DNA of 64,000 bases from Zygnema cylindricum (Eukaryota > Streptophyta > Zygnematophyceae > Zygnematales > Zygnemataceae). Positions 1 through 64,000 of the stretch are shown here, piece after piece. The number at the start of each line of letters is the position of its first letter. Position 1 is the first letter of the stretch. The stretch is from positions 119,364-183,363 of the forward strand of contig JBBHKE010002000.1 in NCBI GenBank assembly GCA_037447655.1. Direction: 5' to 3'. A model generated the notes under the pieces. It did no database searches, was not told where the DNA came from, and saw only the letters and a program-made list of their open reading frames with translations. Position numbers and translations under genes: made by a program.

Positions 1-1995
1 AGTTTCGTCATGTACATAAACTCCTTGATCTTAATACTCAAACATCACAAAACACGAAATGATATTCAACGCCCAATTCTTTTTATTTGCCATTATTATC
101 GTTTCTATTGTTGTTATATCATAAAAGTGTTTGTAAATTGAATTATAAAAATAATTTTCCCTCTTTTTTTCAATCTTCTATGCTTGTTTTCATATGACCA
201 CACAAAATGATTTCAAACGTTATCATAAGGATTGAAATCAGTAAAAATTGGAAGCGGCATCGAATGAGCTGTAATATCCCACATGCAGAGTTTTCAAACA
301 AGTATCATGGTTTGTGAATTTTAGTATTTTCCGTAAAATTGTATCCATTTTTTCTCACCCCCTTGCTATAATGTCGAGTAAGCTACGGCGAAGGTTAAAA
401 ATGACTAAAGTTAGGAATACTATTGCAAACTTTAGTAAAACACACCAGTATACTTTTGTTCGTATCTTCTAACTTTTTTTCTCCCTTTTAATAAAAATAT
501 TAAGTTAAATGTTTGTGAAAATACTATATTGTTGTTATCTTTGCTATTATTACCGTTTATTTTTCTTAACCCGCAACTTATAGTAAAGCACAAAACACTA
601 CAAACTCATAATTCTAGTTCCTCAAATACATGTACTGCTTTGATATTCGAAAATGTACAACATCTCAACAATTATTTCGTTCTCTCGTGCGACCTTGCTA
701 ATTACGAGTCAAAGACTTCTAATATGAAACATCGTTGACGATAAAAAGGCGTAAGGATAGAAGCAACATAGTCCCAATGTCCCGTCCTCTCGAAAGAACA
801 TCGACCACATGTACGGAAAAACTCATCCAAATGAACTATTTAACAACCAAATATCTCGACCGTCGCGACATTAAATCATCTACATATTTGTCGTCTACAT
901 AACCCGACTCCTCCTTAGCAGCATCATGCACGAGTACTTCACCATGTCGAGCCGCCTAATGAATGATTGTGACCGAGATAGGGTTCGCCAAACGAATGTC
1001 GCCAATTACGACGGTAACTACAAAGCAAAAAACACCGATCGTCAAAGATGGAAAAAAATGTTTGCAACCTCTCCGCGAACAAGATACCACCCTCTAGATG
1101 CAACATTTGCAATATTGTCGTTAATAGTGTCGTCTGCTTGAATAAACTCTCTCCCATTAGAGCAATGAAGCAGATACGCGCCATCGGCTTGAAGGACATG
1201 ATCGCACGAGCAAGCAAGGAGCACTTGTGAATTGAGCTAGCATTAAAGGTAGAGTGGTAGGAATAGGTGTACCTAAGCTAAGCTCCAAGATTAAGGTCCC
1301 CAAACAAGCATGCGGAGAATCAATGGGAAGTACCTTGAGAAGCTCACATCGAATGGTGGCGACAACCCCATGAGGACATAATTTTTGGACACATGTAACG
1401 CGCAAGGATGGGAAAGTCGGTTTTTCCTTTAAAGCAAGTGAAGGAATATAACATGTCACCTCTAAAGAGCTTGCTGGAAGGAGAAGACACCAATTACAAC
1501 ATGAGAGATGGTGGTAAAAGGAGCACAAATTTCCCTACCAAAAAAAGAGAGAAAGCGTTGAGGGCAAAAGGCACGAATTCCCCAAGTAGACATGTTGCGC
1601 CACACCTGTTTTAGATACTAAACCTTAACCTCCAAAAGAGACAGGATGCTTGAATATAAGTTACAGGCCCAGACTCGTCATCAAAAGCCCCACAATAAAC
1701 TGTCGAGGATGTCAATCAGCCGATCATTGTGGTTAATAATTGTTTTGCCACTCAAAACATTTTTTCTGCGTACACACTTGTCCAATTTTCAGTTTGAGAC
1801 CGCCAATCAGAAGTTGAGAATCTTACCTTTCAATCGCAACCGTCGGATCCACAACCTGGCATATGTGTACGGAGAAAGGAGGTTTAAAGTGTCAGAAAAA
1901 ACATTAACACTAATAGTGATTCACGGTGTACACCGCTCATCGCTATTGGTGTTAATAACACTGATTTGTAGTTTTTTTTTGGCCAAACTCACAAA
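1..1995. other. Repeat debris without a recognisable gene
   Basis: No open frame here has a recognisable domain and composition is AT-rich. The part from about 1780 to 1965 is a dispersed repeat: it aligns by eye with about 26160-26275 in the same orientation and with about 27920-28085 in the opposite orientation. It ends in the inverted-repeat end motif seen across the window (around AATCGCTATTAG and CGGTGTAC). I read this stretch as fragments of non-autonomous DNA transposons. Confidence 0.5.
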
Positions 1996-2000
1996 TTAGA

Positions 2001-3090
2001 TGTAATTCTGTGACCTCCATTGGTACACAGAATGTCCAGCTTATGTGAAGCCTCTAGGATAGTATATGCACTTTTGACTTTGACAATGAATAAGTCCCAC
2101 CCTGGGACGCAAAAACTCTGACTGACTACACCCCTGTGTAGCCTGGACTCCCCTGAGTCCGCTGCAAAAAGAATCACTGAATTTGCTCACCTGAGCATTA
2201 AGTTATGGCTGTTCAAAGACAACATATTTGTACAGATGGCCTCTGGGAGAGAGAGGACTTTTCAATATTTTTCTAAGTCCTGAATTACTCCTAATAGCTA
2301 TTCTAAACCAATCAAAATAGAGTTCCTTAACTATCGTACATATAAAGTACAGAAGCCGCCGTACTTTATGTACGGATATATTCGGCACCACTCTCGGTCT
2401 GCCACGTGTCAAATAGGTCAACGTCATTCTGTCCATTTCCTCTTCCGGCATCCAATAGGATGATGCCACGTGTCATTTCCTCCCTTTTTCGCCGAACGGC
2501 ACTCATGCGTGCCGTCCGTTTTTTTTACGGCGATCGATTTCAGCCGTTGGATCTGACGACGCGCCGAATAAATGTTGACCGTTGAATTTCACCGGTCAAA
2601 GTTCCGTGTTGACCGTTGAATTTCGACGGTCAACATTCCGTGTTGATCGCTTGAAATTGGTTCTCGCTTTGCGAACCGTCGATCGCGACATTTAATTTCG
2701 TCCGTCGAAATTAAATGTTTGTTTCATTAATTTCGTGCGGTACTGCATTTCGTGCGGTACCACACATTCCATGTTGCGTTTCGTTTCGTAGGTTGTTAAA
2801 TGGAATATGCCAAAGATATAATTTTATATAAATATCGAGTACGACTCTCGCAACAATTCATCAAGACCTGACGGATAAGGCGGGCGCCTAGATCGTACGG
2901 CTGGTGTCCGGAGGTTACAAGACCAAATATTGTCTGTGGCAACATTGTTTTTGCAGGAGCCTAATCTTCTGCCTATCTCCTCATCTGTCTAAGGCAGACA
3001 TGGCTGCCTGTCAATTCTCAGTGACTACGACAAGTATGAGAACTGCAGGACCCAAAAAAGATAGAACATAAAATATCATTTTTCAACATT
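2001..3090 (-). mobile_element. Copia solo LTR (A), minus strand
   Basis: Read on the minus strand, this 1090-bp segment starts TGTTGAAAAATG and ends ACAGAATTACA, matching the ends of the copia LTRs at 19218 and 35775. It shares their internal landmarks: the purine/pyrimidine-rich start, the segment around GAGAGAGAGGAC, and the tail around CCAATGGAGG. It is flanked by a perfect 5-bp duplication TTAGA (1996-2000 and 3091-3095). No internal coding region is present, so this is a solo LTR left by LTR-LTR recombination. Confidence 0.88.
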
Positions 3091-3095
3091 AGAGT

Positions 3096-3468
3096 TAGCA
3101 CGGTTCTCTCTCTCTCTTCCTCTCCCACTACCTCGTCTATCTCACAATTCTTGGAATGAAAAACTTCAATAATGGTATCAAATGAAAGATCTCTAAACAC
3201 GATTTCTTTTTACTATCTTTGGCCGTATTTTGATGGCAAGTAGAGTGAGAAAAAACTAAAATACAAAATTGGGAAACCATGGCGGAAAGTTTTAGAATAT
3301 GTGACGCCGACGCTGTCATAATTTGAGCGTGACGTCAAAATGTCACAAACCCTAAACATCTACAATGTCACAAGTAGCTAGACTTCTACAACTGTCGCTA
3401 TTTTGTAAATGTCAAAAATTGTTGCGAGTTTCGTAGTCGTCTACAACCGTCACAAATTACATCCACTT
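3096..3468. other. No feature seen
   Basis: Between the copia solo LTR and the gypsy LTR there is a short CT-rich stretch (about 3102-3126) and otherwise unremarkable sequence. I see no gene and no clear repeat. Confidence 0.5.
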
Positions 3469-4878
3469 TGTCGTGCATGAGAGACTAGAAAGAGCGAACA
3501 TGCATCCCAACCAGCAAAGTCATGCTCCAAACATATATACAAACGAAAATGGATGAGATGGGCAAAATGTACATACAACATGCAAAAGAATAAATGTGAA
3601 TATGACCAAAAGAATAAAAAGGTAAGAATACTCCCCTAGCAAGAAGTGGATCCTATAATTAATACTCAGCCACAAGGTAGCCACTAGGCTCTTGGGTCTT
3701 CAACGTATTCTTTACAAGAGTTATCTCGTACGAAAGCAACGAAGCAAAATAAATAATTCCAACCAAAAACAAGGAAAACTCAAAATTCAGCCAAAATTCA
3801 CCCTTCCATTCCCAACCGAAAATACAAACAACACAAAACAATCACCCAAACCGTCTAGCTGTCCGTGGGAAGGGCAGCCGAATCCGGATGCTTCTCCACA
3901 CGAACTCCAATCCACCACTTCCCAAAAATGATACAAGTTGGAGGGAAACCTTCCGGACTTGGCTTTGAGCCGCGTGGATTAAAAGCGTGGGCAGAATTAC
4001 AAGGGAGAATGTGCATAAACTATCTAGCCTCTACAGCTAGCTAGCAAAAGAAAGGAAGAAACTTGAGCAATCGGTGAGAGAGAGAGAGCAAGAGAAAGCT
4101 CCGCCGCCAAGAGAAAATTCTTGTCCAAAAGCTAGAAATCCTAAGTCTAAAAATAGACTAAGTAGTAGCTACGCTACGCCTACGCAAACCCTAACCTAAG
4201 TCTAGGCTAGTTCACATGAAAGAACTACTTAGAATGTTGGCCAATAGGCGGCCAACATTGTATGCCGCACGTTCCGCATAATCCACTGTCCGAGGGTATA
4301 AACCCTCCCTAACTACATGTATGCGCGAACCTACATGGGTTCGCGACTTAAATAAACATATGTATCGAAGCGTCGCCTGGAAATCGCAATACGCCTCCAA
4401 ACGATACTTCACGTCGATACTCCCAAAATCGCGTGCGTACGCACGAAACGAAAACATATCGCACGAAATATATGGTATCGCACGAAATACTTGAAAAATG
4501 TGTACCTGCGCATGAAACGACATGGTACCACGCACGAAATTAGTATTTGTTCTATTAGACGTGTACGCGAATCGCGTACACATCAAACATAAATAAATCA
4601 CGGTCGCACGTGCGACCGAAAATCATACACGCACGTCGAAATATCGTGCGTGCGAGAATGGTATCATGCGCGCGTAAATGAAATCACACACACGTCGAAT
4701 ATCGCGAACGCGTGCACGATATCGTGCGCGTGGACACAATATTGCGCGTGCGTGCACCGTATCGTGCACGCATGGAGAATATCGCGCGCGCGAGCACAAT
4801 ATTGTGCGTGCGTGCGCGATATCGTGTACGCATGCAAAATGTTGTGCGCGCATGCGTCCGATACCATGCAGCATGACA
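3469..4878 (-). repeat. Gypsy 3' LTR (copy 1)
   Basis: On the minus strand it begins TGTCATGC and ends GCACGACA, so it has TG...CA termini. The same two ends bound the insertion at 49086-56315, which is independent support for them. The first part carries a GC-rich alternating purine/pyrimidine minisatellite (about 4640-4860 on the plus strand). The last 192 bp (3469-3660) are repeated at 4881-5072 with one mismatch seen by eye. Confidence 0.75.
4640..4860. repeat. GC-rich minisatellite in gypsy LTR
   Basis: About ten degenerate units alternate CG/CA-rich steps with an ATATCGTG or ATATCGCG core. The same array recurs in the other LTR copies at about 53070-53290 and 56060-56300. The repeat keeps several frames open on both strands, giving spurious Arg/Ala/His/Tyr-rich reading frames that are not genes. 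Confidence 0.8.
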
Positions 4879-4880
4879 GC

Positions 4881-5072
4881 TGTCGTGCATGAGAGACTAG
4901 AAAGAGCGAACATGCATCCCAACCAGCAAAGTCATGCTCCAAACATATATACAAACGAAAATGGATGAGATGGGCAAAATGTATATACAACATGCAAAAG
5001 AATAAATGTGAATATGACCAAAAGAATAAAAAGGTAAGAATACTCCCCTAGCAAGAAGTGGATCCTATAATT
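4881..5072 (-). repeat. Extra copy of the LTR 3' end, between poly-G tract and LTR
   Basis: This 192-bp segment matches 3469-3660 with a single mismatch seen (C/T at 3592 versus 5004, in the TATATACAAC region). It lies directly downstream of the coding region and the poly-G tract, and is separated from the LTR start by two bases (4879-4880, GC). The same order is present in the other family copy at 52850-53044. Confidence 0.8.
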
Positions 5073-5082
5073 CCCCCCCCCC
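5073..5082 (-). other. Poly-G tract, possible polypurine tract
   Basis: Ten G on the minus strand lie just after the stop codon of pol. An equivalent G10 tract (52840-52849) lies after the coding region of the second copy. Position and purine content fit a polypurine tract that primes plus-strand DNA. However, the sequence that follows it is not the TG-starting LTR but the extra LTR-end segment. Confidence 0.45.
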
Positions 5083-5088
5083 AGCTCC

Positions 5089-8083
5089 TTAGCCTGCGGA
5101 GGAGCTGGTCAAAACCGCTGGCAGCTCACGACAGCCATGGCAAAACCAATGGCCACCTGGCACAGCTGTCAATGGAGGAACTAAACACTCCATGTGGAAC
5201 CCTTGGTTACAATGGTCGCACAAGAGCATAGAAGTCTCGCCGTCTGCTCGCCTGCAAATGGTACATTCTGTCGCCTCTGTGATTGGCATCCTCATCGGAT
5301 CCATATCCTGTGACAAATCCGGTAAGTAACAAGGTGCACAGTTCTTTGAATGCTCTCGAATTATCCTTGTATCCGCACCCTGCAAACCCAACATCCCATT
5401 AGCATATATTTCCACCACACGAAGAATGTGTGGTGAAACATCCGTGTCCAAAGTGTCGAAAGATTGTCGACGAAGGTACACGTAATCTCCGACTTGGTAA
5501 GATTTCAGTTGAGGCTTGTAACTGCCACTTCGCGTAGTGGCAAAGCGCAAGGTATCCCGATGTTGGGCAATCTGCAAATTATCAAAAGCCATGGGCATCT
5601 CACGAGCGAAAAGCAAAGCACGGCGAGTTAGTTCTTCCAAGAATATAGTGTCAGACATTAGAGGCAAAGGTAGACTTGTTGCTTTTTGAATATTTCGACC
5701 GAGCAAGGGTGCTCGGCCGAAGAGGATATAGTACGGGCTGAAATTAGCCAAACTAGCCTGTACGGACATCCGGTACCCCATGGTGATATAGCCCAAGGAT
5801 TCGTCCCAAACAGAGATGTGTTTCTCCAAACAATGCTTTCGAAGAGCACGCTTGAAAGTTTGGACGACTCGTTCCGCTAAGCCATCGGCTTGTGGGTGAT
5901 CACGACTCGTCCGGCGATGATCAATTAAAGCTTCATCCAACATCTCTTGAAATTCCCCGCGGAACTCCGTACCCTGGTCCGTGAGAACCTCCGCAGGAGC
6001 TCCCGAACGCATGAGAACGTGCTCTTTAAAAGCAACAGTGGTCAATTTAGCGGTCTTGTGGGGAAGAGCGACCACCTCTACCCACTTGCTAAAATTTTCA
6101 ATCATTATCATGATGTATTGTTTCCCTTTTCGAGATAAGGGAAACGGTCCGGCGAGATCCACCGACCAGCGGTAAAACAATCCTCTGATGGGCAATGGCT
6201 GTAGAGACACCTGCCGATTAGAGAAAGAGGTGCGTAGCCGGTCGCATGTGGCGCATTTATGGAGAATTGCCGCCACATCCGCTTGCATTCCGGACCACCA
6301 ATAGCGTGCCTGTACTAGGCTCAAAGTACGCTTGGTCCCATAATGGCCAAGCTCGGTATGTATCTGCTCAATCAAGGACAAGCGCTCGGTTGGCCGGGGA
6401 ACATGCCGATGACTGTTGTCCGCTAGCAATCGAACTAAAGATCCGCCGAGCCACAGATAATTTTTTGCTTGTTTCTTAACTCGGTCTTCCTCCTCGGTGG
6501 TAGTACCGGGCCGAAGTGTTTGAGAGGAGAGGAAGAGGATTAATGGGCCGTCGCGCCACGGATTTGTGGCCGGTCGAGGGTGAGGAACAGAAGAGAGACA
6601 GTAAGTGATATAGGAACCCGCCGACATCACTGGTACCTCATCCTCGTCGAAATCTTGCCAGACTCCGCTATCGGTGGTCCGAGGTAGTGGATTCCGAGAA
6701 ATCCCGTCGGCGTTCAAGCTTAACAAACCGGGCCTATGGATGATCTCAACGTCGTACTCTTGTAAAATTAAAGCCCATCGGGCAAGCTTCCCTGATAGCT
6801 TATCGTTGGTCATCAACCAATGAAGGGGTTGATGGTCAGTTAGGAGCGTAAATGGCTTGCCGTAAAGATAATGTCGAAAATGAACGATACCCCATACCGC
6901 GACGAGACATTCACCCTCGTAACTACTGTTATTGGATTCAGCTCGGTTATTGCTCCGGCTAACGTATGCCACTACGTATTCCTCTCCATTCAACTCTCTT
7001 TGCGTTAAAATAGCCGCAATGCCAGGCTTCCCAAAATCGGTTTGTAGGCAAAAGGGGAGCTTGTGGTTAGGAGGTCGAAGAATGGGCGCGCTAGAAAGAG
7101 TGGTTTTCAGTTTTTGAAATGCTTCTACTTGGGCGGGTCCCCACACAAAAGGCACCTCTTTTTTAAGAAGGTCATTGAGAGGTGAAGCGATCGTGCTAAA
7201 ATTCAGTACAAAACGCCGGTAATAATTGGCTAGTCCAAGGAAAGCCCTCAAACTAGTGAGATCGGTGGGAGTTGGCAATTTGGTGATTGCCTCTACCTTA
7301 GCTTCCAAAGGGGTGATGCCCTCAGCCGAAATAAAATGGCCGAGGTAGGGCACTCCCTCCGCACCGAACGTACACTTGGCTGGGTGACACTTCAGCCCGA
7401 CTTTCTTCAACTCGGTGAGAACCCACTCAATATGGCGCGCGTGTTCCTCGACCGTGGCGGAAGCGATTATCAAGTCATCGATGTAGCACCGGGCAAATTT
7501 ACATCCACCCAGCACCGAATCCATGACTTTTTGAAACACGGCGGGTGCGTTCTTAAGGCCGAAAGGCATTACTGCCCATTCCCACCGACCATCACTGCCC
7601 CAAAATGCAGTTTTATGCCAATCTCTTTCCTTGACTTCAATCTGGTTAAACCCTTGACGCAAGTCAAGAATGCTAAAGAACTTTGCACCACCTACATAGT
7701 CGAATATCTCCTCCGCTAGAGGCATAGGGTGGCGGTCTTGAACGGTCCGAGCATTGAGCTCTCGGTAGTCCCCACACATTCTTCGCTCAGTGAAATTTCC
7801 TTCAGAATCTTTCTTCCTAGGCATGACTGTGGGGGCGGCAAAGGTGGAATCCGACCGATAGATCAGACCGGCTTCTTCCAATTCTGCGCACCTTTTGTCC
7901 ACCATCTCCCATTCCATTTCGGAGAGACGGTGTTTCGGTTTAAAGATAGGTCGATCGTCTTCAAGGTCGATTGACATTTTGTAAGTAGAATGACGTCCAC
8001 GGTCATTCATTGAGAAAGCAAACGCATCTATATGACGGGTGACTGTGTCACTTAATAGTGCATGTTCTGCCTTTGTGAGACTG
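5089..8083 (-). CDS. Gypsy pol: RT-RNase H-integrase with C-terminal PHD finger
   Basis: The frame is open for 1006 codons from 8109. The first nine codons come from the inserted solo LTR, so real pol begins at about 8083. RT: catalytic Asp near residue 149 (SILDL) and YIDD at 209-212. RNase H: Asp358, Glu398/400 and Asp425. Integrase: zinc ligands His584, His589, Cys619 and Cys622, then Asp651, Asp711 and Glu746 (spacing 35). The C-terminus carries a C4HC3 PHD finger: Cys949, 952, 964, 967, His972, Cys975, 990 and 993. All core catalytic residues are present and there are no internal stops, unlike every other element here. The product would be processed into RT/RNase H and an integrase tethered by a PHD domain. 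Upstream, across the solo LTR, the frame continues into the methyltransferase. Confidence 0.93.
5131..5265 (-). other. PHD finger at integrase C-terminus
   Basis: Spacing is CX2C-X11-CX2C-X4-H-X2-C-X14-CX2C with a Trp two residues before the last Cys pair (HWFCHGC), the classic PHD pattern. PHD fingers bind histone H3 tails. In chromoviruses this place is usually taken by a chromodomain. A damaged version (QGFHMECL followed by a broken second half) ends the reading frame of copy 2 near 52730-52830, so the domain belongs to the family and not to one copy. Confidence 0.88.
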
Positions 8084-9425
8084 TGAAATTCTACGGGCTC
8101 CATTGACACATAGAATTCGCAGGTCCAAAGGAAGCTAATCTAGATAGTGCCGACTCCAAGTTTATACAAACCCAAATGATTGACCCCTTGACAATCAGAA
8201 CCCCATTACAGCTTCACCCCTGTGAAATAAGACTTTCTGTGTGCTCAGTTCCACGACAGAATGCAAAGTTAGAATATGAGTTTTGGACACATTCACCCAC
8301 TTTGACTTTCCCCTAGAAATGCAGCCACCCTGGCAGGCAAATAGTCTGACCGACTACACCCCTATGTAGCCTGGACTCCCATGAGTCCGCAGCAAAAAGA
8401 ATCACTGAAAATGGTCAACTGAATTGACAGTTATGGCTGGCCAAAGTTTGCCATTTATACAAGGTGCTCTCTGGGAGAGACAGCTACCTACCAAAAATAT
8501 TCTAAGTCCTAAAACCCCTCTCTAAGCCCCCTAGTACTAAGGTACGAACCAATAACAAGAATGTAAAGTACATAAAGGTACAGGTGCCGGTGTACCTTTT
8601 GTACGCCCATCGTACGACATGGCCAAAATGTCGACAAGTGCCATATCCAGATTTGTTCCTACAATCCCCAGAATTCATGCTTCCAAATCTTATCCCTCCA
8701 CGTGGCGCCAGGTCAGAAAAGCGGTACCGTACAGAAAGTACAAGCGCCGGAGTACTTTCTGTACGGATGTTGTACGATGATGCTTTAATGTGACATTTGT
8801 CACATCCGGATATGTTATGTTCCGTTCCGGAGATTTTGCAACCTGTAGGATTTCGCCACGTGTCATTGGGAGTGGTGACGTCCGCAAACGCCAAAAAACC
8901 TATTCCGCGATCTCGGCGTTTATTGCGGCCGTCCGATTTAAACCGGCATTCAATTTTAGCCGTCGAAAATTGTGTCGGTATTTGTTTCGATAGCGAAACA
9001 AATGCGCGGTATTCGTTCCGTCCCCGTATCGTAATCCGTACTAAATAAAACTGTATCTATGCACTTGAGTATCTATTTTCCGTTAATCGAATTAATCTAC
9101 GTGTAACAATTTATATACTTAACAAACCCTACATAATGTAACACCATTCCTAGACTTAACGGTTAGAGCTACCGGCTACGGTTGACTTGACGGCTGGAAG
9201 GGACCAGGATCAATTCCTGGGTCCGTCAACATCTTTTTAGTAAGTCTACATTTATCTATACCTGTCTCTCAGGAGAGCTTAGGCAGCCATGGCTCTAGCT
9301 CCCTTTCCAGCCTTCAGTGACTACAACAAGTGTGGGGGCTTGGAGAAGGGAGTTAGAGGCAGACTGCTTCTACTATTTTTCTATCCTTATAAAGACCTAG
9401 AAAATACTCAAATATCAACAGACTG
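8079..9425 (-). mobile_element. Copia solo LTR (B) inserted in the gypsy reading frame
   Basis: The LTR is 8084-9420 (1337 bp). On the minus strand it starts TGTTGATATTTGAG and ends AGAATTTCA, with perfect 5-bp duplications GACTG at 8079-8083 and 9421-9425. It carries the same landmarks as the LTRs of Copia1 and Copia2 (TTTTCTAGGTCT near the start, CAATGGAG near the end). Removing the LTR and one duplication (1342 bp) puts the methyltransferase frame and the RT frame in register. A tRNA-like stretch lies at about 9150-9232 on the opposite strand to the LTR. Confidence 0.9.
9150..9232 (+). other. tRNA-like segment, antisense inside copia LTR (B)
   Basis: It contains GGTTAGAGCT, which resembles the end of a tRNA D arm. 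A hairpin with a 7-base loop follows (GGACCAGG, loop ATCAATT, then CCTGGGTCC), and GTTGAC/GTCAAC can pair around it. It is too degenerate to call a tRNA gene. Equivalent segments occur antisense in Copia1 and Copia2 LTRs. Confidence 0.35.
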
Positions 9426-10733
9426 GAACCGAACTTCCACTTGGGCGTCTCGGGACTCTTAATAGTGAAAGCTTCCATGTCCTGAGCAAATGCAATTTGC
9501 TCATCGGCGATGAGTGTGTGGCCTAACTCGTATTTTACCGGAGTTTGCTGCGAGCAGTTCACCCAATGGTGCCAGCTACGCGTCGGAAATGCAGCTGTCC
9601 AGTGCGGTGGAGGGCCAAGAAACGATAAAATTGTGGATTGAACGGCTGTATAGGCCGAGATTTCCCAAGACATATGACTGGGGTTGAGGAATTCATAGAT
9701 GTCCTTAACCGCCGGTGTGAGAGAAGGGAAGAGAAAAAACTGAAATGGATTTCCCTTTAGACTAGGAGAGGTGCGAGAGGAAACAAGCCGTGAAGGAGCC
9801 GCTGTATTCCCCCACCCAGCTGGTTGCACGGGGTGTTTCTGTGCGTAGCGACCAGCTGCAAGGCCGAGACCTAAGACAAATGATAAAGATTGAGGATCCA
9901 TGACCCTACCCAACAAAGTGCAACGCTGTCTATCCGTAAGGCCGGGGGCCGCAGTCGTGCTTGGAATAAAATGCATGAGATGTTCCCGTTCTGTGGCCGT
10001 AGGTTCCTCTAACTCTCCAGTGACATTATTTCGGAGCATGCTTGGACCGTTATGAGAGTATGCATGGGAATTAGGGTAAGACACTAAAGTAGGAAGGACC
10101 TTGAGGGGGTGGTCAGGTACATTAATACTGTAATTCAGAGGGTAGTCAGATTGGACACAAGATTGGACTTGGTGGAAGGGAAGCAAAGCGGTCGTAATGT
10201 CTATAGTCGGAGGACGTACCAACAAATTAGCTTCACGAAGACGACCAACATCGATTAGGTTCGTCCATTTGGAGCGAACCCGATGTGCCAAGGACCCATG
10301 CCGAGCGGCATCAATAATTAGCGGGGGTCCGATAAGGTGTTCTATGCGCTTATAGTCAGCCAGAACTGTTGGCCGAGGATCATTATAAGCGGCGACGTTC
10401 TCTAAAAGGTATCCGACAGGCTTGGCCATGGTTTGAAGAAAATGAAGGACCCTCAAAAGCTCAAAAAACAATTTGGTACGGGGATCCGCCAAACCGAGAC
10501 CTTTGCCGGCCCGAGACATGCCTTGACACTCCCACCCTCCGAAAACAAGGTCTATCGGTTCGACATCCCGGAGATGATGATTACTAAGGATGCGGATGTC
10601 TTGTGGAAGAGCAGTATGCATGTGTAGAAAGGCTGACTCTGGAAACAAGTGTGGATATTGTGAATGCAGGAGATTACAGTGGTGTAATTGTGCTTTCCTA
10701 GCTAATGCATCAATTTCTACTGCATAAGGGTGT
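9426..10733 (-). CDS. Cytosine-C5 DNA methyltransferase domain (DRM/Dnmt3-like) of the gypsy polyprotein
   Basis: The frame is open from 10789 to 9353; the part that is methyltransferase starts about residue 21. Motif II-like YAVEID is at 22-27. Motif IV is DLVFGGWECQGMS (80-92) with catalytic Cys88. LFFELLRVL follows at 107-115, then motif VI LLENV at 128-132, motif VIII-like HRVRSKWTNL at 169-178 and motif IX/X-like RCTLLGR at 289-295. The order and the HRxR...W.NL block resemble DRM/Dnmt3 enzymes. The usual Pro of PCQ is Glu. Motif I (SAM-binding FxGxG) is absent because the deletion near 10733 cuts just upstream, so this copy is probably inactive. Residues 330-464 are unassigned and lead straight into the RT. 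Full elements could methylate cytosines in host or self DNA, which is inference. Confidence 0.85.
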
Positions 10734-11246
10734 AAGGGCCGTACCGCGGAGGTATCGACCGAGAAGGGAAAAAGCGACACGGAGGTCAAACCTATCCTGA
10801 TATCTGAATGCTAAATCCCTCATTTCGGTATCGTATAACATACGGAAATGCGATAAAGACATGGTGTCCTTCATTCCGGAAAAGCAAAATTGCATCCTTC
10901 CCATGGATCCCTCGGAAGAGGAAGCCATGTCGTAAAAGGAAGGATGGGTTGGTTGTGCCAAAGCTGGGCTGGTAGGGAACCTACGAATGTGAGGAATAGG
11001 AAAGGTTTCCTCGGGGAAGTCTTCTTCGGTCCCCTCTAGGTATGACCTAGATGAAACTGAGGACAACGTTGACGTAGATGTGAGACGAGACCGCACTGAC
11101 GGCGATCTGCGATCCGCAATTGGATCGGATGTGGTCCCCGATTCGGGAAAATCCGAAGGATTTAACTGCGGAGGACGATAGAGTGTACCTCCTCGGGTGG
11201 GCCCTGATAAATATTGAAGGGTATCCCAATCTGTGGGCATAAACAA
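10734..11246 (-). pseudogene. Gypsy gag N-terminus, fused out of frame by deletion
   Basis: Starts MPTDWDTLQYL and aligns with the gag of copy 2 (from 50141): shared blocks are GGTxxRPPQL, MASSSEG and SHFRMLY followed by TEMRDLAFRYQDRFDLRVAFS. Similarity stops at RYLRGTALT, where the DNA jumps to the methyltransferase. The junction CCCTTACACCCTTATGC shows a CCCTTA microhomology. The gag frame then closes within a few codons (stop at 10710), while the methyltransferase frame is open in another register. Gag would form the virus-like particle; here it lacks its C-terminal half. Confidence 0.85.
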
Positions 11247-11395
11247 AGGGGAAAACCCTGACTACAATAATGAAATGTTTCGCACGACCTAACCGAGATG
11301 CAACACGTGTCAGACCAATCCACTCACCCAGTCAACACACTCAGTCACTATCAAGACCCGATGGTCATATCTAGCAAGAAGACGCTAATAGCGAT
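11247..11395 (-). other. Gypsy 5' leader remnant
   Basis: Untranslated sequence upstream of gag. It aligns by eye with 49990-50140 of copy 2 (shared TCTTGCTAGAT...GACC and GGGTCTTGATAG). It ends near 11395, where an unrelated repeat begins, so the 5' LTR and primer-binding site are lost. Confidence 0.65.
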
Positions 11396-12142
11396 TCTGT
11401 GCCAACGAAACCATAGATGTCACATGCGGATAAAACACAAGCATGAAACACCCAAAGAATAACGAATATGCACATGAAACAAAATTCAAAATTTTATAAA
11501 ATGCGTTGACCGACTTTGACATATAATAAAATAAAAAAATATAAAAACCTATAATAAAAAATACCTTTACAATCAAATTTATTTTTGTTTTACATTAATA
11601 CGCATACTTTTTAATTAGTGTTAGCTACAGTACTTTAACTTCGACTGCTTTTAAAAAGTGGAATGTACGAATTGTGTCAGTTCGTACTAAATCTATTCAT
11701 TATTTTGCATAGACGTACAAAATAAGTGTCTAAGTAACGGCGTCGACAAAGGAAATTGAGTGCGTCTCCACGGAAAACGTACTCAGATTTGATTCCAAGT
11801 CATAAAGACGAAGGAAAATCACAAAAACCTGTTCGCACATGTTCAAGTGTCGAATATGTGAACACAAACTATAGGTTTTTTAAAACTAGCGTTAATTGCT
11901 GCAATTTCAACTTTTTTAAATAATTTAATAGTGTGTGTAAAAAATGAATCAGTTCGTACGAAAACTGCTCATTTTTTTGTACAGACGTGCAGAATAATAG
12001 TCGCGGGCGACCCGGTGCTTTGCCCTTTGGTTGCCTAAGGGCCTTTCGTTTTTGTACAATACCATGTATTATGCGATATGACTGTACCTATTGTGTACGA
12101 ACATCTTACGTGACGCCATCACTAGAATTCTTGTTATGCACG
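11396..12142. repeat. Dispersed repeat (family Y) fragment
   Basis: From about 11413 (CATAGATGTCACATGCGG) the sequence follows 48798-49085 and then 56320-56510 in the same orientation. Shared landmarks are TTTATAAAATGCGTTGACCG, AAAAAGTGGAATGTA and TCATTATTTTGTA. In the second copy this repeat is split by the gypsy insertion at 49086-56315, so the present copy shows the empty site. It includes a module GATTTGATTCCAAGTCATAA that recurs at 56430, 56690, 57965 and 62435. No coding capacity is seen. Confidence 0.6.
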
Positions 12143-13091
12143 GTACACCGCCAATCGCTATTAGAGTAAATAACGCTAATTCGGTGCCTCTTTTTCAAAA
12201 GAAAAATCTGAAATACAATCCATAATTCTATTTTTTCCACTATTCTAATTAGGGTTTTTTTTTCAATTAGCGTTAATAATGGAAGTACACTGCGATGGAA
12301 ATAGTGTGGCGCACGGACAGGGTATCTCCGTACGAAATGGTACTTTTTGAATTACAAAGGCATAAAAAGACACTTAACACACATGTGAATGTGCACTGGA
12401 AGAAAGAGACGCAAACTCGTCGACAAAAATCACGTTCTCATATGTTCGTCCGTCGACCGTGTGAACAACTCGATGGCGTACGAATTGTCAGATTTTGTAC
12501 GGATACACATATTAATGAAGACATCGAAAGGGACGGGTATTTATTATTCACGACAACCCAAATTACTAGTGTTGTGTATCAGTAAAAAACTTATCGCGAT
12601 AACACCGATACCGATAGTTATCGGATATCGAACGGTCAAAGGTCCTGATATATCGGTCTAAGGCCAACAAATTCCATATCGGCGATAACTTTAAATAATA
12701 TAGTATGCATACAGTAGTACTTTATGATATGCTGTATTATATTATTTTCATGATATAGCGTAGAATGCCACATATAAGAATCTGTTCCGTATGTATTTAA
12801 CTGAAAAATTTTACGGACAGCACTGCACATAAACGTAGACAAATATAAATTAATACTTTATAGTTATAATACTATACTACCGAAACGAAAAAAATAAAAT
12901 ACATTGTAAAATTTGTGGTTCATACTTTTTCCAAAAAAAGACGAACAGACTGAAAGAAGCAGACGAACACACCTGTTAGACTGCCGCCATTTCCAGACGC
13001 CATATTTTGAAAATTATGGCATCACTTATTTCAGGCAATACTAGTTTTTTATAAAATACTAAAATACTAAAATTATATATTTATTAATTCT

Positions 13092-15317
13092 ATGGATTAT
13101 GAGAAAATTGTAGGAGGAGAGGAGGATGGGAGACAAATTTTTGATGAGGAGGTAGAAGACATTGAAAATGTCAAAGAATTAGAAAACTTAAAAAAAATTA
13201 AAGAGGAATGCAAACATTCTAAAAAAAACATTTCGAAAGGAGCAATATAAAATGTATGGCAGCATTTCAAAGTGTTGCACGATGACCGGTATTCGGATAA
13301 GGCATTTTGTAATCATTGTGACATGCCTGTCGCTAGAGGGAAGTCGCTAAGCCCTTCAAGTTTAGTGTCACACCTAAAACATAAGCACAAAAATCTCTTC
13401 GCGGCCGGGAAACTAAAGGAGATTGAAAAGAAACCAAGAGCCCTCGAGGACTTCATCAATAAGGGAGTTGCCAACTCTTTTAAAGATTGGCTCATTCGTT
13501 GGATGGTTTTGGATTAGCAACCGCTAAATGGGATGGTTTTGGTTTCGCAACCGCTAAGTGTGGCGGAGAGCGTGGAGTTTCGGGAGATGATCAAAGGGTT
13601 GGCACCGAAGACAACAATCCCAGATCGGCGGGGATTAACATCCAGAATGGAGGACATAAGCATAAAGGTTCGTTTATGCTTAGCAAAACTACTTCAAGGG
13701 GAGACACTCAGTGTAACTTTAGACACATGGACTTCAGTGTCTAATAGACACATGGACTTGAGTGTCTAATGAGTCCTACTGTTCGTTAACTGCCCATTTC
13801 ATCAAATTTAGAATGGGATCTATTAAATGTATGTTTAGGGTGTTCCCCTTTCCTGGGGAGTCACACAACCGAAGCCATAAAAGAAAAGTATAAGGACATG
13901 TCGGCAAGGTACAACATTTCGGAAAGTGCAGTGGCAGCAGCTGCCATGAAAAAGGCCGGTAAAGCTATGTCGTGTGATTGGCACGGGTGTGTTTACCACC
14001 TCCTAGAGTTGGTCACCTGGAAATTCTTTGCAGGTCCAGGTGTGTCAGCACACAAGCACACATGAGAACTACCAGGAATCTAGTTGGGTTTCTTAAGAGC
14101 TCCCCGAGAGCATACGACATACTCAAAATTTTTGCCACTTAATAGGAATTAAGTGGAAGTCATTGGTGCCTGATGTAGCTACAAGGTGGTGGTCTATTTA
14201 TTCTGTTTGCTTCAATTTTATATTTGAAGGAACCATTATGTGATTTGATGATAATCGCGATTCCAATAAATGCAAAATTAAGCGAAGAGTCATGGATTGT
14301 TTTTGAAAGATGAGTCACTCTTTTGAAGCCTTTTATGGTGGCTCAAAGAGTTTTGGAAGGAGAAAGTTATGTCACATTGAGGTAGGTTCCCGTTATACTT
14401 AACTCACTTCTTAAGGATTTGAAGAGCGTGGTTGATGACACCTCAATTGAAAACGACACCTCAATTGAAAATGGTACGCATTCGACAATTCACCTAATTG
14501 CATCCGAAATGGTTTACGATTTTGAAACCCGGTTTGGCATTCTTGATCTTGCGACTCTTCCTTTGAAAATGTTTATCGCTTCAGTGTTAGATCCGAGGAC
14601 GAAACAACTTGCTTTTTTGTCTTCTTTAGAACAAGACAAAGTTTGGCAAAAAATACTTTATGTTTTGTTGGAAAAGTTTGACGCGGAGGTGCTAAGTTCT
14701 CAACCTTCGGATGTTGGTGACAACGAGGGAAGTTTGGAAAGTGGAAATATGTCTATCGTGAAAGGGGTGTCTACAAAAAATAAAGATGTGGACGATATTT
14801 TCTTGACCCTAAAGACATGTCTTGGACGTCAGGAGTAGAAGGTCCCCCTAAAAATTCAGATCATGACCTCACTCGAGATGAGTTCAATGACCATTTACTC
14901 TATGAGAAAGGTCGTAGTATTTTGGAGCATTCTGAGAGTGAGCCCGGGAACCCTTTGAAATGGTGGGCAAGAAAATGTCACCTTTTTTCGGCATTGAGCT
15001 CATTAGCTCGAATAGTTCTAGCAATACCCGCTACTCCGGCTCCTTCGGAGCGGGTATTTTCAGCGGCCGGTCAAATCGCCACGGGAAAACGGAACCGGCT
15101 TTGTCCGGAGTCCGTTGAAAATTTGGTTTTTTTAAAAGGATCGTGGAAAACAACGGAGTCTCTCATAAATGTTCGCGATGAAAAAGAGAAGGCGAATGAA
15201 AGAGAGAGATGTAATGATGATAATGTGGGAAATACGGTATTTCGAAATGGAAAACGACCAAGGGAATCGGGAAAAGTACTTGGAGATTGGTGGAAATCTT
15301 CATCCAAAAATAATTAA
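13092..15317 (+). pseudogene. hAT transposase pseudogene (BED finger, RNase H-like core, dimerisation domain)
   Basis: A start at 13092 opens an acidic N-terminus interrupted by a stop near 13248. A BED zinc finger follows in the same frame (13250-13400: VWQHF, CNHC, HLKHKHK). The core is recognisable in pieces: VTLDTWTS near 13715, CDWHGCVYHLLELV near 13980-14010, and ASVLDPRTK near 14585. The C-terminal hAT dimerisation block lies at 14850-15140 (NPLKWW, LARIVLAIPATPAPSERVFS, RNRLCPESVENLVFLK). Several stops and frameshifts separate these, including short tandem duplications near 13490-13560 and 13720-13770. The product would have been a nuclear transposase binding the subterminal repeats. 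No functional protein can be made from this copy. Confidence 0.9.
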
Positions 15318-15370
15318 TGAAGTATAAATTTTTTTTTGGGTACATTTTTATAATGTACAGTTGAAATATT

Positions 15371-15780
15371 GCAGATTTTTGGAGATTGAGATGTTAAAAG
15401 GTAAGACTTGCAGAATTTTTCGATTTCGAATAGAGTGGTTTTGGAAATTTGAAACATTGATGATTTAAAAATGGATTTTGAAAAATTTGACATTGCAGAT
15501 TTTTGGAGATTGAGATGTTAAAAGGTAGGGCTTGCATAATTTTCACATTTTGAATAGAGTGGTTTTGGAAATTTGAAATATTGATGATTTATTAATGGAA
15601 TTTGGAAAATTTGACGTTGCAGATTTTTGAAGATTGAGATGTTAAAAGGTAAGACTTGCAAAATTTTCACATTTTGAATAGAGTGGTTTTGGAAATTTGA
15701 AACATTGACGATTTATAAATGGAATTTGAAAAATTTGACATTGCAGATTTTTAGAGATTGAGAATTGGTTGGTTAAGAAT
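15371..15780 (+). repeat. 124-bp tandem repeat inside the hAT element
   Basis: Units begin with GCAGATTTTT at 15371, 15495, 15619 and 15743, exactly 124 bp apart, giving three full units and a partial fourth. Each contains GAGATGTTAAAAGGTA and ATAGAGTGGTTTTGGAAATT. The array lies between the transposase and the right inverted repeat. Confidence 0.92.
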
Positions 15781-16742
15781 TTTAGAATTTGCAAAATATG
15801 AAATCGGTGATTTGGCAAGATACGAAGCATTCAGAATTTGAGAATTGAATCTTAAAGGTTTTGACATTGAAGATTTGGAGATATAGAATTGGTAAGCTAG
15901 GAATTTTACAATTTTAAGAATGAGTAATTGGTGATTTGGCAAGATGTGAAGTATTGAGAATTTGGGAATTCAATTTATAACATTATGACATTTAATTGAT
16001 TATGTATGTTGGTGAATTGAGGCATCGGAGACTTGTATGTTGATGCCTCTAAGCTGGACTGGAAATAGGACTAAGAAATATGAGATATGTCTTAAATAAC
16101 GCCATGTATCGAATCAATGTATACGAAATCTGCGAGAATACCTCATAATCGTCCAAGTTTCAACTTATGCATTTATTTTGCCCGGCATAATTTCAGATCG
16201 CTTGTAAAATGGACTAAAAATGCTTTAAAGTTGAAAGCAAAAGTCAAAAGGACATTCAAGACGGGTATGGGAGCGTGGAACCCAAGTAAAACCCCCTTAA
16301 ATTAGGAATAATGAAAGAAAAATCGCAATTTTTTACCGAAATCGGGAGTAGGGGGGTCCGCTACGCATCCAGGGAATAAGACGTACAGTTGGGTGTATAG
16401 GCCGGTACAGACGTACATTTATCGCCACGGCCTGTACAGTTATCGCCGATAGTTATTGTTATCGGCATTATCGCCGATAAGTACCGATAAGTACTACTTA
16501 TTGGTGATAAGACTGATGTCGATATATCGTACCAATATATCGATTATCGGGAACCCGAAAAAAGGTCCATATTGGTTATCGGTAAATCCTTACCGATACA
16601 CAACAATACAAATTACAGTCAGAGATTAATTAGTATATATATTTTTTTTCAAAAAATAAAAATTCCTGATTAGTGTTAATAACACTATTTTTTTTTTACG
16701 CTATTTATTCTTTTACTCTAATAGCGAATGACGGTGTACTGT

Positions 16743-19212
16743 ATCGATTTTGAGGCCACGACAACGTGGCATGCTGACGTTTTCTTAAATTTGTACTATC
16801 GTGTACTTTCAGTGTACAGTTTTGTTTTTGTTGACGTAGGTCTTTACACCTAACCAAAATGACCCTAATATCATTTCTTTTTTAAGCCTTGTATTAGTAA
16901 ATCGATGCCCGTTAGACGGGCATGGACCGCGTCCTGTTTATCGTGCCCGTTTATCATGCCGCAAGTGTGCCTTACAAGTCATATATATGGTTTGGATCAT
17001 AGTACAAAAGTAGGTGTTTTTTGGTAGGCCTTTAGTAGGCCGCCTTTAGCATAAGTTGTGTTACGGGCTAATCCATGTGATCTTTTTAGATCGCTAATTT
17101 CATCAGCGATCGTCCGATCGTCCGAATCTGACGATAGTCCTATCGTAAGTTGTGTTATGGGCTTCTCATGTGATCTTCTTAGATCGTTACTTTCATCAAT
17201 GACCGTCAGATCGTCCAAATCTGACGGTTTAAACAAAAATTCGCTCAAAACTCACAAAAAAAGATTTTTTTGTCTTTTTTTTTTTTTTTAGACATGACGT
17301 TTAATTCTCTATCGAACAATGTGCAACTCAACCCTGTTACTGTTTTATTTCATTTTGCGGCCAATACAATATGGGTCTTAACTCTTGAGGCCATATTGTA
17401 TGTTTTGCATACAATAGGCATATTGTATGGGCGTACGGTCACCTACTTTTGAACTATGGTTTGGATTGCTTGACGACTGGTTGCCGGCGGACCATTAGGT
17501 GGACTACCGTTCGAAAATGACTTCTAAACGGGTCTTCTCACGAACCGTTCCTACTTCGAAAGTTACCTGATCCGTGCCCGCTACACGTGCATGGACCGTG
17601 TCTTGCCTTAAAGTCGTTGTCGTTTCCGTACAATATTAGTTTTTTCCGCACAAAGATGCACACGGACTTTAGTGTTGGTGCGGTTTCGAAACGATACATC
17701 CTGGAGGTTGGCGGTTGTGCGGCAGAGGTCGCAAAAGTCAAAATTTTAGTTACCCCAATCCGACAATTTTTTTTTCAAAATTTGAACACCCGAAATCCAG
17801 CCGCCTTATGTCACGCTCCTAAATTGTTACCCGGTACGCGACACGCGTTTACGGAAAAAAAGGTTAACCGAAACTCTATTTGTCGCGACTAACCGTAACC
17901 AGCCGTACCCAAATATCCATACTATTTTATCCATACTATTTATAGACATTTGGTCGTCATTCTGAAAACCTTTTAAAGGAGTTTGTTTGTCCGTACGCGC
18001 GTTGTCCGTATTTAGAAACGACACGACACTTTGCATTTTCACACGCGTGAGATTGGACAATGTTTGTCGTTTTTGTGCGCTTTCAAGATATTTTCGTGGT
18101 TCACACTTGAAAAATGGGAAATCCGATGTCATAAATTTTGGGATCCAGACGCCAAATTTCATAAAATGACAAAACCTTGGCGGTGACGGTTGGGGCAGTT
18201 AGTGACCGTTGAGCGTAGCGGCGGACAAAACACGCAGTTTATGCGTCAAAACTCGACAGTTATGTATTATACCAAACGCTGCCCGGCCATCAGACATCAT
18301 GTTGGAATGCACTTTTCGTTTTGAAGAGTTCCGAACGAAGATCCTGAACGTGAACCGTACAAGTATTCATTCCGTCGCAAACACATGAACAAACTAGAGG
18401 ACTAATCAGATAAGAGAACACGTAATGTAAAACACTGATGGAAAAAAAGAGAAAAGGGCGTGTTCTAAATTCCTTCGCGGTTGTTTTCGGTCTATACAAC
18501 GCTTGCATGGCAGGTTTGGAAGGTTTCTTACATATCATGTCCCCAAAGCGTTTACTTTTCGTACGGAAAAGTGGCTCGTATCACGACACTCTAGTTGACG
18601 TAGGCTAGCGTCAGGTGCCAGTTCACGGCGGACAAAAAAAAGTACCGTTTTCATACCATACCGTTTTCCCATTTTTCAAGTGTGAACCACGCAATTGACT
18701 TATCGCGCGAGAATGGATGAATAGTGACGTGTCGTTTCCGTACTGCATACGGTCAACGCGCGGCCCTCGTCAAGCGACATATAACATCTTGTCCAATCTA
18801 GCGCGTATGACCATCCATTTTCACACGTGCGATACAGAATTAAATTTTGAGATATTCGTAAACGCGGTTTGATTTAGGGTAACCTTCCATCAGGCGAAAA
18901 GTGGGGTTGTTTACTGGAGAAAGTACCTTTCCGTACTAGGTCGTACTGTTTTTTTTTTTTTTTTTACAAAAGATGTTTACTAAAAATTCGTTGAGATTCT
19001 CCAAAATTCTTGGAGAAATATACCACCTTCCGATTTTCAATTTTCGCAAACACTTCTTCTTTCCAGTACGTAGCTAGTCTCCTCCGACTGTCCTCGAGAG
19101 GAGAGTTTGTGATTACTGGACCGTGTTTTGGTCCACTTGTAAAGTCAGAATCGATCCACGACAAACCTGAAGCAATAAACTTACATGTGGCAATTGGAGT
19201 GTACCGAGTGAC
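16743..19212. other. No gene recognised; one diverged tandem duplication
   Basis: The only ordered structure is a two-copy repeat of about 97 bp at 17049-17225 (GTTGTGTTACGGGCT versus GTTGTGTTATGGGCT, then GATCTTTTTAGATCG versus GATCTTCTTAGATCG). A short inverted repeat lies near 17397-17417 (ATTGTATG/CATACAAT). Short frames in this region show no domain. Confidence 0.5.
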
Positions 19213-19434
19213 ATAAATATAGAAATTAATGGTACATTTTTAGTATTTTCTAGGTCTAAATAGAAATATAGAAAGAAGCCGAGGCAGTCTACCTCTAACT
19301 TCTCTCTCCAACTCTCAAACTTGTCGCAGTCACTGAGAAATTGGAGAGGGAGCTAGAGCCATGGCTACCTAGGCTATCCAGAGGTTTACGAGAAATTTAT
19401 ATTAGTTAGGGTTTATTTATTTAAAAGGATTGTG

Positions 19435-19515
19435 CCGGCGACAGGAATTGATCCGTGTACCTACCGGTCGGCAGACAGGGAGTAGCCGGTAGCCTTAGCC
19501 GTTAGCTCTAGGAAT
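19435..19515 (-). other. tRNA-like segment, antisense in Copia1 5' LTR
   Basis: On the minus strand it reads GAGCTAACGGCTAAGG, then ACGGATCAATTCCTGTCGCC. The GGATCAATTCC core is shared with the segment in solo LTR (B). It resembles the D-arm end and T arm of a tRNA but is degenerate. The 3' LTR has the same segment near 24838-24918. Confidence 0.35.
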
Positions 19516-20252
19516 AACATTACGTAATATGTAGTTTGATAATTATTTAAACATTAATACGTAGGATAAATCATTTAACTGTAACTGTTTACGGTATACA
19601 TAGATCCGGTAATGTATAAGTACGGAATACGGTATATGCAAGAAATCAATACCTCTCATTTATTTCGTAAGTGAAACGAATACCGCGCATGTATTTATTA
19701 CGGCTACGATTAAATTCGTTTCTAATCGGACGGCCGGAATTAGCGCCGAGATCGCGGAAGAAGATTTCGGCGGTTTGTGGCCATCGCCACATCGGATGTC
19801 GCGTGGCGAAATTACATTGGATTGTGGAATCTCCGGAGATTATGGCACCGAATCCGGATATGACATGTGTCGACATTTAGGCCATGTCGTACAATGTCCG
19901 TACACAAAGTACACCGGCAGCTCTACTTTTGCGTACGTAACTGTATTTTGGTTGGTTCCGTACATCAGTAGATAGAGTCTGTGAGAGAGATAAGACTTAG
20001 AAAAATTAGGAGATAGGACCCTCTCTCCCAGAGAGCTTCTGTACAAAAGGTCAACTTTGACCCTCCATAACTTACTGCTCAGGGGAGAAAATTCAGAGAT
20101 TCTTTTTGCTATCGACTCAGGGGAGTCTTGCCTTCACAGTGGTGCAGGTGGTCAGAGTTTTTGTCTACCAGGGTGGCAGTTATATTTGCTGAAACACAAA
20201 GGGGTCAGGATTATCCTAGAGGCTTCTTGGAAGCTGTCCACTCTGAGAACTT

Positions 20253-23200
20253 ATGGAGGTCTCAAAGTTTCAGGTTATGGGCCCACCCTCTAGGGTACCA
20301 ATCTTTAATGGAACTGGATTCATATACTGGGAAAGTATGATGATAGGAGCTCTATGCGAAAAAAGGTTTTGGGGGATAGTGAGTGGACGGTTGGGGCGTC
20401 CATCAAGTCTTGGAATTCCTCAAGGGTTTGGAGGAACCAGATTCACCAGGAAAAAGGATCCGCCTTCAACGGAGGAAACAAAAGAAGGAGAGGTGGTGGA
20501 CAAAGGAAAGGAGAAGGAGACGACCACACCAATTGCAACTGGTTCAGCATTTGTGTCACCTATTCCGAGGAACGAGGAGAATGATATTGAAACCTGGGAC
20601 TTCAACAATATGGCGGCAAAACATTTCATCCTACGCCATCTCACTCAAGGACTTGCATGTCCTCATTTGCAGGTAGAAAGGGCATCTGATCTTTGGATGG
20701 CTCTCATAGAGATGTACCGAAGTGGTACGATTCAGCAACAACAGTTGGCTGATCAGAAAGTTAAGGAGTATGTATACAAAAGGGGAAATATGTTGGATTT
20801 TTGCAATGAGCTTGCTACACTCTTCATGGAGCTACAGAGTGCGAGAAAAGATTTTAGTGAAAAAGAAAAGGTTAACTGTTTACTGATGAAGTTACCTGAT
20901 GAGTTCGAGAACATAGTCAACCGTGTGTAGGACTTGCCGGACTCAAGATGGATATGGAACTCAGTGGTAGGGATGATTCTCGTTCGAGAGAATACGATTG
21001 AGATCCGAAGGGGAGGAAAGAGTGGCCAAGCCTTGGCAACAGCGACCGATTGGAGGAACAAGGATTCCCGGAAACCAGTCAGAAACTATGGGGGTAGGGA
21101 GCAGAAAAAACAGGCTGACGAGTTCGAACCAAGGGCTCCCAAATGCTTATGTCATTTTTGTAAGAAACCGAGGCACTATATGGCAGAGTGCATAAGCTAA
21201 CCGAGCTTCGGTTAAAAGAGGGGCAGACCGGTGGTACCCTGAGAGGAAAGAAAAAGGCCCTTGTCACACAGGTACTTGAGGCTGAATCCGAAGACGAGGA
21301 CAATGAGCTCCTTTTGATTGAGGAGTTGGAGGCGAAAAATGAGGTCGAAATTCCACGAAGGCAGAAATGTGCTTACGGTGGATTGAAAGGTGAAGCACGC
21401 TGGATTGTAGATTCAAGTGCCTCCATGCACATGTGTAAGGATAGACACCTGTTCACTAAGATAAGAAAGATTACCAACGTAGAGATAGAGTACGGAGATG
21501 GGAGGATAGTCACCACTACTCTTGTAGGATCAGTAGATCTAAAAGTGTTAGTAGAATGAAAGACATCCATATTAACATTCTCCGATGTATTATTTATTCC
21601 GGAGCTGAACAAAAACCTTATCTCTACATCTCTATTAGATGATAAGGATTTTTTCACTAGCACTAGGGAAGGAGTCTTTACTGCTAGTTTTGATGAGGAT
21701 GTCTATTTCATTGCTGAGAAAGGTAGCCATGGGATGTTTAGGCTGATCTTAAATAATGAAAAGAAGAAATTTTATTATGTTGGTGTTCATGATATTATGA
21801 TGTGGCATAAGAGGCTTGGGCATGTGAATCTAGATAAGTTAAGAGAGATGAAAAAGATGGGAGAAGTGGAAGGGATTCAGTTTAGTGAGAATGATGATAT
21901 AAGTGATTGTAGTGGATGTGCTCAAGGTAAAGCACACAGATTACCCTTTCCTAAAACAGCCACGTATAAGGGAGAAAAAAATCTAGATCTAGTACACAGA
22001 TATTTGGGGACCGGCAAGAGTGCCCTCAACGGGGAAAAAGAGATTTATGATGACTATAACTGATGATTGGTCTCGGTATTCCCGGGTGTATTTTTTGAAA
22101 AACAAGTCAGAAGATCAGGATTGTTTTAGTCAATATATAGCATCGAGCGAAAAACTCCATGAAAATCCAATCAAGAGAGTAAGGAGTGACAATGGTGGAG
22201 AGTATACTTCTAACCTGTTTGAGGATTTTCTGAGGGAAGATGGGGTCCAACACCAAAAGACAGTTCCAGAAAATCTGGAACAGAATGGGGTAGATGAAAG
22301 GTTAAATAGAATACTAAGTGATAGTGCTAGAAGTATGTTGTCGGATAAAAAGATAGGAAAAAGGTTTTGGGGCAGAAGCAATGAGCTGTGCTAATTACCT
22401 CAAGAATAGAGTTCTTACTTCAGCTATAAAAGATCAAACACCTCATGAGAGATGGACAGGCCGGAAACCAGACATATCTCACTTAAAGGTTTTCGGTAGT
22501 CAAGTATTCAGTCTAGATACTGATGGGTCCAATTGGAAGCTAGATCCTAAAAGAAAACCGAGATACTTATTAGGATATGATGAGGATGTTAAAGGACATA
22601 GAGTTTATGATCTAAAAAGGGAAGATATAATCTTAGTAAAGCATCTAGTATTTATGGATAAAGGAAAGTCTTTGGATCCCTTCAAATATACAAAGTCAGT
22701 AAAAATCAGATTTGAGTCAGAAAATTCCGATGACTTTGAGCTTCCTAACTATCCAGGTTTTAGAGAAGGTAACACTCGTGTAGGTACAAATCAGACCGAA
22801 AAGGACTCAAATGTGGAAAATCCAGTGACAACTCTACCCGAAGCGGAAGACGTGGTGGAAATTGATTCGGACTCAAGGGATAGGGGAGAAGCCGAGTTTG
22901 TTCGAAAGAATCCACGAGAACCATCTATTCCGGCCTCAGATTTTGAGGGGGGAAGGAGAAGTAACAAAATACTGCAAGAAAAACAGGTTAATAACAAGGT
23001 AACTAAACTATCTCATCAAGATGAACCTCAAACTTATGGAGAGGCGATGACTTGTCCAGAAAGAAACCGGTGGAAGACAGCCATCAATGAGGAGATGGCC
23101 TCAATTATGGCAGCCGATACTTGGGAGCTGGTGGATTGTCCACCTAACCGAAAACCAATCGGTTGTAAGTGGGTTTTCAAATTATAACAGAACCCAGATA

Positions 23201-24607
23201 ACACAATCGAGCGCTACAAGGCCAGATTAGTGGCAAAGGGATTTATACAAAAGGAGGGAATTGACTACGAGAAAACCTTTGCCCCGGTGGTCAGATTTCC
23301 CTCCATCCGCATACTTCTCAGCTTGGAAGCAGCGGATGACATGGAAGTGCACCAGATGGACATCAAGACTGCCTTTTTGCATGGAGAATTGGAAGAGGAG
23401 ATCTTCATGCGACAACCCGAAGGTTTTGTGGAGGAAGGAGAGGAGAGTAAGGTATGCCGGCTGTTAAATCTCTTTATGGTTTGATACAGGCGCCTCGACA
23501 GTGGAATAAGAAGCTTGATGAGTTTCTACCGGTCTGGGATATATCCGGATCAGCTCAGATCACTCAATCTATGTTTTTGAAGATGAGGAAGGTATCATAT
23601 TCATTGCAATTTATGTTGATGATTTGCTTGTTTTAAGTAAATCAATGGAAAAAAATAATAAACAGAAAACTGATCTTAAGAGGAGATTTGAAATGAAGGA
23701 TATGGGTGGAGCAAAATATATTTTGGGAATTCAAGGGGAGAGAGACCGAAAAAGAAAAATTATAAGATTGACTCAAAAGGAAGCAATATAGAACATGCTT
23801 GAAAAATTTCAAATGGATAAAGCTAATAGTTGTACAACTCCAATGGAGTTGAAGAAGGGAAGTGAGGGGAGTGAGGAAGAAGGAGTCATAGTCTTAGAAG
23901 AGAAATTATCTCCAGAAGAACAGAAGTTCATGCAGACTATTCCTTACAGGCAAGTAGTGGGAAGTGTAATCTATTTTATGAATTATACCCGGCCGGATTT
24001 AGCTGCAGCTGTAGGAGTGCTGAGTAGAAGTCTAAATGCTCCCACTAAGAAGGATTGGGAGGCACCTAAGAGAGTTTTTAGATACTTGATAGGAACTAGG
24101 GATCTATGGGTGCATTTGGGTGGGGAGATTACTGACATCACTACTTGGAGCGATGCTAGTTATGGTGATGCTCCTATGAGGAGATGCACTTCTGGATATG
24201 TATTATATGTGGGTGATGGGGCTTGCTGTTGGAGTAGCAAACAACAAAAATTTATTGCTCAGTCCACCATGGAGGCTGAGTATATGGCCTCTTGCTCTGT
24301 TGTAAAAAAATTGATGTGGGTCAAGTCTTTGCTTGGTGAGCTTGGTCACCTTAAGAGTGGTGTGCAGAATTTTTTTTGTGATAATCAGGCTGCAATCGCT
24401 ATTTCTGCCAATCCTAAACATCATTTTAAAGCTAAACACATGGACATTAGACTCAGCTTTGTTAGAGAGAAAGTAGAAAACAAAATAATCAGTTTAGAGT
24501 ACCGACCAGATAGTGAGATGGTAGCAGATATGATGACCAAACCTGTGCCTTCCCCTAAGCTAATTTTCTGCAGGGAAAAGTGTGGTCTGAAATTAAAGAT
24601 TGACTAG
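20253..24607 (+). pseudogene. Copia1 gag-pol pseudogene
   Basis: The frame starts at ATG 20253, inside the last 20 bp of the 5' LTR, and runs through the primer-binding site (encoded VMGPPSRVP). Pieces in order: gag with zinc knuckle CHFCKKPRHYMAEC (21150-21195); protease with DSSAS near 21410 instead of DSGAS; integrase zinc region WHKRLGH and CSGCAQGKAHR (21800-21945); integrase core D and E regions to 22390; RT from 23190 (KARLVAKGF, MDIKTAFL); the YVDD region near 23610, frameshifted; RNase H 23795-24607 (WSDASYGD, STMEAEY, CDNQAAI). It carries at least five in-frame stops (20928, 21557, 23185 and others) and several frameshifts. The first stop replaces the CAG found in Copia2. The copy is not functional. 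Confidence 0.93.
20273..20288 (+). promoter_or_regulatory. Copia1 primer-binding site, half-tRNA type
   Basis: GGTTATGGGCCCACCC follows the LTR directly. It is complementary to the anticodon stem-loop region of initiator tRNA-Met (GGGCCCATAACC), not to a tRNA 3' end. Drosophila copia is known to prime from a 5' half of initiator tRNA-Met in this way. Confidence 0.75.
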
Positions 24608-25681
24608 AAAATAAGGGGAGTGTAGAAATTAATGGTCTTTTAAAGTATTTTCTAGGTCTAAATAGAAATATAGAAAGAAGCCGAGGCAGTCTACCTCTAA
24701 CTTCTCTCTCCAACTCTCAAACTTGTCGCAGTCACTGAGAAATTGGAGAGGGAGCTAGAGCCATGGCTACCTAGGCTATCCAGAGGTTTACGGGAAATTT
24801 GTATTAGTTAGGGTTTATTTATTTAAAAGGATTGTGCCGGCGACAGGAATTGATTCGTGTACCTACCGGTCGGCAGACAGGGAGTAGCCGGTAGCCTTAG
24901 CCGTTAACTCTAGGAATAACATTACGTAATATGTAGTTTGATAATTATTTAAACATTAATACGTAGGATAAATCATTTAACTGTAACTGTTTACGGTATA
25001 CATAGATCCGGTAATGTATAAGTACGGAATACGGTACATGCAAGAAATCAATACCTCTCATTTATTTCGTAAGTGAAACGAATATCGCGCATGTATTTAT
25101 TACGGCTACGATTAAATTCGTTTCTAATCGGACGGCCGGAATTAGCGCCGAGATCGCGGAAGAAGATTTTGGCGGTTTGTGGCCATCGCCACATCGGATG
25201 ACGCGTGGCGAAATTACATTGGATCGTGGAATCTCCGGAGATAATGGCACCGAATCCGGATATGACATGTGTCGACATTTAAGTCGTGTCGTACAATGTC
25301 CGTACATAAAGTACACCGGCAGCTCTACTTTTGCGTACGGAACTGTATTCTGATTGGTTCCGTACATCAGCAGATAGATTCTGTGAGAGAGAGATAAGAC
25401 TTAGAAAAATTAGGATATAGGACCCTCTCTCCCAAAGAGCTTCTGTACAAAAGGTCAACTTTGACCCTCCATAACTTACTGCTCAAGGGAGCAAATTCAG
25501 AGATTCTTTTTGCTATCGACTCAGGGGAGTCTTCCCTTCACAGGGGTGCAGGTGGTCAAAGTTTTTGTTTGCCAGGGTGATAGTTATATTTGATGAAACA
25601 AAAAGGGGTCAGGATTATCCTAGAGGCTTCTTGCAAGCTGTCCACTCTGAGGACTTATGGAGGTCTCAGAGTTTCAATAAA

Positions 25682-26272
25682 AGCCAGCCTGTTCGACGAC
25701 AGAAAAATCTTGGTTGTATGGCCAGCCTGTTCGACGACAAAAAAACTTGGTTGTAGGACCTCTTGTGACGTCTCGTTCATAAATGTGCGATACAACGATT
25801 CACGTACAAATGGTACATTCTTCGACATTTGTACAAACTTTAATTTTGCAACGGTTTTCGTGGCCGTTGATACCACAACAACCCCTAAGAACGTTCATAT
25901 TGTACATTAGCGTGACCCTACTAGATATTTTAATCGGCGCCTGCCCATACACATACGCAGTTGCGATTTTGTCCTTTTGGAAATGATGATTATTCCCGGG
26001 CGGCTCAACAGGTCCAACGTGGTACCAATCGCAATCTAACACCTCATTCATTGGCACGACCTGATGGAAGCGTGTTACAGATATTACTGCCAGTAAACGT
26101 GTTCGTACGATTATTGGGAACGTATGATGTAAGGTTACCCTTAGTATTTTTTCGTATGAATCTTACCTTTCAATTGCAACCGTCAGATCCACAATCGGAC
26201 ATGTGTGTACGGGGAATAGATGTAATTTATTGGCAAAAGAAATATCAACACTAATAGCGATTCGGTATGTAC
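25682..26272. repeat. Short tandem repeat and repeat fragment
   Basis: A 38-bp unit beginning GCCAGCCTGTTCGACGACA is present twice (25683 and 25721). From about 26160 to 26272 the sequence matches 1825-1930 and ends in a family C inverted-repeat end (TAATAGCGATTCGG). No gene is seen. Confidence 0.55.
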
Positions 26273-26273
26273 T

Positions 26274-26895
26274 GTACACTGCAATCGTAATTAGAGTAAA
26301 TTACTCTAATTCGGTCGCTCGAAATTTCGACTCTATCATATCAAATAGAGTAATCGATTCTATTTTTTTCATTATTCTTATTTAGGTGAGGTTTAATTAG
26401 CGTAAAAAATTATAATATACGTAACTTTTAAATAGTGTGGAGTACGGACGACGTCTGACCGTGCAAAATTGTACTTTTATTAGTAAAAAGGTACAAATAA
26501 TGATTTAATAGAATCGCGCTCGCACGTGAAATCGCACTAAACAAAAAAATGAATCACATCGAAAAAAAGCCTTTCGCATAACTCTCGTCCGTCGACAGCA
26601 TCGTCCGTCAGTGTGAACATTAACTGACATTCAATACGACAAATATTATTAGCGTCATAATGACGTCAATATACCGGACTGACACATTTTGTACGTCTAC
26701 GTAATTTAGTGTTCATAATTATCGCGCACATAATTATCGCCGACATAACCCAACATAGAATAACTAAATAAATTAGAGTAAACTTCATAGTTGAAAAAGC
26801 TGTGACACATAAATTAGCGTCAATTACTTTAATTGTTTTTTTTGGGTTTTTGTACTCTAATTTTTTCATTACTCTAATTACGATTCGCGGTGTAC
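26274..26895. mobile_element. MITE, family C
   Basis: The left end GTACACTGCAATCGTAATTA is mirrored by the right end around TAATTACGATTCGCGGTGTA. The internal motif ATAGTGTGGAGTACGGACG matches other family members. About 622 bp, no coding capacity. Confidence 0.7.
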
Positions 26896-28300
26896 TGTAG
26901 AGCTTCTCCTACAAATGTGACATGAATAAGTTTCTTGCTCGGAGTTTTTGCTTCCTCCTTCTATGACTTCCATTGCAGTCAACCTGCTTCCAGGAAATAA
27001 ACGTCTTAGAAAATTGTACGGAATTGGTAAAATGTACGGTAGTGATGATAGCAGACAAAGTAGTCTTTTTATAGGGAAGACAAAGTGCGTTAGCGTCCGT
27101 ACTTGTTGTAAAGGGGAAATAACTTCACCAAAATGTCAATATGATTGTCCTATGACGACACAATTAGTTTCAAAATCCGAAATGAATTTAAAATTTGAAT
27201 CGGATTTGAGAAGAGTTGACAGAAGAGCTTTTCTTTCTCTTTTGACTGCCATTTCTTTTTAAGCCATATGAGAGGAAGCTTCGGCGAGGGAGAAGAGGAA
27301 ACAAAAGATTATTCCTGAAGAGGATTACAAAACAAGAGGTTGTTTTCTCCTCTCCCTCCCCGCCTCCCTCTCTTTCTCCCTCTCTCTCTCCCTCATGATA
27401 AGTGTGGAGAGATCATTTGCACTGCCAAATTATTTGTCTATATTGTATAAAAAATAACAACATTGGTAAAAATTTCATTTATTTTATTTGTGTGAAATAA
27501 AAAAAAAATGAATCCTTATTTGAAATTTGTGAAGAGAAGCATTTCTTTTGGACGCTTCTGAATGTCTTGCCTCACATTTAGTTTCCATTTTTAAATGTTA
27601 CATTTTTACACTTATATGATATACAGTTTTATATTTTCTTGTCCTTGGCATGTGGACGATTCACATAGTTTTTGTTTATTCCATTTTCTGTTTTTTTGTA
27701 ATGTTGGAGCATTATTTTGTTGGTTTATGTACTCTTTAATTTTTCAAATTAGCTAAAATATCCGTCAAAGATATTAGGATTCTAATTTGGATAACTTTTT
27801 ATCTATTTAAATTGTTAAATGTTTGTCCTAACCGTTCAGAAGCAGCTTCAAGCCAGTCATCTTTTATGTCAACTTTTATCCACACTGTAATGTGGTTTAA
27901 ACTCATGATATGTGTCTGTTTTAATACACTGTGCGTCATTATTAGCGTCAACGTTTTTCTTGCCACGTTAATCATCTTTTCTCCATGCACACTTGTTGCA
28001 TTATTAATCCGACGGCTTTCGTGAAAATTTAAGGATATTACCTTTTGTTTGGTGGTTTCAAAACTGAAATTGGACACATAAAATAGCACAGAAAATAGCT
28101 GGTTAAAATGGACAAAAAAAAATGGCGCTAATAACAATACACGATGTAGTTTTTTGTTATGACCAAGGGTGATATGTGTAGTACGATACAAGTTAGCATG
28201 GGACCTACTTGATTTCAAAAAGTTGTAGTTGCACAATTGCATTTAAAATTTTCCAACATAATTAGACTTGCTTTAGAAACCACAGTATTATATAAACATT

Positions 28301-28498
28301 ATTTTGTAAACAGTCTTAGCAAAACTGGTATAAACACCATTTTTTTGTTATGGTTGTTTATTAATCACCTCGTGTTTATCATCGCTATTAGTGTTAGACA
28401 TTTTGTAAACAGTCTTAGCAAAACTGGTATAAACACCATTTTTTTGTTATGGTTGTTTATTAATCACCTCGTGTTTATCATCGCTATTAGTGTTAGAC
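28301..28498 (+). repeat. Perfect 99-bp tandem duplication
   Basis: Copies 28301-28399 and 28400-28498 are identical by eye. Each ends in a family C type end (TCATCGCTATTAGTG). Because 99 is divisible by three, a frame across it repeats a 33-residue hydrophobic segment; I do not regard that as a gene. Identity implies a recent duplication or an assembly artefact. Confidence 0.9.
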
Positions 28499-28837
28499 AT
28501 TTTTGATGCACTTAAACGTCTTTAACTTCATTTTCAACCGTGTTTTATTTTTTTACGGGAGCAATCCAAAGGTACTGGTCTTCCTTTTTGATCCTGATAT
28601 CGTGATATCGTGATTAAATATCTGAAAAATTTGTAATGAGAAAAATGAGTTCTGAGCGCCTAAACAAAAAATGTATTTTTGTTATGGCTGTTGTTTATTT
28701 ATATGTTAACTCATGTTTCCCCTGTGGCTTTGTTGAAGATGGTATGAAATACTACGATTGTTTGGATGGAAAAGGAGAAGTGGCAGAAAATGGAAGTCTA
28801 GTTTCTGTATGTATTCCTTGCGGCCTCTTTAATGTTT

Positions 28838-28912
28838 ATGTTTATATTTATGTTCATATATATGTCTGTGTTTATGTTTATATTTATGTTTGCGTTTATG
28901 TTTATGTTTTCA
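28838..28912 (+). repeat. TTTATG-type microsatellite
   Basis: Imperfect hexamer repeat of TTTATG with TTTATA, TTCATA and TTTGCG variants. Confidence 0.85.
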
Positions 28913-29410
28913 CACAACAATATTTTTTTATATTCTGAATATACTCGGGAGTGTTAAAAGTTTTGTTACTCTTTTTTTTTTCTTTCGCATCAAAACATTT
29001 CACATTAAAGCATTTTGTTTTTCTAAATCAAAACAATTAAAGATTCAATTAAAGATTTATCATGAATTGATTAGACAATTCATTGGTCGATTAATTATTG
29101 TGAAAGATGTATTATTGAGTACAAGCTCATTAGTCAATGGTATGACAAGGATATCAGGTGGAAAAGTTTGGTTTTCTCTACATTTCCAATTCAAAATCTC
29201 AAAGTTTCACTTTATTCATTGTTATGTTATTATTGCACTTTGTAATTTTTTTGTAGAAATGATGCCTTGAGGTTTTACTTCTCAATGTTATTAAGTTGTT
29301 TTTGGATTCTAAACACAATGGAAAGTTGTTGATACTAAATGGTTTTGTCTTAGCCCTAATGTTTTTTGCGGTCCAAAATTGTCCACCGAATCAGGACTAG
29401 ATATACAATT

Positions 29411-29546
29411 ATTAACACTAAAACAATCCTCATACTAATTGTTTATTAACACTAAAACAATCCTCATACTAAGTTTTTATTAATACTAAAATAATTCTCA
29501 TACTAATTGTTTATTAACACTAATACAATCCTTATGCTAATTGTTG
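29411..29546 (+). repeat. 34-bp tandem repeat, four copies
   Basis: Units start ATTAACACTA (or ATTAATACTA) at 29411, 29445, 29479 and 29513, exactly 34 bp apart. Each contains CTCATACTAATTGTTT or a close variant. Confidence 0.92.
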
Positions 29547-30842
29547 TTCACCGCTAAAAGCGATTCACAGTGTACTTCAATTCACATTGATTTTTGTTTT
29601 CCAGTTTATGATGGATTTTTATCGTGGGGTTTATTTTTTCATTTTTAATTCTAATTTAGTTTCGTATAACGTGGTTGGTTTTGCACTGTTAAAAGAATTA
29701 CTGTTAAGAAAAGAATTAGTATTATTAACGTTATTTTGTGGTAAGCGGGCAAAAAAGAAATGACATTGAATTATTGTTATAAACACTAATAGCGACTCAT
29801 GGTGTGAGGTTGTCCTGGTAACTTTTAACTCTTTTCTTGGAAGAGAGGGAAGAGTGGCTTATTGTTTTTATGTTTTTTTTTTTTTTTTTCAATTTGTTGC
29901 AGGTTTATTTCTATTGTGTTCACAAATCTTTGACACTGGTTTCCAGTAGAGAGTCAAAACTCATCGGAGAGAATCGGGTCATTGCTCAAGTAATATGATA
30001 TGACTTTCTATTTTGTTCGTCTTTTTCTGTAGGTACGACCGGAAGTGCAAAATGCCATTAATATATGCTTTTGTTTTCCTATCTTTATTTTGATACGTGT
30101 TTTACTTCGTTTATATAATAATATTAACGTTGAATCATTTGAATTTACCGTGATTTTCCTTTTTCTTTTTTCCCCTTTACCTATTATGTACGAACATCTT
30201 GTCGTTTTCATAAAATATATTTATTAGATGTTAACTTTTGTGGCGTGTTTCGATTTAGTCTGTCGTTTCATGTCGTCGTGTCCGCATCGAGGGCGCCGAA
30301 TGCGGTTTCTAAAGATTACGCTAATTCTCGTGTGTGTTGTCGCTTTCGTCGTTGCTGTCGCAGTCGCAGTCGCGTGTTCTCGTCGCCGTCGCTGCGATAT
30401 CGTTTCACTTTCTTGGTACGGTTAACTCGCATCGATGCCATCCTGGTACCTCTCGTCGCCACCTTGACGTTGTCGGCCGCTCGAAGTACTTGCGCTGCTG
30501 GCGGCCTCGTTCTCTGCAAACAATTCTACAAAAACTGGAATGTTAATCTCGCCCGTACATGTAAACAATTCTGCAAAAACTGGAACGTTAGTCTCGCCCG
30601 TACACCTGTACTTTTGAAATCCCGTGACCCCTGTCCGATCAATGTCGTTCCTAGATTTTCGTCGCGGACCTATAGGAGCGTCACAATTTGTCGTAGGAGT
30701 TACATGTACTCTTTACGTACCAATCCGTTTCTGCGCAGTTCGATTTCGAAGTTGGCGGTGTAGATGTCGTTTCGGCAGTTTCAATATACGACGCCTTTGT
30801 CGCTTTGTGTCGTTGTCGTATTCCACAACATGTACCTGCTGT

Positions 30843-31239
30843 TAGTGTTGGGTATCGAGGACCACTTGCCGATATTCGATATGTACCGAATTTTAGGTAC
30901 CCGATAATCGATATATCACTTCGATATATCGATTACCGAAATATCGCGATGTAATACCGATATATTGTCGATATATCGTATCGACGATATATCGAAAATG
31001 AAAATTTTATTTTTTTTTTTCAAAAAATGAAAATTGGGGGGATATTACGTACGATTTTCCGTCCAATTTTTCGTACAGTTTTCCGTACTCTCACTGTACG
31101 GACAAGCAATTTTTGCGATATATATCGCGATAATTTATGTTGGTCTCGGTACGATATATCGAGGAATCTGCTCGATCGATATTCGATATATTGAATATCG
31201 AAATTATCGCGATATGAAACTACCCGATACCCAACACTA
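30843..31239. mobile_element. hAT MITE with 8-bp target duplication
   Basis: This 397-bp element starts TAGTGTTGGGTATCG and ends with its inverse CGATACCCAACACTA, flanked by perfect CCTGCTGT (30835-30842 and 31240-31247). The interior is rich in palindromic CGATATATCG motifs and has no coding capacity. It is closely related to 60569-60982. Confidence 0.93.
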
Positions 31240-31247
31240 CCTGCTGT

Positions 31248-32761
31248 AATTTGACCTAGGCCCTTGTCGTCCCCATATAGGTAGAGACGCTCTTGTCCTT
31301 CAGTACTTTTCTTCCTCAGAGCTTCTCCTTTGAAGTTCATTTCTGATTTTTTGTCTAAGTCCTCTTCTATTTTTCTAATCTCTCTCGGGCTGTCGTATCC
31401 TAATGCTACCAATTGGTGTTAAAACTTAGGTTCTCTATTTGGTGAGGTCGTCCTTCTTCGTTTCTCTCCCAGAAACTAGCCTTATGACTTCCCCTCCAAA
31501 CCCTAATATGTGGAGGAGTTCTCTTTTCTTTCTTCCCAACCACGTCTTTCGTTGTGGCCGTAATCTTGGGACTCCTATTCTAGGATAAATTTTGATGTCT
31601 CCCAGCTGTTTTCAAAAAAGGTATGTTTCCTTTCCCTTCCTCAATTCTATGGTTGAAGGTGTCCTTGTTACTATTTTCTGTTTTCCTTCCCTTGGAAACT
31701 CCTCTCTTGAGAATTTCCCCTCTAGATTTGACTGAGCGTTTTTCTCCCTCTAAAAGTTTTGGTTTTCTATTTTTGTGTTCAGTTTGGGGATTGGATGGCG
31801 ATATTAGGGTTTCTATCTTACTTACTTCCTCCTTTGTGATCACCTTTTCCACTGTTCTTTCTTCCAAGTTCACTTTCATGGGAGGTGTAGGTTCACTTTA
31901 ATGGGAGGTATGGCTAGCTGAACTTCGGCACTTCCCGCATTTCTTTGATGTGGGTATTCGGTTTCGGCATCTGTCTCTCTAACGTAAGACACGCTTGTCT
32001 TTGGGTTGCTCCAAAACTCTCCACCTGTGTCCTGCAATCAGATTTGGATTCTTTGCTTTGCTTAATGTCTCCAGTTTTGGATTTTTTGCATTATTTTATG
32101 TCAGTGAATGAATTTACCTTTTTTTTTCTTTCTGCCTTTTTTCTTTGCAGGATAAATCTATCCGGATACAGGAAGTCCCTCGTGTGGAATGGCTCCATTG
32201 CTTCCATAACACTCTCACTGTCCTCCAAATCTCGAATTTCGGGTGAGTTTGGACATTCCTCCCTTTTCCGTATACTTTTTCTTTCCCTTCTCCTTGTTTC
32301 CCACAACTTGTGAGATCTGTTAGGATTTTTCTATGGTTTTGCTCTCGGTTGGATTTTGGAGTTTCAGATTACCGTTTCAAGAACTTGATTCTTGATTGTT
32401 TTGATTTTTTTATTATCCTCATTATCCTCTCTCTGACTGAGCCTCAATTTCTCTTCTTCTCCTTCTTTTCTAACAGATTTATGAAGGGTAACGACAAGAA
32501 CTGCTACGGGTGGACTCGCTATCTTCGTTGGTCTAATGGTGAATTTTGAGTGTTATTGTTTTTTAGAATTATGACGATAAACTTTATTTCTTTTTTTTTA
32601 TATATATAGTTTTTTATATATATTATATATTTTTATATATAAATATATATTATTTTTCTCGAAAATACGTGTGTAGGGGTTTTTGCGGCATGATTAGCAC
32701 ATTATCATTGCGTGATTAAAGGTTTATAACGGTTTGATTAAAACCCAATTTATGGTTCTAG
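31248..32761. other. Unassigned stretch with weak minus-strand coding signal
   Basis: On the minus strand there are short Lys/Glu/Arg-rich frames: 31879-31580 (100 residues), 32306-32091, and one ending just outside the MITE (31412 to about 31248, containing GYDSPREIRKIEEDL). They could be pieces of one gene or retroelement ORF interrupted by introns or decay, but no domain is recognisable. An AT dinucleotide-rich run lies at 32598-32656. Confidence 0.3.
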
Positions 32762-32766
32762 AAATA

Positions 32767-33252
32767 TGTAATAGGGTTACAAGAGAACTGAGTACGCGGA
32801 GGCAGAGTAGAGCAGCTGCTATGGTTGCGATGTCAGAGCAGCGCAGCTGCGATGTCAGACTAGCGCAGCATAGCAACGTAGTATAACAACATAACAGCGT
32901 AGCATAGCAGTATCGCAACGCGCAGGTTCTAGAAAGAGCGGTATGGTTTTGGAACGTGGAAGTGATCGATTCAGATTGTCTACGTGTACATAGCCGTACA
33001 ATTGTAATACCAAGTTGACTAGCGGCTAGTTAGTTTAAATAGTGAAGAAGACTTAGTCAAAAGAGACTCTTTTTGCAAGTAGACTTTAGACAACGAGCAT
33101 TCAATCTTGTAATATTTCTTCTTCATTAAAAAAGGACAAGCTTTCCCTTGTGTTCACTGTGTGACCTTGTTGTTACTACGAGTAACTCTCTGGGATTATT
33201 CCGCTATGCATTGTGGGCGTGGTATCTCGATTCCCCCCCCCCCCTTTTAACA
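32767..33252 (+). repeat. Chromovirus 5' LTR
   Basis: Starts TGTAATAGGGTTAC and ends CCCCTTTTAACA. It contains a degenerate AGCATAGCAACGTA repeat block and a poly-C tract near 33232-33244, both shared with the 3' LTR. A TTTAAATAGTG motif near 33036 could be a TATA-type promoter element. Confidence 0.9.
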
Positions 33253-33268
33253 TTGGTATCGGAGCCCC
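33253..33268 (+). promoter_or_regulatory. Chromovirus primer-binding site (initiator tRNA-Met)
   Basis: TTGGTATCGGAGCCCC contains TGGTATCGGAGC, one base from the usual plant TGGTATCAGAGC site complementary to the 3' end of initiator tRNA-Met. Confidence 0.85.
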
Positions 33269-33285
33269 TCTCGTGACCCGACAGC

Positions 33286-34569
33286 ATGGAAGGTCGTGGC
33301 GTGTCCACAACTGATATGTTAGAGCGAGTACTTCGGGAATTAGAGAATGTCAGATTGCAAAACGCTCACCTGAGTGACACCGTCGCCACATTGGAATCTC
33401 GTCTTGGTGATCGGACACACGGAAGCATGGAAAGAGATTTGCGGAGGCCTAAGTTAAGACTTCCCGATAAGTTTGACCCTGTCACGTATAAGAAACTCGA
33501 TGCCTGGTAGTTTTCGATAGCGAACTATTTGGAGAACTTCCTCGGCTTATCTGGTCGTGAAAAGATTTGCTACGCGGGAGGATTACTTAAAGGAGCCGCA
33601 AGAGCATGGTGGAGAGCAATGGTGGAAAGCGACGAGGTACCCGTTGATTGGGCTATGTTCGTCAGTTCTCTCCGTGACTGCTCTATGAACACGGTCAAGG
33701 CAGCAAGGGATTCAATTTCGGTATTAAAACAACGCACTTCCGTCTTGGAGTATACGCAACGGTTCTTAGAATGCAAAGTCCAAATCCCAACGATGACAGA
33801 AGACGAAGCCATTGATCGTTATAAGAAGGTGCTCAAGGCGTCTATTTGAAAGGATGTGGAGCATTGGCTCGCTCAAAAAACAACATCTCCCGGCCTCTCG
33901 GGGATTGTCCAGTTTCCAGAACGGACTGATTCCGTCGACTTCACTCATTGAAGGTCCTATCATTTCGGATCGAGCAGTAGCGGAGGAGGTCAAAGGGACG
34001 ATGGCCCGACCCCCATGGAGTTAGGAGCCATTAAGGAGGACGCCCACGTGATCAATGCAATTAAGAAGAAAAAGAGAGCCACGAGAAACAGGACCAACGT
34101 CTTGTCTCCCGAGGAACTCCAACGGAAAAGACAAAACGGACTATGTTTCTAGTGTGGTTCCCTAGATCATATGGCTCGAGAATGCCCAAAAAGGAAGGGT
34201 CCCAAGAAAGGCAAGTTTAATGTCATGAGATTAGCACGAGAAGGTGGAGACACTTTGGTTTTTACCGGCAAAATTGGAGACAACGCATCTAACTTCGTGG
34301 TAAACTCAGGCGCGTCGGAGAATTTCATCAACAAGTTGACGGCGAAAAAGTTGAAGCTCCATGTTATTGCTGTTCCGTATAGCCAGTCAGATCAATTGGC
34401 CGATGGCAGCTCTCTCTCGATCACCTATCGTACACCTCGATTACGTGTTAGTATGGGGAACTTTCGTTGGTGTGAGATGCTTCATGTGTTACCTCTCGAA
34501 GATCATGAGGTAATCTTGGGGAAACCATGGCTTCAATAATGGAACCAGGTGATTGATTGGAGGAGCAAC
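33286..34569 (+). pseudogene. Chromovirus gag and protease pseudogene
   Basis: Starts MEGRGVSTTDMLERVL with a short coiled-coil-like N-terminus. The capsid part carries KICYAGGLLKGAARAWW near 33565-33615. In-frame stops occur at 33508 (TAG), 33847 (TGA) and inside the zinc knuckle near 34150, where CF-stop-CGSLDHMAREC replaces the CX2CX4HX4C pattern. The protease at 34290-34539 has VNSGAS where VDSGAS is expected, so the catalytic Asp is Asn. Sequence after 34540 is decayed and meets unrelated DNA before Copia2. Confidence 0.88.
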
Positions 34570-35769
34570 AACATGAGAGTGAGAAAAGGGGATAAATAGT
34601 GTGGGGTAAATTCGGGAGCGGCTGGTAAAGATCTAAAAGAGCGACGCCTGCTTTCAGCTTTATAGCATAAGAGGGAGCTCAAGAAAGAGGAAACAGTTAA
34701 AATGGTTTATAGCATAAGAGGGCGCTCAAGAAAGAGGAAACACTTCAAATGGCGGTCGTGCAGCCAGTAGAGGATGTTAAGGAGGGAATTCCATGGGAGT
34801 GGACTAAGAAAGACCCCGACTTCAACTCCAAAGACGGTGCCGACCTGGGAAATGTTGTTTTTGAAAAGTGAGTTTCGTGCTCACGCGACTTTTTGTGCAT
34901 ACACAGTGTTTCGTGAGTACTTGACGCGATATTTAATGTTTATGCGATCTTGATTTACTGTGGAGGTTCGAATGGATTTGCGAATTCAAGGAGTAATGAT
35001 ACTAATTGTTTTGGGATGTACGGAACTATTTCAGTGGCGCAAACAAACGTAAGGAAAAATACGGAATATGCAAGTCAAATGTACGGCGGATCACGAAGCG
35101 ATCGGTCTTGAAATGTTGTGAAAAAGGATGCCGCCAGTACAGACTAATTTGGATGAGGTGACGTTAGATCGTCAAGTGGATTGTGTGATCACGTGACACG
35201 ACATCAATTATGCCGAATAAGAGCTACGGACGGCGGCACCGTCAATTTGGTCATTTTGGTGAGGGACGCGAAATCGAGTCCATCACATGATATTTATTTT
35301 GGACGGTCCACATTCGTTTGAGTAAATTCGTAAGGTTTGTAAATATTTACAACAATCTTTTGTCCTATGTGTATTAGTTATTAGTGAAGATCTATTCATT
35401 CTGACATATCTGAAGTTTTCGGGTATACTCACATTAATAGAGGTAGAAGATAGATTACGTACGGGTGGTATGCCTCCGCAGTCAGTAGTGAGCTCTAGTG
35501 TATCTTTGTAGGACTTAGTCATTTTTTGGACTTAGGAACTTTTTGGACAAAAACTATTTTTGCTCCTTTTTGGTAATTTACATCTAGGAATTTCTCTCAG
35601 GTATATTGGGAGAATTATCTAGAATTTTGCATGTGTGTTCCTCATTTTATTGGTAATATTTTGGCAAATTTGCAGACTTAGTGTGTTTTTGGTTTGCTTC
35701 GGGTTTCATTGTGAAGTTGGTCTGATTTATCAAAGGTCTAGCAGACTGTTTTTCTGCAACTTTGACTGG
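34570..35769. other. Decayed chromovirus and unassigned sequence
   Basis: A 47-bp tandem duplication begins at 34659 and 34706 (TTTATAGCATAAGAGGG). From about 34900 to 35769 I see no similarity to pol, although this should lie between protease and RT, so other DNA may have been inserted here. No gene is recognised. Confidence 0.45.
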
Positions 35770-35774
35770 GTGAT

Positions 35775-36811
35775 TGTTGAAATAAGTAGTTTTTTCTAGG
35801 TCTAAATTTATTAGAAAAAGAAAATGTAGGCAGCCTGCCTCTATCTCTTCTCTCTCTCTCGCCCCCATATTTGTTGTAGTCACTGAAGGAGAGAGAGAGA
35901 GAGAGCAATGGAGCCATGGCTGCCTCAGCTCCATAGGAAGGACTAAAGAGTGGCTTAAGCCACTCTCAACAAACGGTTGAGTCCGGCAGGACTCGAACCC
36001 CCGACCGGCAGAGCGCGGCGTAGCCGTTAGCTCTAACCAGTCTGTCGTAGAAGTCCGATAGGAGATATAGGGTTTCATTACTATTTAAACTATTGTAATG
36101 TACTAGATTCATTTAACTGAAACCCTTAACGCCACACATAGATACAGTTCTACAAAATACGAAGTACTGTATTTGTTTGAAATGGATATCGCGCATTTTG
36201 TTTCGACAGTGAAACAAATATCGCGCAAGTATTTATTACGGCCGAGATTGAATTTCGCGTCAAATCTAACGGCGCACATCATCGCCGAAATCCCGGAATG
36301 GTCATTTTGGCATTTAATGACGTGGCATGACCTGGCGCCACGTAGGAAGACATCATTCGGTCGCAGGAATTCCGAGGAACGTACGGACGAGTGGAAAGTG
36401 GACACGCGTCCACTTAATGGCCTTGTCGTACAGAGGCCGTACAGAAAGTACATCGGCAGTAGTACTTTCTAGTACTATACAGTTTTGTGATTGGTTCGTA
36501 CAGGCAGTAGATAGGAGCTGTGAGAGGGAATTAGGAAAAACTAGGACTTAGGAAAATTTAGGTAGATAGTCCTCTCTCTCTGAGAGTTTGTATAAATTGG
36601 CATCTTTGCCACCCTATAACTTATCGGCTGGTTGGCCGTTTTCAGTGATTCTTTTTGCTACGGACCCAGGGGAGTATAGGCTGCATAGGGTTGCAGTCAA
36701 ATTGTCAGTTTGACTTCTTGGGCAGAAGTGGTCGTGGCTGAAAGTGGGTTAGTTAAACACTATCTAGAGGCTTCCTGTATTCTGTAGTCCAATGGAGGAC
36801 ACAGAATTGCA
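35775..36811 (+). repeat. Copia2 5' LTR
   Basis: Starts TGTTGAAATAAG and ends AGAATTGCA. A TATA-like box TATAAATTGG lies at 36591-36600, in a position fitting a promoter about 220 bp before the LTR end. The gag start codon (36792) lies within its last 20 bases. Confidence 0.92.
35975..36062 (-). other. tRNA-like segment, antisense in Copia2 5' LTR
   Basis: On the minus strand it has CTGGTTAGAGC (a tRNA D-arm end), then GGGGGTTCGAGTCCTGCCGG, which includes a perfect Pol III B-box (GGTTCGAGTCC). Spacing between the two blocks is about four bases longer than in a standard tRNA and stems are imperfect, so it is a tRNA relic or mimic. The 3' LTR has it near 41358-41445. Confidence 0.45.
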
Positions 36812-39390
36812 GGTTATGGGCCCACCCTCTAGGGTGCCCACCTTCAATGGATCTGGGTTCATCTATTGGGAAGCCATGATGATGGGAGCTTTGTGTGAAA
36901 AACGATACTGGGGTATCGTGAGTGGACAAGTGAAACGTCCACCTTCGGGAACTCCACCAGGATTTGGGGGAGTAAGGTTTTCTGCAACAACGGCTGCCTC
37001 AGCGGAGGAGGCAGATGATGGGGACAGCAGTGTGTCCGAAAAGGAAAAAGGGAAGGAGACACCCCTCACTCCTATTGCCACAGTATAGGGAGCGGCGACC
37101 GTGAAGACCGTGGAGAACGATACTGAAATGCGGGAGGATGTAAACATGGCTGCCAAGAACTTCATTCTGAGGCACCTCACTCAAGGTTTGGCCACTCCTC
37201 ATCTTCACATTTACAAGGCGGAGGAGTTGTGGGAAAGTTTGGTGGAGATTTATAGAGCTGGAACTATTCAGGAGCTCCGGTTGGCTGAGCAAAAACTATT
37301 GAGTTACAGTTACAAATGAGGAAAGATGTTAGATTACTATAATGATCTTTCTTGTTTGTATATGGAAATGGAAAGTGCCGGGTGGACAGGTACAATGAAA
37401 ATGAAAGTTAACACCCTTATCATGAAATTACCAGATGAGTTCGAAAACATAGTGTATCGAGTACAGGGAATGCCTGATAGTTCATGGAAATGGAACACAG
37501 TAGTCAGGATGATACTTGTGCAGGAAAACACAATGGAGATTAGGAGAGGAGGAAAGAGCATTCAAGCTCTAGCAACAGGAGGGGACCGATGGGGGAAGGA
37601 CCCGAAGAAACCTTATAGAGGGGAAAGAGATATGTCTGGGGGACAGAGGCCTCCAAAGGGTCTTTGTCATTATTGCAAAAAGCCGGGACACTTTATTGTA
37701 GATTGTGTCAAGCTATCAGAGCTGAGGCTCCAAGAGAACCGTGGAGGAGGTTCTTCCGGAGGGAAGAAAAAGGCACTTGTGGATAAAAAATTTGTCAGGA
37801 GAAACCGAGGATGAGTCATCTGAGGAGGATAGGGAGCTTCTTCTTGACAAGAGTCTGGAGGAGAAGGAGATCCCTCGGAGGCAAAAGCGTGCCCTTGGAG
37901 CAATTCGGGAAGCTCCACAGGAAGGATGGATCATCGACTCAGGTGCATCCATGCATATGTGTCGTGATAAAGAACTCTTCACTAAGTTAAGAAAGATTCC
38001 TACTGTAGAGATAGAGTATGGGGATCGGAGAGTGGTTACTACAGATCTAGTGGGATCAGTAGATTTGAAAGTCTTAGTGGAGGGCAAGACTTCCATACTT
38101 ACATTCTCAGATGTACTTTACATTCCTCAGCTGAGTAAAAATCTTGTCTCTACGTCTGTTGTAGATGACAAAGAGTTTGATACTTTCACTAAAAAGGGAG
38201 TCTTTACAGCTAAGTATCGAGATGAAGTTTACTTTACAGCAGATAAGGGTAGCCAAGGAATGTTTAGGCTTAACTTGAGTAATGAAAAGAAGAATGCTTA
38301 CTATGTTGGTGTTCCTAAGGTGATGATTTGGCATAAGCGGTTGGGGCATGTGCATTTTGACAGGTTAAGGGAAATGAAAAAGCTTGGGGTAGTAGATGGC
38401 ATTCAGTTTGGGGATAATGAAGTGATGGATGATTGTAGTGGTTGTGCTCAAGGTAAGGCTCACAGACTTCCCTTTCCCAAAGCCGCCACATATAGAGGTG
38501 AGAAAGTGTTAGATTTGGTCCACACAGACATTTGGGGACCTGCAAAAGTACCTTCGGTTGGAGGAAAGAGGTTTATGATGACAATAACTGATGATTGGTC
38601 TAGATACTCTAGAGTCTACTTTCTGAAAAATAAGTCTGAAGCATCAACTTACTTCAAAGTATATAAAGCATGGAGTGAGAAATTGCATGAAACCCCTATT
38701 AAGAGGATAAGGAGTGATAATGGGGGAGAATATACCTCTAACCAATTTGAGGAATATCTGAGAGATGAGGGAGTGCAACACCAGAAAACTGTACCATATA
38801 ACCCATAACAAAATGGGGTAGCTGAGAGGTTGAATAGAACACTAGGAGATAGTGCATGCAGTATGTTGGCAGACAAGAAAATAGGAAAGAGATTTTGGGC
38901 AGAGGCAATGAATTGTGCCACTTATATTAAAAATAGAGTCCTCACCTCAGCTGTAAAGGGAGTGACACCTTATGAGAGATGGGTTGGAAGGAAACCAGAT
39001 ATCTCACACCTTAAAGTATTTGATAGCCAAGTTTACAGTCTTGACACGGATAGGAAAAACTGGAAACTAGATGCTAAGGGAAAACCGGGATACTTTGTGG
39101 GATATGATGAGGATGTTAAGGGATATAGAGTCTATGACTTAGCAAAGAAAGATATCATTCTGGTCAAACACTTAGTTGTCATGGATGAAGGGAAGTCATT
39201 TGACCGCTTCAAATATACAAAGAAGATAAGGATCAGATTTGAGTCCGAAAGTGAGGAGAACTCAGTCATTCCCGAAAAAGACATGAGTGAAACTGAGATT
39301 ACAGATTCAGGGGAGATCGATGATACAAGAGACTCACCGGAAACCTCACATACTCCTATGGACTTCGAGGAGATAGAAGAAGCGGGTTAA
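36792..39390 (+). pseudogene. Copia2 gag-protease-integrase, interrupted by few stops
   Basis: Starts MEDTELQVMGPPSRVP inside the LTR and reads through the primer site. Gag zinc knuckle CHYCKKPGHFIVDC is near 37665-37710. A frameshift lies near 37741-37814. Protease DSGASMHM is near 37935. Integrase follows: WHKRLGH, CSGCAQGKAHR, first Asp in DLVHTDIW near 38525, second in RSDNGGEY near 38715, Glu in AERLNRT after a stop at 38806. In-frame stops are TAG 37086, TGA 37317, TAA 38806 and TAA 39388. At two of these the related Copia1 sequence or codon logic points to CAA/CAG/CGA ancestors, i.e. C-to-T changes. Confidence 0.93.
36812..36827 (+). promoter_or_regulatory. Copia2 primer-binding site, half-tRNA type
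   Basis: GGTTATGGGCCCACCC, identical to Copia1. It is complementary to the anticodon region of initiator tRNA-Met, as in Drosophila copia. Confidence 0.75.
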
Positions 39391-39402
39391 GATACGGTTT
39401 TT

Positions 39403-41142
39403 ATGGACAGGGGAGTCGATGAGACAGTGAGAAGAAATCCAAGACTTCCATCCATTCAAGCTTCGGAGTTTGAGGGAGGAAGGAGGAGCAGCAAAAGGAT
39501 ACAGGAAAAACAAGTTACCCATAAGGTAACTAAGCTATCTCACCCAGATGAGCCTCAGTCTTACTTAGAGGCAGTGAATAGTCCAGAGAAAGAAAGATGG
39601 ATTAGAGCCATAAATGATGAGATGGCTTCTATCATAGAAGCAAATACTTGGGAACTAGCGGATTGCCCTCCAGACAGAAAACCTATTAGATGTAAATGGG
39701 TATTTAAACTAAAACTGAACCCAGATAATACAATTGAGAGGTATAAGGCTCGATTGGTAGCGAAGGGGTTCACCCAAAAAGAGGGGATTGACTATGAGGA
39801 GACCTTTGCTCCAGTTGTTCGGTTCCCATCGGTAAGGATTCTCCTCAGTCTGGCCGCAGCGGAAGACATGGAAATACACCAAATGGACATTAAGACTGCT
39901 TTTCTTAATGGTGAGTTAGAGGAAGAGATTTTTATGAGGCAACCCGAGGGGTTTGTGGAAGAAGGAGAAGAGAGCAAATTCTGCAGGCTCATAAAGTCCT
40001 TATATGGACTGAAACAGGCTCCCCGACAGTGGAATAAGAAACTAGATGAGTTTCTCACCGATCTAGGATACATCCGGATCAGCTCTGACCATTCTATCTA
40101 TATGTTTGAAGATGAGAATGGTGTCATTTTTATTGCAATTTATGTGGATGATCTGCTTGTGTTAAGTAAGTCTTTGGAGAATATCAATAGGCTAAAGAAA
40201 GATCTTAGGGGCAGATTTGATATGAAGGATTTAGGGGAGGCAAAATATATTTTGGGGATCCAAATGGAGAGAGATAGGGGGAAGAAGATTATCAGACTTA
40301 CTCAGAAAGAAGCAATAGGTAATATGCTTGAGAAATTCCAGATGGAAAATGCTAACAGTTGTACCACTCCCATGGACTTGAAAAAAGTAAGTGATGGGAG
40401 TGTAGAAGGAGCAGTGATGATCTTAGATGATCAGATGAGTCCAGAGGAGAAAGAGTTCATGAAGTCTATCCCTTATAGACAAGTCGTAAGAAGCTTAATC
40501 TACTTTATGAATTGTACCAGGCCGGACATAGCGGCGGCAGTTGGTGTACTCAGTAGGAGTCTTAATGATCCTAGGAAGAGGGATTGGGAGGCAGCCAAGA
40601 GAGTCATGAGATATCTGGTGGGAACTAGAGAGTTATGGTTGCATTTGGGAGGGGAGCACACTGACATCACTACTTGGAGTGATGCCAGTTATGGGGACGC
40701 ACCTATGAGACGATGCACTTCTGGGTATGTGTTGTATGTTGGGGAAGGTGTTTGCTGTTGGAGCAGTAAGCAACAAAAGGTGGTTGCTCAGTCTACTATG
40801 GAGGCTGAGTATATGGCGTCTTGTTCTACTGTGAAAGAATTAATGTGGGTGAAGTCATTGTTGCAAGAACTGGGATATATGAAGGAGGGAGTGCATGAAA
40901 TCTTTTGCGATAATCAAGCTGCAATCGCAATCGCAGCCAATCCAAAACATCATTTCAAAGCAAAACATATGGACATAAGAATAAGCTTAGTAAGAGAAAA
41001 AGTTGAAAATAAAATTTTAAATCTTGTGTATAGACCTGATGAAGAAATGGTGGCTGACATGATGACCAAACCTGTGCCCTCTCCTAAATTAAAATATTGT
41101 CGGGAGAAATGCGGGTTAAAAGAAAAATTAAAATTTGACTAG
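39403..41142 (+). CDS. Copia2 reverse transcriptase-RNase H
   Basis: An open frame of 579 codons. RT: MDIKTAFLNGELEEEI with catalytic Asp162, YGLKQAPRQW at 201-210 and YVDDLL with Asp249/250. RNase H: WSDASYGD with Asp427, STMEAEY with Glu467 and CDNQAAI with Asp503. The end (KPVPSPKLKYCREKCGLK) lies just before the polypurine tract. All catalytic residues are present. In the intact element this is the C-terminal part of one long gag-pol; the stop at 39388 separates it from the integrase, so the start at 39403 is only the first ATG after that stop. The protein would copy element RNA into cDNA in cytoplasmic particles. Confidence 0.95.
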   Translation: MDRGVDETVRRNPRLPSIQASEFEGGRRSSKRIQEKQVTHKVTKLSHPDEPQSYLEAVNSPEKERWIRAINDEMASIIEANTWELADCPPDRKPIRCKWVFKLKLNPDNTIERYKARLVAKGFTQKEGIDYEETFAPVVRFPSVRILLSLAAAEDMEIHQMDIKTAFLNGELEEEIFMRQPEGFVEEGEESKFCRLIKSLYGLKQAPRQWNKKLDEFLTDLGYIRISSDHSIYMFEDENGVIFIAIYVDDLLVLSKSLENINRLKKDLRGRFDMKDLGEAKYILGIQMERDRGKKIIRLTQKEAIGNMLEKFQMENANSCTTPMDLKKVSDGSVEGAVMILDDQMSPEEKEFMKSIPYRQVVRSLIYFMNCTRPDIAAAVGVLSRSLNDPRKRDWEAAKRVMRYLVGTRELWLHLGGEHTDITTWSDASYGDAPMRRCTSGYVLYVGEGVCCWSSKQQKVVAQSTMEAEYMASCSTVKELMWVKSLLQELGYMKEGVHEIFCDNQAAIAIAANPKHHFKAKHMDIRISLVREKVENKILNLVYRPDEEMVADMMTKPVPSPKLKYCREKCGLKEKLKFD

Positions 41143-41155
41143 AAAATAAGGGGAG

Positions 41156-42192
41156 TGTTGAAATAAGTAGTTTTTTCTAGGTCTAAATTTATTAGAAAAA
41201 GAAAATGTAGGCAGCCTGCCTCTATCTCTTCTCTCTCTCTCGCCCCCATATTTGTTGTAGTCACTGAAGGAGAGAGAGAGAGAGAGCAATGGAGCCATGG
41301 CTGCCTCAGCTCCATAGGAAGGACTAAAGAGTGGCTTAAGCCACTCTCAACAAAAGGTTGAGTCCGGCAGGACTCGAACCCCCGACCGGCAGAAGGCGGC
41401 GTAGCCGTTAGCTCTAACCAGTCTGTCGTAGAAGTCCGATAGGAGATATAGGGTTTCATTACTATTTAAACTATTGTAATGTACTAGATTCATTTAACTG
41501 AAACCCTTAACGCCACACATAGATACAGTTCTACAAAATACGAAATACTGTACTTGTTTGAAATGGATATCGCGCATTTTGTTTCGACAGTGAAACAAAT
41601 ATCGCGCAAGTATTTATTACGGCCGAGATTGAATTTCGCGTCAAATCTAACGGCGCACATCATCGCCGAAATCCCGGAATGGTCATTTTGGCATTTAGTG
41701 ACGTGGCATGACCTGGCGCCACGTGGGAAGACATCATTCGGTCGCAGGAATTCCGAGGAGCGTACGGACGGGTGGAAAGTGGACACGCGTCCACTTAATG
41801 GCCTTGTCGTACAGAGGCCGTACAGAAAGTACATCGGCAGTACTACTTCCTAGTACTTTACAGTTTTGTGATTGGTTCGTACAGGCAGTAGATAGGAGCT
41901 GTGAGAGGGAATTAGGAAAAACTAGGACTTAGGAAAATTTAGGTAGATAGTCCTCTCTCTCTGAGAGTTTGTATAAATTGGCATCTTTGCCACCCTATAA
42001 CTTATCGGCTGGTTGGCCGTTTTCAGTGATTCTTTTTGCTACGGACTCAGGGGAGTCCAGGCTGCATAGGGGTGCAGTCAAATTGTCAGTTTGACTTCTT
42101 GGGCAGAAGTGGTCGTGGCTGAAAGTGGGTTAGTTAAACACTATCTAGAGGCTTCCTGTATTCTGTAGTCCAATGGAGGACACAGAATTGCA
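41156..42192 (+). repeat. Copia2 3' LTR
   Basis: Same length as the 5' LTR (1037 bp) with TG...CA ends. It is preceded by the polypurine tract and followed by the GTGAT duplication. TATA-like TATAAATTG lies at 41972. Confidence 0.95.
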
Positions 42193-42299
42193 GTGATGTG
42201 ATAATTCTATTAGGTATTTTTATTTAAATAATTGTGGGAATAATAAGTGGCCTAGGAAATATCTGTTTATGTAGTTTCAGCTTGATTCATCGATTATGT

Positions 42300-45200
42300 A
42301 GAATTCGGAGTGGATTCAAAGTAGACTGTTTTTGGGGTAGTCTGTGTTGCTTCCGGGGGTAAATCCATGGTTGGAAACGGCCATGGAACACATGAAAGAC
42401 TTTCGTCGAGGCCTCGGAAATCGTTGCAAAACTCCTCGAGGAGTATGTTGATGTTTTTCCCCGAAAGCTCCCCGAAGGGTTAACTCTGAAACGCGGCGTA
42501 GACCACAAAATCGAGCTCAATTGCGGAGTTGTAACTCTGGCTAATAGGATGTATATAATGAGCTACATCGAGTAAGATGAACTAAAGAAACAACTTTCAA
42601 AATTGGTCGTGGCCAGAGCAATCGAGCCGAGCAAGTCACCGTATGGAGCCCTTGTTCTTTTTGTGAACAAGAAAGATGGCGGCCTACATATGTTTATGGA
42701 CTACCGAGCGTTAAATAAATTAACCGTCAAGAACGCGTACCCCTTTCCCAGGATTGATGAACTATTGGACAGGCTAAAGGGTGCCAACTGAGTGCCAAGT
42801 ATTTTTTCTAAGATAGCCTTACGCAGTGGATATCACCAGATAAAAGTTGCGGAAAAGGATGTGGAAAAAACTGCATTCAAGACTCGGTACGGTCATTTCC
42901 AACTTTCGGTCATGCCATTTGGATTGACCAATGCGGCGGCTACCTTTATGCACTTAATGAACCTTATCTTTCGGCAATATCTGGATGCGTTTGTAATAGT
43001 TTTCCTTTATAACATCTTAGTGTATAGTAAGACACTCGAGGACCATGTCGAACCCATGAGAAAAGTCTTACAGATCCTAAGGGTTAACTAATTCTACGCG
43101 AAATTGAGTAAATGTGAGTTTTTTTAAAGATAAAATAGACTTTTTAGGGCACGTGGTGAGCCAAGACGGAATTGCAGTGGACCCCAACAAAACTAAGGCT
43201 GTCAAGGAGTAGCCGCAATCGAGAAATGTTATAGAGTTGAGGAGCTTCCTTGGGCTATGCTCCTACAATCGACGATTCATGGAGGGCTTTGCAAGAATTG
43301 TTGACCCCTCACGGATTTGCTCAAAAAATACGTGCCTTACGAGTGGAAGACGGCGCAGGGGGGAGCCTTTACCATGCTAAAGGAATTGTTGGTTACCGCA
43401 CCTGTGTTAGCTATCCTCGATCCCGCATTACCTTAGACGGTGGTTAGCGACGCGAGTGATACGGCTATTGGCGCAATCCTCATGCAAGATCATGGAAAAA
43501 GACTTCAACAGATTGCCTACGATGGTAGAGAGTTATCAACTAGGCGACTCATGAAAAAGAAACACTGACTATCATCAACAAGTTGGAGATATGAAAGTGC
43601 TACGCCCAAAGAAAACAAGTCACTGTAATTACCGACCACCATGCGCTGCAATATTTGCAAACGCATCTGAAACTATCCCAGAAGCAGGCCAGGCTGACCT
43701 TCTTACAGACCTTTGGACTGGAGTTAACAATTGAGTACAAACCGGGCAAGACGAATCCGACGGATGCTCTATCAAGGAAATCGGGTATTGCAATGTCAAC
43801 TGCGGAGTACGTATTGCAACCACCGTAGGATCGCAACCATGGTACGGTGGAGACTACTGAAGCAGCCGACAAAACCCATGACCAAAATGTCAATGCAGTG
43901 ACAAGTACGGTGGAAGTTGATGAGCAGTGGCTGAATAGGATTAAGGCCACGTACGTATATGACAACACAATCAAGGAGTTAGTGAACAGAAGATCTTTGT
44001 TCAAACTGCCAACGGTATTTGGCGATTCAAGCCAAGTCAAATACCCTGATTGTACGTCCCAGCGAATCAAGAGTTATGACACGCGATCCTTCAAATTAGT
44101 CATGACGAACCGTTCAGCAGACACTTTGGGAGAGACAAAACAACCGCACGAGTTCTTGAAGCGTATTATTGGCCGAATATGACTAAAAATATCGCGGAGT
44201 ATGTCAGCACATGCGACTCCTGCAACAGAAACAAATTCGAAGCGGGTCGTCAAGGACTACTACAACCTCTTTCGACACCATCTTTTCCTTGGGAAGCAAT
44301 CTCGATGCACTTTATCGTGGCTCTGCCCTTGATATCAGAGGGCTACGATTTCATATTCGTCATCGTGGACTACCTTACTAAGATGGCGCATTTCCTGCCT
44401 ACAAAAACTACGGCTACAACTCAAGATGTGACATGCCTATTCTTTCATGATATATTCTGTCATCATGAACTTAAGAAAATCGTAAGCGATCGCGACAAGA
44501 ATTTTCTTAGTCACATCAGGAAAATCTGTTTGAATTATGCGGGACGCAATTAATAATGTCCACGGCATACCACCCTCAGACAGACGGTCAGACCGACAGG
44601 GTGAACAAAACATTGGAGGAGGCCTTACGTGCTTATGTGTCGATACACCAAACAAATTGGTTCAACCATTTGGCCACGATTAAAGTGGCGTACAACAATG
44701 GTGTCCACTCGTCAACTAACATTAGGCCATTCTCTCTCAATGGATGACAACCCATCCTTCCCCACAATTTATGGGCCACCGATTACCCCACACCAGCCGC
44801 AATGGAATTCGCGCGAACGTTGCAAGTAAATCTAGACAAAGCGGCGAAGGCCCTCCAACGGGCGAAGGATAGACAGAAGTCGCAAGTCAACGCTTATAAG
44901 AAAGACATTACATTTAATGTTGGTGACAAAGTTCGCCTTAACATGGCGAACATGTCCCTACTAGGCGCCCTCTCCGCGAAATTGGCACCGAAGTTTACAC
45001 GGCCATTTACTATCCTTTCCAAATTAAATGAGGTTGCCTACAAACTTGACATTCCAATGGCCTGACAAATACAAAACGTGTTCCACGTTTCACTTCTCAA
45101 GCCGTTTCATGACCCCGAGTCGGTTTTTCCTAATCGGATCCAGTATACACCACTTATGCCAACTCACAATACATCTGATGAGTACGAGGTGGAGGAAATT

Positions 45201-45395
45201 CTACAGCCACGTCGACTACATCGGGGAAATTCCCACCCTACTCAGTTTCTATTTAGGTGGAAAGGCTACGGGGTTGAGAATTATTCTTGGGTGGATGAGA
45301 AAGATCTTCTTTCTCCAGATTTATTACGCTGGTTGAAGCAAAGTGCTTACACTCCGCCTAACCGGAGGGGCAGTTGTCACAGGCGCGCAAAATGA
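42300..45395 (+). pseudogene. Chromovirus pol pseudogene (RT, RNase H, integrase, chromodomain)
   Basis: RT fragments run from about 42465 to 43130: [26 protein letters not shown], then [13 protein letters not shown]. The catalytic DD motif reads [10 protein letters not shown], so both Asp are lost. RNase H is fragmentary (43240-43790). Integrase (44179-44750): zinc pair CDSCNR, core ISMHFIVALP where MDF is expected (first Asp is His), SDRDKNF with second Asp kept, and QTDGQTDRVNK where ERVN is expected (Glu is Asp). A chromodomain closes pol at 45170-45370 (YEVEEIL, FLFRWKGYGVENYSWVDEKDL). Frameshifts and stops are frequent. It cannot be functional. Confidence 0.9.
45170..45370 (+). other. 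Chromodomain of the chromovirus
   Basis: EYEVEEILQ begins the first strand, FLFRWKGYG the second, and NYSWVDEKDL leads into the helix. The WKGY...SWV pattern is typical of chromoviral integrase C-termini, which bind methylated histone H3. Confidence 0.88.
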
Positions 45396-45514
45396 ATCGC
45401 GGTATCGCAACCGTCGGAGTCATTTTAGGGACTCAACAAGGAAACGCAGCGGCGTTGACAACGGACCGCAGCACTATCGTTGCATAACCACGTGATCGCA
45501 GTATAGCAGCTGAA

Positions 45515-46980
45515 ATGTCCGAGAATCGCAACATCACCGTTACGCTGAAAAAAAATCGCAGCGGCGAAATAGTGAATCATGACGTTGGCGATGTCGAACC
45601 CTCGATATCGTCACAGCAACGCAATCAACAAAACGTGGCACACTCAGAAACCATCGTATGCTACGACGCAAAGAAGGATTCGATATTGAAACCCACAACC
45701 CTCTCAGCTAAAGCCACAACAACCCCCGAGACAAACCTAACAAAAGCGGCCTTGGGAGCATTTCGCTCAGCACAACCAGCTTACTTACACTCATTGATTT
45801 ACCGAAACTCTCCACTACTACCATCTCCATGGTTCCGTCATCTTCTCCACCACCAAAGAGAAAGAGATTAGTGCGGATAGGACATGGTGATAGGCTGTTG
45901 GCTGCATCCGAAGCCATGGTAGAAGCGAAACCGGATGAGGGCGCCAGTTGAAGGGACAGAGCACGTAGAGGCTGCTGTTAGCGAGGAAGGGACAGGTGAA
46001 AGCAGTGTATGGGTGGGGTCGAAAAACTCACTAGACCTTGAGTATAACGCACTCCTAGAGGGTGACCGCGAAGATGAAGAAGATCATGAGCTCTCGGATA
46101 CCGAGGAACCGGAGCGGGAACCGACACCCCCACCAAAAGAGGAACGTGCCTCTGATCTGGAGGTGATGAGAGACCCTAATAAAAAAAGTTTTGCCGATGA
46201 ACAGTCTTCGGAGAGCTCCGAAAAGAAAGCTGAGAAGCAGTATCCTAGCGAGGATGACGTATTTGTCCTTCGGCGAGGAGAAGGAGAAAATGAGGAAGAG
46301 AGTGAAAGGGAGGAAGAAATTCCCGACTACTTATTTCCACTACCCATAAACTCTCAGAACCCCGACCTCACCTTCAGCTTTGGAAAACGATCTATTGGAA
46401 CCTTGGAGAGTGGCCAGCAAAGTGGCGTACGAAGAAATTTGGGGTGCCACTCAACATTCCTGCCAACCTACCTTCCCACCCCGCGTGAAATTTATTGCGT
46501 ACGAAAGACTTAGGAAACAATCATAAGGGTTACGTCCAGCTGAACCCTCATGCCTTGCCATTTGTGGAGGTGGTCGAAGACCACTACAGATACCGTGTGG
46601 ATGTCCTAGGTTTATTTATAAAATATCACCCATGGGATGTCCTCCTCCATGATATCATCTCACGGGCTAAAATCACGCCCGAGGTGCGAGCACTTAAATT
46701 GGCGTGGAGGAACTCATTGTTGCGGGCCCGAGTTGCCAGGAAGCACGTTTCCTTCAAATTAACGAATGTACCGTGGTGGGAACCCGAGATGGAGGAAGAG
46801 AGGAGGAACCGGCAACGGCGACCTCAGCTTTCCCAAGCCCAACCCTGGAGAAACTTTTACCGGAACTGCCCCAGCCAGAACCAAAAGTAACGGAGATCGC
46901 TCTCAAGGAAGGAGAAGAAAAGTTGAGGTGGCGAATCACCCGGCGGCGGCTGGCAACAGTTGATCACCGCACTAGCCTCC
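45515..46980 (+). pseudogene. Extra ORF region downstream of chromovirus pol
   Basis: About 1.7 kb lies between the chromodomain and the 3' LTR, more than a minimal chromovirus needs. It contains 45515-45871 and a strongly acidic frame 45935-46513 (Glu/Asp/Ser-rich with EEDHELSDTEEPEREPTPPP). A frameshifted continuation to 46890 contains YVQLNPHALPFVEVVEDHYRYR and WDVLLHDIISRAKITPEVRA. I recognise no domain. It could be an additional element protein of unknown function or a captured sequence. No signal peptide or membrane segment is seen, so an env-like protein is not supported. Confidence 0.5.
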
Positions 46981-47175
46981 TGGAAACGTAATGCAAAGAC
47001 CTACAAAACCGATTCGACAAACTACAGGATAACCAGTAGCAACTCTTTTGGAGGTTCGATTCACTCCATCAAGAGTTCCAGGATTACATCAGTAAGATGT
47101 ACAAAATTCTTCGACAATTGCAGTTTCCCTAGTGAATTATATTCAGCGGGACGCTGAATTCCTAGAGGGAGGCAC

Positions 47176-47704
47176 TGTAACAGGGTTACAGAATAACTGA
47201 GTACGCGGAGGAAGAGCATAATTGAGTACGCGGAGGCAGAGCAGAGCAACGGCTATGTTTGCAATGTCAGAGCAGGGCAGCTGGGATGTTAGACTAGCGC
47301 AGCATAGCAACGTAACATAAAAACATAGCAGCGTAACATAGCAGCATCGCAACGCAACACGTTCTGGATTGAGCGGTATAGTTCTGGAACCTGTAAGTGA
47401 TTGTTTTAGATAGTGATTAATTCAGATTATCCACGTGTTCATAGCTGTACAATTGTAATACCAAGTTGACTAGCGACTAGTTAGTTTAAATAGTGAAGAA
47501 GACTTAGTCAAAGGAGACTCTTTTTGCAAGTAGACTTCGGACAACGAGCATTCAATCTTGTAATCTCTTTCTTCCTGATTAATAAAGCTCAAGCTTTCCC
47601 TTGTGTACACTGTGTGACCTTGCAGTTGCTACGAGTAACTCTTTAGGAATATTCCGCTGTGAATTGTGGGCATGGTATCTGGATTCCCCCCCCCCCCTTT
47701 CACA
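47176..47704 (+). repeat. Chromovirus 3' LTR
   Basis: Starts TGTAACAGGGTTAC and ends CCCTTTCACA. Near 47210-47245 it contains a short duplication of the GAGTACGCGGAGG motif that makes it longer than the 5' LTR. It carries an AATAAA polyadenylation-type signal at 47581 and a poly-C tract near 47686-47697. Confidence 0.92.
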
Positions 47705-47709
47705 AAATA

Positions 47710-48790
47710 TTTTTTTAGTGATTAAATTTTTTTAAGCTATTAGAAACAAAGTATTTGTCATGTTTTTCCACATAAACAAAAATATCAGTAACACTTGCTT
47801 ACTTGCACGTAACATCATAAAAAAAAACAAAGTAATCAAAGTATCACCAAAACAAAGTATTCAATTTACTTGTATTGTATTTAAAAAAAAAAAAAAAAGC
47901 CAATGTTTGTAATGATGTTCACATAAAAAAAAACCAAAGAAATCAAGTATCAACGAAACAAAGTATTTGTGTTTTATTTAAAATATATATATTCCAATGT
48001 TTGTAATGTTCGTCAGCCTTTGAGCTAATAATGATGTTGAGCAACTTTCTTGGTCTGTAGACTAAGTTGGTTGATCGAAAAAACAAAAAACAAAATATTC
48101 AAAGTAACAATGTAATATAACAAACAAATATTATGAATGAAAAGAAGTGTTTGTAATGTTGGTCAGCGTCCGAGCAGATAGTGATTTTTATGCAACCTTC
48201 TACGTCTGAAGACTAAGTTGGTTGATCCAAAAAAAGAAAAAGAAAAACAAAGTACTCAAACTAATCAATTTATTATTATAAACAACAAAAAATAACAAAT
48301 ATTAAGTGATTCTAATGTTAGTCAGTCTTTAAGATGATAATGATGTTTATGCAACTATCGGGGTCTTCGACTAAAGTGCTTGATCGAAAACAAAATATAT
48401 TAGTTAAAGTAATCAACATATTCTAAATATCAAAAAATATAAAAGAAGATATGTGGTTGTATCATCGAGCTAATAATGATGTTGTTCCAACATTTTTGGT
48501 CTTTGGACTAAGTTGGTTGAAACCTAGTTAAGTCTGATGTGTTTTTTTTTTTTTTTTTTTTCATTTGTTTCTTTCGTTTTTGTTATGTGATCAAGGTTGT
48601 ATTGCGGTTATTTTTTTTTTTGTTATTTTTTTTTGTTATCCTTTTCTGTCGTGTGATACGATTTAGTTTGTCGTTTTATTGTTTTTTTTGTTTCATTGGA
48701 TGATTGTTCCCCCATATGGTTCTCATTTATATCTATTGATAACATGACATTTTGGTGTGACGTCAAATTTTTTTGGCCGTTTATCATACC
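47710..48790. repeat. AT-rich stretch with about 150-bp diverged tandem units
   Basis: Four diverged units share AATGTTGGTCAG..., GATAATGATGTT and GACTAAGTTGGTTGAT, beginning near 48007, 48157, 48314 and 48455. Long A and T runs separate them. No gene is seen. Confidence 0.7.
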
Positions 48791-49085
48791 GTTACAACAT
48801 AGATGTCTCATCCGCATAAAATGCACGTAGGAAACGCCCAAAAATTAATAAATATGCGTATAAAACAAAAGCCAAAACTTTATAAAATGCGTTGACCGAC
48901 TTTGGCTTTATAATATTAAAATATAAAAACATAAAAAAATAGTACTACAACTCAATCAAACTTATTTTTGTTTTACGTTAATACACATACTTTTTACTTA
49001 GCGTTAGCTACTCTAACTTGGACTGCTTTTAAAAAGTGGAATGTTTGACTGCTTCTAAAAAGTGGAATGTATGAATTGTGTTAGT

Positions 49086-49256
49086 TGTCGTGCATGAGAA
49101 GCAAACAAGCAAACATGCATCACAACCAGCAAAGTCATGCTCACAAACATATACAACAACAGAAATAAATATGAAAAGTCAAAAAAATATATACACCATG
49201 AGAAGGAACAAAGGTGAAAATGACCCAAGAAAGAAGGGGAAGAATACTCCCCCAGA
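49086..49256 (-). repeat. Inverted LTR-end segment of gypsy copy 2
   Basis: Reverse complement of about 52870-53042 with small differences, ending at GTGAAGTCC where similarity stops. In the other copy the equivalent segment (3469-3660) is continuous with the rest of the LTR. Confidence 0.8.
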
Positions 49257-50140
49257 GTGAAGTCCTCATATTTCTTTCTTTTAGTGCAACTTGATTTGTT
49301 AACTAGTGGATGTTTATTTTGTTTGGGATTTGATATTTTCTTTCTTTTTCTCTTGTCAAAATTAATCATTTAGAAAACTTAACAAAATAAAAATATATAT
49401 TCTATATATCAAGATTGCACGATTTATCACCTATAATTATCACCGCTTTATAGTCGGGCATAGCGTGGCATAGCGCCGATACGCTTACCCTAGCAGGATA
49501 CTAATTGCTTTGGTATTTAGCGGTGGTTCTTGACACGTCTATTTGGAATCGGAGCGGGTTCGATTCCAGGGAGCTCTGCAAAATCCGACTTGCCTCGACC
49601 AAGTCCGGTTCACTTTTAGTACTCACCAGAGTATTAAAGGTGTTTGTAAGTATCACGATGCTTTGCGGGTGCAGGAGCGTTTCTTTGTAATTTGGACACT
49701 CGTGTAGGGGTTCGGTGTGGATTGGTCTTATTGCGAACCTTTCTTTTTGAGCATTTGCATTTTCCTTGTTTTCCTTGCATGCTATCTGGTCGTTAGTGGC
49801 CTTGAGTTTCCTTGTGACTATCTGGATTGGATTTTCATTCATAGATCTCGCCGTGGGTGGCATTGTTTAGACAATTTTCTGTCTGTGGCGTTGTAGATCT
49901 ACACCAGAAGGTGCCTGGATAGTTCTCTGTTTGTTTTTATAGATCTGGCCCTTCGGCCTTGCCCCATTGTTTGCAGGGTAGAGGTTTTGGTATTCCAGCT
50001 TCTTGCTAGATCTGACCACCGGGTCTTGATAGAGACTTCGTGTGTAAGCTTGTCTTGTGTGGTTTGGCCTTCCATTTGACGCACCTCGATTAGGCCGTTC
50101 CATTCTTTCCTAGTCGTAATCGAGGGATTTCTCTTCGTTT
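49257..50140 (+). other. Gypsy copy 2 leader with tRNA-like element and antisense open frame
   Basis: Untranslated region before gag. At about 49530-49582 a tRNA-like stretch has a B-box match (GGGTTCGATTCC) and TTAGCGGTGGTTC resembling an A-box. On the opposite strand, 50103-49501 is open except for one stop near 49867, for about 200 codons of Lys/Arg/Asn/Thr-rich sequence with no known domain. Part of this (IKTRWS and following) is kept in copy 1. I see no clear TGG-type primer-binding site. Confidence 0.4.
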
Positions 50141-52833
50141 ATGCCTACGGATTGGGATAACTTACGTTATCAATCTGAATCTACCCGCGGCGGGACAGTT
50201 TTCCGTCCACCGCAGTTAGATCTTTCTAGTTTTTCCGAGTCTACGAACGCACCAATTTCGGTTGCGACTTCCGATCAGTATTGACCACAGTCTCACCATT
50301 ATCCTCGGTTTCCTCTAGGTCATCCCTAGATAGAAACGAAGGCGACTTTTCAGAGGAAATCTTTTTCCATCCTCTCACATTTCCGGTTTCGGTCGGTCCA
50401 AATTTGGAACCACTAGTGCATTCTTCCTTTGACGACATGGCTTCCTCTTCAGAGGGGGGCATGGGGAAAATGCAATTTTTCTTTTCAGGGATGAAGGATA
50501 CCATGTCTTTATCCCATTTCCGTATGCTCTATAATACCGAAATGCGTGATTTGGCATTTCGCTATCAAGATCGATTTGATCTTCGTGTGGCATTTTCTCT
50601 TATTAGCCGGTACCTCAGAGGTTCGGCCCTTACATTATATTTCCGCAAGTATGATGCTACACTCGCGATGACAGAATTTTCACCTCCTTTTGATGGTACA
50701 CCGAGATCATATGTCAAGCGGATATTCCATTCCATGCTGCTTTTCCCGAGGTCTTAGATGCTCAAGGTGTTGTCCTAATTCCCGCAGTCCCAGAAGTTCC
50801 TCGCCAATATGTTGTGGCCGCTCGTGCTGCTGTCCCAGCACGACTAGGGATGATAATTCCATTGCGAGATCCACTATCTGTTATGTTCAATTTCTTAGAA
50901 GCCGAGTATCGGATGCAAAACCCCGATCAGGTGAAAGAATTGATGAATTTCACACGTAAACTAGGAGAAACCGCCCCTGCTTTACGTGCTCGCATGGAGA
51001 CTTTCCGAGAAGCTTTACCGAAACCTAATGACCGATGCGGAAGCTGGTCAAAAATTTGTTGGACAGTTTCCAGATCAATTGAAACGTTTTATACAAAGTC
51101 ATCTCACTCAGACTTACGGTCTGAATTTTACATTTGATCAAGCCGCTCAATATGCGGTAGAATATGAGATGCAATCATATTGGTGGGAAGCTCATGATCG
51201 TTCAGAAGTCGCTTCCCCACTTTCTCCACCTAGCAGTCCGTGGCCTCCTAATAGGCCTCCAAAGACGCCGGCCATGGGAAATCCGCCTTTTAATTCCGGA
51301 GACCGATTGTGTTTCCGATGTGGAAACACAGGGCACGATGCCCGCATGTGCCCGGATAAGTCGGCCACATGCACCCATTGAAACCAAAAGGGACATTATG
51401 TTCACCGTTGCTATGTTAAGGATCCTAATTTTTCCTATCAGAATCAGATTCAGATTGGTGGAATTCCTGCCCGTTTTGCCAAACCGGTCACTCCTCCTAC
51501 CGAGACAGAGAAAGAGGAGACTCCGCCTAAGACCTCTCGCACAGAGAGGGAAAAGGCCGAGTTACAAGTCATGATGGCCGCTATGATGAAGGAACAATTT
51601 GCCGCCTTCATGGCCGAAATGAAACCCCAATTCACGGGGATGGCAAGGACAGTCGTCCACACGCCATCGTTGGTTGGTCCAATCCTTCGGGATTCCACTC
51701 TCCAACAACGGGCAGCCACTTTCGATAAGGGATCCCCTGATCATAATCGGGATGGTAAATTACAGAATTCCCGTATTCCACTTTCTTTCGAGAAAGAATC
51801 TCTCTCTCCTCTACCAGACACAGCTTCCTCCATTGTGGCTGAAGCTCTCACCATTCTGGATAATACCATACATGATGCACATCGAGTCAAGGAACGGCTA
51901 AGCATCCTTTCTGCCATGATTGATGAGGCCCCCAGGTCCTCTCCCTTTCCTAATGAGGTTCCCAAAGCCTCTCCCATTGTTGATGAGTTCGCTGCAACCG
52001 CCGCTTTGAAGGCGTTGCAGCTGAACCGTAGTCTTTCAGTTATTCAGCCGGTTACCGCCGATGAGCGACATGACTTTGATCCTCACATCAGTTTACTGGA
52101 CAATTCTCAAAAGTCCTTCTCCGTTAATGGTGTTGCTCCTTCTCTCCCTCTCATGGACACCGGAGCCAAACCCGTGATCCTCGGATCCGGATTTGCGCTC
52201 AAGCTTGGTCTGACCGCAACCAATCTTTAAGCCACGGCTACGCGCCTTCTCACTTCAGCCGGTACCACGGAGTCGGTGATTGGAATCACCAAGGACCCGC
52301 TCATCTTTGGATTCCAGAATGGAACCGATGTTGAGTCCGTGGAGGTTTATGTCCGAGCATTGGTCACCAAATGCAACGACTACGAATGCTTAGTGGGACA
52401 TGATGTTATCTTCCGAATTGGTGGAGGAGTAGATATGCATGATCATACCTTCTCTTACCGTCCCTCTAATTTTCTGGGACGCAAAATTTGCCTCCCTCTT
52501 ATCTCTGCTCGCAAGTCGTTGCCCACTATGGCACATTTGGCTTCCGTCCTCCCGGCATTTTCCAACATCGACTTTCGAGATAGTTTTAGTGAGCCCGGTT
52601 TTCTCCTCGACTCGCGTCATCTCTTAGATACCGTCGACACTAAGGTCTTTCCACACATTTTTCATCTGGTGGATTGCGATACTAACGGGATATTGAATTT
52701 GATTCACACATTTACAGGTGGTGATCAAGGGTTCCACATGGAGTGCCTCTCTCCTCCATTATCTTTAAACCTGGTTGACCATTGTTGTTGTTCCAAGCCC
52801 TCAGCTGTGTTGACCACCTCCTGCACAGGCTAA
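50141..52833 (+). pseudogene. Gypsy copy 2 gag-protease with PHD remnant
   Basis: Starts MPTDWDNLRYQ at 50141; a frameshift near 50275 and others near 50740 and 51040 break gag. Shared gag blocks are SHFRMLYNTEMRDLAFRY and RFDLRVAFS. Zinc knuckle CFRCGNTGHDARMC is at 51310-51351. A second knuckle (CTH-stop-NQKGHYVHRC) has its second Cys codon turned into TGA at 51379. Protease LMDTGAKPVILGSG is near 52150, followed by a TAA at 52228. The protease tail (YECLVGHDVIFRIGGG) runs to about 52600, then jumps to the integrase C-terminus (DTKVFPHIFHLVD, like copy 1 residues 888-898) and half a PHD finger (QGFHMECLSPPL). The deletion thus removes methyltransferase through integrase core. Confidence 0.88.
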
Positions 52834-52849
52834 GGAGCTGGGGGGGGGG

Positions 52850-53042
52850 AATTATTGGGTCTTTTTCACTCTGGGGGAGTATTCTTCCCCTTCTTTGTTG
52901 GGTCATTTTCACCTTTGTTCCTTCTCATGGTGTATATATTTTTTTGACTTTTTCATATTTATTTTCGTTGTTGTATATGTTTGTGAGCATGACTTTGCTG
53001 GTTGTGATGCATGTTTGCTTGCTTGCCTCTCATGCACGACAA
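52850..53042 (+). repeat. LTR-end segment between poly-G tract and LTR (copy 2)
   Basis: Follows G10 (52840-52849) and ends CATGCACGACA. Two bases (AC, 53043-53044) separate it from TGTCATGCC, the LTR start. Same arrangement as 4881-5072 in copy 1. Confidence 0.8.
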
Positions 53043-53044
53043 CT

Positions 53045-54290
53045 GTCATGCCGCATCGTGTCAGTTGCCCGCGCGCACGATATCATGCCCGCACGCGCGA
53101 TATTTGGTGTGCGCGCACGATATAATGCACGCACGCGCAGTTTTTTGCATGCTTGCGCGGTATTTCTCACGCGCGCGCAGTATTTCTCACGCACGCGCGG
53201 TATTTTGCATGCACGCGCGGTATTTTGCACGCACGCACGGTATTTCGCACGCACAAGCGGTTTGGTGCATGCACGCGCGATTTGATGCAGGCACGTTTGA
53301 TTTTTGCGTTCGCATGTGCGAGTTTTCGTCGGTTTATTTGTTTATGATGTGAACGCGATTTGCGTTCACATACAATTACGTACATACTAATTCTGTGCGC
53401 ATGTTTTACATGTTTCATTTCGTGCGCAGGTTTGCAATTTTCGAATTATGGACGCGAAATACCGTTTGAGCGACGCATCGCGATTTCCTCGGATATTTCG
53501 TGCGATATGGTTCGTTTCGTGCGGTTTGTTTCGTTTCGTGCGTATGCACGCGAGTTTGGGAGTATCGACGTGAAGTATCGTTTGGAGGCATATCGCCATT
53601 TTCGACGACGCTTCGATACATATATTTATTTAAGTCGCGAACCCATGTAGGTTCGCGCATACATGTAGTTAGGGAGGGTTTTTACCCTTGGACGGTGGAT
53701 TTTGTCAAGCGTACGGCAGACGATGTTGGCCGCCTATTAGCCAACATCTAAAGTCGTTTCATGCATGTGAAGTAGACTAGACGTAGGCTAATTTTGCTTA
53801 GGCCTAGCGTAGCTCATACTTAGCCTAATTCTCAGACTTAGAGAATTTAGCTTTTGGACAAGAATTTTCTCTTGGCAGCGGAGCTTTTCTCTTGCTCTCT
53901 CTCTCATCGATTGCCCACGTGTCTTTCTTCTCCTTGCTAGCTAGCTGTAGAGGCTAGATAGGTTTAGAATATTTCCCCTTTTATTTCTGCCCACGTTTTT
54001 AATCCACACGGCCTAAGGCAACGTCCGAATGGTTTCTCTCCAAGCTTGGTCTTTTTGTGGAATTGTGGAATTGGAGATCGTGGGGGAGCACATCTGTACC
54101 TTGTTGTGCCTTCCTCGGGCAGCTTAACGGTTTGGTTGTGTGTTTGTGTCTTGTTTGTATTTCGGTTGGCTTGAAAGGAGTGTATTTTTGATCGGATTTG
54201 GATTTTCCCTTGTTCCGGTTGGAATATTTATTGCTTTGCTGTCGTAACGGGATAACTCTTGTAGGGAATGTGATATGGCTTAGCATAATT
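53045..54290 (+). repeat. Gypsy LTR first part, direct arm of inverted repeat
   Basis: Starts TGTCATGCCGCATCG. It includes the 20-bp minisatellite (53070-53290; unit like CACGCGCGGTATTTTGCATG). It is the reverse complement of 55066-56315 with scattered differences and one deletion of about 30 bp near 54275. Confidence 0.85.
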
Positions 54291-55065
54291 ATTGAGAAAA
54301 AATAAAAATAAAACACAAAATACGGTAAAATTGGGCAAAAAGGTTTCCCAGACCCTAATTCCACGCTGTAAAAAACAAAAATCTGCGACCAATGAATGGT
54401 AATATGCTGACCTAGGGTTAAGAATTTCAAAAAATAAACCCTAAATACGCCCAAACCCTAAATCTGCAGCCCAAACCCTAAATCTGCGACCAAACCCTAA
54501 TTCCGCAGATTAACCCTAAAAATGTGACACAAAATCAGACCTAAATCTGCAGACTAGAAAGAGATTGGCAACAAGATATAAGGACAAGGATTGTAAGCAA
54601 GAAAGAATAAATCAAAAAACAAAAACAAAATGTTTTTTTTTTTTTATAAAATATATTTAAAAATTAAATTATTTTTATAATATATTTTCCCAATGCAAAA
54701 ATAGAGAGAAAGTATAATGAAACTTGCTGAAAGGGAAAACAAGGAGAAAAAACCAAATCAAAAAATATGTGGAAGAAAATATAGAAATGAAAAGCGGTAA
54801 ATTTTATATTGAAAATAATGTAATTTTTATATATATTTTTTTCTTTAGATTTATTTTATCACACAAAACTGAGAAGTAAAACTGAAAATGAAAGGTAAAT
54901 AGGCAGGAAAATAGAAAGACAAAAACAAGAATAAAAACTAGATATTAAAGGTAATATTTTTTTATGAAATAAAATTTTAATTTTTAATAATTTATATATA
55001 TATATATTTTTTAAATAGACTTTGAAAAAATGTGATTTTGAAAAGTGCAGCTTTTGGAAAAGAAT
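54291..55065. other. AT-rich spacer with telobox-like motifs
   Basis: Lies between the inverted LTR arms. AAACCCTAA-type motifs occur at about 54435, 54453, 54473, 54492 and 54512, mostly followed by ATCTGC or TTCCGC. Long A and T runs fill the rest. No coding region. Confidence 0.55.
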
Positions 55066-56315
55066 GCTAAGCCAGGAGGTGGCCACTAGGCTCTCTGGTC
55101 TTTATCACATTCCCTACAAGAGTTATCCCGTTACGACAACAAAGCAAGAAATATTCCAATCAGAACAAGGGAAAATCCAAATCCGATCAAAAATACACTC
55201 CTTTCAAGCCAACCGAAATACAAACAAGACACAAACACACAACCAAACCGTTAAGCTGCCCGAGGAAGGCACAACAAGGTACAGATGTGCTCCCCCACGA
55301 TCTCCAATTCCACACTTACACCAAAAGACCAAGCTTGGAGAGAAACCATTCGGACGTGGCCTTAGGCCGTGTGGATTAAAAACGTGGGCAGAAATAAAAG
55401 GGGAAATATTCTAAACCTATCTAGCCTCTACAGCTAGCAAGCAAGGAGAAGAAAGACACGTGGGCAATCGATGAGAGAGAGAGCAAGAGAAAAGCTCCGC
55501 TGCCAAGAGAAAATTCTTGTCCAAAAGCTAAATTCTCTAAGTCTGAGAATTAGGCTAAGTATGAGCTACGCTAGGCCTAAGCAAAATTAGCCTACGTCTA
55601 GTCTACTTCACATGCATGAAACGACTTTAGATGTTGGCTAATAGGCGGCCAACATCGTCTGCCGTACGCTTGACAAAATCCACCGTCCAAGGGTAAAAAC
55701 CCTCCCTAAACTACATGTATGCGCGAACCTACATGGGTTCGCGACTTAAATAAATATATGTATCGAAGCGTCGCCCGAAAATGGCGATATGCCTCCAAAC
55801 GATACTTCACGTCGATACTCCCAAACTCGCGTGCATACGCACGAAACGAAACAAACCGCACGAAACGAACCATATCGCACGAAATATCCGAGGAAATCGC
55901 GATGCGTCGCTCAAACGGTTTTTCGCGTCCATAATTCGAAAATCGCAAACCTGCGCACGAAATGAAACATGTAAAACGTGCGCACGGAATTAGTATGTAT
56001 GTAATTGTATGTGAACACAAATCGCGTTCACATCATAAACAAATAAACCAACGAAAACTCGCACGTGCGAACGCAAAAACAAACGTGCGTGAATCAAATC
56101 GCGCGTGCGTGCGAAATATCGTGCGTGCGTGCAAAATACCACGCGTGCGTGCAAAATACCGCGCGTGCGTGAGAAATACTGCGCGCTCGTGAGAAATACC
56201 ACGCGTGCATGCAAAATACTGCGCGTGCGTGCATTGTATCGTGCGCGCACGCCGAATATCGCGAGTGCGGGCATGATATCGTGCGCGCGGGCAACCGACA
56301 CGATGCGGCATGACA
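55066..56315 (-). repeat. Gypsy LTR first part, inverted arm
   Basis: Reverse complement of 53045-54290. The terminal minisatellite is at 56060-56300 and the end is GCATGACA at 56315, the boundary of the insertion. With the direct arm it can fold into a hairpin of about 1.25 kb with a loop of about 0.8 kb. Confidence 0.85.
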
Positions 56316-56319
56316 TAGT

Positions 56320-58436
56320 TCGTACTAAAACTATTCATTATTTTGTACTGGCGTACAAAATAATTGTCAAGTAACAGCATCGAAAAGGGAAATTGAGTGC
56401 GTCGCCACGGAAATGCGTACTCAAATTTCATTCCAAGTCATAAAGACGAAGGAAAATCACAAAAACCTTGTTCAAAAATTATGTGAACACAAACTATAGG
56501 TTTTGTTTAATTAGAGTTAATTGCTCCAATTTCGACTTTCTCAAATATTTAAATAGTATAGTGTAAAAATTGGATAAGTTCATTTGAAAACTGCTCATTA
56601 TTTTGTACAGACGTGCAATATAAGCGTCAGATAAAGGCGTCGGCACAAGAAATTGAGTGCGTCGCCTAGAAAAAGCGCACTCGGATTTGAATCCCAGTCA
56701 TAAAGACGAGGAAGAATCGCGAGAACTTGTTCTCACATGTTCAAGCGTCGAACATGTAAACATAGACTAGCGCAGCTACATCCAAATTAGTGTTAGGTGT
56801 GTATAAACTACACCGCGAAACCTTATTAGAGTTATGAACGCTAATTCGGTCGCCCTAAATTTCGACTCTATCACGTTAAATAAAGTACATAATTATAAAT
56901 TATCATTTATAATAATTCAGGTGAGGTTTTATTAGCGTCTAATAATCATAATATACCGGCGTTTGAAATAGTGTGGCGTACGGTCGGTGTCTGACCGTAC
57001 AGATTGTACTTTAACTACTAACAAAGTACAAAAAATGAGTTGATTTTATCGCGCGCGCACGTCATATTGCACTAAAAAAAACCGGCCAATTTCCAACGAA
57101 AAAAACCGGTTGGCGTGTCTCCATACATCGACAACATGGTCGTGCGTGTGAACATTGAGATAAGTTTACATGTGGCGTCAAACTATACGGACCGTTAGTT
57201 TTTGAACGTATACGTAATTTAGTGTTTATAATAATTGCGCGGATAGATAGTGCCAACGTTAACCGTTGTCCGTGTGAACATTGAGATAAGTTTACATGTG
57301 ACGTCAAACTATACGGACATATAGATTTTGTACATATACGTGTTTTAGTGTTAATAATTACAGCGCGGATAATTAATTCCGACATAACCCTCGTCCGTGT
57401 GAACATTGACCCAAAATAGAGTTTTAGCTTTAATAGCGATTCACGATGTACGTTCAACCCTTTATTTGAATAAATCTGTACATTTTTATCGTACATCTAT
57501 TATGTACGAAGAGTATACGCATTTTACAAAAGGTTGAAAATCTATACAAAAAAACGAAATTGTAAAAATTTCAAAATTTGTACGAATGAGACATCTATGC
57601 ATTACAACCACGCGAAATACAACAAATAGAATTGTGCCACGTGTCTCTTTTCATTACATCAAAATTGAAACATGACATAGCCAATCAAAGCTCAAATCAC
57701 TTAACGGCACACGATCTTACACAAAAACAATCAACGATGAATTATCGTTGCCACTTGAGACGCCAATCAAAACTCAAAACACTCAACGGCTCAAGATCTT
57801 ACACAAAAATAATGACGATAAATTATCATTTTCACCAGAGACGAATGCGACTAGAATGCTTTTCCCTTTTTAAAAAATGGACAAAGTAAATAGTGTCAGA
57901 TAAAGCCATAACGGCGTCGTCAAAGGAAATTGAGTGCGTTGCCAGGAAAAAGTGCACTCGGATTTGAATCCCAGTCATAAAGATAAGGAGGGAGAATCGC
58001 TAGAACCTGTTCTCACATGTTCAAGCGTCGAACATGTGAACATAGAATATCGTGGCTACATCCAAATCGGTGTTAGGTGTGTATAAATTAGTGTTGGTTT
58101 TTTACTTTTTGTTGGTGTTAGGCCTTTATCCCTACATTCACGATGTACGTTCAACCTTTTATTTGAATATTTCTGTACATTACTATCGTACATTTAGTCT
58201 GTACGAAAAGTATACGCAATTACGAAAGGTTCTAAATCTATAAAAAATACCGAAATTTCGTAAAAATGTCAAAATCCGTACGAACGAGACATCTATGCAA
58301 CAAAACCCTTCAAAAACCACTGAAAACTCATTTCTAAATAGAAATATCGAGAATTTCCTCACCTATATATATATATCAAGTATCGGTAGGGCGAAAAATG
58401 GCATTCGATTATCGGTGGCTTCCGATACTCAACAAT
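56320..58436. repeat. Family Y right half and related duplications
   Basis: A module with TTGAGTGCGTCGCC, GATTTGAATCCCAGTCATAA and CTCACATGTTCAAGCGTCGA occurs at about 56385-56510, 56640-56770 and 57930-58040, and also at 11755-11860 and 62400-62510. The GATTTGAATCCC core resembles a Pol III B-box. A second family Y end lies at about 58278-58300. No gene. Confidence 0.5.
56818..57451. mobile_element. MITE, family C
   Basis: The left end CTACACCGCGAAACC is mirrored by TAATAGCGATTCACGATGTA at the right. Internal ATAGTGTGGCGTACGGTCGG and CTGACCGTAC match the other members. Inverted ends are degenerate. Confidence 0.6.
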
Positions 58437-58983
58437 AGTACACCGCGAATCGTTATTAGTGTCAAAGTCGCTAATTTGGGTTCTTAAAATTTTGATTTTT
58501 TTCCTCAAATAGGATACATGATTTTAATTTTTCCTTGACGTTAATTAGGGTACCGTACAAAATAGCGTAAAGCCCGAAAGTACACTAAAATTGAAATAGT
58601 GTGGTGTACGGTCGATGTCAGACCGTACATAACTGTATCTTTTCAAGTGAAAATTTACAAAAAATGAATTAAATCAGACGCGCATGCATAGGAACGTGCG
58701 CTAAAGAAAACGTGATTAGTCTGACACGTAAATTACTATAGTATGTACGGATATTTCAAATTCGCGACGGTGTACGATTTCCAATATTTTGTGCGGATAC
58801 ATATAATAATGTATATAATCGTACGGTGAATATTCCATTTTTGCTGTTCCCAAATTAGCATAAACGTTGAAATTATAATACACCTTTTTTTTATAAAAAT
58901 AAAATTCTTAATTAGCATCAATTACGGTAAATTTTCTTCAACACTATTTAAAATTTGACACTAATAACGATTCGCGGTGTACT
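58437..58983. mobile_element. MITE, family C, with perfect 30-bp inverted repeats
   Basis: The ends 58437-58466 and 58954-58983 are exact reverse complements for 30 bp, beginning AGTACACCGCGAATCGTTAT. Total 547 bp with no coding capacity. I could not find a clean target duplication, so the superfamily is open. Confidence 0.88.
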
Positions 58984-59638
58984 GTACTGTAGCAGCATAC
59001 CATCTACTTATGGAAGATTTTTGGCCCGCACACGATTTAATTAAGCACACTGTAATTTCTTGTGCTGGAAGTACAGTACCTCTGACACAGAAGTCAAAGT
59101 TGACACGTGGACAGGGTTTTCGGCGGAAAAGTCCACCTCACGAAATTAGGCGACGGGCTGCCACGAATATTGTTCGCGAAGTGCGACGCGCGTCACAAAA
59201 TCCGTCGGCCGACTGCATAGGATTAGAATTTAGAAACAGTCGGTCGTAGCATAAAACAAAAATAGTGTTGAACGCAAGGTTTATCGATAAAAGTGAAGCA
59301 CAACGTACGGTTTTCAGATCTTCGGCACCATATAACACCAGGGACATGCTGCGGACGTTGTCCGATCAAGGAATTCGACAAGCGACAGCAACTGACAATG
59401 TGTGGTAGACTGAATCGCTATTAGCGTTAAAAAAAACCATCGGCGCCCCTAAATGCTGAACCGTGAACTAAGAATAGAATTGAAAACACTAATTGTGTCC
59501 TTCTTAATGCTAATTCTTAAACGGTAAAAAAGCAGCCACGATATTCGAGGGTGGATTATAAATAATAGCAATTTTAAAACCCCACACTTTTTCTTTCCCT
59601 TTGATAGCGATCACGGTGTAATTTGAAAGTGTGTTTAC
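58984..59638. other. No gene recognised
   Basis: A 90-codon frame starting inside the MITE end (58977-59249) has no domain. A partial family C pair may lie at 59410-59620 (GACTGAATCGCTATTAG and ATAGCGATCACGGTG). Confidence 0.4.
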
Positions 59639-60079
59639 TAATGTTGTGTATAGGGTAAGTTTTTATCGCAATAATTCCAATAACCAACATTATAGGTTAC
59701 CTAACTCAGATGTATCGCTCCGGAACAAACAAAAATTATCGCCGATAATTATCGGTTGGGGGAGAGAGAGTCCGTATAAATGTATGAGATTGTGATACAA
59801 AAGAAAGGTACAAAATTAGTATAGAGATATCGCGACTGCGACGGGGAGGGGGAAGGAGGGGGGGCTTTCATATTTTTTTTCACAATCTATTATGTACCAG
59901 AGTACAAAGCTATTGACGATTGTTATCGACCCAATATTTATCGGTAATTTATTGCGTTACATCCAACATTCATCGAGGTAATTCCTTAACCGACATATTG
60001 AACCAATATATTGATTATGGGTATGTCGAAAAAAGGTACATGTCGATTATCGGCAAACGGCTACCGATACACGACATTA
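59639..60079. mobile_element. Old hAT MITE related to the 12567-16608 element
   Basis: The left end TAATGTTGTGTATAGGGTAA and inverse right end TAATGTCGTGTATCGGTAG resemble the hAT element ends. Flanks GTGTTTAC (59631-59638) and ATGCTTAC (60080-60087) agree at six of eight bases with transition differences, as in a decayed 8-bp duplication. The right part (TCGAAAAAAGGTACATGTCG) matches 16550-16580. Confidence 0.7.
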
Positions 60080-60087
60080 ATGCTTAC

Positions 60088-60560
60088 TAAAACGTGATGG
60101 GTCCCCGATTCGCATCGATTCGATGGAAATAAAATTAGGGAGCGCCAAAAATACTTCCTTTATTCCTTACGTAGTACCACCAGTACCCGTACTATAAATT
60201 ATAAAGTAGTAAACAATGACTATGGTACGTCGTTTTTATGGATTGCACTAAGAAGTAATTAATACAATATCCGTGCCGCCAAAATGAACACAAATCATAT
60301 GACATTTTTTTTTTTCTTCTTCATTTTTTTTCCATAAGTTAAATAAACAAATGGTATATACAACAAGGTTGAGGTGGTTTGAGAAGTTACACAACAATAT
60401 GACATTTTTTTCTTTAAGGACGAACTTCACCCAACCCAATTAGTAACGCTTTCCCAAGCCCTTGCACGCTAAACAACCAAATAAAATATTATATTTTCCA
60501 ATAATAAAACATCACACATCCTCACATTCCATTTCATGAAGTTTCATTAATTCACGTCTA
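60088..60560. other. No feature seen
   Basis: AT-rich sequence with T runs near 60306-60330. No gene or clear repeat. Confidence 0.45.
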
Positions 60561-60568
60561 GTCTCTTT

Positions 60569-60982
60569 TAGTGTTGGGTATCGAGGACCCGTTGCCGATA
60601 TTCAATATATATCGAATTTCAGGTACCCGATATTCGATATATCGCTTCGATATATCGAAAACAAAATTATCGCGTTATATCGCTGATATATCGTATCGCC
60701 GATATATCGAACCATAAAAAAAAACAAAATTTTTCATTTTTTTTTTCAAACCCCCCCCCCCCCCCCCCCCCCCCGGGGGGGGGGGGGGGGGGGTAAATAT
60801 CCGTACGGTCTTCCGTAAGATTTTCCGTACTATGACTGTACGGACACCCATTTTTTTGCGATATATATCGCGATAATTTATGTTGGTCCCGGTACGATAT
60901 ATCGAGGAATCTGCTCGATCGATATTCGATATATCGAATATCGCAATTATCGCGATATGAATTTACCCGATACCCTACACTA
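60569..60982. mobile_element. hAT MITE with 8-bp target duplication and C/G run
   Basis: Starts TAGTGTTGGGTATCG and ends CGATACCCTACACTA, with perfect duplications GTCTCTTT (60561-60568 and 60983-60990). 414 bp; closely related to 30843-31239. A run of 24 C followed by 19 G lies at 60751-60793. Confidence 0.93.
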
Positions 60983-60990
60983 GTCTCTTT

Positions 60991-63900
60991 GTAGCATATC
61001 GTATCGTATCATATCTTGTCGCATTGCCATCGCATCGACTAGCATCCCATTACATATTTTTCCATAACTTTGCATCACTATGCACTCCCCATATCATATT
61101 AATTCACCTCACACGCCCGTCCTTCCTCCCATCACCCCCTCTCGTATCGAAAGCCATCCCAACACATCGCATGGTATTGTCTCTCACTTCGTCGCATCTC
61201 AACAACTTTTTTCGTATCGATGTGATAAAATGCCATATCTAACGTGATATGGCGATAGAGGACAAAGCGATATGGTGCAACCTGATGTATATGTGCCTTC
61301 GTTGTGGAACATCAATGTAATTCTCTATCAAGTACGGTCAAAAGATATATTTGTGTGTAGCGTTTATGATATTGCGATTTATATCACATCGTATGGTTAG
61401 ATGGTGCCATAATATTTGTTTTAAGGTATTTGTGACGCATCCCAATTCTTGGGTGACCCCATAAATCTTTATTTGTAAACGCCTTAATCTTGCGTATACG
61501 GTCACGAATCATAAAAATGAGAGTAAATAACCCTTATCTCGTCATAAGGTTAAAAACACGACAAATTTTTGCCCTTACTTTGCATAAAAATAACGCGTTG
61601 TTTAATTGAAACTTACCATAATTTTTTGACGTGGCAATATATCGCATTGCATGGCCACCTCGTAATTTGAATACCAACGTACACTATGTCGACCCAACGT
61701 ATAAAAATGAAATAGATGTTCATTTTTCGTATATTTTGTGTTGAAGTATCGCCATGTCATCCAAAATGGTACATTATCTTAACTAGTTTTTGTATATGCG
61801 ACCCACGCAAAAAGGATGAAACGTTGAAGGTAAAGGGTTTGAAGGCGCCTCAACAATTATGATGAGTGACATTACGGAAAAAGAAAAAGAAAGTGTCATA
61901 TTTTATCGAATGACATTGCACTCCTTTGGAGAAACGTTGAATTAAAACATTTTTTCACGGTATCGATTTTTACTGGACACGCAACACACTGAATAAACAT
62001 GGTTTAGAGTTTCATACAGTAATTGCCAACTGTCGAACTTGGCCGAACCCGTTTGGACGATTAAATGATGAATGTGGTGTGTCTTTCAAATTAGTGTCTA
62101 TCTAATATCCAACAAATGCGGTTTGCTTTTTATTTGTTTAGTAAAAACTGTCTTACACACACTACATCGTGCATGGCTAATAGTGTAAATTACACCATAT
62201 AGGTGCTCCTAAATTACAACTCTTAAACCTAAAAAATAAAAATAATAGTGTTTTAATTTTACGCCATTATAGCCACAATTTAATTAGTGTCAATTACCCT
62301 ATTATAAGAGGTAGTTTGATAATGCCATGTACGAAATTCGTTAGTCCCTACGAAGAATGGTAGTTACTTCGTATAAAAGCACAAAAAAGTGTAAGATAAA
62401 GGCGTCAACATTGAACGCGCTCTCACATTTTAATTCCTGGTAGTAAAGATGGTAGAAAGTAAAACGAACGTGCTCTCACATGTTCAAACGTTGACCATAT
62501 AAACAAAAACTATAGCGTATACACTATGGGAACGTGTAGATAAACTGTTGTTGTGTGTGCTAAGTAACCTTGATGTTCCTTTGGCTTTGGGTTCGTGAAC
62601 TCAGAATAGCGTTAACAAAAATATGTGTTGCACTAATATTTTTCCTTCACTAACACCTATTCACGATGTACCTTCTGTTTGTAAGGCGCCCGACTATTTC
62701 AAATACTCGGCAGTCGGCCGACATAATTTTTGCCGCGCGTCACACTTGGAGGGCAACTTTGCTTTGGCTGTCACCTATTTTGTGGACTGGATTTGTTTGG
62801 CGAAAGAAATTGCCGCTCTCCCACTACTTAACTTGACTCTTTGTCAGAGTCCATTCAGATTTTCAGGACCAGTTTGCCTAATTAAAAATCGTGTGTGCGC
62901 TTTATAGTAATACCTCCCTTTTGCTTAGCATCCCTGCTTCGCCGACTTTTATTTCTATGCTCTTTGCTTATTTTTTGAAAATTGTCCGAAGCACAATTGC
63001 CTTTTGAAGAATTTAGGACAGCTTGACAAACAAAGAAAACCAGAGGAAAGTTGTAGGACGTTCCCTAGTGTATTCCCACGTGCGGCTCAGATCAGCAGGA
63101 GGCTTCCAGGAAAATGCTTCCGTACCTCGCAAAGAGATTATTTTGTCGTTTTGACTGAGTGTATGTACGATCTACATACCAGAATACCACCTACACCAGA
63201 GAGATTTCTCCACAAACACCGTGCCGTACCGCCGCAGTCATGCGACTCTTGGCTGATTGAAAACGTCTCTTCCTATTTTTTTTTTCACAAGCACGTGGTT
63301 TAAGGAATATACAAATCATAGAGAGGAAACTGTCAAAAACCGCAGTTTGGCTCTATTGTACGCTTTCTAAATACGGATCACGTTCCATGTATCCACCGTT
63401 CTTGCCTCTGCGTGAGTCGGTGACTGCCAGTTTCCTATAGGCGTATCGGCGGTACAGTATTGTCATTTTCACCGTTGTACCTCCTTGGGTCCCGGTTTCG
63501 TACATTCCAGCATGTCTGAGTAACGCCTTCCCATCGAATTCAACCAATGAAGAATTTTCCACATGCTTTCATCTTATAGGGGAGTACGATTCCGGTGTGT
63601 ACCTTCGCAATATATCCACGTCACGACAACTAAAGTTTCTATGTCTATGTACGGATGTACCTCAGTTATTAGTTGCAGAGCAGGTATTGACAAAAGGCGT
63701 ACAGCGAAGGTCATTGGCCCATAGTAGTAAAAAAACGCTCCTTACGTGTCACGAAACGCCTTTTGTGACCCATTTGCCTTTTGTGGACCATTGCAGGACC
63801 CAAATCGGTACTGTGGCCGTTCACAATCTGCCATGTGTCCGTTACAAGCAAAAAAACGTGCAGCGTGTAAAACAAAAATACGTGGAAAGTTTTTTTGGCT

Positions 63901-64000
63901 GTTATAAGCGTCACGAAACATTTTGAGGATCGAATCTCAACCTGGAGGAATCGAATCTGCGTCTTGCGACAGCTAAAAACGCTCCTTAGAATTTTGTGCA
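60991..64000. other. No gene recognised; degraded repeats
   Basis: Short frames (61024-61242, 62623-62907, 63004-63303, 63597-63926) show no domain. A decayed family C copy may span about 62170-62672 (ACATCGTGCATGGCTAATAG and CACCTATTCACGATGTAC) and contains the B-box-like module at 62400-62510. The last 1 kb shows GCTCCTTA...GTCACGAAAC motifs twice but no identifiable element. Confidence 0.4.

Follow-up and report, generated by a model that had tools for sequence, protein, structure and literature searches.

The genome of Zygnema cylindricum holds a family of Ty3/Gypsy-type retroelements in which a DNMT3-like DNA methyltransferase (DNMT) and a PHD finger accompany reverse transcriptase (RT), RNase H (RH) and integrase (IN). 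Taken as a whole, our data are best explained, with reasonable confidence, by a family that encodes a gag-PR-DNMT3-RT-RH-IN-PHD polyprotein, would insert via a two-LTR circle and has left a dead copy in the window, the whole 64,000-nucleotide stretch of DNA analysed here. The original prediction, a Gypsy-type element that codes for a PHD finger together with a cytosine methyltransferase (DNMT3-related in our analysis), holds as a family trait. To our knowledge, few retroelements carry DNA methyltransferases, and the Zygnema family adds to them a second chromatin domain under selection. With many copies, one of them young and with an open reading frame, and with target duplications, joint scars and methylation scars in the genome, its life cycle becomes readable.

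A dead copy of the element in the window

The window element is of Ty3/Gypsy type, lies on the minus strand and is recognisable from 3469 to 11384; the interval 5089..10733 first assigned to it was too short. Its parts are as follows.

3469..3660, minus: B2, short repeat (outer copy); 99% identity to B1; ends ...GACA at the host boundary
3661..4878, minus: A2, long repeat, begins TGTC; the repeat seen as A1 in full copies, 95.8% identity to A1 of C1063 and C449
4875..4884, minus: GACAGCTGTC palindrome at the B1-A2 joint; both element tips joined through GC
4881..5072, minus: B1, short repeat (inner copy), from repeat comparison
5073..5090, minus: polypurine-like tract (aaggagct + G-run), immediately preceding B1
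5089..8109, minus: pol ORF, 1006 aa; Pfam matches to RT, RNase H, integrase and PHD
5131..5265, minus: PHD finger, residues 949-993 (PF00628, 4.1e-11), with PDB relatives
5893..6174, minus: integrase core (rve), residues 646-739 (Pfam, 4e-12)
6754..7062, minus: RNase H, residues 350-452 (Pfam, 1.7e-31)
7336..7791, minus: reverse transcriptase, residues 107-258 (PF00078, 7.5e-28)
8088..9419, minus: later insertion of ~1.33 kb, interpreted as a solo LTR (TG...CA); 5-bp duplication CAGTC; ends approximate; separates DNMT from RT
9420..10726, minus: DNMT3-like remnant (ORF 9353-10789); motifs IV, VI, VIII and IX/X kept, motif I deleted (PF00145, 4.5e-9)
10727..10730, minus: junction of a 2249-bp internal deletion, with copy C2234 as reference
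10730..11384, minus: gag start remnant; 11384 is the 5' truncation point

As predicted, RT, RNase H and integrase (also matched by H2C2, 3.4e-15) occur together in the pol ORF, and a C4HC3 PHD finger scoring over the Pfam cut-off forms its C-terminus. The predicted methyltransferase motifs GGWECQGMS, LLENV, HRVRSKWTNL and RCTLLGR were likewise found; the C5 methyltransferase match was over its cut-off and covered only residues 63-134 of the ORF. This ORF lies ~1.24 kb from the pol ORF. DNMT and PHD are not joined in one polyprotein here because the solo LTR lies between DNMT and RT, the copy is 5'-truncated (A1 and leader absent), and 2.25 kb are gone from its interior, taking the end of gag, the zinc knuckles, the protease and DNMT motif I. 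The 1.33-kb insertion was missing from four relatives compared. Elsewhere in the window, several stretches resemble it at 71-80% similarity, and some of these flank Copia ORFs. Scans of the window for tRNA and Rfam matches found nothing.

Copies of the family and DNMT-PHD linkage

Two separate ORFs might mean that a dead Gypsy element lies next to an unrelated methyltransferase gene; to this we give virtually no credence, as a gag remnant stands ahead of the DNMT in the window itself. We searched the 352.8 Mb host genome, scored 123 PF00145 matches and examined ten sibling copies, every one recruited through its DNMT match; the PF00145 matches tied to these copies are retroelement copies. The copy C1344 has a single 2395-aa ORF in the order gag-CCHC-PR-DNMT-RT-RH-IN-PHD, so the single polyprotein originally proposed fails for the window copy and stands for this sibling. 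It is also the only intact ORF among the ten, the other nine being interrupted by stops or frameshifts. Of the 89 DNMT loci, at least 40 are followed on the same strand by a PHD tail no more than 6 kb downstream (median distance 2727 bp); among the 150 PHD matches listed, the corresponding counts are 0 for upstream and 0 for opposite-strand positions. The other 49/89, decayed copies included, have no nearby PHD among those matches. Together, this spacing and the single ORF refute chance neighbourhood. With profile matches for both domains and the PHD motif in 10/10 of the DNMT-recruited copies, the predicted pairing is upheld.

The family has the Ty3/Gypsy order PR-RT-RH-IN with a DDE integrase. 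The matches for PR (0.011) and CCHC (0.0072) scored below the Pfam cut-offs, and both assignments depend on motifs; gag gave no Pfam match. The same layout recurred in a second, divergent Gypsy family, of which one copy was read to its end and in which about half of the RT residues differ from family 1; the DNMT-PHD pairing in Gypsy elements is therefore probably old. Between subfamilies, four-fold sites differ by 61-77% and residues by 15-22% in the DNMT core, 5-8% in RT and 12-21% in PHD, and judged by these sequence comparisons both the DNMT and the PHD are under purifying selection. In C1344, A1 and A2 are identical across 931 bp, which points to a recent insertion and, by the same measure, to a recently active family. 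Pattern scans of IMG/VR for viral carriers gave 55 matches, none of them confirmed, and a second pattern gave no match.

The methyltransferase is DNMT3-like

The best PDB sequence relatives of the family DNMT were DNMT3A/3C/3B (2.4e-10). AlphaFold models of the domain were poor (mean pLDDT 41 and 48), only the N-terminal half being better modelled; in Foldseek, the best 50 listed matches were all DNMT3 entries, a result that rests on this half since the model used is poor elsewhere (mean pLDDT 48). In the customary naming, the motif order is I, IV, VI, VIII, IX/X, with motif I (FAGIG) ahead of IV and VI. DRM enzymes have a permuted order, VI-X before I-V. Of the DRM/Dnmt3 assignment first made, the DNMT3 half is retained on the evidence of the protein sequence, and motif order and PDB relatives rule out a DRM origin. 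PADLOC and NCBIfam returned general C5-MTase models only, and a protein search gave one match, from a JGI source.

At the catalytic loop, family 1 has ECQ in place of PCQ, which is present in family 2 and in P0001; activity of the family 1 enzyme is accordingly uncertain. The ECQ loop also fits a reading that we consider improbable, in which the two domains, captured from the host, ride along as passengers and do nothing for transposition, or in which the DNMT acts on RNA or is inactive. Both domains evolve faster than RT, and a related Klebsormidium domain had no activity seen in yeast, in the account given by its authors (PMC5890265). Against mere passengers, both were kept in two families whose RT sequences differ in roughly half of their residues (family 2 being represented by one copy followed to its end), and both remain constrained where synonymous sites are near-saturated and loss would be easy. 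On the preferred reading of a working polyprotein, the DNMT, adjoining RT, would most likely act on new cDNA or on the circle, which it would mask or silence, either up to the time of insertion or afterwards.

Family copies bear C-to-T scars at CG and CHG, suggesting that inserted copies have been methylated in the past. CHG methylation of the copies is more simply seen as the host's own work; that the element alters methylation at itself or its target, as originally proposed, may still apply.

A PHD finger at the integrase C-terminus

PDB relatives of the C4HC3 PHD finger were PHF12, KDM5/Lid, KAT6A and BAZ2B. KDM5 PHD1, BAZ2B and PHF12 are PHD fingers of the unmodified-H3K4 type, and with its PHD match and such relatives the element's finger falls within this type by sequence. 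We infer that it may bind H3K4me0 and target chromatin. Among the Pfam matches there was no chromodomain at the integrase C-terminus, the PHD being there instead; at this place of the chromovirus chromodomain it would probably tether the integrase complex to histone H3 tails with an unmethylated lysine 4. The element may choose its insertion sites through chromatin, as first suggested. Protease cleavage may part the DNMT from the PHD, which counts against our preferred reading.

Split repeats, target duplications and a putative circle

The element ends, a feature absent from the original prediction, formed A1-ORF-B1-A2-B2 split direct repeats in 8/10 sibling copies. The same LTR was not found at both ends: A1 stands at the 5' end and B1-A2-B2 at the 3' end, and a plain LTR reading is out because A1 differs from the 3' repeat block. 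The tips are TGTC...GACA (TGAC at A1 in C2495). Four-base-pair target duplications are exact in six of the eight complete copies and match at 3/4 bases in the other two, the probability of their arising by chance being ~1e-13. The GACAGCTGTC palindrome occupies the B1-A2 joint in the window and in the nine sibling copies having such a joint, with TATC, not TGTC, in C2495; by sequence, the joint is a near-invariant palindrome. The A2-B2 joint is copy-specific, with shortened A ends, tract Gs and one 16-nt filler, and the A-B gaps range from -3 to +73 in 11 A-B pairs. B starts at the polypurine tract. The copy C783 resembles A-ORF-B, and its flanks do not match. Inspection of the element sequence by eye recognised no primer binding site.

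We propose that reverse transcription between the polypurine tract ahead of B1 and the A1 end would yield a linear DNA with B.A as the LTR at both ends. Joining of its tips would give a two-LTR circle, the variable A2-B2 joint being the scar. Integrase could then open the circle at the palindromic B-A site within one LTR, and insertion of the opened circle with a 4-bp duplication would produce A-ORF-B-A-B.

Alternatively, RT might jump between repeats, or the transcript span them, giving a linear A-ORF-B-A-B whose tips mediate insertion as in ordinary LTR elements. The tips and 4-bp duplications are ordinary integrase products, and the extra repeat is 3' in 8/8 complete copies, although a two-LTR circle has two B-A sites and random choice between them predicts otherwise; this 3'-side bias is unexplained by the circle model. 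Yet the losses, tract Gs and filler at A2-B2 are as in end joining of two free DNA ends, B1-A2 is fixed while A2-B2 varies, and B starts at the polypurine tract. We hold insertion without a circle to be unlikely.

If the two-LTR circle is accepted, a broader and more tentative proposal, which we put somewhat below even chances, is a class with circularly permuted LTRs: its B.A ends would be joined into a two-LTR circle in every round, a DDE integrase guided by the PHD would open the circle at the palindrome within the LTR, and DNMT3 would mark the circle before insertion. Such a class would be an integrase-based counterpart of the DIRS tyrosine-recombinase cycle, and its DNMT plus H3K4me0 reader would parallel host DNMT3A/ADD. 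Two-LTR circles in retroviruses are usually regarded as a dead end. Were circles opened by a DDE integrase obligatory, this dead-end form would serve the Zygnema family as its regular pathway and would present the methyltransferase with an obvious substrate.

Comparison with known elements

The closest known system is KnitGypsy-Dnmt3 of Klebsormidium nitens, described with an unrearranged Dnmt3 inside the Pol ORF, purifying selection and, in the Fig. 4 legend, repeats likened to those of the DIRS retrotransposon (de Mendoza et al. 2018, PMC5890265). The Zygnema family shares these features and the Gypsy Pol domain set. In that account, silent Klebsormidium elements carry CHG and CHH methylation, and the authors called the yeast assay inconclusive. 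Nowhere does the main text on KnitGypsy-Dnmt3 use the term PHD, and its sections on this element mention neither target duplications nor variation among joints and propose no model of replication. KnitGypsy-Dnmt3 is described as having fewer copies than the Symbiodinium element, whereas 89 DNMT loci were scored in the present genome; the host also differs, with a separate 352.8 Mb genome and GRAS genes on 12 contigs.

The same paper describes SymbioDIRS-Dnmt3 of Symbiodinium, with Dnmt3 in a retroelement Pol and DIRS-type repeats, two copies of which methylate CG de novo in yeast; the Gypsy class is distantly related to it and acquired its Dnmt3 independently (PMC5890265). Both it and the Zygnema family have Dnmt3 in Pol, but the former is a DIRS element and the latter of Gypsy type. 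PAT/Ngaro-type DIRS elements, as described, have the same split direct repeats (A1-B1-A2-B2) with a tyrosine recombinase, no integrase and insertion without target duplication (PMC4157794). In contrast, the Zygnema family has a DDE integrase and 4-bp duplications; Pfam gives rve and no recombinase, and DIRS membership is out.

Retroviral integrase is said to cut the palindrome of two-LTR circles (PMC1905944, PMC1180852). The Zygnema palindrome, whose cutting is a prediction, is instead an inherited part of the LTR interior, and the tips are joined at another site. Finally, chromodomain and Tudor Gypsy elements, for example in Ectocarpus, are described with a histone reader at the integrase C-terminus (PMC12477816); the Zygnema family shares this position, but fills it with a PHD finger and has a DNMT besides.

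A sibling copy joins the DNMT and PHD domains in one Gypsy polyprotein

The original prediction placed a C5 cytosine methyltransferase (DNMT) and a PHD finger in one Gypsy polyprotein. Both domains were recovered in the window, where all parts of the element lie on the minus strand.

Parts of the window copy; boundaries other than those of the pol ORF come from comparison with four sibling copies
3469-11384, minus, whole recognisable element
3469-3660, minus, short end repeat B2
3661-4878, minus, long end repeat A2
4881-5072, minus, short end repeat B1
between B1 and pol, minus, polypurine tract
5089-8109, minus, pol ORF (1006 aa): RT, RNase H, integrase zinc finger and core, PHD
8088-9419, minus, insertion splitting the element
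9420-10726, minus, DNMT remnant
10730-11384, minus, gag remnant

A C4HC3 PHD finger closes the pol ORF at its C-terminal end, and the C5 cytosine methylase profile matched one stretch of ORF 9353-10789. The single polyprotein does not hold for this copy, because it is 5'-truncated at 11384, lacks 2249 bp between gag and DNMT motif II (reference, sibling copy C2234) and is interrupted by 1.33 kb, interpreted as a solo LTR flanked by a 5-bp duplication; for the same reasons the copy is dead. Elsewhere in the window, the surroundings of Copia-type ORFs (gag, integrase, RT) at 19238-25579 and 35788-42079 resemble this insertion (71–77%), and a tandem array lies at 15369-15995 (period 124 bp, units 77–92% alike).

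The assembled host genome, 352.8 Mb in 2689 contigs, does contain such a single ORF. Among ten sibling copies of this family (family 1), examined over ~20 kb each (14.4 kb for C783, where the contig ended), C1344 carries one 2395-aa ORF encoding gag, two zinc knuckles, protease (DTGA), DNMT (motif I FAGIG), RT, RNase H, integrase and PHD; gag, knuckles and protease were assigned by motif or by Pfam matches below threshold. The nine remaining siblings have interrupted ORFs; the PHD motif is present in all ten. The DNMT-ORF search gave at least 93 match rows, or 89 loci after removal of 4 second pieces, and the PHD-tail search at least 150 matches. Among the matches listed, 40 of the 89 loci (window locus included) have a PHD tail in the same orientation no more than 6 kb downstream (median 2727 bp), and none lies upstream or on the opposite strand. 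The remaining 49 do not in themselves speak against the pairing: PHD tails were counted only among the matches listed, and many copies are decayed. DNMT and PHD matches with identical scores on contigs C1988 and C2281 may represent duplication or haplotigs, and on C1959 two DNMT copies lie 4.6 kb from each other in inverted orientation. GRAS genes matched at 27 places on 12 contigs, in keeping with a zygnematophyte alga as host.

A DNMT3-like enzyme and a PHD finger are both under constraint

The methyltransferase METHYLTRANSFERASE is DNMT3-like. Its nearest PDB relatives by sequence are DNMT3A (2.4e-10), followed by DNMT3C and 3B; bacterial enzymes match much more weakly (0.005). A partial AlphaFold model, reliable only in some stretches of its N-terminal half (mean pLDDT 48), was compared by Foldseek, and all 50 matches listed were DNMT3 entries. 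The motif order I, IV, VI, VIII, IX/X excludes a DRM enzyme, in which motifs VI-X precede I-V. The catalytic loop reads ECQ instead of the usual PCQ, a real caution regarding predicted activity; ECQG was detected in open frames of the window copy and eight of ten siblings, but not in those of C2495 and C2573. A 301-aa predicted protein of JGI source (P0001) has the same kind of DNMT (GWPCQG, AHRLRAWWTNL), so relatives probably exist outside the host genome.

The closest PDB relatives of the PHD finger are PHF12, Lid/KDM5 PHD1, KAT6A and BAZ2B; KDM5 PHD1 and BAZ2B are readers of unmodified H3K4. The cage tryptophan of H3K4me3 readers is absent from this finger, which is predicted to bind H3 tails with unmodified K4.

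Constraint was measured across subfamilies by pairing copies whose frames are intact. Differences occur at 61–77% of four-fold sites, and Nei-Gojobori dS gave no value because synonymous differences were saturated. Residues differ by 15–22% in the DNMT core, 5–8% in RT, 9% in integrase and 12–21% in PHD. Purifying selection acts on both DNMT and PHD, more weakly than on RT.

Another, divergent Gypsy family of the host genome (family 2; C1374, C544) has the same PR-DNMT-RT order and a canonical PCQ loop. In C1374, the sole copy followed to its end, the ORF closes with a PHD-like finger (PF00628, 1.2e-4; 22.5 bits, under the cut-off of 24). With one copy compared per family, identity is 42% for DNMT, 51% for RT, 69% for RNase H, 56% for integrase and 39% for the C-terminal tail. 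The simplest reading is that the DNMT–PHD combination predates the split of the families.

Inserted copies bear methylation-like scars

Transitions unique to one of six pol copies, with the same sites counted once per copy, occurred at 35/1825 CG, 29/1182 CHG, 30/5104 CHH and 41/8506 A/T sites (CG vs CHH, p = 2.7e-6; CHG vs CHH, p = 1.1e-7; codon constraint ignored). With the window copy left out, the values were 1.2e-4 and 4e-6. The signal is greatest in the window copy and C2495, which are older; in C449, which has few changes, there was no CG excess (1/299 CG vs 5/850 CHH). CpG observed/expected is 0.85–1.14 across the stretches, so overall depletion is slight. Most simply read, inserted copies would have been methylated at CG and CHG in a land-plant-like pattern, for which the enzyme encoded by the element is not necessarily responsible.

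Split end repeats are consistent with a circular intermediate

Self-comparison placed A1 (0.9–1.5 kb) 5' of the ORF and B1-A2-B2 3' of it in eight of ten siblings. C1407 lacks A1, and C783 has one B and no A2 (A-ORF-B, flanks unmatched); the latter may derive from insertion of a one-LTR circle or from later recombination. Outer tips read TGTC...GACA (TGAC in C2495). Flanking 4-mers, read by eye, are identical in six of eight complete copies (C2602 CCCC, C1344 TTGG, C2234 TAGA, C1063 TTGT, C2495 GGAT, C1915 CCCT; chance of at least six, ~1e-13), and three of four bases agree in C449 and C2573. These 4-bp duplications indicate that insertion is of DDE type.

The polypurine tract marks the start of B. 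At the B1|A2 joint, the window copy and the nine siblings with such a joint read GACA-GC-TGTC (with TATC in C2495). The A2|B2 joint is copy-specific: A ends intact, ~80 nt short with two tract Gs, short with a 16-nt filler, or otherwise. Such variability is the expected trace of end joining between the tips of a linear [B.A]-ORF-[B.A] DNA, which would form a two-LTR circle; cutting at B|A by integrase would then yield A-ORF-B-A-B. The extra repeat is on the 3' side in all eight complete copies, a bias unexplained by the circle model.

Among the best 40 and 41 matches, 11 A-B pairs have gaps of −3 to +73. Six lack a nearby PHD tail among the matches listed and are read as solo A-B or deleted copies, equivalent to solo LTRs. 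Same-direction A-repeat ends ~5.8 kb apart on C971, C2141 and C1994, too near for a full element, are possibly a non-autonomous derivative.

Comparison with known elements

Among the titles and abstract openings listed from the open-licence literature (25 of 239 in one search), none described a Gypsy element that combines DNMT with PHD, or split repeats with an integrase. Retroelement DNMT3 from both streptophytes and dinoflagellates is mentioned in a 2025 survey of DNMTs (PMC12344493). De Mendoza et al. 2018 (PMC5890265) reported Dnmt3 in Klebsormidium Gypsy elements, gave them DIRS-like repeats in a figure legend and put forward self-methylation of cDNA as an idea; the main text does not use the term PHD, but the published element may carry such a finger. 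Integrase cutting of the two-LTR-circle palindrome is the subject of PMC1905944 and PMC1180852. The DDE-type insertion of family 1 is unlike that of DIRS elements as PMC4157794 describes them.
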